From contig CAJVWU010000002.1 in the NCBI GenBank assembly GCA_913009755.1, forward strand, positions 1-64,000: a stretch of DNA of 64,000 nucleotides. Direction: 5' to 3'. A program made the translations under genes and the position numbers. Positions 1 to 64,000 of the stretch are shown in pieces. The notes beneath the pieces are model-generated. The model had not been told where the DNA came from. It made no database searches and saw only the letters and a program-made list of their open reading frames with translations. This stretch comes from an uncultured Bacteroidia bacterium (GTDB lineage Bacteria > Bacteroidota > Bacteroidia > Bacteroidales > F082). The stretch's first letter is position 1. Every line of letters starts with the position of its first letter.

Positions 1-464
1 GTTCGATAGATTTTAATAAGCTATATCATTATTGATGAAAAAAAACCTTAAAACTGAAGATAATATGACTTCTTTTATGAAAAAACCGTGACATAGATGA
101 GTTTTTCAGTAGCTTGCGGATTTAAGGTTAATACCCTTTCATGTCGGGGCAAGTATATGTGGTGTGAACTGAAAGATCCTTTCCTGTTAACGGCTAAAGC
201 CGGAAATCCAGGTTACTTTTTATATCCCTGCCTTAGAGGGCCAGTGTTAAACTGGTTCGGAGCAACACTTTTACTCCGGGCTTCAGTCCGGTGATTACGC
301 AGCAAAAGATAAACCCGGCTTTAGCCATTAACAACAACTCCGGAGCAATGGCCATCATCCCGCCCAATCACACCTCACGATTACCTCCCCAATCTTTGCA
401 ACCCGGTTGCACTGTTTATTCAATATTTTTGCAATTGAATTTTAAATCCCTTGTGGAATTGAAA
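1..464. other. Intergenic region with no convincing gene
   Basis: I see no gene here that I would defend. Open frames are short and cross palindromic repeat sequence (see 187-331). A TAnnTTTG-type -7 element (TATTTTTG, 424-431) lies 34 bp before the start of the His-rich exported protein and is the likely promoter of the operon that follows. No TTTG -33 box is found at the usual 19-20 bp spacing. Confidence 0.5.
187..331. repeat. REP-like palindromic repeat with GGCTAAAGCC arms
   Basis: The left arm (187-203) contains GGCTAAAGCC and the right arm (315-331) contains its exact reverse complement GGCTTTAGCC. Both are flanked by TTAA-type sequence. The segment between carries further GGAG/CTCC and CCGG pairings. 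It looks like the intergenic palindromic repeats common in Bacteroidota genomes, often linked to REP-associated transposases. No transposase is seen nearby. Confidence 0.5.
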
Positions 465-851
465 ATGCAAAAAAGGACAAAAAACATCAACTTACTTTTC
501 ATCTGGCTTATCGGCCTGATATTCTTTGCGCATGGCATTACTCCCCATCACCATCATTTCGATCCTGTTATTGAGCAACACCAGAATGAAAACAACCAGA
601 ACGGACAGAATGAAGACAACCCTCTTCACTGTCATGCTTTTAATGATCTGGTGATGGACAAACCCGGGGCTTCTTTCAGCAACATTTCTGTTCCCGACAC
701 TTTCACAGCCGTCAATACTGAAAGTGATTTGCGTTTCAGGATTGCTGAAAATCCCTGTGGGATAATCAATACAACAAACCGGGACAAAATTTGTCCTGAC
801 GATGTTTTTTCTGATCTCACCCCTGCCCGCGGTTCCCCCGCACTTGTTTAA
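465..851 (+). CDS. Small His-rich exported protein heading the Czc-type operon
   Basis: A 128-residue protein starting at MQKRTKN. The open frame extends upstream to 291, but the start at 465 gives a clean N-terminal hydrophobic segment (about residues 9-24), follows the -7 element at 424, and avoids the repeat. Just after the hydrophobic segment comes PHHHHFD and then a His/Asn/Gln-rich stretch, which suggests periplasmic metal binding. The rest is not recognised. It lies 124 bp before the RND pump gene on the same strand, a position where Bacteroidota metal-efflux operons often carry small His-rich proteins. A role as metal buffer or accessory protein is inferred only. Confidence 0.65.
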   Translation: MQKRTKNINLLFIWLIGLIFFAHGITPHHHHFDPVIEQHQNENNQNGQNEDNPLHCHAFNDLVMDKPGASFSNISVPDTFTAVNTESDLRFRIAENPCGIINTTNRDKICPDDVFSDLTPARGSPALV

Positions 852-975
852 TCACAGCTTAGCTGTTGTTCCTCACGCAGCAAATGGAACACGAGCTGCC
901 AATACTGTTTTCAGGGGGATTTAATTTCCCAAAATGACAAGACATTAACACTAATTAATATTCAACAATTACCAA

Positions 976-3900
976 ATGATTAATAAGATAATCGCTTTTT
1001 CAATCCGGAACAAGTTTATCGTCAGCCTGATGATATTTGCCCTTATCGGAGCCGGCATCCATGCCATGATGACGATCAACCTGGGATCGGTACCTGACAT
1101 CACCAACAACCAGGTGCAGGTGATCACCGTATCGCAAAACCTGGCCACCGAAGATATTGAGCAGTTTGTCACTTATCCGGTTGAACTGGCCATGGCCAAT
1201 CTGCCGGGTGTTCAGGAAATCCGTTCGGTATCGCGCTTTGGCCTGTCGGTAGTAACCATCGTCTTCAATGACGATATGGGCACCTACCTTCCCCGGCAGG
1301 TGGTGCAGGAAAAACTCAATGAGGTCAAGAACGATATCCCCGAAAATTTTGGGAAACCTTTCATGGGGCCGATTACCACCGGGCTGGGCGAGATTTATCA
1401 ATACACCATTAAGTCCAAATCCGGTTACGATACGGTATATTCCCCCATGGAACTGCGCACCATTCAGGACTGGATCATCAAGCGGCAAATGGCGCTGATC
1501 CCCGGTGTTGTCGAAGTGAACTCTTTCGGTGGCAACATCAAGCAATATGAAATTGCGCTGGACCCCGAGCGCCTGAATGCCATGAACATATCCATTTCCG
1601 AGGTTTTTGAGGCACTGGAAAACAACAACATCAACACGGGCGGGGCTTACATCGAGAAAAACCACATGGCGAACTTTATCCGTGGTGAAGGACTGGCCCG
1701 TACACTCGAGGATATCCGCAACATCGTTGTGGAAAATGTAAATGGCATTCCCATCCTGATCCGGGATGTGGCATCCAAAGTGCACTATGGCAGTCAGATG
1801 CGTTACGGTGCCTTTACGCAGGAAGGCCGGGAAGCCGTGGGGGGAATGGTACTCATGCTGAAAGGGGGAAACCCAAACTCCGTCATTAAAGCAGTGAAGG
1901 AAAGAATTGCCGAAATACAGAAATCATTGCCGGAAGGACTGGTCATCGAACCGTTTCTCGACCGGAGCAACCTGATACAACGGACGACTTCAACCGTGGC
2001 AAAAAACCTGATTGAAGGTTCCCTGATTGTTATTTTTGTGCTGGTTTTTCTGTTGGGAAGTTTACGCGGGGGGCTTGTTACAGCCACAGTTATTCCCCTG
2101 TCGCTTTTGTTTGCTTTCATCCTGATGAAATTAACAGGTGTCTGGGCCAACCTGATGAGTCTGGGGGCCATTGATTTCGGCATCATTGTGGATGGGGCGG
2201 TTATTGTGGTGGAAGGGACCGTATTCGAGATCCACAAACGAATACAACAAGGCCAGAAAAAATTCGGACAATCCGAAATGGACGAGATCAGTTACACAGC
2301 CGGCAGCAGGGTGATGAATTCTGCTTTTTTCGGCCAGTTGATCATCCTCATTGTTTTTACCCCTATTCTGTTTCTCAAAGGCATCGAAGGAAAAATGTTC
2401 CAGCCCATGGCCTATACTTTTGGTTTTGCCGTATTGGGGGCCACCCTGCTTTCGCTTACTTACATACCGATGATCTCTTCCCTCGTTTTGAAACCTTCAA
2501 AACCAAACAGTTGGTTCGGTCGTCTGGAAAAGTCACTGGAACATTTCAGCAATAAAATAATGAAAGGGGTTTCACGGCTTTACGACCCCATCCTTCACCT
2601 GTCATTAAAGCATAAAATCTCCGTATTGCTGATCGCCTTGCTGGTGTTTGGCAGTTCCCTGTTTATTTTTTCGCGAATGGGCGGTGAGTTTATTCCCAAT
2701 CTGGATGAAGGCGACATCGCCATGCAGGCGTTTCTCCGTCCCGGCAGTTCCCTGTCTGAAACCATCGAACGGGAAAAGGAAATTGAAGAAATCATCATGG
2801 CCAGCTTCCCGGAAGTAAAAACCATTGCAGCCCGGATCGGCGTTGCCGATATACCTACCGACCCGATGGGCTTTGATTTTACCGATAGTTTTATCATCCT
2901 TGAAAAAGACAAGAGCAAATGGGTGTCGGCAAGCTCCAAAGAAGAATTAATCGAAAAAATACGGAAAAAACTGGCCCATCTGCCGGGCTTGAATTTTTCG
3001 TTCAGCCAGCCCGTGGAATTACGCTTCAACGAATTGCTTACCGGCGTACGCGAAGATGTAGCCGTGAAGATTTACGGAGAAGACCTGGATGTCCTTGCAA
3101 CCAAAGGCGAAGAGATTGCCAAACTCATCAAAACCGTGGAGGGTGCCGAAGATGTAACGCTTGAGCGCACCGCAGGCCTGCCGCAAATGACCGTCAAATA
3201 CAACCGGAAAAAGATTGCGCAATACGGCCTGAACATCAGGAAGCTCAATGAATATGTGAGTGCTGCCTTTGCCGGAAGCTCTGCCGGGGTAATCTTTGAA
3301 GGTGAAAAACGTTTTGATCTGGTGATCCGTTTTGATACCAATCATCGCAAAAGCATCAACAACCTGCGCAGTTTATACATTGACCTTCCTAACGGGACTC
3401 AGGTTCCGCTCAAAGAAGTTGCGGAAATTGACTTTCAACCCGGCCCCATGCAGATATCAAGGGACAATACGTTCCGGCGGATTTATGTCGGCGTTAATGT
3501 GAGGGGAAGGGATGTAGAATCGCTGGTGAATGAGATCAAACAAAAACTGGATGCCCAACTTGTGCTGCCTCCCGGATATAACATTACGTACGGAGGTGCT
3601 TTTGAAAACCTGGAACGGGCCAAAGACCGGCTCTCTATTGTAGTACCTATTGCACTGGCTCTTATTTTTATACTGCTTTATTTTGCCCTGCACTCACTGT
3701 CGCAAACCATCATGATCTACATGGCCGTACCCCTTGCTGCCATCGGGGGTGTTTATGCCTTGTGGCTTCGCGATATGCCTTTCAGCATATCGGCAGGGGT
3801 CGGATTTATTGTGCTTTTCGGTGTGGCTGTGTTGAATGGCCTGGTATTGATCAGCCGGTTCAATTCGTTGAAAGTTGAAGGTGTCACGGATATTAAGGAA

Positions 3901-5367
3901 CGGATTATTACCGGAACGCACGAAAGGATAAGGCCCATTTTACTGACAGCTACGGCGGCCATGTTCGGGTTTTTGCCGATGGCTATTTCCACGTCGGCGG
4001 GTGCCGAGGTACAGCGACCCCTGGCAACTGTAGTGATCGGGGGCCTGATCAGTGCCACTTTATTGACACTGGTTGTGGTACCCATACTTTATGCACTGGT
4101 TGAATCGCGTTTTGAAAGGAGGAAGAAGCGTAAAGGGGTAAAAAGAATGCCCGCAATCGTTATTTTCTTATTGATAAGTACAGGGTTATTGACAATCCAG
4201 GAAGGGACAAAGGCACAATCCACAGACACGCGACCCGGCGTAACCCTTAAAAAAGCCGTTGATATGGCCATTTCAAATTATCCTGCGTTAAAAGCGGCAA
4301 AGCTGGAAATTGAAAATCAACAGTCCCTGAAAAAGACTTCCTGGGAACTGGGGAATACGACATTCTCAACCGGTGCCGAAGAAGTGGGCAACAATACAAC
4401 CGATGGAATTTACAACCGGTTTATGATCCGCCAGGAATTTGATGTTTTCGGGATCAATGCCAAAAACAAGGTGGCCAATGCCAAAATTGACATGTCGAAA
4501 ACAGCACTTGATCTGACCACACTGGAAATAAAGCAGGAAGTCAGCATCGCCTGGGGTAATGCCTATAATGCAAAAAACCGGTACCGCTTATTCACCCAGC
4601 TCGATTCCATTTTTAAGAAATCGGAACGGGCGGCGAAACTGCGGTTCGAAACACAGGCCATTTCACGGCTTGAGTATTTATCGGTTTCCAACCAGGCCAA
4701 ACAGACCAGCATCCAAAAGGAAAAATCCTACCGTGATTTTTTAATTGCACTGCGCAACCTTAACCGGTGGTTTGTCAGCGACACGGTTTATACCGTTGCC
4801 GATGCATCGGAAGGACTTTTCAAAAAGCCGTTGTTTCAAATTTCCGATTCGGTAACCCACCATCCGCTTTTGCAGTTGTACGATCAAAGAATTACACTTG
4901 CCGAAGCACAACACCTGCAGGCAAAAACAGGTTTTGCACCCATCCTGGCCGGTGAATACGGGAGCCAGAAAATAGGAAGCCAAAAGGGGTTCTACAAGTA
5001 TCAGTTCGGTATCAGTATCCCACTGGTTTTTGCCTCGCAACTGGGTAAAACACAGTCGGCTAAAATTAAACAACAGATTGCCGTGGAAGATTATTACCAA
5101 AAAACAATAGAGGTGCAATCGCAATACCGGAATCTTTACGACGATTACCAAAAATGGTTGCTCACGTGGCAGTATTACCGCGATGAGGCATTGCCCACTG
5201 CCCGGGAGCAAAAAAACGGGGCTGTCCTGGCTTATGAGCAGGGTGCTATTGATTATGTTACGTTCCTGCAAAACGTCAGGGATGCCGTACAGGTCGAGTT
5301 TCAAACCCTTGATGCCTTTGCCAGTTATCTTGAGGCCCGGTTTAAATTGGAATACTTTTTAAAATAA
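976..5367 (+). CDS. CzcA-type RND efflux pump fused to its TolC-like outer-membrane factor
   Basis: A 1463-residue fusion. Residues 1 to about 1045 form a complete heavy-metal RND pump that uses the proton gradient to expel cations. The proton-relay motif in TM4 reads DFGIIVDGAVIVVE, with D400, D406 and E413, as in CzcA of Zn2+/Co2+/Cd2+ pumps. Typical HME segments such as GEFIPNLDEGD are present. Residues 1058-1081 read as a signal peptide (MPAIVIFLLISTGLL...KAQ). Residues 1082-1463 form a TolC/CzcC outer-membrane factor with long coiled-coil stretches. No separate outer-membrane factor gene follows, so this domain must serve the complex. An AGGAGG (4117-4122) sits 24 bp before the internal ATG at 4147. 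Substrate preference is inferred from the motif. Confidence 0.93.
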   Translation: MINKIIAFSIRNKFIVSLMIFALIGAGIHAMMTINLGSVPDITNNQVQVITVSQNLATEDIEQFVTYPVELAMANLPGVQEIRSVSRFGLSVVTIVFNDDMGTYLPRQVVQEKLNEVKNDIPENFGKPFMGPITTGLGEIYQYTIKSKSGYDTVYSPMELRTIQDWIIKRQMALIPGVVEVNSFGGNIKQYEIALDPERLNAMNISISEVFEALENNNINTGGAYIEKNHMANFIRGEGLARTLEDIRNIVVENVNGIPILIRDVASKVHYGSQMRYGAFTQEGREAVGGMVLMLKGGNPNSVIKAVKERIAEIQKSLPEGLVIEPFLDRSNLIQRTTSTVAKNLIEGSLIVIFVLVFLLGSLRGGLVTATVIPLSLLFAFILMKLTGVWANLMSLGAIDFGIIVDGAVIVVEGTVFEIHKRIQQGQKKFGQSEMDEISYTAGSRVMNSAFFGQLIILIVFTPILFLKGIEGKMFQPMAYTFGFAVLGATLLSLTYIPMISSLVLKPSKPNSWFGRLEKSLEHFSNKIMKGVSRLYDPILHLSLKHKISVLLIALLVFGSSLFIFSRMGGEFIPNLDEGDIAMQAFLRPGSSLSETIEREKEIEEIIMASFPEVKTIAARIGVADIPTDPMGFDFTDSFIILEKDKSKWVSASSKEELIEKIRKKLAHLPGLNFSFSQPVELRFNELLTGVREDVAVKIYGEDLDVLATKGEEIAKLIKTVEGAEDVTLERTAGLPQMTVKYNRKKIAQYGLNIRKLNEYVSAAFAGSSAGVIFEGEKRFDLVIRFDTNHRKSINNLRSLYIDLPNGTQVPLKEVAEIDFQPGPMQISRDNTFRRIYVGVNVRGRDVESLVNEIKQKLDAQLVLPPGYNITYGGAFENLERAKDRLSIVVPIALALIFILLYFALHSLSQTIMIYMAVPLAAIGGVYALWLRDMPFSISAGVGFIVLFGVAVLNGLVLISRFNSLKVEGVTDIKERIITGTHERIRPILLTATAAMFGFLPMAISTSAGAEVQRPLATVVIGGLISATLLTLVVVPILYALVESRFERRKKRKGVKRMPAIVIFLLISTGLLTIQEGTKAQSTDTRPGVTLKKAVDMAISNYPALKAAKLEIENQQSLKKTSWELGNTTFSTGAEEVGNNTTDGIYNRFMIRQEFDVFGINAKNKVANAKIDMSKTALDLTTLEIKQEVSIAWGNAYNAKNRYRLFTQLDSIFKKSERAAKLRFETQAISRLEYLSVSNQAKQTSIQKEKSYRDFLIALRNLNRWFVSDTVYTVADASEGLFKKPLFQISDSVTHHPLLQLYDQRITLAEAQHLQAKTGFAPILAGEYGSQKIGSQKGFYKYQFGISIPLVFASQLGKTQSAKIKQQIAVEDYYQKTIEVQSQYRNLYDDYQKWLLTWQYYRDEALPTAREQKNGAVLAYEQGAIDYVTFLQNVRDAVQVEFQTLDAFASYLEARFKLEYFLK

Positions 5368-5388
5368 ATTAAAACAGCAGTTAACAAC

Positions 5389-6597
5389 ATGAATAATAAA
5401 CGCATGAAATCAATAAAATTAATAAACATGAAAATCTTCATCCTGGCAGGTTTTATCCTGTTTAGCCTGGCTTCCTGTAATCAGCAAACCCCCGGTGAGC
5501 AAGAAACCGGATCCGAAGAAAGTGAGGCCTCCGAAGGGCTGACGCCGGTAACCTTAACGGATCAACAGGTCAATGCTTTGTCCATCAAAGTGGATACCCT
5601 GGCAAAATACGTTTTCAAAGACATGGTGGTCGTCAATGGTTACCTGAATGTACCACCGCAAAATAAAGCTTCGGTAACAGCCATCATCGGAGCAAACATT
5701 GCTTCAATTGAGGTATTTGAAGGGGATAAAGTAAAAAAGGGCCAGACGCTCGCCTATTTAAGCCATCCCAATTTACTGGACGTACAAACCGAATACATCA
5801 ATGCACAGAGCGAACTGGTTTTTATGGAACAAGAATATAAACGGCAGAAAAAACTTTATAAAGAGCAGGTGACATCGGGGAAGGTGTATCAAAAAACACA
5901 GGCTGATTATTTTATGCTGAAAGGCAATGTATTGAACCTGGAAGCTAAATTAAATCTCCTTCATCTCGACCCCTCAAAGGTCAGTCAGGGAACGATCTAT
6001 GAAAAGGTCCCCGTTCTCAGTCCCATTAACGGCTATGTTGCAAAAGTGGAAATCAGGACAGGCCAGTTTGTGGAACCGCAAAAACCCATGTTCGAAGTGG
6101 TAAACAACGACCGCATTCATGCCGACCTGATGGTTTTTGAAAAAGATATTTATAAAGTGAAAACCGGGCAAAAAGTGGTATTCACTGTGGAGTCGCTTCC
6201 GGGTGAACCCATGACAGCCACAATTTTTGCCGTGGGCAAGGCCTTTGAACAAAACCCAAAAGCCGTTCATGTCCATGCAAACATTGATAATAAACGCGGC
6301 GTATTGATACCGGGCATGTACATCACAGGACGGATTGCTACCAATAATAAACTCGTGAATGCACTGCCCGAAGAAGCTGTTGTCAATGAAGGAGGCAAAT
6401 CCTATATATTTACCTCACAGAAAAATGACGGGGGCTGGTTATTCATACCGCTGGAAGTGATCAGTGGGCTAAATGAAGACGGTTGGATTGAGATCAGGTT
6501 GCTTGCACCTGTAAAAGCAGGAACAAAGTTCGCCTGGAACGGTGCCTACTATTTATTGTCGGAGATGAAGAAAAACGAAACAGGTGATGATGATTAA
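5389..6597 (+). CDS. CzcB-type periplasmic adaptor lipoprotein
   Basis: A 402-residue membrane-fusion protein that would bridge the inner-membrane pump and the outer-membrane factor. The N-terminus has a hydrophobic segment ending in a lipobox-like cysteine (FSLASCNQ), so it is probably a lipoprotein. A start at the internal MKIFILAGF (residue 14, 5428) is also possible. A split lipoyl/barrel-sandwich domain is recognisable (GANIASIEVFEGDKVKKGQ and VLSPINGYVAKVEIRTGQ) around an alpha-helical hairpin (about residues 125-190). The gene follows the pump by 21 bp and belongs to the same operon. Confidence 0.9.
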   Translation: MNNKRMKSIKLINMKIFILAGFILFSLASCNQQTPGEQETGSEESEASEGLTPVTLTDQQVNALSIKVDTLAKYVFKDMVVVNGYLNVPPQNKASVTAIIGANIASIEVFEGDKVKKGQTLAYLSHPNLLDVQTEYINAQSELVFMEQEYKRQKKLYKEQVTSGKVYQKTQADYFMLKGNVLNLEAKLNLLHLDPSKVSQGTIYEKVPVLSPINGYVAKVEIRTGQFVEPQKPMFEVVNNDRIHADLMVFEKDIYKVKTGQKVVFTVESLPGEPMTATIFAVGKAFEQNPKAVHVHANIDNKRGVLIPGMYITGRIATNNKLVNALPEEAVVNEGGKSYIFTSQKNDGGWLFIPLEVISGLNEDGWIEIRLLAPVKAGTKFAWNGAYYLLSEMKKNETGDDD

Positions 6598-6618
6598 AAA
6601 ATATTAAACAAGAGGATC

Positions 6619-6948
6619 ATGAAAGAAATAAAAGCCTTTATCAGGCCAAATAAAGTATATGATATTGTCCGCAAACTGAAAGAAGCAGGTTATGAAAACA
6701 TAACCATTTCCGAAGCCGAAGGAACAGGTAAATTCCAGGACAATGAGGCATTTGTGTCGCTCATGTATTCATTTACAGACAGTAAAATAGCCAAACTCGA
6801 AATTGTCGTGAAGAAGAAAGAGGTGGAGGCCGTAGTCAGCATTGTCTCCGAATACGGAAAAACACACAACCCCGGTGACGGCATCATCTATGTTTCTGAC
6901 GTGGAAAAAGCCTACCGGGTAAAAACGGGTTTAAAGAATGGGTTTTAG
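6619..6948 (+). CDS. PII-like signalling protein of the metal-efflux operon
   Basis: A 109-residue protein with the PII fold: MKEIKAFIRPNKVYDIVRKL at the start, a mid-region KIAKLEIVVKKKEVEAVVSIV, and a C-terminal GDGIIYVSDVEKAYRVKTG. It lacks the usual T-loop tyrosine context of GlnB/GlnK and no ammonium transporter is near. Its neighbours are the RND adaptor (21 bp upstream) and a P1B ATPase (36 bp downstream). It belongs with the PII-like proteins known to sit beside heavy-metal efflux genes. A role in sensing a nucleotide or metal and modulating transport is inferred. A second copy lies at 20498 and an N-terminal fragment at 30226. Confidence 0.88.
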   Translation: MKEIKAFIRPNKVYDIVRKLKEAGYENITISEAEGTGKFQDNEAFVSLMYSFTDSKIAKLEIVVKKKEVEAVVSIVSEYGKTHNPGDGIIYVSDVEKAYRVKTGLKNGF

Positions 6949-6984
6949 TTGGAAATTGTCAACTATGTTTCATAGAAATGAAAG

Positions 6985-9069
6985 ATGAAAAAATACAAAC
7001 TTAAAAATCTCGATTGCGCTTCCTGTGCTTCAAAAATTGAAGACAGCCTGACCAAAATGGGCGAAGTGAAATTCGTGAGTGTGAATTTCGCAACTGCTTC
7101 GATGAGCATTGAAACTGACGACCTCGAAAAGGTTAAAAAGAAAATTCTTGAGGTTGAGCCCGAAGTGGAACTTGAGATTGCGGGAACAGGAAAACCTGAA
7201 GGGCACCGGAGTGTTTTTGCCGAAAACAAACGGACAATTATTAAAGTGTTTACCGGCCTTGTTCTGTTGCTCATCGGGTTATTATTCAAAGACGAACTGC
7301 ACAATACGCCATATCATGTTGCGGAATACCTGGTATTCGTAACAGCCTACCTGATATCGGGCTGGGGTGTGCTCCGGATGGCGGTTAAAAACATCATCAG
7401 GGGTCAGGTTTTTAACGAACATTTTTTAATGTCCATCGCCACCCTCGGTGCTTTTGCCATTCATCAAATGCCAGAAGCCGTTGCGGTTATGTTATTTTAT
7501 ATTGTGGGCGAGCTGTTTCAGGATATTGCAGTGAACCGTTCACGCAAGTCCATCAAATCGCTGCTTGAAATAAAACCCGATTACGCAAACCTGAAACTCA
7601 ACGGCGAAATAAAAAAAGTTTCTCCCGAAGATGTGATGATCGGAGACCTCATCATTATAAAGGCAGGCGAAAAAATCCCTTTGGACGGCACGGTTAGCGA
7701 TGGCAGTTCGTTTGTTGACACGTCGGCACTTACCGGTGAAAGCGTCCCCCGTAAAATAGAAGCCGGTGATGAAGTATTGGCGGGCATGATCAATCAGTCC
7801 GGTTTAATTACCCTTAATGTTACAAAGCTTTTCGGGGAGTCTTCCATCTCGAAAATCCTTGAAATGGTTGAGAACGCCTCATCCAAAAAAGCAGAAACCG
7901 AAAAATTCATTACCACTTTTGCAAAATACTACACACCTGTTGTGGTGTTTGGTTCGCTGCTGCTGGCGGTGTTGCCCCCGCTTCTGATAGCAGGGGCAAC
8001 TTTCGACGAATGGATCTACAGGGCGTTGGTGGTGCTGGTTATCTCCTGTCCCTGCGCACTGGTCATCAGTATCCCGCTGGGCTATTTCGGTGGGATTGGC
8101 GGGGCTTCGCGGAGGGGAATTTTGGTGAAAGGCTCCAACTTCCTGGATGCGTTGACACAGGTTAAAACTGTGGTGTTTGATAAAACGGGTACCCTTACCA
8201 AAGGCGAGTTTAAAGTATCTGAAGTATTTCCTGCCAACGGTTTCGACGAAAATACAATACTTGAGTTAGCAGCTTATGCCGAATACAGCTCAAACCATCC
8301 CATAGCTAAATCCATATTCGAATCCTATAACCGGCAGATTGACAACGCAAGGATTGGTAAAGTTGAAGAAATATCAGGGTATGGCGTCAGGGCTTTCATT
8401 GATAAAAAGGAAATATTTGCCGGTAACGACAAGCTTCTTCACAAAGAAAACATTAAGCATGACAAATGCGATATCGAAGGGACTGTAGTGCATGTGGTTG
8501 TGGACAGAAAATATGCCGGTTATATTGTTATATCCGATACGCTGAAAGACGATGCCATTGAGGCCATTGGGCAGTTGAATAAAAAAGGGATAAAAACGGT
8601 GATGCTCACCGGCGACAACAGGCACGCAGCGGGAGCCATTGCCCGAAAGCTCGATATCGGCGAATATTATGCGGAGTTGCTCCCTGAAAACAAGGTGGAA
8701 CATATCGAACGTTTGTTGAACAAAAACAGTAAAGTTGCCTTTGTGGGCGACGGCATCAATGATGCTCCGGTACTTGCCCGCGCCGATGTGGGCATCGCCA
8801 TGGGGGCACTCGGTTCCGATGCGGCCATCGAAACCGCCGATGTAGTACTGATGACAGACTCCCCCACAAAAGTTGCCGATGCCATCCATGTTGCCAAACG
8901 GACAAGAAAAATTGTATGGGAAAACATCATTTTTGCCCTGGGGGTTAAATCGGTCTTTATCATCCTCGGCATCTTCGGCATTGCCACCATGTGGGAGGCC
9001 GTGTTTGGCGATATGGGTGTGGCTTTGATTGCCATTTTGAACGCATCAAGGGTTTTAAAAATGAAATAG
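6985..9069 (+). CDS. P1B-type ATPase, probably Zn2+/Cd2+/Pb2+ exporting
   Basis: A 694-residue ATP-driven cation exporter of the inner membrane. An N-terminal HMA domain holds LDCASC (C11, C14). It has the actuator TGES, the membrane CPC motif (SCPCALVIS), the phosphorylation site DKTGT, the nucleotide-binding HP (SSNHPIAKS) and the hinge GDGINDAP. The C-terminal membrane segment contains DMGVALIAILNASR, where the DxG agrees with the Zn/Cd/Pb subgroup (ZntA/CadA) and differs from the MxxSS of Cu pumps. It follows the PII-like gene in the Czc-type operon, which fits the same substrate range. Confidence 0.92.
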   Translation: MKKYKLKNLDCASCASKIEDSLTKMGEVKFVSVNFATASMSIETDDLEKVKKKILEVEPEVELEIAGTGKPEGHRSVFAENKRTIIKVFTGLVLLLIGLLFKDELHNTPYHVAEYLVFVTAYLISGWGVLRMAVKNIIRGQVFNEHFLMSIATLGAFAIHQMPEAVAVMLFYIVGELFQDIAVNRSRKSIKSLLEIKPDYANLKLNGEIKKVSPEDVMIGDLIIIKAGEKIPLDGTVSDGSSFVDTSALTGESVPRKIEAGDEVLAGMINQSGLITLNVTKLFGESSISKILEMVENASSKKAETEKFITTFAKYYTPVVVFGSLLLAVLPPLLIAGATFDEWIYRALVVLVISCPCALVISIPLGYFGGIGGASRRGILVKGSNFLDALTQVKTVVFDKTGTLTKGEFKVSEVFPANGFDENTILELAAYAEYSSNHPIAKSIFESYNRQIDNARIGKVEEISGYGVRAFIDKKEIFAGNDKLLHKENIKHDKCDIEGTVVHVVVDRKYAGYIVISDTLKDDAIEAIGQLNKKGIKTVMLTGDNRHAAGAIARKLDIGEYYAELLPENKVEHIERLLNKNSKVAFVGDGINDAPVLARADVGIAMGALGSDAAIETADVVLMTDSPTKVADAIHVAKRTRKIVWENIIFALGVKSVFIILGIFGIATMWEAVFGDMGVALIAILNASRVLKMK

Positions 9070-9127
9070 TCTAAACAAGTAAAATTTAGTAACAATAAAG
9101 TCTATAAACGCCTAAAATAAAAAAATC

Positions 9128-9289
9128 ATGAAATATTATTTTCAAAAAACGCTTTTCAATGCAAGTTTCGATGAAACCATCGAAAAAGTAACCGAAGAAC
9201 TGAAAAAGGAAGGTTTCGGCATTCTGACCGAAATTGATGTACAGGCCACGCTGAAGAAAAAACTACAAACGGTAATTAATAACCTTTAA
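9128..9289 (+). CDS. Miniature DUF302 protein with an internal deletion
   Basis: A 53-residue frame (MKYYFQKT ... QTVINNL). Its first 45 residues match the N-terminus of the full DUF302 protein at 35907 (MKYY.KT...F.ETI.QV..L.KEGFG.L.EI..Q). Its last eight match that protein's extreme C-terminus (KLNKVIDAL against KLQTVINNL). The whole middle, about 76 residues, is absent and the frame is kept. In the full gene the join points are in-frame direct repeats GAAAAACTT (36033-36041 and 36261-36269), so a single slippage or recombination event would give this product. It lies between the ATPase gene and a cytochrome gene. It may be a relic or a kept mini-protein. Confidence 0.7.
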   Translation: MKYYFQKTLFNASFDETIEKVTEELKKEGFGILTEIDVQATLKKKLQTVINNL

Positions 9290-9299
9290 ATGACAGAAA

Positions 9300-9971
9300 A
9301 TGAAAATCTTATTAATAATATTCACGATTTTGACTGTTTTCCTTATTTACGGGTTCAAAAACATTGAGGATGAAGAATCCGGGAAGAAACAACATAAAAT
9401 AAGTGGTGAAGAATTGTTTCAAATGAACTGTGCCGTCTGCCACGGAGTGGACAAACAGGGCAAACCGCCTGTTTTCCCATCGCTGGTCACGGTTAATGAA
9501 CGCATGAACAAAGAGCAGGTTAAAGAACTTTTACAAACCGGAAGAAAAGTCATGCCATCGTTTGCCCACCTGTCGGAACAGGAAAGGGAAGCAATTACCG
9601 GTTACTTGTTTGGCAAATCCACAGAAGTTGAAACAGTAACCGGGATCACCGCGGAACAAAACGGCGAACATCTTTTTGTTGCCAACTGTACCCGATGCCA
9701 CAAAGCCACGCCCGACGACCCGCCCCCGCCGGACCAAAGGGAATGGGGCATGCAACCTGCAGTTCTTGGCGGAATTACAGCAAGGTATTCACCGGATGAT
9801 TTTAAAAACATCCTCAATGCCGGCCCGTGTTATATGCCTTCGTTTGAAACATTGGACACAAAAGCTAAAGAAGACATTTATGCCTGGCTGCAAACGATGG
9901 AGGGTATGTTTGCTGAAAAGAGTAACCATAGGGAAACGGGATGCTTTATGAGATGTGAAAACCGGAACTAA
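9300..9971 (+). CDS. Dihaem c-type cytochrome, exported
   Basis: A 223-residue protein with an N-terminal membrane/signal segment (residues 1-20) and two cytochrome c domains. Haem-attachment motifs are CAVCH (C44-H48) and CTRCH (C130-H134). Likely axial methionines lie in KVMPSF and CYMPSF. The C-terminus ends in a short Cys-containing tail (GCFMRCENRN). It starts 10 bp after the miniature DUF302 gene and is probably the last gene of the Czc-type operon. A role in periplasmic electron transfer is clear from the motifs; its redox partners are not known. Confidence 0.88.
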   Translation: MKILLIIFTILTVFLIYGFKNIEDEESGKKQHKISGEELFQMNCAVCHGVDKQGKPPVFPSLVTVNERMNKEQVKELLQTGRKVMPSFAHLSEQEREAITGYLFGKSTEVETVTGITAEQNGEHLFVANCTRCHKATPDDPPPPDQREWGMQPAVLGGITARYSPDDFKNILNAGPCYMPSFETLDTKAKEDIYAWLQTMEGMFAEKSNHRETGCFMRCENRN

Positions 9972-9987
9972 ATCAATCTTATAATTT

Positions 9988-10043
9988 TATACAATTTTCA
10001 GAAAATTTTATAACATACGTTAAAACAATAGTTCATTCTTTTG
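9988..10043 (+). promoter_or_regulatory. Copper-regulon promoter, copy A
   Basis: The 27-bp operator occupies 9988-10014 and ends in TATAAC; its left half (TATACA) is the most degenerate of the five. After exactly 21 bp comes the -7 element TTCTTTTG (10036-10043). It precedes the lipoprotein gene at 10094. Same geometry as the copies at 13681, 21461, 25731 and 32361. Confidence 0.6.
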
Positions 10044-10093
10044 CATCATTAAAATAATCAATCAATAATTTATAAATCAAAAAAGTAATAAAG

Positions 10094-10606
10094 ATGAAAA
10101 TTTTAAAAATCATTTCAATTATCGCGATCGCAGTGCTATCGGTTACCCTTGTCTCTTGCAATAAAGACAAAACGAATCCGGATCTCACAAAATCGGTTAC
10201 CGGCACCTACGAAGGGACTTTGACAACCAACAATTTGAAAACCACCAGCCCGGCCACGTCCGACATCACAAAATACAATGACTATACAATTCAGGTTCAT
10301 TGTTACGGTGATGACATTGACACCACTTTCATGCTCGAACTTTACGAAGACGGTGACATGATGAGGGTTTGTTTTACAGACAACGATTTCAACAACGAGT
10401 ATGGCCATAATAAGTCAGAAGACCATCACATGATGGGGGATAACGGTGGCTGGATGAACTGGAAACAACATTTAAGCAATGATCACGATCAGAATGACAA
10501 ACATTATGGTTTTTTCAATATGAAAAACCATCAGTTTGATTATACATTCAAGATTGAATCGAAATCAACAAACTATACACAAGAATTTAGTGGTACGCTG
10601 AAATAG
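10094..10606 (+). CDS. His/Met-rich exported lipoprotein, hypothetical
   Basis: A 170-residue protein with a lipoprotein signal (VTLVSCNKDK, Cys23). The C-terminal half is rich in His, Met and Asp (HNKSEDHHMMGDNGGWMNWK and onward), a composition that suits metal binding. The rest looks like a beta-rich periplasmic domain that I do not recognise. It is a single-gene unit: the copper-regulon promoter copy A lies just upstream and a strong terminator follows. A role in copper handling is inferred from promoter and composition. Confidence 0.75.
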   Translation: MKILKIISIIAIAVLSVTLVSCNKDKTNPDLTKSVTGTYEGTLTTNNLKTTSPATSDITKYNDYTIQVHCYGDDIDTTFMLELYEDGDMMRVCFTDNDFNNEYGHNKSEDHHMMGDNGGWMNWKQHLSNDHDQNDKHYGFFNMKNHQFDYTFKIESKSTNYTQEFSGTLK

Positions 10607-10633
10607 CAACAACTTCGCACAGGTGTTGTAATG

Positions 10634-10670
10634 CAGGTACTCCGGGAAAACTCCCGGAGTACCTGTTTTT
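10634..10670 (+). terminator. Strong intrinsic terminator after the lipoprotein gene
   Basis: A perfect 13-bp stem (CAGGTACTCCGGG, 10634-10646, pairing with 10653-10665) with a 6-nt loop is followed by a run of five T. It ends the lipoprotein transcript. Confidence 0.9.
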
Positions 10671-10680
10671 ATTTCTATCC

Positions 10681-10795
10681 TTAATATTGCAAAGTAAACT
10701 TAACAGGCAGATAATACACAACCCTGGCAGGTTCCCCATTGAGGATACCGGGTTTCCATTTTCAGCATTTTTTTCAAAATTATGAAAACATACGC
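10681..10795 (-). pseudogene. Decayed C-terminal fragment of a TonB-type energy transducer
   Basis: Read on the minus strand, 10761 to 10681 gives KWKPGILNGEPARVVYYLP followed by VKFTLQY and a stop. This matches the typical C-terminal end of Bacteroidota TonB proteins (..KWKPG..NG.PV.V...LP..F.L). Immediately upstream the reading jumps frame, and the continuation (..ILKKMLK) is in another frame, so there is an indel at about 10757. No N-terminal part is present. It is a relic left between the lipoprotein terminator and the BKACE gene. Confidence 0.6.
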
Positions 10796-10832
10796 AGCAA
10801 CCAAACTATCTTAAGAAATCGGAAGGAAAAAA

Positions 10833-11702
10833 CTATTCCGGCTGTGGAGCAAGCCCATATTTACCAAACCCTTCCTGTAGGTTCAACAATTTCCGCAACT
10901 TTGCCGGTGTCATCAGTTTGCGTTCATTGGCTTCTGCCAGATTGTGTATGCGTTTTATCAACTCGCTGTTGGTAGCCAGTTTAGAACGTGCCGAATCAAA
11001 CCAGATATTATCTTCAAGCCCTACCCTGACACCACCCCCAGATGCAATTGCAATGGAATTCATCATTAGCTGTGTATTTCCAATACCGGCAAGGCTCCAA
11101 TATGAATTGGCGGGCAAATCACGTACCATGATCCCGGTATGCAACAAGTCGGCTTGCGCACAGGCAATATTTCCCAACAAAAGATTAAAATAATGAGGTG
11201 GCTTTAAAATGCCTTTGGATTCCAGATATTTTGAATAATTGATCATACCGGCATCAAAAGCTTCCAATTCGGGAAGTACGCCTTTCCGTTTCATTTCCAA
11301 TGCCAGATTTTTAATCATTTCGGGTGAGTTAAGACTGGCTATTCTGTTAAAATTCAGAGAACTCAGGGTTAGACTTCCGGTATCCGGTTTCAGGTTGCCG
11401 TCCAGTTGTAAAGCTTCCGAACGTTCCTCAAACTTCTTAAATGTACGCCCACTTAGTGATATACCAAGAATAAGGTCAGGTGCGAATTTGCGAATACCCC
11501 TTATGATCTTTGCATAAATCTCAGCCTTAAAGGTCGGCTCCCCGGTAACCTCATCCCTGGCATGCAGATGTACCATAGTGATCCCCAATTCTACTGCCCG
11601 GTGAACATCTTCAATAATTTCAGAGATAGAAACCGGGACATGCGGTGTTATCTCCTTGGTAGGGATCATCCCGGTAGGTGTGAAATTGACAATTAAATCC
11701 AT
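10833..11702 (-). CDS. BKACE-family enzyme (3-keto-5-aminohexanoate cleavage type)
   Basis: A 289-residue TIM-barrel protein of the DUF849/BKACE family, which condenses a beta-keto acid with acetyl-CoA to give acetoacetate and a CoA ester in a Zn2+-dependent reaction. Visible signatures are the N-terminal VNFTPTGMIPTK, the metal-binding HLHARD, the LGISLSGR strand, PELEAFDAGM, and GGGVRVGLEDN near the C-terminus. The natural substrate cannot be told: no lysine-fermentation or carnitine genes are adjacent. The upstream neighbour is a headless acyltransferase 28 bp away. Confidence 0.85.
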   Translation of the reverse strand: MDLIVNFTPTGMIPTKEITPHVPVSISEIIEDVHRAVELGITMVHLHARDEVTGEPTFKAEIYAKIIRGIRKFAPDLILGISLSGRTFKKFEERSEALQLDGNLKPDTGSLTLSSLNFNRIASLNSPEMIKNLALEMKRKGVLPELEAFDAGMINYSKYLESKGILKPPHYFNLLLGNIACAQADLLHTGIMVRDLPANSYWSLAGIGNTQLMMNSIAIASGGGVRVGLEDNIWFDSARSKLATNSELIKRIHNLAEANERKLMTPAKLRKLLNLQEGFGKYGLAPQPE

Positions 11703-11730
11703 AACAAGTGGTTTTTAAGTGTAAAATAAA

Positions 11731-12138
11731 TCAAAGATTTTTAACAACTCTTGCCGGGATTCCAACAACCTGGACCCGGTCGGGTACATCATGTGTTACA
11801 ACAGAACCCGCCCCCACAATAACGTTTTCCCCGATAGAAATACTATCCAGGATGATCGCCCCCATTCCGATATAGGAGCAACTGCCGATATGTACTTTCC
11901 CTGCTATATTAGCACCTGGTGAAACGGTTACATATTCTCCAAGATGGGAATGATGTCCAATTAAGCAACCCCGGTTCAAAATGACATGGTTTTCGATGAT
12001 CGTGTGGGAGGCAACCACAACCAATGCGTTGATAAAGACATCTTCCCCAACATCAGCAGATGGAAATAGTTGAGCTGACGGATGAATAATGCTTGTAAAC
12101 CCAAACCCAATATCAAAAACCTGCTGAACAATATTTTT
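11731..12138 (-). pseudogene. N-terminally truncated NeuD-like hexapeptide acyltransferase
   Basis: The frame opens right after a stop codon at 12139-12141 and reads SIIHPSAQLFPSADVGEDVF and on into left-handed beta-helix hexapeptide repeats (I/V-G-x4), ending IPARVVKNL. This is the C-terminal half of NeuD/PglD-type sugar O- or N-acetyltransferases. The N-terminal Rossmann-like half (about 90-100 residues) is missing and no ATG lies in the remaining frame; the only start options are a TTG at 12024 or rarer codons. I read it as a remnant, although a short product from 12024 (97 residues) cannot be excluded. Confidence 0.65.
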
Positions 12139-12341
12139 TTAATGGTTTAAACAAATATACATTTTTTTTTAAATGATCTTCAAATTCACGTATGTTTTCT
12201 GGGCTGGGGGATCTAACCTGAACTTTGTTTTCCGAGCCATAATAAAACGGGCATTACCGGCATTGGTTTGATTGTACATTCAAGATAAAAATCCCGTCAT
12301 GGATGTTTCATAGAAAGATAACACAAATCATAAAATAAATG

Positions 12342-12349
12342 TAATTTTG
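12342..12349 (+). promoter_or_regulatory. -7 element of the HMA-AraC regulator gene
   Basis: TAATTTTG fits the TAnnTTTG consensus and ends only 7 bp before the ATG at 12357. Transcription would then begin within a few bases of the start codon, so the mRNA is probably leaderless or nearly so. Confidence 0.5.
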
Positions 12350-12356
12350 TGAATGT

Positions 12357-12929
12357 ATGGATAACACCACGCTTTATATCAAAAACATGGTTTGCAACCG
12401 TTGCATCTGGGCGGTGCAACGCGAATTGAAAAAGCTGGGGCTGAAACCCATGAAAGTGGTTTTGGGAGAGGCTGTTGTGGAAGGGCCGGTAGATGAAGAA
12501 ACACTTCAACAAATTGATACGAACCTGCACAAGATCGGCTTCGAGCTGATTGATGACAAAAAGAGCCGGCTGATAGAAAGCATCAGGACAGAGGTGATCA
12601 ATTACATCCATTACGATCCGGAACTAACGGGCAACATCAATTTCTCGGATCACCTTTCCCAAAAACTGGTTTATGATTATTCATATTTAAGCAGCTTGTT
12701 TTCTGCGGTCGAAGGGATTACCATCGAAAAATACATCATCCTGCAACGCATCGAAAAAGTGAAAGAACTGCTGGTCTATGATGAACTTACATTAAGCGAG
12801 ATCGCCTACCGCACAGGTTACAGCAGCGTGCAGCACCTTTCCAATCAGTTCCGGAAGGTCATTGGCATGAGCCCGTCATTTTTCAAAAAAATCAGGGAAA
12901 AACAACGGAAACCCTTGGATGAGGTGTAG
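12357..12929 (+). CDS. AraC-family regulator with an N-terminal HMA-like metal-binding domain
   Basis: A 190-residue protein. Residues 1 to about 70 look like a heavy-metal-associated ferredoxin-like domain with the ligand pair CNRC (C13, C16) in the usual loop after the first strand. Residues about 75-185 form an AraC DNA-binding domain: a first helix-turn-helix (INFSDHLSQKLVYDYSYLSS) and a second (LTLSEIAYRTGYSSVQHLSN) followed by QFRKVIGMSPSFFKK. AraC domains bind direct repeats about two helical turns apart, and such repeats occur at five copper-related promoters in this window. Cu(I) binding by CxxC giving transcription activation is inferred. Confidence 0.88.
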   Translation: MDNTTLYIKNMVCNRCIWAVQRELKKLGLKPMKVVLGEAVVEGPVDEETLQQIDTNLHKIGFELIDDKKSRLIESIRTEVINYIHYDPELTGNINFSDHLSQKLVYDYSYLSSLFSAVEGITIEKYIILQRIEKVKELLVYDELTLSEIAYRTGYSSVQHLSNQFRKVIGMSPSFFKKIREKQRKPLDEV

Positions 12930-13046
12930 GAAAAATAATGGAAACGTAACTTCCTGGATATTAGAAATTAAAGATGACATCAAAATAATCGGAATAGGGA
13001 AGTAAAATAAATCACAGAATACATGACATTAGAATTCAGTTCCTGA

Positions 13047-13361
13047 TTAACGAATTGTACCCGCTTTTTTTCTTTTCTCCAGCCATTTTTTAAATGATGC
13101 AGGACTTTCGCCTGAAGGCTTTCCTGATAGCAAACCGGCAATACTAATGTCCTCGTCAATATCTTCCCAGTGGATACCATAACCTTCCCCGATCAGCCGC
13201 CAGTTCAGTTGCTCCTGTTTAGTGGCTGCAAGTAACCTTGGGAACCAGGCCAGTGGTACAGAAATAGACCGTCCATCGCTCAGTTCCACTTTTAAGGTGT
13301 CATCAGTAATGGTGACATCCAGTGCTTTTGGAGTTATGATCTCAATCGCTGAAGTAATCAT
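13047..13361 (-). CDS. DUF2442 domain protein
   Basis: A 104-residue protein with the DUF2442 signature (ITDDTLKVELSDGRSISVPL, AWFPRLLAAT, LIGEGYGIHWEDIDEDISI). DUF2442 genes are usually paired with DUF4160 genes, and such pairs are discussed as possible toxin-antitoxin or regulatory modules. The partner is present just upstream (13342-13581), overlapping by 20 bp, but its start is damaged. The function is unknown. Confidence 0.85.
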   Translation of the reverse strand: MITSAIEIITPKALDVTITDDTLKVELSDGRSISVPLAWFPRLLAATKQEQLNWRLIGEGYGIHWEDIDEDISIAGLLSGKPSGESPASFKKWLEKRKKAGTIR

Positions 13362-13581
13362 GCCAGGCCTCCTTTATTAATATTTCATTCTCTTTTATTA
13401 TTCTTTCAATTTTCAAAATTTCACCAGGATTAAAACCATTACTGCTGTGAAAAATAACAGGGTTTATCCAAAATTTAGCCACCTTATGATCCTTTTCAAC
13501 ATGAACATGAACAGGTTCATGTTTATCACTGGAATAAAAGAAAAACCTATAAGGCCCTTTTCTTAAAATCGTTGGTGCCCA
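13342..13581 (-). pseudogene. DUF4160 gene with its start codon out of frame
   Basis: The minus-strand frame reads PTILRKGPYRFFFYSSDKHE, then a HVHVEKDHKVAKFW core and an EAWHDYFSD end: a complete DUF4160 body of 77 residues. Family members begin M-P-T-I-L. Here the ATG (13582-13580) is one base out of frame because of an extra G (ATGGGCACCAACG), and an in-frame TAA stands directly before. Either a frameshift has killed the gene, or a rare start codon is used, or the base is a sequencing error. It overlaps the DUF2442 gene. Confidence 0.65.
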
Positions 13582-13680
13582 TTATTTTAATTCTCAAATA
13601 AGTTCATTACAATAAACAAAAACACAAAAAACTTCCCATTCAGCCTGCCGAACCCCATTCACCGGGCCACCTAAAAATCA

Positions 13681-13736
13681 TATAACTCTTTTCTAAAATT
13701 ATATAACAACCCTTCCGTTTACCTTCCCTTTCTTTG
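13681..13736 (+). promoter_or_regulatory. Copper-regulon promoter, copy B
   Basis: Operator at 13681-13707 (TATAAC-N15-TATAAC), then exactly 21 bp, then the -7 element TTTCTTTG (13729-13736). It lies 33 bp before the TTG start of the HYC protein that leads the cusCBA operon. Confidence 0.65.
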
Positions 13737-13769
13737 TCACGTTAAAAATAAATATAACGACAACCTAAT

Positions 13770-14144
13770 TTGATCAGAAAGATTTTATATATAACAATGA
13801 CATTCGTGTTGCTGGTTTCCATCACCGGATTCACCGTTTACAAACATTATTGTGGAGATGAACTAACCGGGGTTGCTTTTTTTACGGATTCCAGCGAATG
13901 CCACAAAACTTCCTGCAACCAATGCGAGGATGTAATGGTAAGTTGCAAACTACACATGGAAATGCTTTCTGCCGACACTCAAAATATCCCTGAAAATATT
14001 TATTTTGAAATAACGCCAAGTGAACTGTTATTTTCCCGAATTTCAGTGATGCCTGAAACAGTTGATCCCAAATTGCATTCCGAAAAAACCATCAACGATC
14101 TTTCTTTGCCTGGAATTTTTATACTCCAGTCTTTTCGATGTTGA
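13770..14144 (+). CDS. HYC-type small exported protein leading the Cus operon
   Basis: A 124-residue protein with an N-terminal membrane/signal segment followed by KHYCGDEL and a Cys-rich stretch (SSECHKTSCNQCEDVMVSC). It resembles the second protein at 25806 in length, signal, HYC motif and Cys cluster, and belongs with the Bacteroidota HYC_CC_PP proteins, although the CC and PP parts are less clear here. The start is TTG at 13770; an ATG at 13797 would cut the signal segment, and the paralogue's N-terminus aligns with the TTG version. Copper-regulon promoter copy B stands directly upstream. Its function is unknown; copper binding is likely. Confidence 0.75.
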   Translation: MIRKILYITMTFVLLVSITGFTVYKHYCGDELTGVAFFTDSSECHKTSCNQCEDVMVSCKLHMEMLSADTQNIPENIYFEITPSELLFSRISVMPETVDPKLHSEKTINDLSLPGIFILQSFRC

Positions 14145-14353
14145 TTTTATCTTATTGTTTTTGAATTTGCAAGGCCCTGAAAAATGATTCATTTCTATCT
14201 GGCCCCATTCTTAAAAAAAACATTACTATTGTTAATAATTCCAAAAACCATCATTTCATTTTATCAAATGAACCCATTGAACCATATTAAATAATGATAT
14301 ACGTTTCTTACTTGAAAAATAATTTATCAGATCCCTGTTTAAACCAGAACAAA

Positions 14354-15631
14354 ATGAGTAAAATCAAAACAAAAACATTGCTGTTTCTTATAATTTTCCT
14401 GCTTTTCGGTGGAGTCGTTTCAGCCCAGGAGGCAGATTCGCTGCCTGCTTTAATAAAGAAAGCCGTTGAGATCAATCCCAAAATCCGAACCCTTGAGGCC
14501 AAGCTGAATATGGCCAGGGAAGATATTCCCATCGGTACCAATCTTCCCGATCCGGTTTTCTCGGTTGGATTGCTTAACGTGCCTGTCAACACATTCTCGT
14601 TCAGGCAGGAAGCCATGACCGGTACGGCGTTGAATCTTACGCAAACCATCCCGTTTCCGGGATCGTTGAAAGCCAAAGCCGAGGTGAAAGCCATGGATAC
14701 CCTGATTGTGAAACAGGAGATTGCCGACCTTAAAAATCAAATTGCACAGCAAATGGCCACGCTTTACTATTCCCTCCAGGAAAAACGCCGTGAAATGGAA
14801 CTGTCAAAAGAAAGTGTGGATTTATTGAAACAGGTTTCGCTGGTGGCTAAACGAAAGTTTGAGGTGGGGACCGCCAGCCTCGAAAATATTATTCAGGTCG
14901 AGGTGCAGATTACCCGCGTAAAAGATCAAATCGAGGCGCTGAAAGGAGATGCACAATCAATGCAGGCGCAAATGAATGCTTATCTGTTGCGTGATGACCG
15001 GGTTGTCATCGCCACTCCGGAGATTGTTCCGGTTAGCCATGAGGTTTTTGTAACAGACACCTTGTTGAAACTTGCTGCCCTGAACCGGCCGGCGTTAAAA
15101 GGAATAAAATTATACCAAAATAAAGCTGTGCTACAGCAGAAAGAGGTGGAAAAAAATTACTATCCCAATTTTAAAGTAGGATTACAATACACATTCAGGA
15201 GTTATAACCAGGCCAGCGGCATTAATTATCCCGATTTTCTGGGGCTCGTCGTGGGAATTACCATTCCGCTGGGTTATGGGGGGAACATAAAAGCTCAGGT
15301 AAATAAAACACGTTACCTGCAGGACTATTATGGACAGCAGTTTCATTCTTCCCTGCAAATCCTGCAACAGTCGTTTGGAAAAATCAATGCAAAAATCACT
15401 GAACTCCGCAACCGTGAAAAGCTTTTGGAAAAAACCATGTTGCCACAGACCATTCAGGCTTATCAGGCTGCCATGGCCGATTACCAGGTGAATAAAATTG
15501 ATTTTGTGAACGTCATCAAAGCGGAAGACGATATTTTGAAAATAAAAACAGAACTGGCAAAACTGCGTACAAATTACGCTATTCAGGTTGCGCAACTCGA
15601 ATACCTGACCGGTTCAAAGCTTATCTATTAA
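14354..15631 (+). CDS. CusC/TolC-type outer-membrane factor
   Basis: A 425-residue outer-membrane channel protein. The frame is open from 14294, but the start at 14354 (MSKIKTKT) gives a standard signal peptide cleaved after VSAQ. Two outer-membrane-efflux repeats with long helices (e.g. LEAKLNMAREDIPIGTNLPD, LQQSFGKINAKITELRNREK) are seen. It precedes the adaptor gene by 25 bp and would complete the CusCBA tripartite pump. Confidence 0.9.
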   Translation: MSKIKTKTLLFLIIFLLFGGVVSAQEADSLPALIKKAVEINPKIRTLEAKLNMAREDIPIGTNLPDPVFSVGLLNVPVNTFSFRQEAMTGTALNLTQTIPFPGSLKAKAEVKAMDTLIVKQEIADLKNQIAQQMATLYYSLQEKRREMELSKESVDLLKQVSLVAKRKFEVGTASLENIIQVEVQITRVKDQIEALKGDAQSMQAQMNAYLLRDDRVVIATPEIVPVSHEVFVTDTLLKLAALNRPALKGIKLYQNKAVLQQKEVEKNYYPNFKVGLQYTFRSYNQASGINYPDFLGLVVGITIPLGYGGNIKAQVNKTRYLQDYYGQQFHSSLQILQQSFGKINAKITELRNREKLLEKTMLPQTIQAYQAAMADYQVNKIDFVNVIKAEDDILKIKTELAKLRTNYAIQVAQLEYLTGSKLIY

Positions 15632-15656
15632 TCGAAAATATAAACAGAAGATAACC

Positions 15657-17210
15657 ATGAACAAGAAAATTTTTATCTACACAGCGTTAATAGTTGTCGG
15701 TGCTGCACTTGGTGCCGGCGGATACTATTTTTATGCAGGTGGAGCCTTCGGAAACGAGGCTTCTTCTCCGGAAAACGGAACAAATCAAAAAACGGAAACC
15801 GCCAAAAAAAGGGAAATCTTGTACTACCGTGCCCCCATGAATCCAAAAGAGATTTATGACCATCCCGGAAAGTCGAATATGGGCATGGATTTAGTTCCTG
15901 TTTACGCCGATGCTTCCGGAGAAACCGGTGTGGTTTCCATTAACCCTGTTATTCAACAGGACATGAATGTGAAAATTGCAACGGTAAAATCGGGTACGCT
16001 CAATGCTGAGGTTTTTACCAACGGTATCCTTCAGCCCGATGAACAAAAAGAGTATGTGGCTACGACAAAAATCGGCGGCTGGATTGAGAAAATGTATATT
16101 AACTATACCGGTCAAAAGGTTTACAAAGGGGATAAGCTGATTAAGATTTATTCGCCCGAACTGGTGGCCGCCCAGGAAGAGTACCTCACGGCTTTGGCTT
16201 ACGATAACGCCATGAAAACAACCGGCGCCAAAACCAATCTGATTAAAAATACCGTTCGTAAACTGGAGCTGCTCGATGTGTCGGATGCCGAAATACAACA
16301 TTTGAAACAAACAAAGCAGGTGCGGAAATATATTGTACTGACAGCGCCTTTTGATGGCACCGTTTTGTATAAAGGAGTGGAAGAAGGTGCCAAAATCAAC
16401 CGGGGCACGCCGTTGCTTAAAGTTGCCAACCTGCATAGTTTGTGGATCCTCGCCGATATTTACGAGTACGAGTTGTTTAAAATCGGGCTGGGTGACCATG
16501 TACTGGTAACATTTGACTACCTGCCGGGCAAAAGTTATAAAGGGACAGTTTCGTTTATTTATCCTACGCTCGACACCAAAACACGTACCATCAAGGTACG
16601 AATTGTCCTTCCAAACCCCAAAGGTGAACTGAAGCCGGGTATGTTTGCTTCGGTTGATATCAAAGGAAAAAGCCTTGGTGTTTACCCCCTTATACCCGAG
16701 CAGGCGATACTTCGAAGCGGACGGGTGAATACGGTCATCATTGCTTTGGGCGGTGGAAAGTTTAAACCGGCACAAATTGAACTGGGCGCCTATTCCGATG
16801 GCTTTTACCAGGCGTTAAGCGGTTTGCAGGCCGGGACAAAGATTGTTACTTCCGCCCAGTTCCTAATTGATTCCGAATCAAACCTGCGGGCGGCTTTGAG
16901 CGGTTTTTCCGGTGCTGATACTACTGAAAAAATGAGTGAAGGGGAGATGAAAAATATGGACAAGAATCAGAAGAATGGCAAAACTGTCATATCCGATAAA
17001 AAACTGGAATCCGAACTTATTCGTAAAGGTGTTATTGACTTGAAGGCGATTGATAAAAACGGGGATGGCAAACTTTATCAGGATATTATGGACTGGAATG
17101 TGATTTCCGACAAGCCGGCAACCTGCCCGATATGCGGAATGAAACTGCGTGAGTTTTCCATTGAACAGGTGAAAAAGAACCTGAAAGATCATGGATTCTC
17201 CTACCGATAA
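15657..17210 (+). CDS. CusB-type adaptor with metal-binding ends
   Basis: A 517-residue periplasmic adaptor of the Cu/Ag pump. After an N-terminal anchor comes a heavy-metal binding module (YYRAPMNPKEIYDHPGKSNM to residue about 85), as in many CusB proteins. Then come the lipoyl, barrel and helical-hairpin domains (GWIEKMYINYTGQKVYKGDK; LTAPFDGTVLYKGVEEGAK). The C-terminus adds about 100 residues: a Met/Lys-rich linker, an EF-hand-like loop (D466-K-N-G-D470-G-K) and a second metal module with CPICGM (C490, C493). Delivery of Cu(I) to CusA is the known role of the family; the role of the C-terminal extension is unknown. Confidence 0.92.
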   Translation: MNKKIFIYTALIVVGAALGAGGYYFYAGGAFGNEASSPENGTNQKTETAKKREILYYRAPMNPKEIYDHPGKSNMGMDLVPVYADASGETGVVSINPVIQQDMNVKIATVKSGTLNAEVFTNGILQPDEQKEYVATTKIGGWIEKMYINYTGQKVYKGDKLIKIYSPELVAAQEEYLTALAYDNAMKTTGAKTNLIKNTVRKLELLDVSDAEIQHLKQTKQVRKYIVLTAPFDGTVLYKGVEEGAKINRGTPLLKVANLHSLWILADIYEYELFKIGLGDHVLVTFDYLPGKSYKGTVSFIYPTLDTKTRTIKVRIVLPNPKGELKPGMFASVDIKGKSLGVYPLIPEQAILRSGRVNTVIIALGGGKFKPAQIELGAYSDGFYQALSGLQAGTKIVTSAQFLIDSESNLRAALSGFSGADTTEKMSEGEMKNMDKNQKNGKTVISDKKLESELIRKGVIDLKAIDKNGDGKLYQDIMDWNVISDKPATCPICGMKLREFSIEQVKKNLKDHGFSYR

Positions 17211-17239
17211 TTATTAACTAAAATACAAAAGGATAACTT

Positions 17240-20200
17240 ATGATACCCGCAGAAAACAAAAAAGACGGTTTTATTGACAAGATAATAGAATGGTCAATCA
17301 ACAATAAAATTTTGGTCATTATCCTTACGGCGGCTTTCGTGGCTGCAGGTATATGGGCCATAAAGAACACTGCCGTAGATGCAATTCCCGACTTAAGTGA
17401 TGTCCAGGTAATAATTTTTACAAAATATTCCGGACAGGGGCCTCAAATTGTGGAAGATCAGGTTACGTATCCCCTCACCACCAAAATGCTTTCCGTACCG
17501 GGGGCCATTGATGTACGTGGTTATTCGTTTTTCGGTTTTTCCATGGTTTACATCATTTTTGAAGACGGAACCGACATTTACTGGGCACGTAGCCGTGTGC
17601 TGGAATATTTAAGTTCCATGCAAAGCCAGTTGCCCAAAGGGGTTTCGCCCGAACTGGGGCCTGATGCCACCGGGTTGGGCTGGGTTTACGAATATGTGCT
17701 GACATCGAAAAAGCGAAGCCTCGGTGAGTTACGTTCCATACAGGACTGGTTTTTACGCTACGAACTGACGGCCGTTCCCGGTGTGTCGGAAGTAGCCAGC
17801 CTGGGCGGTTATGTCAAACAGTACCAGGTAAATATCAACCCCATAAAACTGGCTTCGTACAACATTTCCCTCGAAAAGATTAAAAAAGCTATCCAAAACA
17901 GCAACAACGATGTGGGTGGCCGATTGCTGGAAATGGGCGAAATGGAATTTATGGTGCGCGGACTGGGCTACATCAAGAGTAAAGAAGACCTGGAAATAGT
18001 GGCTATTGATGTGAACAAGGCAACCGGAACACCTGTGTATCTGAAAGATGTGGCAAACATTGATATCGGTCCCGAATTACGCCGCGGCCTGGCCGACTGG
18101 AACGGCGAAGGCGAAGTGGTGGGAGGCATTGTCATTCAGCGATATGGTGCAAACGGACTGGATGTTATTGAACGCACAAAGAAAAAACTTCAGGAGTTGA
18201 AAAAGTCACTTCCTGACGACGTACAAATCATTACGGCTTACGACCGGTCTGGACTTATTGACGAAGCCATTGATAACCTGACGGATAAGCTGATAGAGGA
18301 GATGATTGTGGTTTCCGTTATCATTTTTATCTTCCTGTTACATTTCCGTAGTTCGTTGGTGGCCATCTTTACTTTGCCCACAGCAGCCATCGGCGCCCTG
18401 CTCTTTATGCATTTGCAGGGTATTAATGCAAACATTATGTCGCTGGGGGGTATTGCCATTGCCATTGGAGCCATGGTGGATGCGGCGATTATCATGGTGG
18501 AGAATGCGCAGTCTCACGTACTGCATAACCAGCTAAAACCAAAAAATGAGCAGAAGCCACACTGGGCTGTCATTATGGAGGCTTCCAAAGAGGTGGGGCC
18601 ATCCATCTTCTTTTCGCTGCTGGTGATTGTGGTCTCCTTTTTACCTATTTTTGCGCTGGAGCAGCAGGAAGGACGCTTGTTTAAACCGCTGGCCTATACC
18701 AAATCCTATTCCATGGCCGTTGGAGCCGTCCTGGCCATAACCATCGTCCCGGTTTTGATGGGCTATTTTATCCGCGGAAAGATGAAAAAGGAGGAAGACA
18801 ACCCCGTAACCCGTTTTCTCATGTACATCTATCATCCCATTGTTGATTATGTGATGAAGAAAAGATGGCTTGTGCTTGTGGTGGCAGCGCTGGTCGTGGC
18901 GGCTACCTGGTTTCCTTACAAAAAGCTGGGTTCTGAATTTATGCCTCCGCTTTACGAAGGCGACCTGCTGTATATGCCGACTACTTTACCGGGGATTTCC
19001 ATTACCAAAGCCCGTGAACTATTGCAACAAACTGACAAGATTATCAAAACTTTTCCCGAAGTGAAATCCGTGCTGGGGAAAATCGGAAGAGCCGAAACCG
19101 CTACTGACCCGGCGCCTTTATCCATGATTGAAACCACCATCCAGTTGAAGCCCCAAAGTGAGTGGCCCAAAGGCATGACGGTTCAAAAACTGATTGATAA
19201 AATGGATGCGGCCATTAAAATTCCCGGGCTTACCAATGCATGGACCATGCCGATTAAAACAAGGATTGACATGCTTTCTACCGGTATAAAAACCCCGGTT
19301 GGCATAAAAATCGGCGGCCCTGATCTGAAAGTCCTTCAACGGCTTGGGGAAGAAGTTGAAAGGGCAGTAAAAAATATCCCCGGTACCCGTTCGGTTTATG
19401 CCGAGCGTGCCGAAGGAGGTAATTATGTTGACTTCGACATTAACCGTGATGCCATTGCCCGTTACGGCCTGACCGTGGGGGCGGTCCAAAACGTCTTTAT
19501 GTCGGCTGTGGGTGGAATGAATATTACCAAAACGGTGGAAGGGCTGGAACGTTATCCGGTTAACCTGAGGTATCAGCGCGATTACCGTGAAAATATTCCG
19601 GCACTCAAACGTGTGCTTGTCCCCTTGCCCCACGGTGGAAATATTCCGCTTGAGCAGTTGGGGGAAATTCTAATAAAGAAAGGCCCCCCTGTCATTAAAT
19701 CGGAAAACGCACGTCCCAATGCCTGGGTGTACATTGATATTGAGAATATTGATGTGGGGACGTATGTGGAAAGGGCACAGAAGGTGGTCAGTGAGAAGAT
19801 TAAGCTGCCCCAGGGATATTCGCTGGTGTGGAGCGGCCAGTACGAATATATGCAACGTGCTGCCAAAACATTGGCTTTGGTTATCCCCCTGACACTACTA
19901 TTGGTGATTCTGCTGCTGTATTTTAATACAAAATCGTTTACAAAAACAGGTATCATCCTGCTCGCATTGCCTTTCTCCATGGTCGGTGCCATCTGGTACC
20001 TCTACTTTGCCGGATTCCACATGAGTGTGGCGGTGTGGGTCGGTATTATTGCACTGCTTGGTGTGAGTGCCGAGACCGGGGTTGTCATGCTTCTTTACCT
20101 CGACATAGCCTACGATAACTGGCTGAAACAAGGAAAAATCAAGACCCTGCACAATTTGCGCGATTCTATTTTCGAAGGTGCGGTAAAACGTATCCGCCCG

Positions 20201-20431
20201 AAAATGATGACCGTCCTGGTGCTGTTCTTCGGTTTGTTGCCTATTTTGATTGGACACGGTGCAGGCAGCGATGTGATGAAACGTATTGCAGCGCCTATGG
20301 CCGGCGGCATTTTTACCAGTTTTGTTATGGAACTTACTATTTTCCCGGCTCTCTTCTATATCATTAAGAAAAGAAAACTGAAAAAAGAACACGCCCTGCT
20401 CAGTGAAGAAAATCAAACGGTTCAGGGATAA
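17240..20431 (+). CDS. CusA-type Cu(I)/Ag(I) RND efflux pump
   Basis: A 1063-residue inner-membrane pump driven by the proton gradient. The TM4 motif reads GGIAIAIGAMVDAAIIMVEN, the Cu/Ag class. The three methionines that bind and relay Cu(I) in E. coli CusA (M573, M623, M672) are all present as M579 (LLYMPTT), M629 (PLSMIET) and M678 (RIDMLSTG), each offset by +6. It forms a complete tripartite system with the two genes before it. A terminator-like hairpin separates it from the PII-like gene. Confidence 0.95.
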   Translation: MIPAENKKDGFIDKIIEWSINNKILVIILTAAFVAAGIWAIKNTAVDAIPDLSDVQVIIFTKYSGQGPQIVEDQVTYPLTTKMLSVPGAIDVRGYSFFGFSMVYIIFEDGTDIYWARSRVLEYLSSMQSQLPKGVSPELGPDATGLGWVYEYVLTSKKRSLGELRSIQDWFLRYELTAVPGVSEVASLGGYVKQYQVNINPIKLASYNISLEKIKKAIQNSNNDVGGRLLEMGEMEFMVRGLGYIKSKEDLEIVAIDVNKATGTPVYLKDVANIDIGPELRRGLADWNGEGEVVGGIVIQRYGANGLDVIERTKKKLQELKKSLPDDVQIITAYDRSGLIDEAIDNLTDKLIEEMIVVSVIIFIFLLHFRSSLVAIFTLPTAAIGALLFMHLQGINANIMSLGGIAIAIGAMVDAAIIMVENAQSHVLHNQLKPKNEQKPHWAVIMEASKEVGPSIFFSLLVIVVSFLPIFALEQQEGRLFKPLAYTKSYSMAVGAVLAITIVPVLMGYFIRGKMKKEEDNPVTRFLMYIYHPIVDYVMKKRWLVLVVAALVVAATWFPYKKLGSEFMPPLYEGDLLYMPTTLPGISITKARELLQQTDKIIKTFPEVKSVLGKIGRAETATDPAPLSMIETTIQLKPQSEWPKGMTVQKLIDKMDAAIKIPGLTNAWTMPIKTRIDMLSTGIKTPVGIKIGGPDLKVLQRLGEEVERAVKNIPGTRSVYAERAEGGNYVDFDINRDAIARYGLTVGAVQNVFMSAVGGMNITKTVEGLERYPVNLRYQRDYRENIPALKRVLVPLPHGGNIPLEQLGEILIKKGPPVIKSENARPNAWVYIDIENIDVGTYVERAQKVVSEKIKLPQGYSLVWSGQYEYMQRAAKTLALVIPLTLLLVILLLYFNTKSFTKTGIILLALPFSMVGAIWYLYFAGFHMSVAVWVGIIALLGVSAETGVVMLLYLDIAYDNWLKQGKIKTLHNLRDSIFEGAVKRIRPKMMTVLVLFFGLLPILIGHGAGSDVMKRIAAPMAGGIFTSFVMELTIFPALFYIIKKRKLKKEHALLSEENQTVQG

Positions 20432-20442
20432 GTCAAACTATA

Positions 20443-20478
20443 GGGAGAGGAGAGGATACCTTTCCTCTCTCATTTTTA
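20443..20478 (+). terminator. Terminator-like hairpin between cusA and the PII-like gene
   Basis: An 11-bp stem with one mismatch (GAGAGGAGAGG at 20445-20455 with 20459-20469) is followed by CATTTTT. It lies in the 66-bp gap before the PII-like gene, so it would reduce the expression of that gene relative to the pump. Confidence 0.65.
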
Positions 20479-20497
20479 TAATTAAAGAACAATACTC

Positions 20498-20833
20498 ATG
20501 AAAGAAATCAAAGCTTACATTAGAAAAGAACAAGCCGAAATTGTTATTCGCAAACTGGAGATGGCCGGTGTTACGGGTATGACCGTCCTTGATGCAAATG
20601 CCCTGTCCCAATGGGCCGACAGTGAATTCTTCAGTTACTCGATTGACCTGGTCCAGAAATATTCCACTGTGGTAAAAATTGAATTGATTTGCAATGACAA
20701 CCAGATGGATAAACTTACAGAGGTGATAAAGAAATACGGATATACAGGGAGAAGTGGCGATGGATGGATATTTGTTTCCGAAATTGAAAAATCCATCCGC
20801 ATCAGAACCGGAGAGGAGAATGTTATTGGCTAA
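20498..20833 (+). CDS. PII-like protein of the Cus operon
   Basis: A 111-residue PII-fold protein (MKEIKAYIRKEQAEIVIRKL ... GMTVLDA ... GDGWIFVSEIEKSIRIRTG) paralogous to 6619. It lies behind the Cu/Ag pump as the first copy lies behind the Zn/Cd pump. It has no nitrogen-metabolism neighbours. Regulation of the pump or sensing of a nucleotide is inferred. Expression may be lowered by the hairpin before it. Confidence 0.87.
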   Translation: MKEIKAYIRKEQAEIVIRKLEMAGVTGMTVLDANALSQWADSEFFSYSIDLVQKYSTVVKIELICNDNQMDKLTEVIKKYGYTGRSGDGWIFVSEIEKSIRIRTGEENVIG

Positions 20834-20921
20834 CAAATGTTTTTCCTGTCATCCGGTACCCTTTAATGGAAAAACGTTGTTGCCGTCTCATCCGGAATTG
20901 CAGTGTTGTTTAGATTATGAC

Positions 20922-20929
20922 TATCTTTG
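20922..20929 (+). promoter_or_regulatory. -7 element of the small gene pair
   Basis: TATCTTTG matches TAnnTTTG and lies 22 bp before the ATG at 20952; an ATTG about 21 bp upstream could serve as a weak -33 box. It makes the gene pair a separate transcription unit. Confidence 0.5.
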
Positions 20930-20951
20930 AAAAGAACAAAAAGGTTTTCCA

Positions 20952-21158
20952 ATGACAACTATAATAATAGAAGACGGTGAACAATTATCAAGAAAAGTGT
21001 TTAAAACATTTGATGACCTGATTGATGAGTACTTTGTGTCTAAAGGCATGGTGCTTTTTCACCAGATTGATTTTGAAGATTTACCACCTGAATCTCAAAA
21101 AACAATTGAGGAATCAAGAAAAATGGGGGAAAACGACCTTGTTGATTTTAAAGGATGA
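20952..21158 (+). CDS. Small acidic protein, hypothetical (first of a coupled pair)
   Basis: A 68-residue acidic protein (MTTIIIEDGEQLSRKVFKTF ... ENDLVDFKG) without signal peptide. I do not recognise a family. It has its own -7 element and its stop overlaps the start of the next small gene (ATGA), so the two are translated together. Size, acidity and coupling to a basic partner resemble antitoxin-toxin pairs, but there is no motif to prove this. Confidence 0.5.
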   Translation: MTTIIIEDGEQLSRKVFKTFDDLIDEYFVSKGMVLFHQIDFEDLPPESQKTIEESRKMGENDLVDFKG

Positions 21159-21319
21159 AAATAAGAGAACGACAGAAAGTCATAGATTATTTGAAAAAAA
21201 GACAACTGGAAAAACCTTACCTTAAAACAAAGGAATATTTCATTAACGACCAACTTAAGATAGTTGATTTTAAATTAAGACAGCCGGGATTTCTGACCAT
21301 CAATAAACTGCCCATCTGA
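21155..21319 (+). CDS. Small basic protein, hypothetical (second of a coupled pair)
   Basis: A 54-residue, Lys/Arg-rich protein (MKIRERQKVIDYLKKRQLEK ... TINKLPI). Its ATG overlaps the preceding stop codon. No family is recognised. It may be a truncated toxin-like protein or an intact small partner; the end is unusually abrupt for RelE/ParE folds. Confidence 0.45.
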   Translation: MKIRERQKVIDYLKKRQLEKPYLKTKEYFINDQLKIVDFKLRQPGFLTINKLPI

Positions 21320-21330
21320 ATTCCAAAGCT

Positions 21331-21373
21331 CATCCGGATTCTTGCCCGGCTACTGACGGTTGCAATCCGGATG
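21331..21373 (+). repeat. Hairpin arms CATCCGGATT/AATCCGGATG upstream of the multicopper oxidase
   Basis: A perfect 10-bp inverted repeat with a 23-nt loop (21331-21340 and 21364-21373). The same arms with a 3-nt loop lie upstream of copA (32227-32249). In both places they precede a shared block ending in the copper operator, so the two promoter regions are duplicates of each other. Confidence 0.6.
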
Positions 21374-21460
21374 TTAAAACCCAGCAATTCATCACTTTCA
21401 TTTCTTCCGGTTTCAAATCCGGAACAACTCGGCTCCGATCACCAACAGAACCCAAAAAGA

Positions 21461-21516
21461 TATAACTCATTTCCATAATTCTGTAACGTTTCATGGCATG
21501 ATGTGTTCTATCATTG
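21461..21516 (+). promoter_or_regulatory. Copper-regulon promoter, copy C
   Basis: Operator at 21461-21487 (TATAAC-N15-TGTAAC), 21 bp, then the -7 element TATCATTG (21509-21516). The 27-bp operator and about 20 bp before it are nearly identical to those of copA. Its position means that an ATG at 21498 lies upstream of transcription start and cannot be the start of the oxidase. Confidence 0.7.
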
Positions 21517-21548
21517 CACAATCATATTTAACATCAATTACATCAGAC

Positions 21549-23270
21549 ATGAAAAAAACAAGACTCTCAACACTCGCGCTTTTATTTGCATTTGTTGCAC
21601 TCACAGCCCAAAATCCGGTGATCATCCCGGATACCTTATCAGGAACCGAATTCGAACTCAATCTTCAGGATGGAACATTTCAGTTTTACGACGGAATCAA
21701 TACCACCACCATGGGGGCGAACGGCGACATACTCGGCCCTACGCTCATAATGGAAAAGGGGGATTTTGTGGACATCACGGTTAACAATCAATTGGCCGAT
21801 ACCACTACCATCCACTGGCATGGTATGCATGTTTCGGCAGCCAACGACGGCGGCCCCCACACCATCATCCTGCCGGGCGAAACATGGAATCCGCAGTTTA
21901 CCGTCATAGATAAGGCCGGAACCTATTGGTATCACCCGCATCTGCACAGGCAGACCAACAAGCATGTTTCACTGGGTATTGCCGGTTTTATCATCGTGCG
22001 GGATGACGAAGAAGCCGCCCTCGATCTGCCTCGCAGCTATGGTGTGGACGATTTTCCGCTGGTGATACAAACCAAGAATTTTGACGCACAGAAACAAATC
22101 ATTGTACCTTCAAATAATGACGATGTGTTGATGGTGAATGCCACCATTGATCCTTCGCTGGATGTTCCGGCGCAGGTAATCCGTTTTCGCCTGCTTAACG
22201 GTTCTTCGCAGCGCGTGTTCAACATCGGCCTGTCGGGTAACGGTATGTTTTATCAGATCGGCTCCGACGGGGGACTGCTTGCGGCGTCACTTGCTTTGAC
22301 CCGCCTGCAAATGGCTCCCGGCGAACGTGCCGAAATATTGATTGATTTTGACGCTATGGAAGGACAATCAATTCATCTGATGAGTTATGCCTCCGAATTT
22401 CAGGATGGTATTTATGGTGCCACCAATCCAGGCACAATGCAGTTTATGACGCTTGATGGATACAAACCCAATGCGTTGAACGGCACCGATTTTAACATCA
22501 TTGAGTTCAATGTGGTTGCCCCCACAAATGACCCGGTAACAACAATACCGGCTTCACTGGTTGAGGTAACTCCATACCCTGAAGATTCGGCCGATATCAC
22601 CCGGACCCTCAATTTTACGCCCGAGTTCATGGGCCCTGACCAGTTGAACGGCAGGTTTTTTATCAACGGCCTTACTTTCGATATGGACGTTATTAACTTT
22701 ACCATTCCATTAAACAATATCGAAATATGGAGTATTACCAATCAGTCGGCCATAGCTCATCCTTTTCATATTCATGACGTTCAGTTTTATGTGCTGACCA
22801 GGAACGGTGTTCCTCCGCCGGCCAGCGAACAGGGCCGGAAAGATGATATCCTGGTAAAACCGCAGGAAACCGTCCGGTTAATTACAAAATTTGAAGATTT
22901 TGCCAACGATCCGGTTCCTTATATGCTCCACTGCCACATGCTCGTGCACGAAGATGACGGCATGATGCTGCAGTTTGAGGTAGTGGACACAACAACAGGT
23001 TTTGAAGATATTACTTCCGGTGATGATGCATTTGTTTTATTTCCTAATCCTGTAACAAATGGGAACTTAACAATAGATACTCATGAGAGCAATGCTGTGA
23101 TAACATCTTATGAATTGTACAGCCTGACAGGAAACCGGATTTTACAAAAAACGGTAAATGATCAAAATCCTGAAATAAAAATAAACGTTTCCAATATGCC
23201 TTCAGGGCTTTATTTTTTGAAAGTTTATGCAGGGAATGTACCGCACACTAAAAAAATTGTGATCAATTAA
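21549..23270 (+). CDS. Secreted multicopper oxidase with type IX secretion tail
   Basis: A 573-residue cupredoxin oxidase, probably a CueO-like cuprous oxidase. The start at 21549 gives a signal peptide (MKKTRLSTLALLFAFVALTA); the open frame begins at 21498 but that ATG precedes the -7 element. Copper ligands: HWHGMH (89-94), WYHPH (127-131), HPFHIH (404-409), and HCH-x3-H-x4-M (H461, C462, H463, H467, M472), so T1 and the T2/T3 cluster are complete. The last roughly 75 residues (VLFPNPVTNGNLTID ... LYFLKVYAG ... KKIVIN) form a Por secretion (type A) tail, so it is exported across the outer membrane or kept on the surface. Confidence 0.93.
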   Translation: MKKTRLSTLALLFAFVALTAQNPVIIPDTLSGTEFELNLQDGTFQFYDGINTTTMGANGDILGPTLIMEKGDFVDITVNNQLADTTTIHWHGMHVSAANDGGPHTIILPGETWNPQFTVIDKAGTYWYHPHLHRQTNKHVSLGIAGFIIVRDDEEAALDLPRSYGVDDFPLVIQTKNFDAQKQIIVPSNNDDVLMVNATIDPSLDVPAQVIRFRLLNGSSQRVFNIGLSGNGMFYQIGSDGGLLAASLALTRLQMAPGERAEILIDFDAMEGQSIHLMSYASEFQDGIYGATNPGTMQFMTLDGYKPNALNGTDFNIIEFNVVAPTNDPVTTIPASLVEVTPYPEDSADITRTLNFTPEFMGPDQLNGRFFINGLTFDMDVINFTIPLNNIEIWSITNQSAIAHPFHIHDVQFYVLTRNGVPPPASEQGRKDDILVKPQETVRLITKFEDFANDPVPYMLHCHMLVHEDDGMMLQFEVVDTTTGFEDITSGDDAFVLFPNPVTNGNLTIDTHESNAVITSYELYSLTGNRILQKTVNDQNPEIKINVSNMPSGLYFLKVYAGNVPHTKKIVIN

Positions 23271-23332
23271 TTTTAAGACAATAAAACATATCATGAGTAA
23301 ACATTAAAACATTCATCATAAAAAAAGCTAAA

Positions 23333-24022
23333 ATGAAATATGCAATAATAACTGCACTTTTTTCTTTTTTTCTCATTTACACCGTATCAACAGCTTATGC
23401 ACATGGTGACGAAAAACACACGAAGAAAGTAAAGGAAGATACAGTAAAAACCCATGAGGCAGACCAAATGCATGATGCAGAACATGCCGGCATGCAGGAA
23501 GACCTCCATAATATGCATGAAACCATGATGGAAAAGGCTTCATTCGAATCTTTCCCTACTTTGCATCCTTTGATTGTACACTTTCCGATCGTATTACTGC
23601 TTACCGCTTTTTTAACACAATTAGCCGGGCTTTTTGTGTTCAGGAGTCAGTTAAACTGGGTAACACTATTCCTTGTTTTTGGCGGTTTGGCGGGAGCATA
23701 CATTGCCGGGCAACTTGTCCACCCGCATACTTCCGGATTGTCGGAAACAGCAGCCTGGGTCCTGAAACAGCATGAAATATATGCAGCATATACCTTGTGG
23801 ACAGCCCTCGCTGCATTTCTTTTCAAAACACTTTCCATGTTTGTTTTAAAGAAAAAGCTGTGGCTTGAGGTAATTGTTCTGGTCGTCCTGGGGGCTTCTG
23901 CCTATAGTGTGGGTGAAGCCGGACATTACGGTACTCAGCTTTTGTACATCGAAGGGGTGGGTTCACAGGGAAATTTTCTTGAACAGCCGAATACTGAGGG
24001 GGAGCACTTGCACAATCATTAG
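23333..24022 (+). CDS. DUF2231 membrane protein with His/Met-rich exported N-terminus
   Basis: A 229-residue protein: signal peptide (cleaved near TAYAHGD), a His/Met/Asp-rich segment (residues about 22-65, e.g. HDAEHAGMQEDLHNMHETMM), then LHPLIVHFPIVLLLTAFLTQ and three further membrane helices of the DUF2231 type. It ends in HLHNH. It follows the oxidase by 62 bp with no terminator and is probably co-transcribed. Such proteins often sit beside copper oxidases and haem proteins; the function is unknown. Confidence 0.82.
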   Translation: MKYAIITALFSFFLIYTVSTAYAHGDEKHTKKVKEDTVKTHEADQMHDAEHAGMQEDLHNMHETMMEKASFESFPTLHPLIVHFPIVLLLTAFLTQLAGLFVFRSQLNWVTLFLVFGGLAGAYIAGQLVHPHTSGLSETAAWVLKQHEIYAAYTLWTALAAFLFKTLSMFVLKKKLWLEVIVLVVLGASAYSVGEAGHYGTQLLYIEGVGSQGNFLEQPNTEGEHLHNH

Positions 24023-24084
24023 CCGATCACCGGAAAATTATTTGATTGTTTTACCAACAAATAAACATACCGGTTTTAAACAGT

Positions 24085-24699
24085 TTATTCATTTTTAACG
24101 GCAACTGCATATCCTTTTGATTTGATCGCATTTACGATTTCCGCCAAATCAGTTTTACGCTTGTTAAAATCAATTTCGGCAGTTCCTGTTTTATAGGAAG
24201 TCCTGATTCGAAGGATTCCGTTTAATTGATTCACTGACTGATTGATATTTTCTTCACATCCGGCACAGGTCATCCCTTCAATTTTTAAGTTAACCGATTG
24301 AATATCTGATTTGTCAACGATGACAACTGTTTTGTTGGTTGTTTGATGAAATAGTTGAGGGTAAAAAGAAACCGAAGTCATAAAAACAACAAATACGGCA
24401 ACAAACCATACATATAGTTTTGATCTGAAAAAAGATATTTTTTCAGTTTTGCAATTTGCCGGACAGGTTTCTTTTTTTTTCGGTTTGTAAACCTGGTAAA
24501 AGGCAAATCCCAGAGACAGGAATGCAATGGTCAGCAGATACGGCTTCAAGGCACTAAGCCACGAAAAATATGCTGAACTGCCGCTAACTCCTGCAACACT
24601 TGTCAGAAGTAGCGGCCCCCAGCAACACACTTTTAAGGAAACTGAAGATAATACAGCAGTTCCTACCGTGGCCTTTTTGCTTAACTTTATAACCCCCAT
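24085..24699 (-). CDS. MerTP-type mercuric ion transporter (fused MerT and MerP)
   Basis: A 204-residue fusion. The N-terminal part has three membrane helices with a vicinal CC in the first (LKVCCWGPLL) and a Cys pair in the loop (ETCPANCKTE), as in MerT. The C-terminal about 70 residues form a MerP-like HMA domain with GMTCAGCE. MerT/MerP bring Hg2+ into the cytoplasm for MerA, but no mercuric reductase gene is in this window. It follows the thioredoxin-like gene by 3 bp on the minus strand. Confidence 0.87.
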   Translation of the reverse strand: MGVIKLSKKATVGTAVLSSVSLKVCCWGPLLLTSVAGVSGSSAYFSWLSALKPYLLTIAFLSLGFAFYQVYKPKKKETCPANCKTEKISFFRSKLYVWFVAVFVVFMTSVSFYPQLFHQTTNKTVVIVDKSDIQSVNLKIEGMTCAGCEENINQSVNQLNGILRIRTSYKTGTAEIDFNKRKTDLAEIVNAIKSKGYAVAVKNE

Positions 24700-24702
24700 T
24701 GT

Positions 24703-24972
24703 TTAAGAACTACCTATACCCGCTTTAATTAAATCTTCTTTTGTGATCCCGTCATTTGTACAACAACCTATCAATTCACCGTTAACTGCAATGGCAGGAA
24801 GCCTTTTTACACCGTATTCCCCCATTTTTTTTACGCAAATTTTGCTTTCGCATGGTTCCGATAAATTATAAACGGTTATTTCACAATTTTCGCAGGCTGT
24901 GTCTTTTACCAGCTGTACAACAGGTTCACATACCGGGCAACCTGCTGTAAAAATTTCAATTTGACGTTTCAT
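24703..24972 (-). CDS. Small thioredoxin/glutaredoxin-like protein
   Basis: An 89-residue redox protein of the thioredoxin fold: IEIFTAGCPVCEPV (CPVC active site, C14 and C17), the cis-proline strand RLPAIAVNGELIG, and extra Cys pairs (CENCE, CESKIC, CC) that could bind thiophilic metals. No signal peptide. It lies between the CsoR-like gene and merTP. A role in handing metal from the regulator/transporter or in reduction is inferred. Confidence 0.82.
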   Translation of the reverse strand: MKRQIEIFTAGCPVCEPVVQLVKDTACENCEITVYNLSEPCESKICVKKMGEYGVKRLPAIAVNGELIGCCTNDGITKEDLIKAGIGSS

Positions 24973-25010
24973 GGCTTTGTGTATTTAATGTTTAATAAAA
25001 AATCATGGCA

Positions 25011-25037
25011 CAAAACTATGGGCACACAGGGGGTGGT
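25011..25037 (-). promoter_or_regulatory. Candidate CsoR-type operator and -7 element before the thioredoxin-like gene
   Basis: On the minus strand ACCACCCCCTGT (25037-25026) is followed after 7 bp by TAGTTTTG (25018-25011), a TAnnTTTG -7 element. The same arrangement, again with 7 bp, stands before the csoR-like gene (25489-25464). Confidence 0.55.
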
Positions 25038-25050
25038 CGCCAAGAAAAGA

Positions 25051-25437
25051 TTAAGATTTTTTTATTTCACTGTTGTTCTTCCCATTATAGCGGGCAAGCC
25101 GTTCTTCTATTTCTTTCATTTCCCGCAATTTGTCAGATAGTTCATCCAGTTTCAGATGTGGGAATTCCTGTCTTATAAATTCAATCCTTTCTTCATTTCC
25201 ACAATTTCCAGGGCATTTGTTTACTGCATTTACAATTTTAATGGCCAGCATTTTGCGGTAAACTTCATCCAGCAACAGGTAGTGCGCTTTCTGCAAACCT
25301 TTGTCGGCAGCCTTAAACTGTATGAGTATTTTTTCCGGATCATTTCCTTCATCCAGCATTTTAATAATACCCTCAATCTGTCCTCTTATGCTTTTCAGGC
25401 GGGTTTTTATATCGCTTGTCAAATCGTTAGGTATCAT
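25051..25437 (-). CDS. CsoR/FrmR-family (DUF156) regulator with altered metal site
   Basis: A 128-residue all-helical regulator. The start at MIPND (25437) fits the family; the frame upstream is non-coding. The helix-2 signature RLKSIRGQIEGIIKML is clear. The usual first Cys (helix 2 start) is replaced in GNDPEKILIQ, and the His-x3-Cys site reads YLLLDEVYRKM, so the standard Cu(I) ligands are absent. A new Cys cluster appears (NKCPGNCGNEE). The C-terminus is longer than usual. The adjacent genes suggest it regulates the thioredoxin/merTP cluster, possibly responding to a thiophilic metal. Confidence 0.85.
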   Translation of the reverse strand: MIPNDLTSDIKTRLKSIRGQIEGIIKMLDEGNDPEKILIQFKAADKGLQKAHYLLLDEVYRKMLAIKIVNAVNKCPGNCGNEERIEFIRQEFPHLKLDELSDKLREMKEIEERLARYNGKNNSEIKKS

Positions 25438-25463
25438 AACCTTGTTTTTATTAATTGAAAAAA

Positions 25464-25489
25464 CAAAATTACACCGATACAGGGGTGGT
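25464..25489 (-). promoter_or_regulatory. Candidate CsoR-type operator and -7 element before the csoR-like gene
   Basis: On the minus strand ACCACCCCTGT (25489-25479), 7 bp, then TAATTTTG (25471-25464). The operator lies between -7 and -33, a classic repressor position. Matches the arrangement at 25011-25037. Confidence 0.55.
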
Positions 25490-25730
25490 GAAGAAATTAT
25501 TTTGCTTTTCTTTTTTGAATACCTGTTTCCGTTGCTTATACATGCCGTAGTTATACCATTGGTCATATTGTTGGTAAGACAGATATACCGATGCGGAACA
25601 GGTTTGAAATAAAACAAATCAAATCCTTCCGGGTATAACTGATTCTAATCAGCTTTTGCCTCGCAAACCTGATAAGATTCAGTATAACTTACCGGATATC
25701 CGGTGATTTTTCTGCCAAATCCAAAAAAGG

Positions 25731-25786
25731 TATAACTCATTTCAATAATTCTGTAACAATAAATAAAGGTAAGGGTATTAGTTTTG
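25731..25786 (+). promoter_or_regulatory. Copper-regulon promoter, copy D
   Basis: Operator at 25731-25757 (TATAAC-N15-TGTAAC), 21 bp, then the -7 element TAGTTTTG (25779-25786), the best match to consensus among the five. It precedes the second HYC protein gene at 25806 by 19 bp. Confidence 0.7.
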
Positions 25787-25805
25787 TAACTGAAAATTAT
25801 TCAAA

Positions 25806-26180
25806 ATGTTTAAAAAAGCCGGATATATAATTCTTACCTCATTATTAATATTCTCTACGGTGGGTTTTGTTGTTTCCAGGCATTATTGCAACAATCAACT
25901 TATTTCGGTATCTGTTGATTCACCGGCAGACAAATGCAGTGATAATATGAAGGACGACTGCTGCAATGATGAAAACCAGTATGTTGTGCTTCACGTTGAT
26001 TTCACACAACCGGTTGTTGAAGAAATGACCATTTCGGAGATCAATATTTTCAGCATTGAACTTGATTCCCTTTTTAAAGAGGTGGCTTCGGCAAATACAA
26101 CAAGCAACCCACCCCTGCCTGTTGTCCCCCGAGCGGGGCACAATGCGGCACTCTCGCTCATACAGTCCTTCTTATTGTAA
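25806..26180 (+). CDS. HYC_CC_PP-type small exported protein
   Basis: A 124-residue protein with signal segment (residues 1-22), then RHYCNNQL, a Cys cluster (DKCSDNMKDDCCNDE) and NPPLP near the C-terminus, so the three named motifs HYC, CC and PP are all present. It is paralogous to the protein at 13770 and, like it, is the first gene after a copper-regulon promoter. Probably periplasmic; the biochemical role is unknown. Confidence 0.85.
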   Translation: MFKKAGYIILTSLLIFSTVGFVVSRHYCNNQLISVSVDSPADKCSDNMKDDCCNDENQYVVLHVDFTQPVVEEMTISEINIFSIELDSLFKEVASANTTSNPPLPVVPRAGHNAALSLIQSFLL

Positions 26181-26306
26181 GCAATTGCTGGCATTCCGGG
26201 ATGTAATTATCCGGTGCTCTGCTTTTACCCAAAGCAAAATTATCAGAATGCCTGCAATGCAGTCAAACTCCCCAGACAAACTGTTAATGGTTTAAAACAC
26301 AAGGTC

Positions 26307-26453
26307 ATGAAAAGAATAATTCGGATCCTACAATTATTAATCCCGGGTACAGTGATCCCTATTGGCGAGTTTTCATCAGAGAACACATACAGGGCAGACC
26401 TGAGATTATTTCAACTTAAAAACGGGGCGTTTAAATTCAACAAATTTGATTAA
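26307..26453 (+). CDS. Very small ORF, hypothetical
   Basis: A 48-residue frame (MKRIIRILQLLIPGTVIPIG ... FKFNKFD) with a hydrophobic N-terminus and a charged end, lying 11 bp before the next gene on the same strand. I do not recognise it. The 126 bp before it hold imperfect inverted repeats (near 26183-26255, sharing GGCATTC), so part of this stretch could be a structured leader. It may be a real small exported protein or chance. Confidence 0.3.
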   Translation: MKRIIRILQLLIPGTVIPIGEFSSENTYRADLRLFQLKNGAFKFNKFD

Positions 26454-26464
26454 AAGATAAAAAA

Positions 26465-26782
26465 ATGGATGCATTAACTTCAATTGAAAAATTCAGACCG
26501 GCACGCTTGCTTCACTCCGGAGAGATCAAAAATATCTTAATTGAACTGACCGGATTGAGAGGAATCATGTCTCTTAATGTTAAAGATGATTTCGTGAGAA
26601 TCGAATATTATCAGCAATTGCTTTCTCCCGGTTTGCTAAAAGAGGCGCTCATAAGGGCCCGATTCCCTTTTCAGATGCAGAATCGCTCCGACAATCAGGG
26701 GGCCTTCCGCAAATTCATTTTAAAACTTGGAGAAGAAAACAGGAAAGAATTCGGAGGAAGGCTTCCGAAATGCTGTGGGTAA
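26465..26782 (+). CDS. Small HMA-like protein without CxxC, with C-terminal CC
   Basis: A 105-residue protein. Residues about 18-75 (GEIKNILIELTGLRGIMSLN ... LLKEALIRARFPF) follow the beta-alpha-beta-beta-alpha-beta rhythm of heavy-metal-associated domains, but the metal-binding loop has no cysteines. The C-terminus ends GRLPKCCG, which could bind metal instead. No signal peptide. It shares layout with the protein at 27346. The fold assignment is a guess from pattern only. Confidence 0.55.
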   Translation: MDALTSIEKFRPARLLHSGEIKNILIELTGLRGIMSLNVKDDFVRIEYYQQLLSPGLLKEALIRARFPFQMQNRSDNQGAFRKFILKLGEENRKEFGGRLPKCCG

Positions 26783-26811
26783 GCATTTAATAACCTTTAA
26801 ATAATATAGAT

Positions 26812-27024
26812 ATGATGTGGCTAAAACTTTTTATCGTGGCAATGATCCTAATCGCTTTTCTGATGGCGGCAATGGGTTTAAAGCTGATTTTTAATAAAAA
26901 TGCAGAAGTTGCAGGGGAGTCCTGCCATCTTGACGAAACGCCTGCCGGTGACGGCACGGCCTGTACAAATTGCCAGGTTCAGGAAATTGTTAACTGCAAA
27001 GAGAAACCGGCACTAAGTCAATAA
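26812..27024 (+). CDS. Small Cys-containing membrane protein, hypothetical
   Basis: A 70-residue protein with one membrane helix (residues about 4-25) followed by a short tail with Cys (ESCHLDE, ACTNCQVQEIVNC). The CTNCQ..C arrangement could hold a metal. It resembles the short 'membrane or secreted' proteins of Bacteroidota. It belongs to the HYC operon. Confidence 0.6.
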   Translation: MMWLKLFIVAMILIAFLMAAMGLKLIFNKNAEVAGESCHLDETPAGDGTACTNCQVQEIVNCKEKPALSQ

Positions 27025-27059
27025 AATATAATCATTAATAACATTAAAAAAATATAATC

Positions 27060-27284
27060 ATGATGAATTACGGAAATATGGGATGGGGAACGGGATTTGG
27101 CTGGATTATGGGCTTACTGGTTGTGGGCTTTTTATTCTGGCTTATCTATACAGCCGTCCAAAACACAAGCACCCGCAGAAACGAAAATCAAATAGATTCT
27201 GCAAAAGAAATCCTCAGAAAAAGATATGCCAAAGGCGAAATATCCGAACAAGAGTTTAAGGAAATTTCAAAAGACCTGGTTTAA
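27060..27284 (+). CDS. SHOCT-domain small membrane protein
   Basis: A 74-residue protein with a Gly/Met/Trp-rich start, one membrane helix (residues about 12-33) and a C-terminal SHOCT motif (AKEILRKRYAKGEISEQEFK). Proteins of this shape are frequent next to copper and cytochrome genes; their role is unknown. Confidence 0.8.
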   Translation: MMNYGNMGWGTGFGWIMGLLVVGFLFWLIYTAVQNTSTRRNENQIDSAKEILRKRYAKGEISEQEFKEISKDLV

Positions 27285-27345
27285 AAATCTGAGGGTCAAT
27301 TAAAAATTTTAACATTGAATAACCAACCTTTTAAAAACAGGAACG

Positions 27346-27603
27346 ATGAAAAATACTTTCAGTCTTGAAGTGATGAACACAGAAAGGGTACTCACCGAAA
27401 ATGAACAGCATGCTTTCAGGATGCAGCTTAAACATGTGATGAAGACAGACGGCATCATCAGTTTATGCCTTGATGATGAGAACCTGTACGTGGAAATCGA
27501 ACCCGATATCTTTAACCTTGATGCGTTTAAACTGATATTGACAAATATTGGTTTTCCGGTGGCAAGAGATATTAAACTGGCTTCATTTCACTATGCGGTT
27601 TAA
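27346..27603 (+). CDS. Small HMA-like protein without CxxC
   Basis: An 85-residue cytoplasmic protein. The pattern TDGIISLCLDDENLYVEIEP followed by FKLILTNIGFPV looks like the strand-strand-helix half of an HMA domain, but the CxxC loop is missing; a single Cys remains. Similar in size and layout to the protein at 26465. The function is unknown. Confidence 0.5.
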   Translation: MKNTFSLEVMNTERVLTENEQHAFRMQLKHVMKTDGIISLCLDDENLYVEIEPDIFNLDAFKLILTNIGFPVARDIKLASFHYAV

Positions 27604-27643
27604 ATAAATGCAATTGAAATCAAATATGCAAAACCGGCAATAT

Positions 27644-28219
27644 ATGAAAACTTATACTGAATATTTTAAGCCTGTGTTATTGTACACCATTCTTTTGTTG
27701 GTGTTTACAGGTATAAATTTTACAAGTGTTTACGCACAGGAAGAATACCAGACTTCAGCCGGGACCCTGATCATCAGTGCACATCTGAATGACAAACCTG
27801 TAAAAATCAAATCAAAAAAACTGCTCATCCTGCTTGATTACGAAACGGGAAAGGTAATGATGAAACAGGAAATATCGGCTTTAAGATCAGATAACGATAC
27901 CCTTCAAAACAAGTTGGAAGGCAAAACGAACGAATACATCCGTTTTGAAGGAAAACTGGGGCTTGACTACATCAACACCCGGGGACATCCTCCGCTTGAT
28001 TTTCAGATTGAAGGAATCATATATCCCCAAAATTATCATGTCATGGGGACAGGACATCTCGTTCATCATGTGGAAGGAAGTTCAAGCACATGCCTTTTAA
28101 GCATGACGTTTCAACTGGAAGTTGACAAACTTTTTCCTGAAAACCAACTGCCCGGGCTGGGCAACAAAATGTATATTCAGATAGTACAGTCGTTACTGGC
28201 CAGGGTAAACGAAAGATGA
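27644..28219 (+). CDS. Exported hypothetical protein, possibly YceI-like
   Basis: A 191-residue protein when started at MKTYTEYF (27644); the frame is open from 27608. The signal peptide is cleaved near SVYAQ. The mature part is rich in beta strands (TLIISAHLNDKPVKIKSKKL, FEGKLGLDYINTRGHPPLDF, GTGHLVHHVEGSSSTCLLSM), with a motif order recalling YceI-type lipid-binding proteins, but the similarity is weak. It precedes a cytochrome c gene. Confidence 0.55.
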   Translation: MKTYTEYFKPVLLYTILLLVFTGINFTSVYAQEEYQTSAGTLIISAHLNDKPVKIKSKKLLILLDYETGKVMMKQEISALRSDNDTLQNKLEGKTNEYIRFEGKLGLDYINTRGHPPLDFQIEGIIYPQNYHVMGTGHLVHHVEGSSSTCLLSMTFQLEVDKLFPENQLPGLGNKMYIQIVQSLLARVNER

Positions 28220-28267
28220 AAAAATGAAACTTTATAAATAATTATTAATAACCAAAATATAGATAAT

Positions 28268-28684
28268 ATGAAAAACAGATTGAACAGTTACTTGCTGATT
28301 ACATTAGTCATAATGTTATCGGTTATTTCAGCGCATTCCTTTGCACAGGAAAAGAAAGCAGGGGAATGGAAAGCGCCAAAGGAATCGGATCAGGTTACCA
28401 ATCCTTTAAAAGGGAATGATGATGCTGTCAAAGCAGGAAAAAAACTGTACAGGCAACAATGCGCAATTTGTCACGGCGACACAGGCAAAGGTGACGGTGT
28501 AGCCGGTATGACCCTCAATCCAAGGCCTGCCAGTTTTCTGTCCGAAAGGGTGCAAAACGAAAGCGATGGGGCCATCTTTTGGAAAATGACCAACGGGAAC
28601 CCGCCCATGGCTGCCTATAAGGACATATTTACCGAAGAACAACGCTGGCAACTGGTAAATTACATTCGTTCACTTTCAAAATAA
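28268..28684 (+). CDS. Monohaem c-type cytochrome, exported
   Basis: A 138-residue protein with signal peptide (cleaved after HSFAQ) and one class I cytochrome c domain: CAICHG (C65-H69), the typical GDGVAGMTLNPRPASF and the distal Met in NPPMAAY, then EEQRWQLVNYIRSL. Periplasmic electron carrier. It is followed after 21 bp by a porin-like protein. Confidence 0.9.
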   Translation: MKNRLNSYLLITLVIMLSVISAHSFAQEKKAGEWKAPKESDQVTNPLKGNDDAVKAGKKLYRQQCAICHGDTGKGDGVAGMTLNPRPASFLSERVQNESDGAIFWKMTNGNPPMAAYKDIFTEEQRWQLVNYIRSLSK

Positions 28685-28705
28685 TAAAACTTAAACACAA
28701 GGATT

Positions 28706-29869
28706 ATGAGAAGAATATTTATAACAGTGATAGGATTGTTTTTACTGGGTAATAGTATTGTTGCCCAGGATTCTAAACCCGGGAAAACACAATTTATGGT
28801 CAGGGGCTACGGACATGCCGGTCTGGATTATTACAAAACACCCGACGGCAAAGACATAAGTTTTGTAGGAGCAGCGTTTTCCCCGATTTTCCTCTTTAAA
28901 CAAGGCAATAGATTTATGTTTGAGACCGAGCTGGAATTTGAGCTGCAAAAAAACGAGCTGGAAATCGGCCTGGAATATGCCAACCTGATGTACGTAATCA
29001 ATAAGTACCTGATGGTAAGGGCCGGAAAGTTTCTGCTTCCGTTCGGCACCTTTATGGAGCGCCTTCACCCGGCATGGATCAACCGGCTTTCAACAAAACC
29101 ATTGGGGTTTGGGCACGATGGAATCTCCCCTGCATCTGATATTGGTATCGAATTCAGGGGGGCAGCACCCATTGGCGGGACACACATCAACTATTCGGTG
29201 TATGTCACCAACGGCCCGCGTCTGAAAGACGGTAGCGAAGAACCTGATGAGGCCGGTATGCTGAATTTTCAGAATTACATTGACAACAATAACAACAAAT
29301 TCGTAGGAGCCAGGATAGGATACCTGCCGCTGTACAATTCTTCACTGGAACTCGGATTGTCATTCTATACAGGAAAAGTTGGTGACCAAGGGTCGGTATA
29401 TGAAGATGTAAGGGCATTTTTGTGGGCAGCGGATTTTTCATTTGTCAAACAGATCAGCCCGATAAAAGGCATACTGGATATCAAAGCACAATATAATCAA
29501 ACCAATGTCTCGGATGCTTATTACCCTGTTGTGGAAGAAGCCCGTGATTCAGCAAACTTGTTCACCTTCAATAATCTGAGCCGAGCATATTACGCTCAGT
29601 TAAGCTACAGGCCCTCAATGGCTGGCAAGACTTTCCTGAAAAACCTTGAGATTATCGGCAGGTATTCCAAACTGAAAACTCCGGAAGGCTCCAACTGGGG
29701 ATCAGATGTGAGCGAATTAACTTTTGGCCTGAACTATTGGATAAGCTGGCGACAGGTAATCAAAATCAATTATGCATTCATTAACAGTGAAGGGGGGCCC
29801 GATGCAGAAGAGGGCCCGCAAACTCAAAAATCAAATTCCCTCTTTGTGCACTGGGCAATCGGTTTATAA
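28706..29869 (+). CDS. Porin-like outer-membrane beta-barrel protein
   Basis: A 387-residue protein with signal peptide and alternating beta-strand pattern throughout. Segments such as RFMFETELEFELQKNELEIG, MVRAGKFLLPFGTFMERLHP and IGIEFRGAAPIGGTHINYSV resemble porins of the OprP/O type often found with cytochromes. It ends in a hydrophobic residue as expected for Bam insertion. Possible roles are uptake of a substrate or support of electron transfer at the outer membrane. Confidence 0.72.
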   Translation: MRRIFITVIGLFLLGNSIVAQDSKPGKTQFMVRGYGHAGLDYYKTPDGKDISFVGAAFSPIFLFKQGNRFMFETELEFELQKNELEIGLEYANLMYVINKYLMVRAGKFLLPFGTFMERLHPAWINRLSTKPLGFGHDGISPASDIGIEFRGAAPIGGTHINYSVYVTNGPRLKDGSEEPDEAGMLNFQNYIDNNNNKFVGARIGYLPLYNSSLELGLSFYTGKVGDQGSVYEDVRAFLWAADFSFVKQISPIKGILDIKAQYNQTNVSDAYYPVVEEARDSANLFTFNNLSRAYYAQLSYRPSMAGKTFLKNLEIIGRYSKLKTPEGSNWGSDVSELTFGLNYWISWRQVIKINYAFINSEGGPDAEEGPQTQKSNSLFVHWAIGL

Positions 29870-29927
29870 TTATTGCTTATTATATTGATTTGTTTTGGAA
29901 TGAGTTAAACATAAAAAACTTTATAAA

Positions 29928-30200
29928 ATGAAAAAAATAATTCTTATATTTACACTGTCATTAGCAGTTGCTGCTATTGCAATTATTAGCAGTAGCTGTA
30001 CAGCCCAGCGCGAAATTGCAGCACAAAAGTCAGGTGCTGAACTATGGGCCCAAAACTGCATCAGGTGTCATAATATACCTTCACCGCCTTCATACACTGA
30101 CGTACAATGGGAAACCATTGGCCTGCACATGAGAGAAAGGGCAAATATGACATCCGGACAAATAAAAAAGATAGTTGCATTTTTGCAAACAGCCAATTGA
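29928..30200 (+). CDS. Small c-type cytochrome lipoprotein
   Basis: A 90-residue protein with lipoprotein-like signal (SSSC24), haem motif CIRCHN (C44-H48) and a helix with REARANMTSGQ-like sequence; the Met in NMTSG is the likely sixth ligand. Shorter than typical cytochrome c. It stands behind the porin-like gene. Confidence 0.8.
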   Translation: MKKIILIFTLSLAVAAIAIISSSCTAQREIAAQKSGAELWAQNCIRCHNIPSPPSYTDVQWETIGLHMRERANMTSGQIKKIVAFLQTAN

Positions 30201-30225
30201 CCGTTCACTTTAAAACCATATTATC

Positions 30226-30342
30226 ATGAAACTGATAAAAGCTCATATCCGGCACAGGAAAACAGAAACTGTTTGTTGTGCATTAAATAACAAAGGATTT
30301 TGTTGTATGACTGTGGTTCATCCGGATGTGCAACCCGTATGA
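30226..30342 (+). pseudogene. N-terminal fragment of a PII-like protein
   Basis: A 38-residue frame, MKLIKAHIRHRKTETVCCAL and onward to GFCCMTVVHPDVQPV, aligns with the first 34 residues of the PII-like proteins at 6619 and 20498 (M-K-x-I-K-A-x-I-R..., ...L...G...MTV). It then ends at a stop and no continuation is readable in other frames. It is followed by a hairpin (30388-30408). It is best read as the remains of a third PII-like gene, although a mini-protein is not excluded. Confidence 0.55.
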
Positions 30343-30387
30343 AGATAAAATATAGAACGATCAGGTTCAAAAGGATTTGTACAAACC

Positions 30388-30408
30388 TTTCGGATTGCAA
30401 ATCCGAAA
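30388..30408 (+). repeat. Hairpin TTTCGGATT-GCA-AATCCGAAA
   Basis: A perfect 9-bp stem with a 3-nt loop between the PII fragment and the NDH-2 gene. There is no T run after it, so it is not a simple terminator. It resembles the CCGGATT/AATCCGG hairpins at 21331, 32169 and 32227. Confidence 0.5.
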
Positions 30409-30444
30409 GAGCGACCGATAAAAACGGAATTAAATAATACTCAA

Positions 30445-31806
30445 ATGACAACAGATAATTATAAAAACTGCTCCGACAACAACCGAATCTGTGTACCGGA
30501 AACAACTTTGCCGAGGGTGGTTGTTGTAGGCGGCGGGTTTGCCGGTTTGTCTTTTATCAAACAATTAAAAAATAAACTCGTGCAGTTGATCCTGATAGAC
30601 AAAGGCAATCATCATCAGTTTTTACCTTTACTCTACCAGGTGGCTACCAGTGGTATAGCGCCTGACAGTATTGTTTTTCCCTTTCGGAAACTGTTCAGAA
30701 AATATAAAAACGTGACTTACCGAATGGCCGAAGTCCTGCATGTGAATCCGCAGAAAAACCGGATTGAAACCAATATTGGCGTTGTTGAATATGATTATCT
30801 GGTTCTGGCAACAGGAAGTACTACTAATTTTTTCGGGATTGACAGTATTGCCCGTTTCGGCATCGGCCTTAAATCTGTCCCGGATGCTTTGGATATCAGA
30901 AGCCATTTGCTTCAAAATCTGGAACAGGCTGCAATTACTTGCAACAAAGACGAGAAGGAAGCACTAAGCAGCGTGGTAATTGTTGGCGGAGGCCCGGCAG
31001 GGGTGGAGATGGCCGGTGCTTTGGCCGAGTTCAAGAAATATATATTACCGAAAGATTATCCCGAACTAAGAAGTACCAACATAAAAATCCATCTGATTGA
31101 AGCCACCGGAAAATTGTTGCAGGAAATGCCGGAAGAACTTTCAGACAAAACCCTTTCCTATTTGGAAAAAATGGATGTGGAGGTGCTTCTCAATACGGCT
31201 GTTGAGGCGTATAACGGTGAAATTGTAAAATTGAACAATGCCAAATTCATCAAGGCTTCCGCTTTAATTTGGACTGCCGGGATTAAAGGGAAAGTCCCGG
31301 CCGGTCTGGACATCAGCGTGCTGAACAGGCAAAACAGGATCAAAGTGGACAGGCTGAATCATGTGGAAGGATACGACAACATTTTTGTCATTGGCGACCT
31401 GGCCGTTATGGAAACAAAGAAATATCCCCGTGGCCATCCCATGGTTGCCCAGGTTGCCATTCAGCAGGGACGAAAACTCGCAGATAACCTGTTGGCCATT
31501 TTGAACAACAAAACGGTTGATGATTTTGAGTATAAGGATAAAGGTTCGATGGCAACCATTGGAAAGAAAAAAGCAGTTGCCAGCATAAGGAACTTACGGA
31601 TATCCGGATTCCCCGCATGGTTAATCTGGTCTTTCATCCACCTGATGAGTATAATCGGGGTACGTAATAAATTTCTTATCGGTTTAAACTGGATGTGGAG
31701 TTATTTCACTTATGATAAAGGTGACCGCGTAATAATCAGAAAATATCAACCGGAAACGGGAAATCATCATGAAATGATAAAAAAAGCATTTGAACTTAAA
31801 AATTAA
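30445..31806 (+). CDS. Type II NADH dehydrogenase (NDH-2 family)
   Basis: A 453-residue flavoprotein. The FAD-binding VVVVGGGFAGLSF lies near residue 27, the second (NADH) dinucleotide motif VVIVGGGPAGVEMAGAL near residue 177, and the FAD-proximal VEGYDNIFVIGDLAVME near residue 310. The C-terminal amphipathic/membrane part (FPAWLIWSFIHLMSIIGVRN) anchors it to the membrane. It passes electrons from NADH to quinone without pumping protons. Its place among cytochromes suggests an accessory respiratory or metal-reducing chain. Confidence 0.92.
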   Translation: MTTDNYKNCSDNNRICVPETTLPRVVVVGGGFAGLSFIKQLKNKLVQLILIDKGNHHQFLPLLYQVATSGIAPDSIVFPFRKLFRKYKNVTYRMAEVLHVNPQKNRIETNIGVVEYDYLVLATGSTTNFFGIDSIARFGIGLKSVPDALDIRSHLLQNLEQAAITCNKDEKEALSSVVIVGGGPAGVEMAGALAEFKKYILPKDYPELRSTNIKIHLIEATGKLLQEMPEELSDKTLSYLEKMDVEVLLNTAVEAYNGEIVKLNNAKFIKASALIWTAGIKGKVPAGLDISVLNRQNRIKVDRLNHVEGYDNIFVIGDLAVMETKKYPRGHPMVAQVAIQQGRKLADNLLAILNNKTVDDFEYKDKGSMATIGKKKAVASIRNLRISGFPAWLIWSFIHLMSIIGVRNKFLIGLNWMWSYFTYDKGDRVIIRKYQPETGNHHEMIKKAFELKN

Positions 31807-31811
31807 CGATC

Positions 31812-32093
31812 ATGGAAACATTAAACATTAGAAAACTTGGTTTGGCCCTTGGGCTGACCGGCGTATTGTTATATATCGGCTGCATTTTGATCATGCTGAT
31901 AGCAGGACGCGAAGGAACCATCTTTGTATTTAACAGCTTCATGCACGGGCTCAACACCGAAACCATCATACGGATGGACATACCCTGGCTGGAAACTGTA
32001 ATCGGCCTGGTGGCAACGTTTATCCTTGGCTGGCTGAGTGGGGTGTCTATTGCATTTTTCTATAATATAAGAACACAAAATAAAACACAATAA
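31812..32093 (+). CDS. DUF5676 family membrane protein
   Basis: A 93-residue protein with two membrane helices and the DUF5676 hallmarks LGLTGVLLYIGCILIM, FNSFMHGLNTE and IIRMDIPWLETVIGL. It lies 5 bp after the NDH-2 gene. These proteins often accompany copper P-type ATPases; the function is unknown. Confidence 0.85.
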   Translation: METLNIRKLGLALGLTGVLLYIGCILIMLIAGREGTIFVFNSFMHGLNTETIIRMDIPWLETVIGLVATFILGWLSGVSIAFFYNIRTQNKTQ

Positions 32094-32147
32094 TTAACGA
32101 TAGCACATCTGGATATTATAATAAACAATACCCCCCTCCACTTCCCT

Positions 32148-32204
32148 CCCGGCTCAGATTTTCCGGATTTTTGAATCCGGATTTGACGGGCCGGGTCTTT
32201 TTAT
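32148..32204 (+). terminator. Terminator after the DUF5676 gene
   Basis: A nested hairpin: outer arms CCCGGC (32148-32153) and GCCGGG (32190-32195), inner arms TCCGGATT and AATCCGGA, then TCTTTTT. It ends the long HYC/cytochrome/NDH-2 transcription unit. Confidence 0.65.
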
Positions 32205-32226
32205 TGTTCGATGACCTTCTTGCGCT

Positions 32227-32249
32227 CATCCGGATTTGCAATCCGGATG
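32227..32249 (+). repeat. Hairpin CATCCGGATT-TGC-AATCCGGATG upstream of copA
   Basis: A perfect 10-bp stem with 3-nt loop. The same arms occur upstream of the multicopper oxidase (21331-21373). It lies in a 366-bp gap that otherwise holds only the terminator and the copA promoter. Confidence 0.6.
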
Positions 32250-32360
32250 TTAAAAAATAATTTGCCACTTGAACCTTTTCCTGATTCCATCCGTCAGAAA
32301 CCGGAATAGTTCCGTCTTTATGTTTTCCACATCCCCGATCACCAACAGAACCCAAAAATA

Positions 32361-32416
32361 TATAACTCATTTCCATAATTCTGTAACACCCATGAGTTTC
32401 ATATCAGTTAATATTG
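32361..32416 (+). promoter_or_regulatory. Copper-regulon promoter, copy E
   Basis: Operator at 32361-32387, identical over 27 bp to copy C, then 21 bp, then the -7 element TAATATTG (32409-32416). It precedes the copA ATG at 32461 by 44 bp. Confidence 0.7.
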
Positions 32417-32460
32417 CAAAACATTAATTCGCCAAAAAATATTTGGTAAACATTAAAAAA

Positions 32461-34980
32461 ATGAAACAAAAAAACAACAAACATTTACATGACACCGGCA
32501 ACGCAGAAATGCACAACCACGATGAAGATCATGACTGCTGCGATCACGGTGAAACAAAAACAGAAAAAACAACATCCTATTACTGCCCCATGAAATGCGA
32601 AGGGGAAAAAGTGTATGATGAGCCAGGCAACTGCCCGGTATGCCACATGAAACTTATTCCGGTGGGAAGTATAGTGGAAGAACATGACCACGATCACGGA
32701 CATGATCATCAACATGAGGGCCACAATCATGACCATCATGACAAACATGCCTCCGGTGGCGACTATTATTGCCCAATGCGCTGTGAGGGTGACAAAACCT
32801 ATGATGAGCCCGGCGATTGCCCGGTATGCGGTATGCACCTTATTAAAGGGGTGAGCGCTACACCAAAAGGAACTATGTACACCTGCTCAATGCATCCTGA
32901 GGTAAAAAGTGACCGTCCCGGAAGCTGCCCGATATGCGGCATGGACCTGATCCCCATGTCAGGCGATGTGGAAAGCGAAGAAGAAAAGGCCTATAAAAGC
33001 ATGGCAAAACGTTTTTGGGTTGCCCTGGCACTATCGGTTCCGGTGTTTTTTATTGCAATGTCAGATTACACCTCGTATGTGAACCTGGAATCTTTAGCTC
33101 CTGTAAAAGTATGGGCATGGATTCAGTTTGCACTGGCAACACCGGTTGTTTTTTATTCCAGTTGGGATTTCTTCATCAGGGGATGGAATTCAGTCAGGCG
33201 GTGGTCGCCAAACATGTGGACCCTCATTACAATAGGTGTGGGTGCGGCTTACCTGTTCAGTATTTTCGGGCTTTTGTTTCCCGAAATGTTTCCTGTTCAG
33301 TTTAAAGACGCACAGGGCAATGTGCATCTTTACTTTGAAGCGGTAGCCATCATCCTTACCCTGGTTTTGCTGGGACAGGTACTCGAATTGCGGGCACACA
33401 GCAAAACCAATTCGGCCATTAAAGCGTTGTTAAACCTTGTCCCTCCCGTAGCGCGGGTTATCCGGAACGGTAAAGAAGAGGAAATTCCTTTGGAAGAAGT
33501 AAAAGTAGGAGACACACTGCTGGTTAAACCCGGTGAAAAAATTCCGGTTGACGGGATTTTAACTTCGGGAACTGCTGTTATTGATGACAGCATGATCACC
33601 GGCGAACCCATTCCATCAGAAAAAACAGTGAACGATAAAGTAACAGGCGGCACCATCAACGGGAAAACCGTTTTTGAAATGAAAGCCGAAAAAGTAGGTT
33701 CCGACACCTTGCTTGCCCAGATCATTAAAATGGTGAACGAAGCCAGCCAGTCGCGTGCCCCAATTCAAAAACTGGCCGATGTTGTGGCCAAGTACTTTGT
33801 TCAGGTCGTTGTGCTTATTTCAATACTTACTTTCATTATCTGGTATTTCTGGGGACCCGAACCCGCGCTGGTTTTTGCTTTTGTCAATGCCGTATCGGTA
33901 CTGATCATTGCCTGCCCCTGTGCGCTTGGCCTGGCTACCCCTATGTCAATTATGGTTGGAACGGGGCGTATGGCGCAATCGGGCGTACTGGTCAAAGATG
34001 CCAGTGCCATCGAAGAAATGAATAAAGTAGATACACTGATTGTTGATAAAACAGGTACACTTACCGAGGGTAAGCCCAGTTTAAAAGGATATAAATCGTT
34101 TGGAAAACTGAGTGATGAGGAAGTACTAAGATATGCCGCTTCAGTAGATGCCAACAGTGAACATCCCATTGCCGATGCCATTGTTGCGGGAGCAAAAGAA
34201 AAGGGAATAAAACTATTCAAAGCATCCGATTTTGAATCGGTTACCGGAAAAGGTGTTCAGGCTGTTTACGAAAAACAAAGATTTGGCCTGGGGAATCACC
34301 GCCTGGCAGAGACATTTTCTGCAAATATTCCGGCAGAAAACGCAAAAGAGGTTGAGGATTGGCAGTTAACAGGCCAGACGGTTATGTTCCTGATTATCGG
34401 AAACAGGATAGAAGGTATTGTTAGTGTGGCCGATAGAATTAAAAAAACATCTGCAAAAGCGATTAAAGAATTACAAAAGATGGGATTGCGTGTACACATG
34501 ATTACCGGCGACAATAAATTTACGGCAAAATCAGTTGCCGATGAACTTCATCTCGATGGGTTTGATGCAGACTTCCTGCCAGAAGACAAATACAATAAAG
34601 TAAAGGAATTGCAGCAACAAGGCCACAAAATTGCCATGGCTGGTGACGGCATAAATGATGCTCCTGCCCTGATGCAGGCCAATGTGGGAATTGCCATGGG
34701 AACAGGTACGGATATTGCCATGCAAAGCGCCGAGATTACCTTGATTAAAGGCGACCTGAACGGCATTGTACGGGCACGTGAACTAAGCCATAAAGTGATG
34801 AAGAACATCAAGCAAAATCTGTTTTTTGCTTTTGTTTACAATTCGGTAGGTGTGCCCATTGCCGCAGGAGTACTTTACCCTGTTTTCGGCCTTTTGCTCA
34901 GCCCCGTTATTGCTGCGGCAGCCATGAGCTTTAGCTCGGTATCGGTTATTTCAAATGCTTTAAGACTGAAAAGGCAATAA
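32461..34980 (+). CDS. Cu(I) P1B-type ATPase CopA with three N-terminal metal modules
   Basis: An 839-residue copper exporter. The ATG at 32461 is preferred to a TTG at 32443. The N-terminus has three heavy-metal binding (HMBD) modules at residues about 40-66, 102-128 and 140-165, each of the form YCPM/CSM...CPxCxM, joined by His/Asp-rich linkers (residues 75-95: [20 protein letters not shown]). The catalytic part shows TGEP, the membrane CPC ([11 protein letters not shown]), [13 protein letters not shown] and the Cu(I)-specific C-terminal YNSVGVP and [15 protein letters not shown]. There is no classical HMA domain. The gene has its own copper-regulon promoter. Confidence 0.95.
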
Positions 34981-35073
34981 ATAAGAAATAGCGGTCTAAT
35001 GTTATTTCAACAATCAGATAAAATCAATAAACAAAATCAATTATTAATAATCCTTAATTAAACACATTAAAAA

Positions 35074-35802
35074 ATGAAAACCTTAATAAAAATCACGATC
35101 GTAGCGTTTCTTTTGTTAACGCTAAACACGGTAACATTTGCCCAGGAACAACAGGCACAAAAGTTACTGGATGATTCTGTTCAACGCGAAAAAGTATTTA
35201 ACGCGATTCAAAGCAATCCTGAACTGATGAAGCTTTTCATGACCGACATGAAAAAGAACAGGCAGGACATCACCATGATGAAAAGCCACTCGATGGCCGG
35301 TATGACCGAAGACAAACAGGAGATGATGGAGAAAATGATGAAGATGACGGAAAATGACACCACCGCATGCAAAACCATGATGAAGACCATGATGGGCCGC
35401 ATGATGAAACATGCCCAAAGCGACACAACCGTACGCAATAATATGATGAAAATGATGATGGGCAATATGATGAAGATGACAGAAGATGATCCGGCAGCCA
35501 GGCAGGATATGATAAAGATGATGATGGCGAACATGCACAAGATGATGGAAAAAAATCCCGCCATGCAAAAGGAAATGATGAACAAAATGATGGGGAAAAT
35601 GATGAGTAAAGCTGAAAAGGACCCGGACATGGGCAGGAAAATGATCGGCATGATGATGGATAAACCGGATATGATGAAAGCGATGATGCAGATGATGAAT
35701 GAAAAGGGGATAATGGATGAAAAGACGATGAACAAAACCATAAAAAAGATGGACAAGATGAACACGGGTAAAAATTTACAGTCGGGAGATCATCAGCATT
35801 AG
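35074..35802 (+). CDS. Extremely Met-rich exported protein, probable copper sink
   Basis: A 242-residue protein with signal peptide (cleaved after VTFAQ) followed by an all-helical, Met-saturated region with repeats such as MMKMT, MMGxMM and KMMxxNP; by my count about 56 of 242 residues are Met. It ends in GDHQH. Met clusters bind Cu(I)/Ag(I) in the oxidising periplasm. It follows copA by 93 bp. Parts (LDDSVQREKVFNAIQSNPEL) resemble other Bacteroidota proteins of unknown role. Function as periplasmic copper buffer or shuttle is inferred. Confidence 0.75.
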   Translation: MKTLIKITIVAFLLLTLNTVTFAQEQQAQKLLDDSVQREKVFNAIQSNPELMKLFMTDMKKNRQDITMMKSHSMAGMTEDKQEMMEKMMKMTENDTTACKTMMKTMMGRMMKHAQSDTTVRNNMMKMMMGNMMKMTEDDPAARQDMIKMMMANMHKMMEKNPAMQKEMMNKMMGKMMSKAEKDPDMGRKMIGMMMDKPDMMKAMMQMMNEKGIMDEKTMNKTIKKMDKMNTGKNLQSGDHQH

Positions 35803-35848
35803 CCATATAATAAATATTCCAATTTTATGTTTAATTAATAAATAAACC

Positions 35849-35892
35849 AAGAGACTGTTTAAATGTTAGTACATAACCTTAAACAGTTTCTT
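35849..35892 (+). other. Leader hairpin before the DUF302 gene
   Basis: Arms 35849-35862 and 35879-35892 (AAGAGACTGTTTAA with its near-complement, 13 of 14 paired) enclose a 16-nt loop and end 14 bp before the DUF302 ATG. It is followed by A-rich sequence and not by a T run, so it is a leader structure and not an obvious terminator. Confidence 0.45.
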
Positions 35893-35906
35893 AAAAACAA
35901 AACAAA

Positions 35907-36293
35907 ATGAAGTATTACATTAATAAAACAAAGAAAGGTGGTTTTGAAGAAACCATCACACAGGTAAAAGAAGCCCTGTCAAAAGAAGGTTTCGGCGTTT
36001 TGTCGGAGATCAACATTCAGGAAAAACTAAATGAAAAACTTGGCGTTGATTTCAGAAAATACACAATTCTCGGAGCATGCAACCCCCCTTATGCCTATAA
36101 GGCTTTGCTACAGGAAGATAAAATCGGCACCATGCTGCCCTGCAATGTTATTGTCCAGCAATTGGATGAAAACACCGTTGAGGTTGCAGCCGTTGACCCG
36201 GCAGCTTCCATGATGTCAGTTGAGAACGATGCACTGGCCGGAATTGCGGTTGAAATCAGGGAAAAACTTAATAAAGTGATTGATGCTTTATAA
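35907..36293 (+). CDS. DUF302 family protein
   Basis: A 128-residue protein with the complete DUF302 fold: MKYYINKTKKGGFEETITQV, GFGVLSEINIQEKL, YTILGACNPPYAYKALLQED, IGTMLPCNVIVQQL and VAAVDPAASM. No signal peptide. DUF302 proteins occur often with sulfur and copper genes; the Cys in GACNP and LPCN are conserved. In-frame GAAAAACTT repeats at 36033 and 36261 explain the miniature copy at 9128. Confidence 0.9.
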   Translation: MKYYINKTKKGGFEETITQVKEALSKEGFGVLSEINIQEKLNEKLGVDFRKYTILGACNPPYAYKALLQEDKIGTMLPCNVIVQQLDENTVEVAAVDPAASMMSVENDALAGIAVEIREKLNKVIDAL

Positions 36294-36307
36294 CAGTTCT
36301 TATCAAT

Positions 36308-36354
36308 AATCATCCGGCGTTGTTTTTTATAAGAGCAGCACCGGATGATTGCTT
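36308..36354 (+). terminator. Hairpin after the DUF302 gene, possible terminator
   Basis: A 10-bp inverted repeat (AATCATCCGG, 36308-36317, with 36341-36350) around a 23-nt T-rich loop, then GCTTTT. It could end the copA transcript. The long loop makes it weaker than a classic terminator. Confidence 0.45.
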
Positions 36355-36401
36355 TTAACGATCTGCAAATAATATTTTTTACTCACTTAAATTCCATTAA
36401 A

Positions 36402-36812
36402 ATGAAATATTTATTCACTATTGCAATGCCCGCCCTTCTTTTAATTGGGTTTGTAAGCTTTCAAAGCAACTTTAACGGAACACCTGATCCAAATGCCCCC
36501 ACCCCTCCACAGGAAGTTTCAAAGTTTGTTGTCCCCGACAATGTAAAAGCCATCCTGGACAATTCATGCCTCCCATGTCACGGTGCCGACGGAAAGTTCA
36601 AAGCAAAGATAAAATGGAATTATGAAAAAACGGCAGGCATGAAAACGTCTAAAATAGTTGGTAAATTATCAAAAATTGTCACTAAACTTGAAAAAGGTAA
36701 AATGCCCCCAGACAAGTTTCAAACGAATAATCCAGACCGTAAATTAACCGATACGGATAAAAAAGTTATAATTGACTGGGCCAGGGGGTTGGCTAAGGAG
36801 CTTTCCAAATAA
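36402..36812 (+). CDS. Exported haem-binding domain protein
   Basis: A 136-residue protein. The start at 36402 gives a signal segment; the frame is open from 36345. One c-type haem motif CLPCH (C56-H60) follows NVKAILDNSCLPCHG, and the C-terminal KMPPDKFQTNNPDRKLTDTD with IIDWARGL is typical of the Bacteroidota haem-binding domain proteins. Periplasmic, probably electron transfer. Confidence 0.85.
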   Translation: MKYLFTIAMPALLLIGFVSFQSNFNGTPDPNAPTPPQEVSKFVVPDNVKAILDNSCLPCHGADGKFKAKIKWNYEKTAGMKTSKIVGKLSKIVTKLEKGKMPPDKFQTNNPDRKLTDTDKKVIIDWARGLAKELSK

Positions 36813-36916
36813 TTGATGTTACTATTGCCTGAAGATTGCTTTGTATTTGCTCAAACTAATTTTACTGCAGGTTCATTAATTATTAAATTGCCGGTTTAAA
36901 AACAGAACTGACTTCG

Positions 36917-38203
36917 ATGAATACGCATACAATCACAACCGCTGAGCTATACAATCACGTTATTAATAATCATTGCCTGCCGGTAGATGTCCGTCCCGTG
37001 GATACCTATAACGGATGGAAGCGTAAAAATGAAAAAAGGGGCGGGCACATCAAAGGAGCCAAATCGTTGCCTTTCAAGTGGGCAAATTATCTGGACTGGA
37101 TTGAGATCGTCCGGTCAAAAGGGATTCTGCCGCTTCATAAACTAATTGTTTACGGATACGACGACGAACAAAGCCGTAAAATGGCAGAACTGTTTAAAAA
37201 GGCCGGTTACCCTGATGTTTCAGTTTATAACGGTTTCAGGGAGGAGTGGGCTGCCGATAAGCAAAACCCCATGGAGAAACTTCCCCGTTACAATCATCTG
37301 GTGTATCCGGAATGGGTCAAAACGATTATTGAGGGCGGAATTCCACCGGAACATCCGGGAGGAAAAACCGTGATCTGCCATGCCCATTACCGCAACCGGG
37401 ATGCTTATTTGTCGGGGCATATTCCGGGGGCCATTGACATAGATACCCTGGCCCTTGAATCCCCGGAAACCTGGAACCGCCGAACTCCCCCAGAGCTAAA
37501 AGAAGCCTTTGAACAACATGGTATTACCGCCGATACTACCGTTGTCCTTTATGGAAAATACATGCACCCCGACAACGCCGAGGAATATCCCGGAAGTGCA
37601 GCCGGACATATCGGGGCTATCCGCTGTGCGTTTATTATGATGGTTGCCGGAGTGAAGGACGTAAGAGTACTCAACGGCGGATTTCAATCGTGGAAAGATG
37701 CCGGTTATGAAACAAGCACGGAAGATGTCTCCAAAAAGCCGGTGAAAGATTTCGGGGCAACTATTCCCACGCAACCGGAACTTGTTGTAGACATTGACGA
37801 AGCAAAGGAGATGCTTGCCTCGGAAGATGCGGAACTGGTCTGCGTCAGGAGCTGGCCCGAATATATCGGTGAAGTCAGCGGTTACAATTACATCGAAAAG
37901 AAGGGACGTATTCCCGGTGCTGTTTTCGGAAACTGCGGCTCGGATGCCTATCATATAGAAAATTACAGAAACCCCGACCACACGGCCCGGGAATTTCATG
38001 AGGTTGCCAAAATATGGGAAGAGGCAGGAATAACCCCTGATAAACACCTTGCCTTTTATTGCGGAACAGGATGGCGTGGCAGCGAAGCTTTTTATAATGC
38101 CTGGCTGATGGGCTGGCCCCGTGTTTCGGTCTTTGACGGCGGCTGGTTTGAATGGAGCAACGACCCGGATAATCCTTATGAAACCGGAGCTCCTGATAAA
38201 TAA
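36917..38203 (+). CDS. Triple-rhodanese sulfurtransferase
   Basis: A 428-residue cytoplasmic protein with three rhodanese domains (residues about 5-112, 135-270, 280-425). Only the third has the catalytic Cys (C382 in FYCGTGWRGSE). The first reads VYGYDDEQSRKM and the second VVLYGKYMHPDN at the same place, so both are inactive and probably structural. Each domain keeps the GHIPGA-type or GGHIKGA strand. The third domain would transfer sulfane sulfur from thiosulfate or persulfide. It lies behind a haem protein and a DUF302 gene, in a sulfur/metal context. Confidence 0.9.
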   Translation: MNTHTITTAELYNHVINNHCLPVDVRPVDTYNGWKRKNEKRGGHIKGAKSLPFKWANYLDWIEIVRSKGILPLHKLIVYGYDDEQSRKMAELFKKAGYPDVSVYNGFREEWAADKQNPMEKLPRYNHLVYPEWVKTIIEGGIPPEHPGGKTVICHAHYRNRDAYLSGHIPGAIDIDTLALESPETWNRRTPPELKEAFEQHGITADTTVVLYGKYMHPDNAEEYPGSAAGHIGAIRCAFIMMVAGVKDVRVLNGGFQSWKDAGYETSTEDVSKKPVKDFGATIPTQPELVVDIDEAKEMLASEDAELVCVRSWPEYIGEVSGYNYIEKKGRIPGAVFGNCGSDAYHIENYRNPDHTAREFHEVAKIWEEAGITPDKHLAFYCGTGWRGSEAFYNAWLMGWPRVSVFDGGWFEWSNDPDNPYETGAPDK

Positions 38204-38291
38204 TTAAATGGCAGAAATATTACCTTCTTGTCAGGAATCAGCATGAATAACGACAAAACCATAAACACTATATCAGTAATATTTCAACACG

Positions 38292-38573
38292 ATGAAAGCA
38301 ATATGGAACGGCAAAGTGATTGCCGAAAGTGACAAAACCATTAACATTGAAGGAAATCAATACTTCCCCCCCGAATCGGTAAATAAGGAATACCTGTCTG
38401 ACAGCGATACACATACAGTTTGCCACTGGAAAGGTACCGCTTCGTACTATCATGTTGAGGCAGATGGCAAAACCAATAAAAATGCGGCCTGGTTTTACCC
38501 CGACCCATCATCTTTGGCAGAAAAGATCAAAGGATATATTGCCTTCTGGCATGGGGTGAAGATTGCTAAATAA
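38292..38573 (+). CDS. DUF427 domain protein
   Basis: A 93-residue protein with the DUF427 pattern MKAIWNGKVIAESDKTINIE, YFPPESVNKEYL, HTVCHWKGTASYYHVEADGK and AAWFYPDPSSLAEKIKGYIA. No signal peptide. The function of the family is not known. It stands 88 bp behind the rhodanese. Confidence 0.9.
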   Translation: MKAIWNGKVIAESDKTINIEGNQYFPPESVNKEYLSDSDTHTVCHWKGTASYYHVEADGKTNKNAAWFYPDPSSLAEKIKGYIAFWHGVKIAK

Positions 38574-38619
38574 AATTAACCAGGCGAGCCAACCGGTTTC
38601 AAAATTAAGGCATAATGGA

Positions 38620-38835
38620 CAAAAAGCAGGCTGTGATCTTCTGTAACGGTTACTATTATAGGCTTTGGGGCAAAGCAAAGGTTGTGAATAAAAAACATGT
38701 CGTTCCTACGGAGCTGTTGCCTTTACTTTTAATATCCAGAGACTTACGTCTCTGGCAATAACAGTAACTTACACCGGCAGCTTGAGTGACATTACCCGGA
38801 AGTTTTTACCGGGAAGATATTTGTATTTTTGAAGA
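38620..38835. repeat. Intergenic palindromic repeat region
   Basis: Contains CCAGAGAC-TTAC-GTCTCTGG (38736-38755), a perfect 8-bp hairpin, a TCCTACGGAG-type palindrome before it (about 38703-38714) and an imperfect ACCCGG/CCGGG hairpin after it (about 38800-38815). This combination looks like a REP-like Bacteroidota repeat. I see no gene in this stretch. Confidence 0.45.
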
Positions 38836-39030
38836 TTGAGTAGTATACCCGTGTTTGGGGTTTCAGCTCCGGTTCTGCCGCAGGGTGGCGAACAAGACTT
38901 GATGCAGGGAGCATTATATCTCTTTAAACGGATTGATGATCCGGAGTTTGTTTTCGATCAGTTGGTTTCTTCGGAATACAATATGTTACAGTTGGCTTCC
39001 AAGGCGGCGGAAAGGATTAATGAGCTGTAG
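38836..39030 (+). CDS. Small ORF, hypothetical, doubtful
   Basis: A 64-residue frame from a TTG start (SSIPVFGVSAPVLPQGGEQD ... ASKAAERINEL). The start lies directly after a TATTTTTG element (38824-38831), which would leave almost no leader. The sequence is protein-like (helical C-terminus), so it may be the tail of a lost larger gene. I do not recognise it. Confidence 0.25.
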   Translation: MSSIPVFGVSAPVLPQGGEQDLMQGALYLFKRIDDPEFVFDQLVSSEYNMLQLASKAAERINEL

Positions 39031-39069
39031 TCCATAACACTGTAATTTGAAATCAGAATTAATGAATTT

Positions 39070-39099
39070 TTTGTAACAGCATTATTTTCCATAGCTTTG
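39070..39099 (+). promoter_or_regulatory. Promoter of the PAP2 phosphatase gene
   Basis: TTTG (39070-39073), an 18-bp spacer and TAGCTTTG (39092-39099) match the Bacteroidota -33/-7 pattern. The TTG at 39097 lies inside the -7 box and so cannot be the translation start; the GTG at 39148 is favoured. Confidence 0.55.
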
Positions 39100-39147
39100 C
39101 GAAAACATAGAAAAAACGAAAATCTTATTAAATCATATTATCACCGG

Positions 39148-40020
39148 GTGCAAACAAAGAAACTGATCATTTCACTTTTTTTTATTTTCCTGTTTGCCAA
39201 TGCGTTTGCACAAGACAGCCTGAATATTCAGAAGTGCTGGCTATGTAAAAACAACCGTCATACTGCACTTTCCCCATACAATTATGGCTGGAAACACGAA
39301 ACTCCCTATCTGATCCTTTCAGGGGGGCTGGTTTTATCAGGTATTGTCATTGATCAGACCAATCCCATTAAACCCTATACCATGGCCGGGCTGGATACGA
39401 TCAACAGAAGTGAAGTCAACCCGTTTGACCGCAATGCAACATACAACTGGGACCCCGGGCTTTCAAGAGCGAGCGATGTATTGTTTATCGGATCCATTTT
39501 GTCACCACTTTTGTTTTTGACTACCCAATCCACAAGACAGGATTTTGGCTGGCTGGTACTGATGGCCGGGGAGGTGATGAGCATCAATTACGGATTGATG
39601 ACCACAGTGAAAAATCTGACCAACCGGCCGCGTCCGTATGTTTATAATCAGGATGCGCCGCTGGATGAAAGAACCGGACCCCATAGCCTGGAATCGTTTT
39701 ATTCGGGACATGTCTCCACTACAGCAGCCATGTCGTTTTTTGTTGCCACCGTCCTCACCCAATATCATCCGGATATGAAAACCGGGTGGAAGGTCACAGT
39801 TTGGACAATTGCTGCCGCCTACCCTGCCGCGACGGCTTATTTGCGGGTGGCTTCGGGCAAACATTACCGCACCGATGTCATGGTGGGTTATGCCCTTGGG
39901 GCCCTGACCGGCTGGCTTGTCCCGTTCCTTCATAAAAAGAAAGATAAAAAAGACAAATTCTCCTTTGCCCCTACTACCATCTATGGCCATGCCGGTGTGT
40001 ATTTGTCTTATAAATTCTGA
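39148..40020 (+). CDS. PAP2-family membrane-associated phosphatase
   Basis: A 290-residue protein when started at GTG 39148, which gives a signal segment (VQTKKLIISLFFIFLFANAF). The acid-phosphatase motifs are complete: KNLTNRPRP, YSGHVS and RVASGKHYRTDV. Several membrane helices follow. It probably dephosphorylates a lipid phosphate such as undecaprenyl pyrophosphate or phosphatidylglycerol phosphate. A Cys pair near the N-terminus (KCWLCKNN) is typical of the Bacteroidota form. Confidence 0.88.
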   Translation: MQTKKLIISLFFIFLFANAFAQDSLNIQKCWLCKNNRHTALSPYNYGWKHETPYLILSGGLVLSGIVIDQTNPIKPYTMAGLDTINRSEVNPFDRNATYNWDPGLSRASDVLFIGSILSPLLFLTTQSTRQDFGWLVLMAGEVMSINYGLMTTVKNLTNRPRPYVYNQDAPLDERTGPHSLESFYSGHVSTTAAMSFFVATVLTQYHPDMKTGWKVTVWTIAAAYPAATAYLRVASGKHYRTDVMVGYALGALTGWLVPFLHKKKDKKDKFSFAPTTIYGHAGVYLSYKF

Positions 40021-40274
40021 TATTTCTTCAATAATCGGGATGAATATGAACCGGCTATCGGTTCTGCATTGAAAACGCAGATCAGATCGTAACCAATCCG
40101 TGAAAATCCCTGTTAAAAATACCTGTTCAAAAACGGACAACACCTGTCTTTTACTGAACAACCTGATTTTTCTGTCAGAAAAATAATATTATCAGCCTGT
40201 TTGGTTTTCAATTATTTATATTTGTGGCACATTTTTAGCTAAAGCAAACTTCAAATTACCAAAAAACATTTCAC

Positions 40275-41654
40275 ATGAAAAAGAAGCCTGTAATTTTGCT
40301 TATCATGCTGGGCATGATTGCTTTTAGCGCAACCGTTGTTGCGCAGGAACTCTGGTCGCTGGAAAAATGCATCAATTATGCATTTGAAAACAACCTTACC
40401 GTAAAGCAAAGCAAACTGGATGTTTTATCGGCCGATGAAAATTTAACACAGAGTAAGCTGAATTTGATTCCTTCGTTAAACTCCACTTTCGGCCAGAATT
40501 TTGCCTGGGGTCGTGCCCCCGACCCTCAAACAAACATATACATCAATCAGCAGAGCCGGCAAAGTTTTATCAGCCTTAATTCTGAAATAACCCTGTTTAA
40601 CGGGTTGCAGCAGATCAACAACATCCGGCAGAAACAATTTGATTACTTGGCAAAAAAATATGACTCTGATAAAATACGGGATGATATTTCGCTGAATATC
40701 GCAGCGGCCTATCTTTCCATTTTATTTAATCTCGAATTGGCAAACAATGCCCAGCGGCAGGTGGATATTTCAAAAGAACAAATTGCAAGGACCGAAAAAC
40801 AGGTAGAAGCAGGAACCGTTGCCCGAGGAAACTTATATGATATTCAGGCACAGGGTGCAAACGATGAGGCCAACCTGGTGGATGCAAAAAACAAACTGAT
40901 AATGGCTTATATTGACCTGAAACAACTTTTGGATATTCCGGCGAATGCCAAATTTGATATTGTAAAACCAAAACTTGAAATTACAGGAACCCCGACACTG
41001 TTACCACCGGGCATGATCTATAATAAATCGGTTACGATCATGCCCCAAATCAAGAGTGCAGAAAATAAAGTTTACAGTGCCCAACGTTCTTTAGCTATGG
41101 CCAAAGGGATGAGGAGCCCCCGGTTATTTGCAACCGGTTCTTATGGGACAAGTTATTCAAACCGGATTGTAGAAGACCCCTTTACGCCTGACAGCCCTAC
41201 CAAACCTTTTGATAAACAATTGAGTGATAACCGTAACGGCGCTTTATATTTTGGCTTGTCCATTCCCATTTTTAACGGATATCAGGTTTCAACCAATGTA
41301 CTGAATGCAAAAATATTGAACGAATCGGTAAACATCAGCCTTAAGCAGCAAAAACTACAACTGCGCAAAAATATTGAATCGGCTTATGCTGATGCTATCG
41401 CTGCATATCAAACCTTTAAAGCCAGGAACAAATCGGTAGAGTCTTATCGCGAATCTTTTAAATACACCGAAGAAAAATTTAATGTCGGCATGGTTACCTC
41501 CACCGATTACAATGTGGCAAAAATTCAGTTGAGCAATGCCGAATCCGACCTGGCCGGCTCCAAGTATGATTATATATTTAAAGTAAAGATTCTGGATTTT
41601 TATCTTGGCAAGAGCCTGACACTAAGTGATATTGCAGGCGTCAGGGGAAAATAG
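40275..41654 (+). CDS. TolC-family outer-membrane efflux protein
   Basis: A 459-residue outer-membrane factor with signal peptide (after VVAQE) and two OEP repeats rich in coiled coil (AQRQVDISKEQIARTEKQVE; AYADAIAAYQTFKARNKSVE). A -7 element TATATTTG (40217-40224) precedes it. It forms a pair with the HlyD-type adaptor after it; no ABC or RND pump gene follows in this window, so the pump partner must be encoded elsewhere. Confidence 0.9.
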   Translation: MKKKPVILLIMLGMIAFSATVVAQELWSLEKCINYAFENNLTVKQSKLDVLSADENLTQSKLNLIPSLNSTFGQNFAWGRAPDPQTNIYINQQSRQSFISLNSEITLFNGLQQINNIRQKQFDYLAKKYDSDKIRDDISLNIAAAYLSILFNLELANNAQRQVDISKEQIARTEKQVEAGTVARGNLYDIQAQGANDEANLVDAKNKLIMAYIDLKQLLDIPANAKFDIVKPKLEITGTPTLLPPGMIYNKSVTIMPQIKSAENKVYSAQRSLAMAKGMRSPRLFATGSYGTSYSNRIVEDPFTPDSPTKPFDKQLSDNRNGALYFGLSIPIFNGYQVSTNVLNAKILNESVNISLKQQKLQLRKNIESAYADAIAAYQTFKARNKSVESYRESFKYTEEKFNVGMVTSTDYNVAKIQLSNAESDLAGSKYDYIFKVKILDFYLGKSLTLSDIAGVRGK

Positions 41655-41732
41655 ACAAACTCTTTTAGCTGTTTGCATAATAAAGTATATTTTTAAAGGT
41701 TGAATTAACTCATTTTAAAACCGCATATTGAA

Positions 41733-43097
41733 ATGGTAAAGTCGAACAAGAAAAAAACATGGCTAATCATTAGTTTATTAGCCGTTGTAGCTATCCTCAT
41801 CATTCTGGCAGTGATGAAAGATAAAGAGTCGGGTGGCGTGAAAGTGGCTGCTGAAAAGGCCGAGATACGGACAATTGTAGAAACCGTATCAGCCAACGGA
41901 AAAATTCAACCGGCCAAAGACATTAAAATCAGCCCTTATATTTCGGGGGAAGTTGTACAGTTGTATGTAAAAGAAGGTGATTTTGTAAAAAAAGGTGCCC
42001 CGTTGGCCAAGATTGATCCTGAAATATACATTTCGACTTATGAAAAGATTGATGCTGCCTTAAAAACAGCACAGGCTAATGAAGCCAACGCCAAAGCCAG
42101 GCTGGCACAAGCAAAGGCACAATATACCAAAGCAAAACTGGATTTCAACCGGAGTAAAACCCTGTGGGAAAAGCAGGTGATATCAGATGCCGATTTTGAT
42201 GCAGCCAAGTCAACTTACCAGGTGGCGGAAGCCGAAGTGAATGCTGCAAAAGAAAATTACCGCTCAGCACAGTTTCAGGTGAAAAGTGCCAGGGCATCCT
42301 TGAAAGAAGCCAAAGAAAACCTTGATCGTACGGCAATTTATGCCCCAAATAACGGAACGGTTTCCAAATTGAATGTTGAAGTCGGGGAGCGGGTTACCGG
42401 GGCTTCTCAATTTTCGGCAGGAACTGAGATCATGCGTATTGCCAACCTGAATGTACTTGAAGTGAACGTGGAGGTCAATGAAAATGACATTGTCAGGGTA
42501 TCACTAAATGACACGGCCATCATTGAGGTTGATGCTTATCTCGACAGAAAGTTCAAAGGGGTGGTAACCGAAATTGCCACTTCGGCAAATACGGTTGGCA
42601 TTACCGCCGATCAGGTAACCAATTTTGATGTTAAGATCAGGATGTTGAAAGCCTCTTATAAGGACCTGATCAAGCCCGATAATCCAATCCCTTCTCCTTT
42701 CCGGCCCGGGATGTCGGCCACAGTGGAAATTCAAACGGCCACAGTACGCAATGTGCTTACGGTTCCCATTCAGGCGGTAACAACAAGGGCTGACACCACA
42801 GGCCGGTTACGTTCGGCCCGTGAAAAACGGGAAGAGAGCAAAAGCAAGGAGGATAAAACAGAAGAAACCAAAACAAAACAACTCATTGAGTGCGTATTTG
42901 TTTATCAGGATAGAAAAGCCTTACTCAAACCTGTAAAAACCGGAGTCCAGGATAACACGTATATTCAAATAAAAAGCGGGATCAGTGAGGGTGATGAAGT
43001 GATAACCGCTCCTTACCGGGTTGTTTCCAAGCTTTTAAAAAACGGTGAAGAGGTAAAAAAGGTTGATAAGAAAGATCTGTTCAAAGAAAAGGATTAA
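41733..43097 (+). CDS. HlyD/MacA-type periplasmic adaptor
   Basis: A 454-residue membrane-fusion protein with one N-terminal membrane helix (residues about 9-27). It has the split lipoyl domain (GEVVQLYVKEGDFVKKGAPL and IYAPNNGTVSKLNVEVGERV), a long helical hairpin between them (residues about 100-190) and a beta-barrel domain. A charged Lys/Glu insert follows residue 360. It lies 78 bp after the TolC gene. The pattern fits MacA-like adaptors of ABC exporters, whose ABC subunits are not present here. Confidence 0.9.
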   Translation: MVKSNKKKTWLIISLLAVVAILIILAVMKDKESGGVKVAAEKAEIRTIVETVSANGKIQPAKDIKISPYISGEVVQLYVKEGDFVKKGAPLAKIDPEIYISTYEKIDAALKTAQANEANAKARLAQAKAQYTKAKLDFNRSKTLWEKQVISDADFDAAKSTYQVAEAEVNAAKENYRSAQFQVKSARASLKEAKENLDRTAIYAPNNGTVSKLNVEVGERVTGASQFSAGTEIMRIANLNVLEVNVEVNENDIVRVSLNDTAIIEVDAYLDRKFKGVVTEIATSANTVGITADQVTNFDVKIRMLKASYKDLIKPDNPIPSPFRPGMSATVEIQTATVRNVLTVPIQAVTTRADTTGRLRSAREKREESKSKEDKTEETKTKQLIECVFVYQDRKALLKPVKTGVQDNTYIQIKSGISEGDEVITAPYRVVSKLLKNGEEVKKVDKKDLFKEKD

Positions 43098-43118
43098 CAG
43101 AGAAAACAAATAACTGGT

Positions 43119-43817
43119 TTGCCTGTCATTTTAAATATTGAAACTTCAACGCGTGTTTGTTCGGTTGCACTTGCTATTGATGGCGAAGTGGTTGCACGGG
43201 AAGACTCTTTTACCAAAAATTCACACGCCGAAAACATTACCCTTTTTTCAGAGAAAGCTGTAAAAGATGCCGGATTAAGTTTTCGGGAACTTGATGCCAT
43301 TGCCGTCAGTAAAGGCCCCGGTTCTTACACCGGCCTGCGCATTGGCGTTTCAACTGCCAAAGGATATTGTTATGCCCTTGACAAACCCCTGATTTCCATC
43401 GGTACGCTGAAATCCATGGCAGCGGGAATGATTGAAAGGGAAAACAACCCGGATGGTTTTTTGTATTGCCCCATGATTGATGCCCGGCGCATGGAAGTGT
43501 ACGCCGCTGTTTTTGATTCTAAATTGAATGAGGTAAAAGGGACGGAAGCTGTCATTGTTGACAAAAATTCTTTCCACGATTTGCTCCCCGCAAACAAAAT
43601 AATTTTTGCAGGTGATGGCGCACCTAAATGCAGGGAAGTGTTAAACCATCAGCAAAATGCTGTGTTTATGAATGATTTTTATCCTTCTGCTGATTTTATG
43701 GCAACGCTTTCCGAACAGAAATTCAACAAGCAGGAATTTGAAAATGTGGCCTATTTCGAACCTTTTTATTTGAAAGATTTTGTGGCAGGCGTTCCCCGCG
43801 TGAAAGGATTAAAATAA
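43119..43817 (+). CDS. TsaB, threonylcarbamoyl-adenosine complex subunit
   Basis: A 232-residue protein with the ASKHA fold: ILNIETSTRVCSVALAIDGE, GPGSYTGLRIGVSTAKG and PMIDARRMEVYAAVFD are the TsaB hallmarks. It partners TsaD and TsaE in making t6A37 of tRNA. The start is TTG. It ends 11 bp from the convergent gene on the other strand. Confidence 0.93.
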   Translation: MPVILNIETSTRVCSVALAIDGEVVAREDSFTKNSHAENITLFSEKAVKDAGLSFRELDAIAVSKGPGSYTGLRIGVSTAKGYCYALDKPLISIGTLKSMAAGMIERENNPDGFLYCPMIDARRMEVYAAVFDSKLNEVKGTEAVIVDKNSFHDLLPANKIIFAGDGAPKCREVLNHQQNAVFMNDFYPSADFMATLSEQKFNKQEFENVAYFEPFYLKDFVAGVPRVKGLK

Positions 43818-43828
43818 TGGTAAAAATT

Positions 43829-46015
43829 CTACCGCCGTCCGCCCCGTGCCCCTCCGCGACCGCCGCCACCATATCCTGATGTACGCGCACGGTTATAGTT
43901 CTGATTTCCCCGGTTACGGTTTTGATAGGAATGGTTCAACTGCTGTTTTTGCTGACTTGAAACAGAGGGCCTTTGCTGAGGAGTTTGCCTGTTTTGTCCT
44001 GTTGAAGGCCTGGCCTGGGGCTTTTGAGTTGTCCCTTTTGAAGGTTGAGTTGCCGGTTGTTTAGACGGTTGATTTGTAGGTCTTTGTGCAGGTTTTGCGT
44101 TATTTTTGTTCTGCCAGTTTCCACTTTTGTCACGTTGATAAACATTTCCTTTCTTGTCTGCAAAAACATTGTTTGGCCTTGTGGAAGGACGGGCTTTGTT
44201 GTTCAGGGTTCTGTTGGCCGGTTGTGTTCGAGCAGTACCGGTATGCTTCACCCCCGTATTCCGGTTACGGTAAACATTGTTGTATGAGTTACGCTGTCCT
44301 GCCCGGTAACCTGCTGCATAACCATGCCTTGCACCGCGATAATATCCATGATTATATCCCCTGGCATAACCATGTCTGTATCCATAATGATATCCCCGCG
44401 GACCCCAGTAAGCCCTGCTGTAAGGATGAAAGCCCCAGCCTATCCATCCATAACTCAATCCAAATGAAAATCCCCAGCCGGTATAAGGATTCCAGTGTAC
44501 GCCAAACCCCCATGTTACCGGACGGGGATAGTAGTAGTGGTAATACCAGGGACGATACCAGTAACCGGTTCCGTAAACCACACAACCACCGTAAGCAAAC
44601 GACCAGGTATATCCCGGAAGATAACCTACATACACCACTTCGGGCGTAGATTCATAGATGTAAACATACTTTACGTTATAGGCTTCCGATTCGGGGGGTA
44701 TCCGGTCAACTTCGTCGGGGCGCACATCGCTTACTGTCCATGGGCCCAAAGGGTTATCGGAAACAAACCAGATGGCATCATCCACACAATAGTATTTGTT
44801 TTTGATCAGCAATACGGTTTTGTCACTGTTTTTGGCTGCCGAGATGTTTGTGCCCTCAATTTTTTCAAATTTCGGATCGCCGTCCCATTTTACTTCAACC
44901 GTGGCCGTTTTTCTGTCCACCGTTGCTGTCTGGGGGATGGTCTGTTCCAGCAGAGCCTCCTGCGCTTCCGGTGTGCCGGGTACACTTGCCCTCACGTCCG
45001 CCATGTCCGAATCGTTGGGAATTTTTGAAAAATCTGCAGGCAGGTCAGCCGGTTCAACAAATGTCCAGCTACCGTCTTCCAGTGAGCTGGATTTATACCA
45101 CCTTCCCGCAAGCAAAACATAATGCACCTGCGAATTGATATCCATCACAATATCGCCTTCCGTATTGGATACATAAAGCAGGGTTGTCCCTTCGATGGTT
45201 GCATAATCGGGATCCCCGTCAGTTGTAATCAATTCGGAAGGTTTGGTAACAACAATTAATTCGGGGGCTTCTGTAAGAGATGCTGTGGCCGAATCCTGTT
45301 CTTCTTTGGGAAGATTTTTATCGGCGAATTTTTTTATGTCCGAAGGCACCTTATTTGTATCAGTATATCCTGACGTTGCTTCATTGGACACATACCAGAA
45401 TTTTCCACCTTTGATATAATATTTGTTTTTTGAATCTTTGACAATAAAAAACGCCGTATTAACAACATAATCAAAGTTCGCCCCTTCAATGTTTTTATAA
45501 ATCGGATCGCCGTCAATTGTTATCAAAACCGACGGGCTGGTCCTGAAATAAATGTCGGGAGGTGCATTGTTAAGTTTCACCGACAGTTCATTCAGATTTT
45601 CCACCTCTTCAAGTCCGGCAAGTATCCGGTCAAGTGACATGACCAGGTTCCATGATTCTACTTCCTGTTTAAACAACTCGGAAAATTTATCAATTTTTAC
45701 AGAATCCTTCACTCCCGGAAAAACAATTTTTTGAATATCTAATTTTTCCAGAACGGCTGTACGTTCTTCCAGATCGGTTGCAAGACGTGCTTTAAACCAA
45801 AGGGCTCCGAAAACAGGTTTTTTATCTTTCCTCGTTACCGATAATGCCATCCTACCTTCAAGGATGTTCCCCTTAAACGATTCAAGTTGTGGCTGATATA
45901 AAACGACTACCGTTTCGTTTTTTTTTATTTCCTTCGGCCAATGAAGGCCTGAACCTTCGGCAACTACAAATGAGGAGGTCAGTATAAAACAGAGAATGAT
46001 GATAATGTGTCTCAT
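43829..46015 (-). CDS. Large exported protein with three GDPxYxxIEGT repeats and a GYR-rich tail
   Basis: A 728-residue protein with signal peptide (after FVVAEG). Three repeats of about 60-110 residues (near residues 165-230, 262-330, 372-440) share a DGDPxYxxIEGTxxxYxxNT start, a YYxLxxGxWY centre and a GxWTxV end. The C-terminal third is Tyr/Gly-rich (YGWIGWGFHPYSRAYWGPRG), then low-complexity Asn/Gln/Arg-rich, ending GYGGGGRGGARGGRR. Family function is unknown; similar architectures are found in many Bacteroidota. It may be a cell-surface or periplasmic scaffold. Confidence 0.75.
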   Translation of the reverse strand: MRHIIIILCFILTSSFVVAEGSGLHWPKEIKKNETVVVLYQPQLESFKGNILEGRMALSVTRKDKKPVFGALWFKARLATDLEERTAVLEKLDIQKIVFPGVKDSVKIDKFSELFKQEVESWNLVMSLDRILAGLEEVENLNELSVKLNNAPPDIYFRTSPSVLITIDGDPIYKNIEGANFDYVVNTAFFIVKDSKNKYYIKGGKFWYVSNEATSGYTDTNKVPSDIKKFADKNLPKEEQDSATASLTEAPELIVVTKPSELITTDGDPDYATIEGTTLLYVSNTEGDIVMDINSQVHYVLLAGRWYKSSSLEDGSWTFVEPADLPADFSKIPNDSDMADVRASVPGTPEAQEALLEQTIPQTATVDRKTATVEVKWDGDPKFEKIEGTNISAAKNSDKTVLLIKNKYYCVDDAIWFVSDNPLGPWTVSDVRPDEVDRIPPESEAYNVKYVYIYESTPEVVYVGYLPGYTWSFAYGGCVVYGTGYWYRPWYYHYYYPRPVTWGFGVHWNPYTGWGFSFGLSYGWIGWGFHPYSRAYWGPRGYHYGYRHGYARGYNHGYYRGARHGYAAGYRAGQRNSYNNVYRNRNTGVKHTGTARTQPANRTLNNKARPSTRPNNVFADKKGNVYQRDKSGNWQNKNNAKPAQRPTNQPSKQPATQPSKGTTQKPQARPSTGQNRQTPQQRPSVSSQQKQQLNHSYQNRNRGNQNYNRARTSGYGGGGRGGARGGRR

Positions 46016-46142
46016 TATTGAAATGTTAATTCGTTGACAGGGAATTTTTCAATTGTACAAAACAAACAATATCCCTGCCAAAATTTAAAAGATGCAGAAA
46101 AAAAATAATATCATCTGCAAACATTAACCGGAAAACAGGATT

Positions 46143-46844
46143 TTAATAATAATCCTGTTTCTTCTTATGTTTCTTATTGCTATCCGGCCTGTAATATTCA
46201 CCGTAATTTCTGAATACGGCAAAAGCCAGGGAAATGTACCACACATTGGCTTTCAATCCCATATAGGGTTGATTGCCTGCGTTGTCGGTATAATTCTCAT
46301 TAAAGAATTCCGAGAAATAATATTTGAATTTCAGGTTGAACCCGTAAGGGAACTGCAAACCTACAAACACTGTATGATAGTAAGAAGGTGTCCTCGGGCT
46401 AAACCATTTTATGATCTTGTTGTCTTGTTTTGCCCCGGAAATAAAGGTTTTCTCTTTATAGGCAAATGGAAATTCAATTTCGTAACCGGCAAAAAACAAA
46501 AACTTGTGCATGTTGCCCACTTTTATCCCCACCGGAATACCAAAATTATAATTCCTGTATTTTTTCTTTAAATTAGTGTCAGGCATATTATAAATAAAAC
46601 CCACATTCCGGATAGCCCCCCCGAAAAAGATGCCGAAATGTTTTCCAAAGTCAACATTGCCATAAACCTGTACATTGAAAACAGGTGACCAGCGCATGAT
46701 GTTTCCGCCGGTAATGCCGTTATTATCAATTTGGGCAAAAGAAAATATCATTTCCGATCCCCCGGAGGCATAAATTTTTGACTGGGCCGGGCTGTTCAGC
46801 GCCAGCCCGGTCAAAAAAAGTAATATATAAAATGATTTTTTCAT
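46143..46844 (-). CDS. Outer-membrane beta-barrel-like protein, hypothetical
   Basis: A 233-residue protein with signal peptide (after LNSPAQS) and alternating strand pattern (GKHFGIFFGGAIRNVGFIYN, FAGYEIEFPFAYKEKTF, GLQFPYGFNLKFKYYFSEFF). It looks like an eight- or ten-strand barrel. It ends in a Lys-rich tail (KKHKKKQDYY). No function can be given. Confidence 0.7.
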   Translation of the reverse strand: MKKSFYILLFLTGLALNSPAQSKIYASGGSEMIFSFAQIDNNGITGGNIMRWSPVFNVQVYGNVDFGKHFGIFFGGAIRNVGFIYNMPDTNLKKKYRNYNFGIPVGIKVGNMHKFLFFAGYEIEFPFAYKEKTFISGAKQDNKIIKWFSPRTPSYYHTVFVGLQFPYGFNLKFKYYFSEFFNENYTDNAGNQPYMGLKANVWYISLAFAVFRNYGEYYRPDSNKKHKKKQDYY

Positions 46845-46862
46845 GGTATTAAAATTTTCGGT

Positions 46863-47678
46863 TTATGCTTTGTCGAGGTGAACATCCATTTGCGGGAAAG
46901 GAATACTCAACCCGTTTTTATCGGCGTTTTTGTAAAATTTCTCGTTCATATCAAAAAATACACCCCAGTAATCTTCTCCTTTTACCCAGGCACGCACGGT
47001 AATGTTCACCGAGCTGTCTGCCATTTCGCCAAGGGCAACAAATGGTTGTGGGTCAGCCAGGATGCGTTTGTCTTTTTTTATCAAGTCGAGTATCATGGCT
47101 TTTGCTTTGTCGAAATCATCACCGTAGGCAATACCGAAACTCCAGTTAACACGGCGGTTTGGCTGAGTGCTGTAATTAACCAGCGAACCGTTTGACAATC
47201 CTCCGTTGGGAATGATCACCGTTTTGTTATCGGGAGTGGTGAGGATGGTAATAAAAATCTGGATTTCTTTTACCGCGCCCATGTATCCTTGCGCATCAAT
47301 AAAATCGCCAACCCGGAAAGGTTTAAAAATTAATATCATCACCCCGCCGGCAAAATTTTGCAAGGTGCCTGACAAAGCCATGCCTATGGCCAGGCCGGCG
47401 GCTGCAAGAATGACAATAAAGGAAGTCATCTGCACGCCCACCATTGTCAGTACGCTGATAAATAACAAGACCTTCAGTAAAATACTGAGTATACTCAGCA
47501 AAAAAGGCTTCAGGGATTCATCCATTTTTCTCTTGTCCATGACCTTTCTAATATTCTTCATGATGACCTTGATGATCCACAGGCCAATGATCAGAACTAT
47601 GATTGCCCCGATTAATTTTAATCCGTAAGTTGTTGCAAAATCAGTGATCATCTTAATGTACACTTGTGCTTGTTCCAT
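46863..47678 (-). CDS. MscS-family small-conductance mechanosensitive channel
   Basis: A 271-residue protein with three N-terminal membrane helices. The pore-lining TM3 is Gly/Ala-rich (AAAGLAIGMALSGTLQNFAG), followed by the beta domain (PFRVGDFIDAQGYMGAVKEI, TILTTPDNKTVIIPNG, LSNGSLVNYSTQPNRRV). It opens under membrane tension to release solutes on osmotic downshift. Length fits MscS of E. coli. Confidence 0.93.
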   Translation of the reverse strand: MEQAQVYIKMITDFATTYGLKLIGAIIVLIIGLWIIKVIMKNIRKVMDKRKMDESLKPFLLSILSILLKVLLFISVLTMVGVQMTSFIVILAAAGLAIGMALSGTLQNFAGGVMILIFKPFRVGDFIDAQGYMGAVKEIQIFITILTTPDNKTVIIPNGGLSNGSLVNYSTQPNRRVNWSFGIAYGDDFDKAKAMILDLIKKDKRILADPQPFVALGEMADSSVNITVRAWVKGEDYWGVFFDMNEKFYKNADKNGLSIPFPQMDVHLDKA

Positions 47679-47750
47679 ATAAATTAATTTTTAGTTAGTT
47701 AAAATGAATATGTATTTTAAGAAAAAATATTTGATTAATGTCGTATTGAT

Positions 47751-48845
47751 TTATGAGCCCAAAGAAATGCCAAGCCCTAAGGCTGTTTTCACGAGCGCAT
47801 TGTTGGCAGTCACCAGGTTGGGTCTGGCAATGGCTTCTTCAAGCGGAACGGCAACAAAATCAGGGTGGCGATAGGCAACCATTTTGCCAAACTCTCCGTT
47901 CATGGCCATTTCAAAAGCTTTCACACCAAACTGGGCTGACAAAACACGGTCGTAAGCGATGGGCACCCCACCCCGTTGCAGATGGCCAAGAATGGTTTCA
48001 CGCATATCATGTTCAAAGCCGGCTTCCTGCAGTTCCGATATCAGTTTTCGTGATATCCCTCCCAGTTGTTTGTTCTGATATCCGACTTCCAGATTGTCCT
48101 GATAAACCATTTCGCCCCCCTGCCTGTGAGCACCTTCGGCAACCACAACCACTGCAAAACCACGATCATAGTGAAACCTTTTTTCCAGTGCTTCTTTCAC
48201 TTTTTGAATGTCATAAGGGAATTCGGGGATCAGGCAAACCTCAGCCCCGCCGGCTACGGCTGCATTCAAGGCAATCCACCCGGCGTTGCGCCCCATTACT
48301 TCCAGTATAAAAACCCGGTTGTGGCTGGCTGCCGTGGTTACCAGTTTATCAACTGCTTCGGTGGCAATTTGAACTGCTGTTTGAAAACCGAATGTGGAAT
48401 CGGTGGCCGAAAGGTCATTGTCAATTGTTTTGGGAACGCCAATTATATTTAATCCTTTTTCGTAAAGTTTTTGTGAAATGCTTTGCGAACCGTCACCGCC
48501 GATATTGATCACCGCATCAATGTGCATATATTGCAGTTTCCTGATCATTTCATCCGACATGTCAACGGTTGTCCAGGTTCCGTCTTTGTTTTTTACCGGC
48601 CAGGAAAAAGGCCCGCCTTTGTTGGTGGTTTCTATAATGGTCCCACCCTGGAAATGAATGCCGGCAACCTTTTTGTTATCCAATGTAACAACTTCTGTTG
48701 GTTCCCACAACAGGCCGTTGAAAGCTTGTATACTCCCCAGTACTTCCCAGTCTTCCTCTTGTGAGGCACGATGGACAATAGCCCGGATCACAGCATTCAA
48801 ACCGGGACAATCACCGCCACCCGTGGCAATCAAAACTCGTTTCAT
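47751..48845 (-). CDS. 6-phosphofructokinase
   Basis: A 364-residue PFK with GGDCPGLNAVIRAIV near the N-terminus, GGDGS, PKTIDNDL (catalytic Asp), the MGRNAGWIAL region and HLQRGGVP. It phosphorylates fructose 6-phosphate in glycolysis. The Asp/Gly pattern around GGDGSQSI (residue about 115) agrees with the group that includes PPi- and ATP-dependent forms; the phosphate donor cannot be told. A minus-strand -7 element TACTTTTG lies at 48882-48875. Confidence 0.92.
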   Translation of the reverse strand: MKRVLIATGGGDCPGLNAVIRAIVHRASQEEDWEVLGSIQAFNGLLWEPTEVVTLDNKKVAGIHFQGGTIIETTNKGGPFSWPVKNKDGTWTTVDMSDEMIRKLQYMHIDAVINIGGDGSQSISQKLYEKGLNIIGVPKTIDNDLSATDSTFGFQTAVQIATEAVDKLVTTAASHNRVFILEVMGRNAGWIALNAAVAGGAEVCLIPEFPYDIQKVKEALEKRFHYDRGFAVVVVAEGAHRQGGEMVYQDNLEVGYQNKQLGGISRKLISELQEAGFEHDMRETILGHLQRGGVPIAYDRVLSAQFGVKAFEMAMNGEFGKMVAYRHPDFVAVPLEEAIARPNLVTANNALVKTALGLGISLGS

Positions 48846-49358
48846 ATTTAATTTATTGGTTTAAAACAGGAAGGCAAAAGTATAGATTATTTTTTAAGCA
48901 TTTTTAAAATGATCAAATCTGCATGTTTTATTGATCTGAACGGATGAAGTCAGTATATAAAATTTAGTTTCTGTCCTTGTTTCCAAAACATTGTTGCTTT
49001 GATTTGACGATACGATTGAACATAAACAGGTTACATTAACAATCCAATTGTGTTAATTTCTTTGTTTTTGGGATAGTCAGTTGTTGTTAATTTTCCAACA
49101 GAATGACTGAAAAGGATTGAATATGAAATATATAAACAACCATGTACCGGTTTTGTTTTGTTAATTACCTGTTTGTTAATAAATTGTTAAAGGTTACAAA
49201 TCTTCCATGATTTAAAAATCGTTTTCTTTGCAATTGTAAATCGAGGAGTGACCCAAACGATATTTATAATATTTTTTTGCTATTGTGAACATTAGTGTGT
49301 GTTAAAGGTAAGTTTGCTTACATAGTAGGATTATAGCATAAATAAATATCAAAAAGAG
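48846..49358. other. Intergenic region between pfkA and a hypothetical gene
   Basis: AT-rich gap of 513 bp with no gene. It holds the divergent promoters: the pfkA -7 element (48875-48882, minus) and TAAGTTTG (49309-49316, plus) before the gene at 49359. An imperfect palindrome TTAACAAT...ATTGTGTTAA (49036-49056) followed by TTTCTTTG could be a regulated promoter. Confidence 0.4.
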
Positions 49359-49781
49359 ATGACAGGATATTTAATCGTTTTAGTAGTGGGGTTTGCCGCC
49401 ACGGGGCTTTACAATCTGGGGAAAAAAGCCAGGGTGCAGGAAAAGACAGATGAAGATTTTTTCAGAAAACAATTACATCTTGCCAAAGCGCAATGTCATG
49501 AGATTGCGTGGCAGTTTTCTGGTTTTCTTGCTGACCAGCGCATGAAATACCTGCGCAAAGATAAGCATGGCAATTTAATTTATGATGATTGGTATAAATT
49601 GGGTATTGAACCTTTTTTCCATTCCAAAGTATCCCCACGCTTAATTGATGCCCAACGGGATTCATTGATCAATTTCGGCAACTATGTCGAGATCATTGAC
49701 CATGTGGCCAAATCAGGGTATCCGAAAAAGAAGAAAAACGCATTGCAGTGCCTGGTAAGCAAAGGGTGGCCGCTTTCGTAA
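49359..49781 (+). CDS. Membrane-anchored hypothetical protein
   Basis: A 140-residue protein with one N-terminal membrane helix (residues 3-20) and a soluble, charged domain (FLADQRMKYLRKDKHGNLIY ... YPKKKKNALQCLVSKGWPLS). No family is recognised. It is a single-gene unit with its own promoter and a strong terminator. Confidence 0.7.
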   Translation: MTGYLIVLVVGFAATGLYNLGKKARVQEKTDEDFFRKQLHLAKAQCHEIAWQFSGFLADQRMKYLRKDKHGNLIYDDWYKLGIEPFFHSKVSPRLIDAQRDSLINFGNYVEIIDHVAKSGYPKKKKNALQCLVSKGWPLS

Positions 49782-49804
49782 ACTTTAATTCATGATAATA
49801 TATA

Positions 49805-49835
49805 CCCCGGCTGCACTAACAGCCGGGGTTTTTTG
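49805..49835 (+). terminator. Intrinsic terminator
   Basis: An 8-bp GC stem (CCCCGGCT, 49805-49812, with AGCCGGGG, 49821-49828) and six T. It ends the gene at 49359. Confidence 0.9.
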
Positions 49836-50037
49836 ATGGGCACTACGGATTAGACCTTCGATTTATAAACTGTATTTAAAAGTTGGCAGCGCCACCCGAT
49901 AGGTCAGGATGAGCGACTTCCTCCTTTCAGGTCAATAGCATTGGCCTAGCGGGCAAGCAGTACCTGAAAGATGGATGAGTCCAGGCAATCGTTGGATGAT
50001 TTTCCGTTTTAGTGGTTTTAATCAAACTTTTAAAAAG
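49836..50037. other. Gap with a long-range hairpin, no gene
   Basis: No gene seen. CTTTCAGGT (49924-49932) and ACCTGAAAG (49962-49970) form a 9-bp inverted repeat around a 29-nt loop. It may be a relic or a structured RNA; nothing more can be said. Confidence 0.3.
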
Positions 50038-50304
50038 TTATCTGAAAATTTCCGCATAGACTCTTTCGATATGATCGATATCTTCTTCGTTCAACATCCT
50101 GAATTCCTTTTCTACTGCCCGTTTCAACAGCTTGCCTTCCCCCTGTTCCAGAAACCGGATCAGCAGGGCAATCATATTGTCGGGCATGTCGTACCTGTTT
50201 TTTATGGCCTGCCTGAACCAGTCGTAACGGTGCAGATACTCCACTTCCTGCGGGATGATCTCCTCAATGGTTTGTGCCACACAACTGTATAAAAACTCTG
50301 CCAT
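50038..50304 (-). CDS. Small protein downstream of Fic, hypothetical
   Basis: An 88-residue helical protein (MAEFLYSCVAQTIEEIIPQE ... DIDHIERVYAEIFR) starting at the base next to the Fic stop codon, so translated with it. It has no signal. Its position suggests a partner or regulator of the Fic protein, but I do not see the Fic-inhibitory motif (S/T-x3-E/D-G-N). Confidence 0.6.
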   Translation of the reverse strand: MAEFLYSCVAQTIEEIIPQEVEYLHRYDWFRQAIKNRYDMPDNMIALLIRFLEQGEGKLLKRAVEKEFRMLNEEDIDHIERVYAEIFR

Positions 50305-51546
50305 TTAGGTGGCGTCGAAATAGCGATAAAGATCAATGGTTTCGTTCAACACTTCCACATTATTATCGCGTGTGGGTTTCCATTCAATCAGCTCCAGACG
50401 GGGGCGGGAATAGTCTTCCAGCACTTCTCTGTATTCAGATATCCGTTCCAGAATGGCTACCGACACAGGAAAGATCAGTCCTTTTTTGGTAAACCCTTTT
50501 TTAGTCAATACATGATGGACCAGGTAACGGTGTATCCGGCCGTTTCCGTCAACAAAAGGATGGATAATAACGAAACCAAAGGCCATGATGGTTGCTGCCA
50601 GTACCGGATCAAAATCAGAGCGGGTGAGCTTATTGTTGGTTTCAATGAGCCCGTCAATCAATGTTTCCACATCCTGCCAGCGGGCGGAAATATGGTCGGG
50701 GATGGGTGTGCCGTACTCCCGGTCGTGTTCGCCAACGAATCCGCCCTGTTGGCACCAGCCGAATTTGACAAACCGTTCGTTTTCGATAACCAGTATTTGC
50801 AACCTGAGCAGTTCATCTTTGGTCAGATCGTTACGGCCGACCTGTCCGATGGCCTGTACCCAGCGTTGCAGCCGGTTCTGGGGCGGGCTTTCACCTTCGA
50901 TGGCAAAGGAAGCCCGGGAATCTTTTACCAATAAAAAAGCCGCTGCTCGCATCAGAATATCTTTTCGGACGGGCGTCAGTGCATCTTCGGATATTTTGTC
51001 CAGCCGGGCGGCGATGTATGCTTCCAGCTTTTCCGTTTTGCGAATGAGCGGACAAAAATCTCTCACTCCGGGAAGATTGTTACGCACCCTGTGGCGGGGC
51101 GAATTTTCCGAAGGGCCGGGATATTGAAGCTTTTCATCCAGCACATCAATGTAATTACCTGTTTTCAGGCAGGGGATGTCAAGACGGATATCCATCAGCC
51201 ATTCGTATAAGAACCAGATGCGGCGGGAGTACTGACCTGTTGGTTCTGCTTCAATAATCTTTTTGACCACAAGGTTTGATACTGCATTGAAAACAGCTTT
51301 CAGAACATACAAATCAATGCCCTCGTATTTCAACGCCAAAGCTAAAAACGGCCATTCAAAATAAGTTCTTCTGAATTTCTTACTTAAATATATGGATACC
51401 TTTTTGAATATAGCGTTTCGGTTTGTTTTAGCACAGCCCAAGTCTCTCTCACCCGCCTGGCCAGGCGGGAAGACTTTAACCGGGGGGTAATTCGATGAAA
51501 AATATTTGATGAAAGCCAAAGGATAAAACCTATGGCTTGGGATCAT
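50305..51546 (-). CDS. Fic-family protein with uncertain or damaged N-terminus
   Basis: The frame holds a complete Fic domain with catalytic HPFVDGNGRIHRY and an upstream domain typical of long Fic proteins (FLALALKYEGIDLYVLKAVF, NLPGVRDFCPLIRKTEKLEA) and the inhibitory-type FAIEGE. Fic proteins AMPylate or otherwise modify targets. Family members carry further residues before ALKYEG, but here the frame runs back into palindromic repeat DNA (51452-51469, 51513-51620), then a terminator and tRNA-Phe. The first ATG clear of the tRNA is at 51546, inside repeat sequence. A 5' truncation is likely. Confidence 0.65.
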   Translation of the reverse strand: MIPSHRFYPLAFIKYFSSNYPPVKVFPPGQAGERDLGCAKTNRNAIFKKVSIYLSKKFRRTYFEWPFLALALKYEGIDLYVLKAVFNAVSNLVVKKIIEAEPTGQYSRRIWFLYEWLMDIRLDIPCLKTGNYIDVLDEKLQYPGPSENSPRHRVRNNLPGVRDFCPLIRKTEKLEAYIAARLDKISEDALTPVRKDILMRAAAFLLVKDSRASFAIEGESPPQNRLQRWVQAIGQVGRNDLTKDELLRLQILVIENERFVKFGWCQQGGFVGEHDREYGTPIPDHISARWQDVETLIDGLIETNNKLTRSDFDPVLAATIMAFGFVIIHPFVDGNGRIHRYLVHHVLTKKGFTKKGLIFPVSVAILERISEYREVLEDYSRPRLELIEWKPTRDNNVEVLNETIDLYRYFDAT

Positions 51547-51620
51547 CCTGTCCCTTCGGGACGTGGGGGTCGTCCCGAAAGGGATGGCTGAAACCCATGC
51601 CCATGACTTCAGTCGTGGGC
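51452..51620. repeat. Cluster of palindromic repeats beside tRNA-Phe
   Basis: Contains a perfect 18-bp palindrome CCCGCCTGG/CCAGGCGGG (51452-51469), AAGCCA/TGGCTT arms (51513-51538), a CCCTTCGGGACG hairpin (51552-51583) and GCCCATGACT-TC-AGTCGTGGGC (51599-51620). These are the kinds of REP-like hairpins that recur in Bacteroidota intergenic DNA. They interrupt the frame of the Fic gene. Confidence 0.6.
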
Positions 51621-51641
51621 AACAGGGAAATGTTTCCAAAA

Positions 51642-51682
51642 CACAAAAACCCTCTGAAACATCCTGTTTCAGAGGGTTTTTG

Positions 51683-51684
<2 letters not shown>
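51642..51684 (-). terminator. Terminator of tRNA-Phe, 19-bp perfect hairpin
   Basis: Arms 51642-51660 and 51666-51684 are exact complements around a 5-nt loop. The T-rich foot of the stem makes it usable in both directions. It overlaps the last two bases of the tRNA on the minus strand. Confidence 0.85.
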
Positions 51685-51755
<71 letters not shown>

Positions 51756-51865
51756 GATTTTTGAGCCGACAAAAGTAACCATTTTTTTATTTTCTCAAAA
51801 AAAATCTTAATTTTTTCAATCCTTTCGGGGCTTCTGTTATTTTTGCAATTTCCTTGCTAATCAGT

Positions 51866-52600
51866 ATGAAACTTGTTGTTGACATTGGAAATACTTTTTC
51901 AAAACTTGCCATTTTTAAAAATCGCGATTTAATCGCGCTACATACAACCCCTGAATTGTCGGTTGAGCACATTCGCGATCTGTTCAGGGCAACACCCAAT
52001 ATAAAGTCTGCAATTGTTTCCGCGGTCAGGCAATATGATCAAAACATTAATAATGAACTGAAATCAAAAATCAGGCTGTTTGTTCTTAACCCTCAAACCA
52101 GACTGCCTTTCAGGGTTTTATATAAAACACCAAAAACATTAGGTAACGACCGTATTGGGGCTGTTGCAGGGGCGCAGGATCTGTTTCCGGGAAAAAACAT
52201 ACTCGTTATTGATACAGGAACATGTATCACCTACGACATGGTCACTGCCGCCAGCCAATATCTTGGCGGCGCCATCAGCCCGGGCATCCAAATGCGGTTA
52301 AAATCACTGAATACTTTTACGGGAAATTTACCGTTAATACAACCTGATTTTGATAAAAATATTGATCTGATTGGCGATTCCACTGAAAATTCAATACTGT
52401 CGGGTGTGCAAAATGCAGTAATTATGGAAGTTGATGCAACGATCCATGAATATAAGAATCGTTTTGATGATTTAAAAATCATTGTCACAGGCGGTGATAA
52501 TAAATATTTTGACAGAACCTTAAAAAATAACATCTTTGCAGCCCCAAATCTGGTATTATCAGGTTTAAACAAAATTCTGGATTTCAATGAAAGCAATTAA
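51866..52600 (+). CDS. Type III pantothenate kinase CoaX
   Basis: A 244-residue ASKHA-fold kinase that phosphorylates pantothenate in the first step of CoA synthesis. Start at MKLVVDIGNTFSKLAIF; a TTG at 51854 is less likely. Motifs: DIGNT phosphate loop, the K/R-rich GNDRIGAVAGA, the LVIDTGTCITYD and GGAISPGIQMRLKSL. It overlaps the next gene by 14 bp. Confidence 0.94.
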   Translation: MKLVVDIGNTFSKLAIFKNRDLIALHTTPELSVEHIRDLFRATPNIKSAIVSAVRQYDQNINNELKSKIRLFVLNPQTRLPFRVLYKTPKTLGNDRIGAVAGAQDLFPGKNILVIDTGTCITYDMVTAASQYLGGAISPGIQMRLKSLNTFTGNLPLIQPDFDKNIDLIGDSTENSILSGVQNAVIMEVDATIHEYKNRFDDLKIIVTGGDNKYFDRTLKNNIFAAPNLVLSGLNKILDFNESN

Positions 52601-53873
52601 AGCTTGGTTTTTTATCGTGATGTTTTTCCAGGGAGCCATGGTGGTTGGCCAAGCCACTATCAATACACCTTATTCACGTTACGGACTGGGAGAATTACAC
52701 GGAAAGAACATCAATACCAAGATAGAAGGGATGGGTGGAATAGCCATTGGAATGTGGGGGCCGGGAATGTTAAACCCGGCGAACCCCGCTTCTTACGGAA
52801 CAATTGATTCAGCCGCTTTTGTGCTTGATGCCAGCATATTTGGTAATTATGTCAATCATCGCACGACCCTTCAGTCGGAAAATTCAAATTTAATGACTTT
52901 GAATTATGTGTTTTTCGGGTTCCCCGTAACACAATGGTGGAGGACCAGCCTGGGTGTTATGCCATTTAGCAAGATAGGGTATGATGTTAAGATTGTTGTG
53001 GACATGAGTCAATACAATTTTACCAATGTGATCAACAGTATTGACGGAAGTGGTGGAATAAACCAGTTTTACTGGGGTAATGGGTTTAAGATAGGGAAAC
53101 GTTTACGTCTGGGTATTGATGCAACTTTTCTTTTCGGACAGGCCAGGCGGAGCAGCATGATTTACTTTCCTGATTCTGCAAATATTGTAGGGACCAAAAC
53201 ACAACACAATACAACCGGGTCCGACTTTGTTTTTGATTATGGCGCACAATATGATATTCCTTTGGGTAAGGATCAACTGCTTACATTGGGGGTTATCTAT
53301 GCCAATTCTTTCAATCTGAATGCCAAACGGTCATCCATTGCCTATACCTTGAACGGCGGTTTTAACGGGGGCGTGGAATTTCCACTTGACACCCTGGTCT
53401 ATGAACCCGAGTATAAAGGAACCATTCTTCTGCCGACTAAATTTGGATTTGGCGCTGTTTTCCGAAAAAATAACAATTGGCTCGTAGGCGCTGATTTTGA
53501 ATGGCAGAACTGGAAAAAGTTCAAAAGTTTCGGACAATCCGATTCACTGGACAATGCCTATAGAATTTCTGTTGGCGGTCAGATCACACCTAAACACACC
53601 AGCATTTCTTCTTTGTTGAAACGGATGACCTATCGGGCAGGATTTAATTATAACAACTCATATCTTAACCTTTTCGGGCACTCGATCAACGAATATGGCA
53701 TAACATTTGGGGTAACTTTTCCGATGAAGAGAAGCAGGACAACCCTTGATCTGGCTGTTGAGGTTGGAACAAGGGGGACCACACAAGATCATTTAATTCA
53801 GGAAAATTATGTGCGGTTTTCGTTTGCAGTTGCTATCTTTGAAAACTGGTTTCAAAAGCGAAAATACCGATAA
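52587..53873 (+). CDS. FadL-like outer-membrane protein, conserved hypothetical
   Basis: A 428-residue barrel protein with signal peptide (after MVVGQ). The start region TPYSRYGLGELHGKNINTKI and the NPANPASYGTIDSA motif resemble Bacteroidota FadL/OMPP1-like porins. Strong beta-strand pattern to the C-terminus. It lies between coaX and a TPR gene in an order common in the phylum. Confidence 0.8.
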   Translation: MKAIKAWFFIVMFFQGAMVVGQATINTPYSRYGLGELHGKNINTKIEGMGGIAIGMWGPGMLNPANPASYGTIDSAAFVLDASIFGNYVNHRTTLQSENSNLMTLNYVFFGFPVTQWWRTSLGVMPFSKIGYDVKIVVDMSQYNFTNVINSIDGSGGINQFYWGNGFKIGKRLRLGIDATFLFGQARRSSMIYFPDSANIVGTKTQHNTTGSDFVFDYGAQYDIPLGKDQLLTLGVIYANSFNLNAKRSSIAYTLNGGFNGGVEFPLDTLVYEPEYKGTILLPTKFGFGAVFRKNNNWLVGADFEWQNWKKFKSFGQSDSLDNAYRISVGGQITPKHTSISSLLKRMTYRAGFNYNNSYLNLFGHSINEYGITFGVTFPMKRSRTTLDLAVEVGTRGTTQDHLIQENYVRFSFAVAIFENWFQKRKYR

Positions 53874-53896
53874 TGAATCTTTTAAAGCTAAAAGTG

Positions 53897-55294
53897 ATGA
53901 AAACAAAAACTTTGATTGTAGCATTCAGCTTGTTGTTTAGTTTGGCAGCGCTGGCCGATAACCCGGTTAAAACCAACAGCCAACAGGATAACCTGCCAAA
54001 ATACGGTAAAGACAGTGTGACCTGTATTCAAAACCTGTCACTTTATTATGAGTCCTATAAACAATGGAGACAAAGCCATTACACTAGTAATTCCACAGTT
54101 GATTATTCTTATAAGTACTGGAAAAAAGTTTTCAGTGCTTGTCCCAAATCCAGTGAAAACATTTATATAGCCGGCGCCAAAATGCTTAATTATTTTATAA
54201 AAAAAGCACCTACTCCCGAAAAAAAACAAAGTTTAATTGATTCGCTGATGATGGTTTACGACACCCGGATCAGATATTTTCCTCTGAGCCGCAAAACTCA
54301 CAATTCACAAATAGGGACAATCCTTGGACGAAAAGGTGTTGCCCTTTATCAATACAGGCCTGATGAATATATGAAAGTCTACGATATACTGAAAAAATCA
54401 TTAGACCTTGACAAAGCAAATACCGCCGGGCCGGTTTATGTTTATTATTTCAGGGCTGTAACAAAAATGGCTTCAAAAGGGGATGTGGATACGGCTGCAG
54501 TTGTTGACGCCTATGATATGATTAGTGGTTATATTGAACAAAACCTAAAAAGATATAAAGCACAGGGCAATATCAAGAAGGAAGAAGAGTACAACAACAT
54601 CATGGGAAATATAGATGCTACTTTCGAGCCTTTTGCCAAATGCAATGAACTAACCAGGATTTACCTCCAAAAATTTGAGCAAACACCGGAAGATGTGGAT
54701 TTATTGAAAAAGATCATTGCCATACTTGATAATAAAAAGTGCACGGATAATCCGCTTTATTTTGATGTGACCGTCAAGTTATACAAACTGGAGCCCACAC
54801 CTGAATCAGCTTATACCATTGGGAAAATGTATATGAAACAAAAAAGATATAAGGAGGCCATCCCTTATATGGAAGATGCAACCAAGATGAATGATAAAGA
54901 TAAAGTGGATGATGCCTTTATTTTCCTGGCTGAAACTTACCGGGCACTCGATAATTTCCCGAAAGCCCGCCAAATGGCCCTGGAGGCGATTAAACTAAAC
55001 CCCACCTGGGGGCAACCCTACATTTTTATTGGTGATCTTTATGCCATGAGTGCCAAAAAATGCGGCGACAACGACCTGACAAAAAAAGTAGCCTATTGGG
55101 CTGCTGTTGATAAATACAAAAAAGCCAAACAAGTTGATCCTGAACTTGCCGAACTGGCCAACAAAAGGATACATACTTATGAGGTTTATTTCCCGTCGAA
55201 AGAGGTACTGTTTTTTTATGCATTAAACCCGGGCGATAAATACACCGTAGGTTGCTGGATTAACGAAGTGACTACGGTTAGGGCAGCTAAATAA
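53897..55294 (+). CDS. Exported TPR-repeat protein
   Basis: A 465-residue protein from MKTKTLIVAF (53897; the frame is open from 53873) with signal peptide (after LAALAD). Several TPR helices are visible in the second half (residues about 300-420, e.g. AYTIGKMYMKQKRYKEAIPY; ALDNFPKARQMALEAIKLNP). It probably scaffolds an envelope complex. Adjacent to lptC. Confidence 0.85.
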   Translation: MKTKTLIVAFSLLFSLAALADNPVKTNSQQDNLPKYGKDSVTCIQNLSLYYESYKQWRQSHYTSNSTVDYSYKYWKKVFSACPKSSENIYIAGAKMLNYFIKKAPTPEKKQSLIDSLMMVYDTRIRYFPLSRKTHNSQIGTILGRKGVALYQYRPDEYMKVYDILKKSLDLDKANTAGPVYVYYFRAVTKMASKGDVDTAAVVDAYDMISGYIEQNLKRYKAQGNIKKEEEYNNIMGNIDATFEPFAKCNELTRIYLQKFEQTPEDVDLLKKIIAILDNKKCTDNPLYFDVTVKLYKLEPTPESAYTIGKMYMKQKRYKEAIPYMEDATKMNDKDKVDDAFIFLAETYRALDNFPKARQMALEAIKLNPTWGQPYIFIGDLYAMSAKKCGDNDLTKKVAYWAAVDKYKKAKQVDPELAELANKRIHTYEVYFPSKEVLFFYALNPGDKYTVGCWINEVTTVRAAK

Positions 55295-55351
55295 TGGCTT
55301 TTCTTAAAGAAAATCAACATCTTTAAGGATAGCCGGTTAACTAAAGTCATA

Positions 55352-55921
55352 ATGATCAAAATCTTTTTAAAAAGCATGATCACTTTAATTTTTATGGTGA
55401 TGCTTTTTTCTTGTGAAAACTCAATCACAACTATTCAGGAAATTACCCGGGTGGATACCCTGCCTGCCGTATCTGCCTATAATATTGAATACGAACGAAC
55501 CGATTCAGGATATTTGCGTGTTTTATTACGTAGCCCCAAAATGGAACGGTTTGAAGGAAAAGATCCTTATTCGGTTTTCCCCGAAGGCTTTGAGATCACA
55601 TTCTTTGATACGGCCGGAACGGCAGTTTCTTTTATTCGTGCCAATTACGGTATTTCGTATGATAAAAGAAAAATTATGCAGGCCCGTAATGATGTCCTCG
55701 TTAAAAACTATGATACGCAGGAACAACTAAACACGGAAAGCCTGGAGTGGGACCAAAGGAAAAAAACCATTTTTTCCAATACTTTCGTAAAGATAACCAG
55801 TCCTGATAAAATTATTTATGGCGACAGCCTGCGATCGAATGAATCATTTACCGACAGGAGCATCTATCATATCCGTGCCGAATTGGATGTGGTTGACGAT
55901 ACCGTTCCTGTAAAAAAATAA
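55352..55921 (+). CDS. LptC, LPS export protein
   Basis: A 189-residue lipoprotein (signal ending LFSCENS). The LptC/YrbK-type beta-jellyroll is visible (VSAYNIEYERTDSGYLRVLL, FEGKDPYSVFPEGFEITFFD, ARNDVLVKNYDTQEQLNTES, TFVKITSPDKIIYGDSLRSN). It takes LPS from LptB2FG towards LptA in the periplasm. Confidence 0.88.
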   Translation: MIKIFLKSMITLIFMVMLFSCENSITTIQEITRVDTLPAVSAYNIEYERTDSGYLRVLLRSPKMERFEGKDPYSVFPEGFEITFFDTAGTAVSFIRANYGISYDKRKIMQARNDVLVKNYDTQEQLNTESLEWDQRKKTIFSNTFVKITSPDKIIYGDSLRSNESFTDRSIYHIRAELDVVDDTVPVKK

Positions 55922-55999
55922 AACAGGTTGCCTCCTCATTTTAAATCGGGTATGCTTTTTCTCAACGATTCTTTTTAATTTTACATTGATAAAAAAGTA

Positions 56000-57286
56000 A
56001 TGAGCACAACAGTCCTGGTTATCATAATTATGATTTTACTTTCCGGTTTTTTTTCGGGAACGGAGATTGCTTTTGTAAGTTCCAGCCGATTGAAACAGGA
56101 ATTGGACCTGAAAAAAAATGTACTGCCGGCACGTGTACTTTCTGTCTTTTATCAAAACCCCTCGCGCTTTCTTGGCGCGTTGCTGCTGGGTAACAATATT
56201 GCCCTGGTGGTTTATGGAATGGCTATGGCCATACTCCTTGAACCGTGGCTGATCAGTATTTTGCCCGGTGTTTTTCATTCGGAACTTGTGATTTTGTTGA
56301 CCCAAACCATTATTTCAACCTTAATCATTTTGTTCACAGCCGAATTTATACCAAAAATCCTGTTCCGTATCAACCCCAATTCAATACTCAAAATCGTGGC
56401 TGTTCCGGTATGGCTGTTCTATTATCTGTTCTATCCGCTTATATTGTTTTATATCGGTATTGCTGAAGTGCTCTTAAAACACGTTTTTAAAATCAAGTTG
56501 GCCACATCGGGTTATACTTTCAGCTCAATTGACCTTGAAGAGTTTGTAAAAGACTACAATCCCAATGTTGTAAATCAAGATGATATCAACCGGGAAATTC
56601 AGATGATCCAGAATGCGATCGAATTTAAAAATATTAAATTGCGCGATTGCATGGTGCCCCGTACCGAGATCGAAGCCATTGAACTATCAACCCCTCTTCA
56701 GCAACTCAGGGAATTGTTTCTTCAAACCGGCCATTCAAAGATTATGGTTTACAAAGGCAGCATTGACAAATTGATTGGGTATGTACATGCTTATGACCTG
56801 TTTGATAAGCCTCGCGAAATAAAGGAAATGATCAGGAAAGTTGATGTTTATCCTGAAACCATGTCTGCACGTGAAGTATTAAATATATTTATCAAACAAC
56901 ACAAAAGCATCGCAATTGTAGTAGATGAATTCGGGGGCACTTCCGGTATTGTGACCATGGAAGATATCATCGAAGAGATTTTTGGTGAAATTGAAGATGA
57001 GTATGATATGGATATTACCGTCGAAAAAAAGATAGGGGACGATGAATACATCTTTTCCACCCGCCTCGAAATAGATTATCTTAATGATAAATACAAATTT
57101 AATCTTCCGATATCTGATGAATATGAAACCCTTGCCGGTTTTATTCTTCATTATTATGAAAGCATCCCTGCCGAACAGGAAGAAATAGCCATTCCCCCAT
57201 ATCATTTTACCATTTTGAAATCAAGCAATAACCGTCTTGAAGAGGTAAAGCTTCGGATTATATCCTACAAGTCAAGTATTAAATAA
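56000..57286 (+). CDS. CNNM/CorC-type transporter-associated protein (hemolysin family)
   Basis: A 428-residue membrane protein: an N-terminal DUF21/CNNM domain with about four helices (ILLSGFFSGTEIAFVSSSRL), two CBS domains (residues about 210-330; MVPRTEIEAIEL, IAIVVDEFGGTSGIVTMED) and a C-terminal CorC/HlyC transporter-associated domain. It probably takes part in Mg2+/Co2+ homeostasis. Confidence 0.92.
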   Translation: MSTTVLVIIIMILLSGFFSGTEIAFVSSSRLKQELDLKKNVLPARVLSVFYQNPSRFLGALLLGNNIALVVYGMAMAILLEPWLISILPGVFHSELVILLTQTIISTLIILFTAEFIPKILFRINPNSILKIVAVPVWLFYYLFYPLILFYIGIAEVLLKHVFKIKLATSGYTFSSIDLEEFVKDYNPNVVNQDDINREIQMIQNAIEFKNIKLRDCMVPRTEIEAIELSTPLQQLRELFLQTGHSKIMVYKGSIDKLIGYVHAYDLFDKPREIKEMIRKVDVYPETMSAREVLNIFIKQHKSIAIVVDEFGGTSGIVTMEDIIEEIFGEIEDEYDMDITVEKKIGDDEYIFSTRLEIDYLNDKYKFNLPISDEYETLAGFILHYYESIPAEQEEIAIPPYHFTILKSSNNRLEEVKLRIISYKSSIK

Positions 57287-57590
57287 CGTATTATACTGCC
57301 ATATCAGATTATTTCTTGTGTAATTTCATATTTCTAATTTCAAACAGCCAATGTCATATCCATGGACATGAAACCAATATGTGTCTTAATATTCTTGTCT
57401 AAATACCGGCTTTGTCTTAAATAGTCCGATTGTATAAAAACACGTTTAGGGACATTGTAACTCAATGTATTGAAAATCAATATTTGAATTAAACAGAGAA
57501 GGGATCAGGGAATGTTGGAAATTTATTTTCATACTTCCATTTACATTTGTACATTTGCACCTCAAAATTTTAAAATAAAAGAAGTTAGAG
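57287..57590. other. Intergenic region with tandem -7 elements
   Basis: No gene seen. Two adjacent copies of TACATTTG (57542-57549 and 57550-57557) precede the PPIase gene by about 34 bp. They give two possible transcription starts 8 bp apart. Confidence 0.45.
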
Positions 57591-59711
57591 ATGGCGGTAA
57601 TAGGTAGTATCAGAAAACATTCCACTTTTTTGGTGATTGTAATTGGTGTAGCATTGGCAGCTTTTATCTTGGGCGACTTCACCAAAAAACAACGCATGGG
57701 TTCCCGTTCGGTAGTTGCAGGGGAAGTGGCAGGCGAAAAAATAACCATTATTGATTTTAACAATAAAGTAGATCAGAATATTGAAGCAACTAAGCAACAA
57801 AAGAAAAAGGAAAAGTTAACACCCGAAGAGATATTCAGGATTAAAAATAACACCTGGAGTCAAATGGTTAATACCATCCTGATGAATAAGCAATATGATG
57901 CTTTGGGACTGACCGTTACGTCAGATGAACTTTTCGACATGGTGCAGGGCCCCAATCCCCATCCTTTGGTGCAGCAATCATTTATTAACCCCAATACGGG
58001 GAAATTTGACAGGAATATTGTCATGCAGTTCCTCGAAACACTTGATCAAAACAAACCTGAGATCAAACAACAATGGATTCAATTTGAAGATTATCTGAAA
58101 AAAGACAGGTTGAGGGAAAAATATAATACCCTGATATTAAAGGGATATTACATCCCAAAAGAACTGGCGTTGATGGAATACTCCGATGAGAACGATAAAG
58201 CGGATATCCAATATGTATCAAGAAAATATGCGATGATACCCGACACACTTGTTGATCCCACCGAGGAGGATTATGCAGCCGTTTATGAAAAAGAAAAAGA
58301 AAGATTTAAAGAAGAACCCAATGTTGACTTTGCTTATGTCATCTTTGAAGTGATCCCTTCAATCAAAGATTTGCAGGATTCAAGAAAAGAAGTCAACCAG
58401 ATTTATGAAGAATTCAAAACAACTGTTGACATACCCCGGTTTGTTCAATTGAATTCCGATAACCCTTATGATAGTTCCTGGAAAACCAAAGGGCAATTGC
58501 CTGTTCAGATTGACTCCATCATGTTCAATAGCCCGGTGGGTACGATTGCAAAACCTTATATGGAAAACAACACCTTTCACATTGCCCGGCTTGTGGATGT
58601 GGCATTTCGTCCCGATAGTCTGAAAGCAAGCCATATCCTGATTTCTTACCGTGGGGCACTCAAAGCCAATTCAACAATTACCAGGACCAAAGAGCAAGCC
58701 AAACAACTTGCCGATAGTTTGTACAATGTGATTAAAAGATCACCTGGCAAACTTGAAGCGCTTTCCTTATCTTTTTCAGACGATCCGTCTGCAAAAACAA
58801 ACAAAGGGAACCTGGGATGGTTTGCCGATGGCATGATGGTACATCAGTTTAATGAAGCGGTAATCAACACAAAAGTCAAAAGGGTAACAATGGTTGAAAC
58901 GCCATTTGGTTTCCACATTATTAAGGTAACAGGAAAAAAAGACCTGGAAAAAAAGGTTAAAGTGGCCATGATTGATCAAGAAGTGTTGGCAAGCAACCAA
59001 ACCTATCAGCAAATATTTGCCAAAGCCAGTAAACTAGCCTCCGAAACACATAATCTTGATGAGTTTGATGCAGCAATAGAAAAAGACGGGTATAATAAGC
59101 GCCTGGCGCAAAAGATCCATAAAATGGACAACCACATTGCCGGCCTCAAAAGCCCGCGACAGATCATCCGCTGGGCTTTTAAAGATAACACAAATGTGGG
59201 GCAGGTAAGTGAAGTGTTTGACCTGGAAGGCCAGTTTGTTGTGGCTGTACTGACCAACAGGATTCAGGAAGGTTATCCTTCGTTGGATCAGGTAAAAACA
59301 CGCCTGAATACAAAAGTTTATAATAACCTGAAAGCCCAGCTCATTTTAACTGAAATAAAACCTTATGGCGATGACATGCAAAAAATTGCCGGGTTGGCTG
59401 ATTTTAAAATGGATGAAATGCCGGCATTGACCTTTGTTTCAAGAAATATAAAAGGATATGGCACCGAAAATGAAATTATCGGACAGGTTTTCGGAACAGA
59501 AGAAGGCCAGAAATTTGGCCCTGTCATCGGCAAAGGTGGTGTATTTATTGTGAAATTAAAAAAACTGACCAAAGCTTCACAACCTGATAATCTCGACATT
59601 ATTAAGACCCGGCTTTTTAACAGGCTGAAGTCCCAAATAGACAGGGGGGAAATTTATATTGCCCTGAAAGACAATGCCGAAATTGAAGATGACAGGATAA
59701 ACTTTTATTAA
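57591..59711 (+). CDS. PpiD/SurA-type periplasmic peptidyl-prolyl isomerase
   Basis: A 706-residue folding factor. One N-terminal membrane helix (residues about 10-28), a SurA_N-like domain (SVVAGEVAGEKITIIDFNNK ... NTWSQMVNTILMNKQYDALG), a parvulin domain around residues 340-450 (KASHILISYRGALKAN ... GNLGWFADGMMVHQFNEAV ... VETPFGFHIIKVTG) and a second degenerate parvulin-like part. It helps outer-membrane protein folding. Confidence 0.92.
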   Translation: MAVIGSIRKHSTFLVIVIGVALAAFILGDFTKKQRMGSRSVVAGEVAGEKITIIDFNNKVDQNIEATKQQKKKEKLTPEEIFRIKNNTWSQMVNTILMNKQYDALGLTVTSDELFDMVQGPNPHPLVQQSFINPNTGKFDRNIVMQFLETLDQNKPEIKQQWIQFEDYLKKDRLREKYNTLILKGYYIPKELALMEYSDENDKADIQYVSRKYAMIPDTLVDPTEEDYAAVYEKEKERFKEEPNVDFAYVIFEVIPSIKDLQDSRKEVNQIYEEFKTTVDIPRFVQLNSDNPYDSSWKTKGQLPVQIDSIMFNSPVGTIAKPYMENNTFHIARLVDVAFRPDSLKASHILISYRGALKANSTITRTKEQAKQLADSLYNVIKRSPGKLEALSLSFSDDPSAKTNKGNLGWFADGMMVHQFNEAVINTKVKRVTMVETPFGFHIIKVTGKKDLEKKVKVAMIDQEVLASNQTYQQIFAKASKLASETHNLDEFDAAIEKDGYNKRLAQKIHKMDNHIAGLKSPRQIIRWAFKDNTNVGQVSEVFDLEGQFVVAVLTNRIQEGYPSLDQVKTRLNTKVYNNLKAQLILTEIKPYGDDMQKIAGLADFKMDEMPALTFVSRNIKGYGTENEIIGQVFGTEEGQKFGPVIGKGGVFIVKLKKLTKASQPDNLDIIKTRLFNRLKSQIDRGEIYIALKDNAEIEDDRINFY

Positions 59712-59910
59712 TTAGCCCTTTCAACAGCTAACAAAACCCGTAACACAACCCGCTAAACAAGTTTTTCAACGAGTCCATCTCCTTCATCGTACTGTTCATC
59801 CGGTCCATGTTTTTCTCCCATCTGTTCAAAAAGTAGTCGGGATAAAGAAAATCATGATTAACAGCATTTTTTTCATTTTCTGTCCTTTCTTTTTTAATTT
59901 TTAACATAGT

Positions 59911-59936
59911 AAGGCCAGCTCAAAAGAGCCGGCCTC
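59911..59936 (-). terminator. Hairpin after hsp20
   Basis: Imperfect 9-bp arms GGCCAGCTC (59913-59921) and GAGCCGGCC (59926-59934) with a 4-nt loop, just past the end of the small heat-shock gene. There is no clean T run on the minus strand, so terminator strength is uncertain. Confidence 0.45.
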
Positions 59937-59951
59937 GTTAATTTTCCTTGG

Positions 59952-60386
59952 TCAGGAAATTTTGATCACTTTGGACGATGGCGTTTTTGCCTCTTCCTTT
60001 TTCGGCAAAACAACCTTTAATACCCCCTCGGTGTACTTTGCCGAGATCTTTTCCTGATCAACGGTTTCCGGTAGTGAAAACGATCGTTCAAAGGACTGAT
60101 AGCTGAATTCCTTTTTCGTAAAGTTTTTGTCTTTTTCTTCTTTATTCTCTTCCTGCTCCGAAGAAATAGTCAGCACATTGTGATCGAGATTGATGTTGAA
60201 ATCACTTTTTTTCATTCCCGGGGCAGCCATTTCAACGGTGTAGTTGCCCTCTGTTTCTGAAATGTTTACAGCAGGAACCGTTGTTCCCCTCGCAACAAAC
60301 GACGGAAAATTAACCAGGTCGTTGTTGAACAGGTCTTCCCATAAGGTTGGAAAACCCCAGTCATCACTTCTTTTTATTAATTTCAT
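59952..60386 (-). CDS. Hsp20/alpha-crystallin small heat-shock protein
   Basis: A 144-residue chaperone. The alpha-crystallin domain is clear (VNISETEGNYTVEMAAPGMK, FNINLDHNVLTISSEQEE, FERSFSLPETVDQEKISAKY, GVLKVVLPKKEE). It holds unfolding proteins under heat or metal stress. No CIRCE-type repeat was noticed upstream. Confidence 0.94.
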   Translation of the reverse strand: MKLIKRSDDWGFPTLWEDLFNNDLVNFPSFVARGTTVPAVNISETEGNYTVEMAAPGMKKSDFNINLDHNVLTISSEQEENKEEKDKNFTKKEFSYQSFERSFSLPETVDQEKISAKYTEGVLKVVLPKKEEAKTPSSKVIKIS

Positions 60387-60695
60387 GATTAAACCCTCCT
60401 TTTTTAAATTATTATTTCACCTTCTTTTCAAATCAACTTATATCAAATTAGATGCCTGTTAGTTAAACTGTATTTTTGACATCTGAAATGATAAAAAAAT
60501 GTCAGGTTTTTAACAGATTTTAAGAAATAAAAATGTCAATTTGACAAGGGAAAGAGGATGGAATGATGGCTCGATGGTTCGATTGCCTGCCAAAGTACAG
60601 CGTCGGCGGGTTCCATTGTTCATGTGTTCCAACAGTTTCTCCGGAATTGCCATCCGGAGTCTTCTCACCCGGAGATATTCCGGTTTTTACTGTTC
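60387..60695. other. Gap between hsp20 and the peroxidase gene
   Basis: No gene that I would support. AT-rich near hsp20 (its promoter region), GC-richer and palindrome-bearing from about 60600, with CTCCGGA/TCCGGAG arms around 60640-60665. Short open frames here are chance. Confidence 0.35.
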
Positions 60696-61760
60696 TTACA
60701 GACCAGATGGCGCCTGCCCCCATTCGGCAGGGACATTACCCGTCAGGGAGTTCAGGAATGCAACAATATCATTTACCTGCTCGTCGGTCAGGTCTTTATT
60801 CAATTGCGCTTTCCCCATAATTTTAACCGCATCATCCAGCTCTGTGATACTGCCATTGTGAAGATAAGGTGCTGTTTTTGCAACATTCCGCAACTGTGGT
60901 ACAAAAAACATGAATTTGTCTGCTTCGACCTTGGTGTCTTCATATTTTCCGTAATCCACTTTTCCTTTAACATAATCGCTGTATTGACCAAAAAGGGGAA
61001 ATTTTTGCAGCATGTTCCCCCCCAGCACAACACCGGTATGGCAGGCAATACATCCGACATCAATAAACGTTTTCAATCCCTTTTTCTCCTGTTCGTTCAG
61101 CGCATTAAAGTCCCCCGACAGGTAGTTGTCAAAGGAAGAGGGTGTGATCAATGTTCTTTCAAAAGCGCCGATGGCAAAACGGAGGTTCTTAAATGTAACA
61201 GGTTCTATATCATCAGGATATGCCGCTTTAAAAAGCTCCCGATACGTTTTGTCTTTTTTCAGGCGGTCAACTGCCATTTTGTTTGGCATAGCCATTTCGT
61301 CAGGATTCAGTATCGGACCACCGGCCTGTTCTTCCACATCTTCCTCACGCCCGTCCCAGAACTGGGCTGTTTTCAGAGCCGCATTCAGTACCGTCGGCGA
61401 GTTTCTGGTGCCGGGCACACCGTTGTCTCCCGGCGAAGTGGGTAAATGATCAACCCCATAAGTGAGAAGATTGTGGCAGGTGTTGCAGCTTTGTGTGTTG
61501 TGTAATGAAAGCCGGTTGTCAAAGTATAGCATTTTACCCAGTTTTACCTTTGCAGGAGTAATCGGGTTTTCGGGACTAATTGCCTCGTGAGGCAAAACTT
61601 TGAAAAAAGTCCGGGCTTTAGTCAACAGTTGTTTCCCTGCCTGCGAAACCGCTGCTGTCTTTTCCGTTGATTTTTTCGTCGTATTTTCTTTCTGCCGGTT
61701 TCCCGAACAGCCGGCCATGATCAGTGCAAATGCCGTTAAAATAAATAGGTGCCTTTTCAT
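60696..61760 (-). CDS. Dihaem cytochrome c peroxidase (CcpA/MauG family)
   Basis: A 354-residue exported lipoprotein (start 61760; lipobox at MAGCSG, Cys18). Two haem motifs: CNTCH (C92-H96) and CIACH (C237-H241). The family's LGKMLYFDNRLS, NSPTVLNAALKTAQFWDGRE and the C-terminal PYLHNGS and DIVAFLNSLTG are present. It reduces H2O2 to water in the periplasm using electrons from cytochrome c. Confidence 0.93.
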   Translation of the reverse strand: MKRHLFILTAFALIMAGCSGNRQKENTTKKSTEKTAAVSQAGKQLLTKARTFFKVLPHEAISPENPITPAKVKLGKMLYFDNRLSLHNTQSCNTCHNLLTYGVDHLPTSPGDNGVPGTRNSPTVLNAALKTAQFWDGREEDVEEQAGGPILNPDEMAMPNKMAVDRLKKDKTYRELFKAAYPDDIEPVTFKNLRFAIGAFERTLITPSSFDNYLSGDFNALNEQEKKGLKTFIDVGCIACHTGVVLGGNMLQKFPLFGQYSDYVKGKVDYGKYEDTKVEADKFMFFVPQLRNVAKTAPYLHNGSITELDDAVKIMGKAQLNKDLTDEQVNDIVAFLNSLTGNVPAEWGQAPSGL

Positions 61761-61854
61761 GATTATTGTTTTGAATGAATATTCAGGTTTATTTTTCAAA
61801 AATACTGTTTTTCCCCAACCGGAAAAAGACAAAATAAAATGTCTTTGTCCGGTT

Positions 61855-62700
61855 CTATTTCAGCGGTATTTCAGTCCATTTCCCGTTTTCAAAAAACATG
61901 ACTTTACGGAAACCCTTTCCCGCCAGATAGTTGACGGCATAGTAGAAAAGCATGTTGACCTCTTCCGCTTGATGGGCATCGGAGGAGATCAGGATGGGAA
62001 TGTTCCTCTCTTTTACCTGCTGAAGTGCATACCCGTCAGGGAAAAGGGTTTCCGACCGTTTTTTATACAACCCGCGGGTATTTATTTCCACGATCAGGTC
62101 TTTTTGTTTAATGAGTTCCACGGTTTCGTTTACCAGATCACGATACCACTTTTCTTCTTCTGTAAAAAAACGGTTACGGTTGTGCATTTTAATTTTATCG
62201 AAATGACCTATGATTTCAAACTGCTGGGTTTCGATCATCCGGTTGGTTTGATGATAGAATGTTTTTACCGCTTTCCGGATATCGCCGCCAAAGAAATCCT
62301 TAATCCCCTGATCATAAATTTTGTAATCAGGGCCATCGGTAAACCACAGGTCTTCAAAGCCGTCAGGTTTTACGAGATGGACCGAGCCGATCAGATAATC
62401 TGTTCTGCAACGCTTGCGCCAGGCATCAAAATCGTCAGATATACCCGGGATAAAGTCCATTTCAAGCGCACGGTAAACGGCAAGGCGATTCTGGTATTTT
62501 ACTTTTAACCTGTTTATGATTTCTATATATTCGTCAATGCGTTCTTCTTTTAATGAAAAGGATGTGGGAAACGGCAAAGGCGAATGCTCGGAAAAACCGG
62601 TGGCCGTGAAACCAAGTTCAAGCGCTTTTTTAATATAATTTTCCGGACGGTCTTTTCCATCGGAAAACACAGAATGCTGATGTAAATTATAGTTGATCAT
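61855..62700 (-). CDS. PHP-domain histidinol-phosphatase (HisJ-type)
   Basis: A 281-residue metal-dependent phosphatase: NLHQHSVFSDG, GFSEHSPLP, a Glu in ALEMDFIPG, GSVHLV, GHFDKIKMHNR and SSDAHQAEEV supply the usual metal ligands. It hydrolyses histidinol phosphate in histidine synthesis, though some family members act on other phosphates. No his genes are beside it. Confidence 0.88.
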   Translation of the reverse strand: MINYNLHQHSVFSDGKDRPENYIKKALELGFTATGFSEHSPLPFPTSFSLKEERIDEYIEIINRLKVKYQNRLAVYRALEMDFIPGISDDFDAWRKRCRTDYLIGSVHLVKPDGFEDLWFTDGPDYKIYDQGIKDFFGGDIRKAVKTFYHQTNRMIETQQFEIIGHFDKIKMHNRNRFFTEEEKWYRDLVNETVELIKQKDLIVEINTRGLYKKRSETLFPDGYALQQVKERNIPILISSDAHQAEEVNMLFYYAVNYLAGKGFRKVMFFENGKWTEIPLK

Positions 62701-62798
62701 AAGAGCAAAACTAACAAAAACAAAGAAATAATATCAGGCACTATAAACAGTCAAGTATTTATCAGACCATAATGTTTAGCGTGAATATTTCCGGTTAA

Positions 62799-62851
62799 AC
62801 GTGAATTTTCACGTAAATATATCTGCCTGAATTATTTTTTTCCTAACTTTG
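62799..62851 (+). promoter_or_regulatory. Promoter and palindrome before the AAA/DUF4143 gene
   Basis: ACGTGAA-TT-TTCACGT (62799-62814) is a perfect 7-bp inverted repeat, and a further GCGTGAAT half-site lies about 20 bp upstream (near 62779). The -7 element TAACTTTG is at 62844-62851. The TTG at 62849 is inside the -7 box, so translation starts at the ATG at 62864. Confidence 0.5.
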
Positions 62852-62863
62852 AACACAAAAGAA

Positions 62864-63997
62864 ATGATGCAGATTCAAAGGATAATACAAAATGTTCTTA
62901 TCAATGACATTAAAGAAAACCAAAAAGTAATCATTCTTTACGGGCCAAGACAAACCGGGAAAACAACATTATCCAATGAAATTATCCGTCAATGCGGTTT
63001 TAAAACCTTAATGATCAACGCTGACCAGTACCACTATGTGGATATTCTATCAAGTGCTGACCGGGGCCAGCTCAAAGCGCTTACGGAAGGATATACGATG
63101 TTGTTTGTGGATGAAGCTCAGCGCGTTCCCAACATAGAACTGAATCTGAAAATATTGCATGATGAAAGGCCGGGATTAAAAATATTGGTAACGGGATCAT
63201 CATCGTTTGACCTGGCAAAAAAAGTGACCGAACCCTTAAGCGGGGTAAAAAAAACATATACCCTGTTGCCTGTCGCACAACAAATATTATTGGCACACTA
63301 TAACAAGTTTGAACTCTCCGGAAAGTTAAACGAATATCTTATTTATGGCAGTTATCCGGCTGTTGTAACCACGGTGAGCCATGCCGGTAAACAAGAATTA
63401 CTTGAGGATATCGGTAATTCGTATCTGTTTAAAGAGGTTATTGAAATGACCAATATAAAATATCCCAATAAAGCAAGGGATTTGTTACGATTGCTTGCTT
63501 TTCAGATTGGTTCGCAAGTGTCTGTTCTGGAAATGAGCAAGGCTTTAAAATTAAATTTCGAAACCGTTGAATCGTATATCCGGATCTTTGAAAAAACTTT
63601 CATCATTTTTCGTTTAAAAGGTTTCAGCCGTAATTTGAGTAAGGAGATCGTTAAAAGGGACAAAATTTATTTTTGGGACACCGGGATAAGAAATTTTCTG
63701 ATCAGCAACTTCTTAGGTATGGCTTTCAGGAATGACCACAAGCAATTGTGGGAGAATTTTATCATTGCCGAGCGATTAAAGTTTTTATCCAATAACCGTA
63801 TTTTGGCTAATCCTTATTTCTGGAGAACCTATACAGGTTCAGCACTGGATTACGTTGAAGAACGCGAAGGGAAATTAATGGGATTTGAAATAAATCCGGG
63901 GAAGAAAAAGCCAAAAGCACCTAAAACATGGGTTGATACTTATGACGCTTCTTATCATTTGATAAACAAGGAAAACTATCTTGATTTTATCACGTGA
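62864..63997 (+). CDS. AAA ATPase with DUF4143
   Basis: A 377-residue protein. N-terminal AAA_14 domain with the Walker A motif YGPRQTGKTT (near residue 26), Walker B LFVDEAQRV and sensor VTGSSS; C-terminal DUF4143 with EVIEMTNIKYPNKARDLLRL and KIYFWDTGIRNFLIS. Such single genes are common and variable in Bacteroidota; a nuclease-like role is suspected but unproven. It ends just before the window edge. Confidence 0.9.
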   Translation: MMQIQRIIQNVLINDIKENQKVIILYGPRQTGKTTLSNEIIRQCGFKTLMINADQYHYVDILSSADRGQLKALTEGYTMLFVDEAQRVPNIELNLKILHDERPGLKILVTGSSSFDLAKKVTEPLSGVKKTYTLLPVAQQILLAHYNKFELSGKLNEYLIYGSYPAVVTTVSHAGKQELLEDIGNSYLFKEVIEMTNIKYPNKARDLLRLLAFQIGSQVSVLEMSKALKLNFETVESYIRIFEKTFIIFRLKGFSRNLSKEIVKRDKIYFWDTGIRNFLISNFLGMAFRNDHKQLWENFIIAERLKFLSNNRILANPYFWRTYTGSALDYVEEREGKLMGFEINPGKKKPKAPKTWVDTYDASYHLINKENYLDFIT

Positions 63998-64000
63998 ACC

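Follow-up and report, generated by a model that had tools for sequence, protein, structure and literature searches.

A fusion of a heavy-metal-associated domain with an AraC domain as a probable copper-responsive transcription activator in Bacteroidota

A small regulator gene lies between a Zn-type operon (976-9069) and a group of copper-type genes in the window, as we call the whole 64,000-nucleotide stretch of DNA analysed here. The open reading frame begins with ATG and encodes 190 residues, which the earlier note on this DNA had read as a heavy-metal-associated (HMA) domain with a CNRC motif joined to an AraC DNA-binding domain; the motif (C13-N-R-C16), Pfam HTH_18, a family profile and a structural model all bear this reading out. 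The C-terminal part has the domain of about 100 residues with two helix-turn-helix motifs that marks members of AraC/XylS, and is matched by HTH_18 (E 1.8e-17, residues 101-178) as well as by HTH_AraC. The note had set the protein in a proteobacterial frame, which has to be replaced: the host belongs to the Bacteroidota, as do, by record title, 80/80 of the best relatives out of at least 440. We consider it likely that this regulator is a one-component activator of transcription in the cytoplasm that responds to Cu(I), with metal and DNA binding both predicted.

12357..12929 (+), HMA-AraC regulator; HMA domain residues 1-66 (CxxC = C13, C16), AraC DNA-binding domain residues ~67-184

All five operators proposed earlier were recovered in the window, four of them without mismatch to a common 27-bp pattern (at 13681, 21461, 25731 and 32361, all on the plus strand; 0 expected in shuffles) and a weaker fifth from 9983. 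The four strong sites and the weaker one each stand ahead of a copper-type gene or of a small gene next to such genes:

9983..10015 (+), weaker fifth operator, 24.1 bits, before the 10094 gene; has TTTG at the fixed offset
10094..10606 (+), small His/Met-rich lipoprotein-like gene, putative operator target; no NCBIfam match
13676..13708 (+), operator 1; TTTG at the -7 offset; upstream of the HYC_CC_PP and TolC/CusB/CusA genes
13770..14144 (+), small HYC_CC_PP protein (NF047658), encoded directly behind operator 1
14294..20431 (+), RND efflux genes of copper type, TolC-, CusB- and CusA-like; Pfam identifies CusB, whereas TolC and CusA are named from sequence
21456..21488 (+), operator 2; ATTG in place of TTTG at the -7 offset; upstream of the multicopper oxidase-like gene
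21498..23270 (+), multicopper oxidase-like gene, likewise named from sequence and not by a family scan
25726..25758 (+), operator 3; TTTG at the -7 offset; upstream of the second HYC_CC_PP gene
25806..26180 (+), second small protein of the HYC_CC_PP family, by NCBIfam
32356..32388 (+), operator 4; ATTG at the -7 offset; upstream of the CopA-type P1B ATPase
32443..34980 (+), CopA-type P1B ATPase with a CPC motif, its name read in the same way; its homologues are the commonest operator target

In the whole genome (4.05 Mb, 98% complete), a search allowing up to three mismatches returned only the four strong operators, with three matches in the reversed-pattern control, and a chance repeat as their origin is rejected on the shuffle, reversed-pattern and reversed-locus controls. 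The fifth site is AT-rich and nearly symmetrical, with an overlapping minus-strand match of 20.4 bits; the one 22.0-bit match in the reversed-window control is probably the same spot, and a similar site precedes a homologue of the 10094 gene at another locus (L004). ATTG replaces TTTG at the promoter offset in two of the four strong operators (2 and 4). The listed start of the multicopper oxidase-like gene, 21498, falls inside the promoter, and the true start is probably 21549. A role of the HYC_CC_PP proteins (13770-14144, 25806-26180 and homologues) in the copper response is suggested. Homologues of these proteins stand directly behind operators in three further loci as well (L013, L038, L074).

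The Zn-type operon next to the regulator was rejected as a target: among the 16 listed window scores none lies near it except one at -2.7 bits. Nor is autoregulation supported, with no site before 12357 among the best 16 window scores. A -7-like box, TAATTTTG, occupies 12342-12349 and ends 8 bp before the A of the regulator ATG, and the regulator mRNA may therefore be leaderless. Between the regulator and operator 1 stands a small gene on the minus strand (13047-13361), which we take to be DUF2442-like; it is perhaps an insertion, as 44 loci elsewhere have the operator at the regulator stop codon.

The link between regulator and operator, also part of the earlier reading, is supported by conservation across the Bacteroidota. 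When 80 orthologue loci (the best 80 of at least 440 relatives) were scanned with a matrix built from only the four window sites, 52 sites exceeded 12 bits, compared with one in reversed controls; after iteration there were 86 sites, in 63/80 loci, and five in controls. The regulator's own strand carries 83/86 of these sites, and 44 start within about 13 bp of its stop codon. In 11 plasmid loci outside the training set, nine sites were found in eight loci (controls 0), five of the nine with TTTG at the offset. Sites above 12 bits are absent from 17/80 loci, five of which hold a CopA or CusA homologue; three of the 17 have weak sites just after the regulator (L036, L044, L059), and three have less than 300 bp downstream. 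In the consensus the half-site AATNNTRYAA occurs twice in direct orientation, 21 bp or two helical turns apart, and half-site pairs in the 80 loci peak sharply at that spacing (37 pairs, and at most two at any other spacing from 10 to 60). Pairs of TRTAAC alone proved too weak as a half-site (six exact pairs at spacing 21, four at 35), and the fuller half-site was used.

The family itself is widespread. At least 440 stretches encoding relatives were confirmed in one species-genome collection, some of which may match by the AraC part only, and a family match at E 1e-10 occurs in 150/296 Bacteroidota genomes, in some only at 1e-11 to 1e-13. Among 17 matched phage records one covers more than 80% of the query, at 24.6% identity, which gives no link to phage. 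The 11 plasmid loci, taken from 25 listed matches and likewise from Bacteroidota, have copper-type genes near the regulator in 9/11 cases, among them copper ATPases, multicopper oxidases, RND genes, four-helix-bundle copper-binding proteins and a Cu/Zn transporter; of the other two, L184 carries a Ser13 form of the regulator and no copper-type gene, and L190 is without annotation.

What the operators serve was read from the genes behind them. Across the phylum they mostly precede copA, genes for HMA proteins and the like by 75-95 bp, and the first gene after the site is a CopA homologue at 41/79 sites scoring at least 16; for 5/78 sites there is no ORF at the expected distance. Regulator, operator and copA are adjacent at L021, from the cultivated strain Sphingobacterium composti KCTC 12578. 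Thirty other target proteins were scanned (25 of 26 unlabelled targets, L041 being dropped as doubtful, and five others), of which 21 have HMA, six MauE, three DoxX and two ArsP_1 domains. The exact operator plus -7 box pattern occurs in 40/296 genomes of the phylum (reversed-pattern control 1), and 39 of these 40 hold a family match, compared with 150/296 overall (Fisher p 6e-12, a value that overstates independence because the genomes are related); it is missing in 111/150 family-holding genomes, that of the window included. This co-occurrence links the operator to the family and not to copper. In 20 stretches round exact matches, chosen mostly from genomes with many exact operators, 26 sites were read and 21 have an ORF behind them. 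Two of the 21 are plainly copper genes (L128, L130), and the other targets are ferritin-like, DUF2383, DUF4142 or pyridoxamine-oxidase-like. In many-operator genomes the majority of sampled sites thus serve non-copper genes, which counts against the copper reading.

Sixty stretches yielded 62 regulator copies, of which 34 have CxRC, 17 SxRC, ten CxHC and one CESC; copper neighbours were scored by blastp to the window's own genes (in a wider test also by an HMA-like motif), a procedure that misses other copper genes. At the CxRC loci the best match within 1.5 kb is copper-type in 24/34, two of these with a zinc-type gene too. The CxHC copies, with the motif MVC(S/K)HC (L101, L103, L107, L109, L143, L145, L148, L150, L152, L154), have a zinc-type best match within the same distance in 8/10 (ZntA in seven, CzcA in one), although all ten come from one genome family (f24) and are hence non-independent. 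They mostly lack a copper-type operator, which is present at one of the 11 CxHC/CESC loci, and they are possibly zinc-type sensors of the same build. The SxRC loci have neither a copper-type nor a zinc-type neighbour (0/15). In the wider test the figures are 26/34 for CxRC, 0/15 for SxRC and 34/45 for all CxxC copies. The HMA motif thus goes with the metal type of the neighbouring genes, which supports a metal-sensing HMA domain.

The copies that have lost Cys13 (MVSxRC or MVSTSC; L095, L097, L099, L108, L132, L134, L141, L146, L149, L155-L160, L184) are surrounded by non-copper genes. PAS/histidine kinases, cupins, YceI and a ferritin-like protein are among the SxRC neighbours, and genomes related to the Cys13-lost copies have operators of the same architecture before ferritin-like and DUF2383 genes. 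In a tree of the window protein, 27/80 orthologues (every third) and 51 paralogue copies, with the 11 CxHC/CESC copies left out, the SxRC copies fall into a single group (96/85), beside L094 and L140, which are CxRC copies. These Cys-bearing sisters have no copper neighbours either, and the change of context need not, therefore, stem from loss of Cys13; in the SxRC line the link to copper may have been lost before the cysteine.

The protein might control the operators and yet sense a different soft metal through its HMA domain (Ag, Zn or Hg), receive copper only from CopZ, or respond to thiol redox. HMA domains with CxxC bind several soft metals, the CxHC paralogues adjoin zinc-type genes, and one operator target is an SO_0444 Cu/Zn transporter (L022), with a similar one, judged by ArsP_1, at L027. 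However, copper genes make up most of the targets next to CxRC copies, and the window's Zn-type operon is without an operator; we regard a signal other than direct copper sensing as unlikely.

Whether copper would switch the genes on through activation or through release of a repressor is a matter of promoter layout. Promoter columns were taken from 67 regions (63 plus the four of the window; score at least 20, plus strand, ORF 30-130 bp downstream, duplicates removed). TTTG, the motif of the Bacteroidota -7 box, which has a TTTG partner at -33, starts at offset 57 in 68/77 operators and at offset 56 in five, in columns that the matrix does not use. The second, proximal half-site fills the slot of the -33 TTTG, and its distance to the -7 box is constant; the lack of a TTTG start at offsets 25-32 is partly a product of the matrix itself. 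An A at offset 68, conserved in 81% of the 67 regions, is plausibly the transcription start. CsoR and CopY, both cytoplasmic copper sensors, are repressors, and by analogy the present protein could be one that copper releases. Against this, the operator is placed ahead of the -7 box and covers the -33 slot, with the distance rigidly kept, which is the geometry of a class II activator, and repression appears distinctly improbable. The earlier interpretation is strengthened in part by this promoter geometry, that of an activator, and by the match between the HMA motif and the metal type of the neighbours. At the loci of two near relatives, L007 (after 1977) and L010 (after 5851), a palindrome, TTCGTAMATTTACGAA, stands beside a TTTTTG box before the gene that follows the regulator; it is perhaps the site of another regulator.

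The operators could also belong to some other protein, with the HMA-AraC gene a mere neighbour, and the candidates are a CsoR-like gene or a response regulator:

25051..25434 (-), CsoR/RcnR-family gene, disfavoured as rival regulator; without two of the CsoR copper ligands in the aligned part

To the earlier account of the usual copper regulators a CsoR-family gene has to be added. No CueR in the genome passes the NCBIfam cut-off (best 26.7 against 147.4 bits), nor does any CusR/CopR (25 matches, best 147.3 against 279.2 bits); both cut-offs are strict, and only 1 of 14 control genomes passes under each of them. The gene at 25051-25434 is the genome's only CsoR-family match. Near it is a MerTP-like gene (24085-24699). 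The proximity of this CsoR-like gene to operator 3 and the 25 sub-threshold matches to the CopR-type model speak for control by another regulator, as does the fact that response regulators also bind direct repeats. On the other side, the operator tracks HMA-AraC across the phylum and sits at the regulator stop codon in 44/80 loci, and the CsoR-like protein is the best panel match for no ORF of the 80 loci. Moreover, CsoR operators are inverted repeats. In an alignment with 2hh7, Pro and Val of the CsoR-like protein fall at the first Cys and the His of the Cys-His-Cys ligand set of CsoR, the second Cys lying outside the aligned part; as a copper sensor it is disfavoured on these grounds. That the operators answer to a different protein is, in our judgement, very unlikely, and HMA-AraC is retained as their putative regulator.

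The identity of the N-terminal domain rests on several lines of evidence taken together. Pfam HMA (PF00403) matches residues 5-63 of the full protein with E 3e-4 and 21.5 bits, and residues 1-68 alone with E 4.5e-5 and 24.2 bits, still under the cut-off of 24.8; the regulator is therefore not a formal Pfam member and is called HMA-like by fold, profile and motif. A family profile search matches the HMA domains of ATP7B and CopZ. The AlphaFold2 model (69 aligned sequences, mean pLDDT 89.7; the alignment holds 69/81 proteins, 12 having been dropped by hand without a fixed rule) has a strand at 3-9, a helix at 14-26, strands at 31-35 and 38-42, a helix at 47-59 and a short strand at 63-64, followed by seven helices. 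The predicted N-terminal part is thus the ferredoxin-like beta-alpha-beta-beta-alpha-beta arrangement of HMA domains, its last strand of two residues. The HMA fold, on which the earlier reading could have failed, is therefore present in the model: in VIA-align, residues 2-65 superpose on CopZ 6ff2 (Z 8.3, rmsd 2.5, 64 aligned), and residues 67-190 on the AraC-type domain 6swi (Z 15.0, rmsd 2.6 over 117 residues). Unrelated ferredoxin-like folds tie with the HMA rows (2qmw, Z 8.1; the ACT domain 6lxg, Z 7.7), and because of these ties the call depends on fold, profile and CxxC position jointly. The metal-site motif lies in the first loop as C13-x-x-C16 in 81/81 proteins (the window protein and its 80 nearest relatives), in all of which K9, N10, M11, V12, C13, R15, C16, L36 and G37 are invariant; for R15 this is limited to these near relatives, as CxHC and CESC copies exist further out. 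That the N-terminus is instead another alpha/beta domain, as the sub-threshold Pfam score, the detection in 10/69 members and the tie with ACT-type folds might suggest, is scarcely credible against the profile matches to ATP7B and CopZ, the agreement of model fold and Cys positions and the invariant CxRC (81/81).

Single-sequence Pfam searches detect the HMA domain in 10/69 family members at E 1e-3, and routine annotation would often overlook it. In plasmid records the gene is named 'AraC family transcriptional regulator', 'helix-turn-helix domain-containing protein' or 'response regulator transcription factor'. The window's own genome has a second HMA-AraC-like gene with a CxCC motif (L002; G000:C22, about 6985-7575), whose reading frame is broken inside the HMA domain; it is either a pseudogene or an assembly error.

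For the copper-responsive activator that we favour, the following mechanism is proposed. The N-terminal domain, with its CopZ/Atx1-like fold, would bind Cu(I) through C13 and C16, and copper might promote dimerisation or a DNA-competent form, the least certain of the steps. As a dimer the AraC domain would bind the two direct half-sites 21 bp apart, and the bound regulator would stand in for the missing -33 contact and recruit RNA polymerase in the style of AraC at class II promoters. Its targets in the window would be the Cus-type RND genes, the multicopper oxidase, the CopA ATPase, both HYC_CC_PP genes and, perhaps, the lipoprotein gene at 10094. A broader reading, which we hold as evenly balanced between true and false, is that HMA-AraC proteins form a one-component metal-sensor class of the Bacteroidota, in which a copper-chaperone domain has become part of a transcription activator. 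Two residues in the loop of the HMA domain would decide the metal: CxRC would stand for copper, with the present operator code, and CxHC for zinc-type genes, whereas an SxRC clade would have left metal sensing for stress-type genes (ferritin-like, DUF2383, pyridoxamine-oxidase-like) under operators of similar architecture. Cytosolic copper sensing in the phylum would then fall mainly to the CxRC form.

Among the open-access papers listed, none describes a copper regulator of the HMA-AraC type, and the copper sensor of a large bacterial group seems to have gone unrecognised so far. Passages of a 2024 genome survey of Bizionia argentinensis discuss CueR-, CopY-, ArsR- and CusRS-type candidates, report that sensors of the CueR or CopY type with a copper site are absent, and name only ArsR-type proteins as likely cytosolic copper regulators (PMC11213822). 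The HMA-AraC family could fill this gap. It could account for the induction of copA and cus genes, provide an operator code for regulon prediction and give the HYC_CC_PP proteins a place in the response to copper. The natural branches with CxRC, CxHC and SxRC, in turn, would allow a direct test of how the metal of a sensor domain is changed or lost. What is likely to be new here is that a DNA-binding family already known is combined with a sensor domain of a new type and with a new operator code, in a likely phylum-wide role.

The proposed regulator combines features of several known systems. CopZ/Atx1 and the HMA domains of P1B ATPases share its fold and the CxxC after strand 1; unlike these, the regulator's HMA domain is fused to a DNA-binding domain and reads NMVCxRC, not GMTCxxC. 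CueR, of the MerR family, and CsoR are cytoplasmic Cu(I) sensors controlling copA, the same job that is proposed for HMA-AraC, with unrelated DNA-binding folds, operator types and sensors. YbtA responds to a metal-siderophore complex, and with it and other metal-linked AraC regulators the present protein shares an AraC domain and metal-related genes, whereas YbtA is without metal sensing by an HMA domain. On the DNA side a parallel is AraC at araI1-I2, where the half-sites at araBAD are also spaced by 21 bp: common to both are a domain with two helix-turn-helix motifs, direct-repeat half-sites, which for HMA-AraC are putative binding sites, and an operator abutting the promoter, as for a class II activator. 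In AraC the sensor is a cupin-like arm, whereas in HMA-AraC it would be the HMA domain, and the protein would act at -7 promoters of Bacteroidota whose -33 slot the operator occupies.
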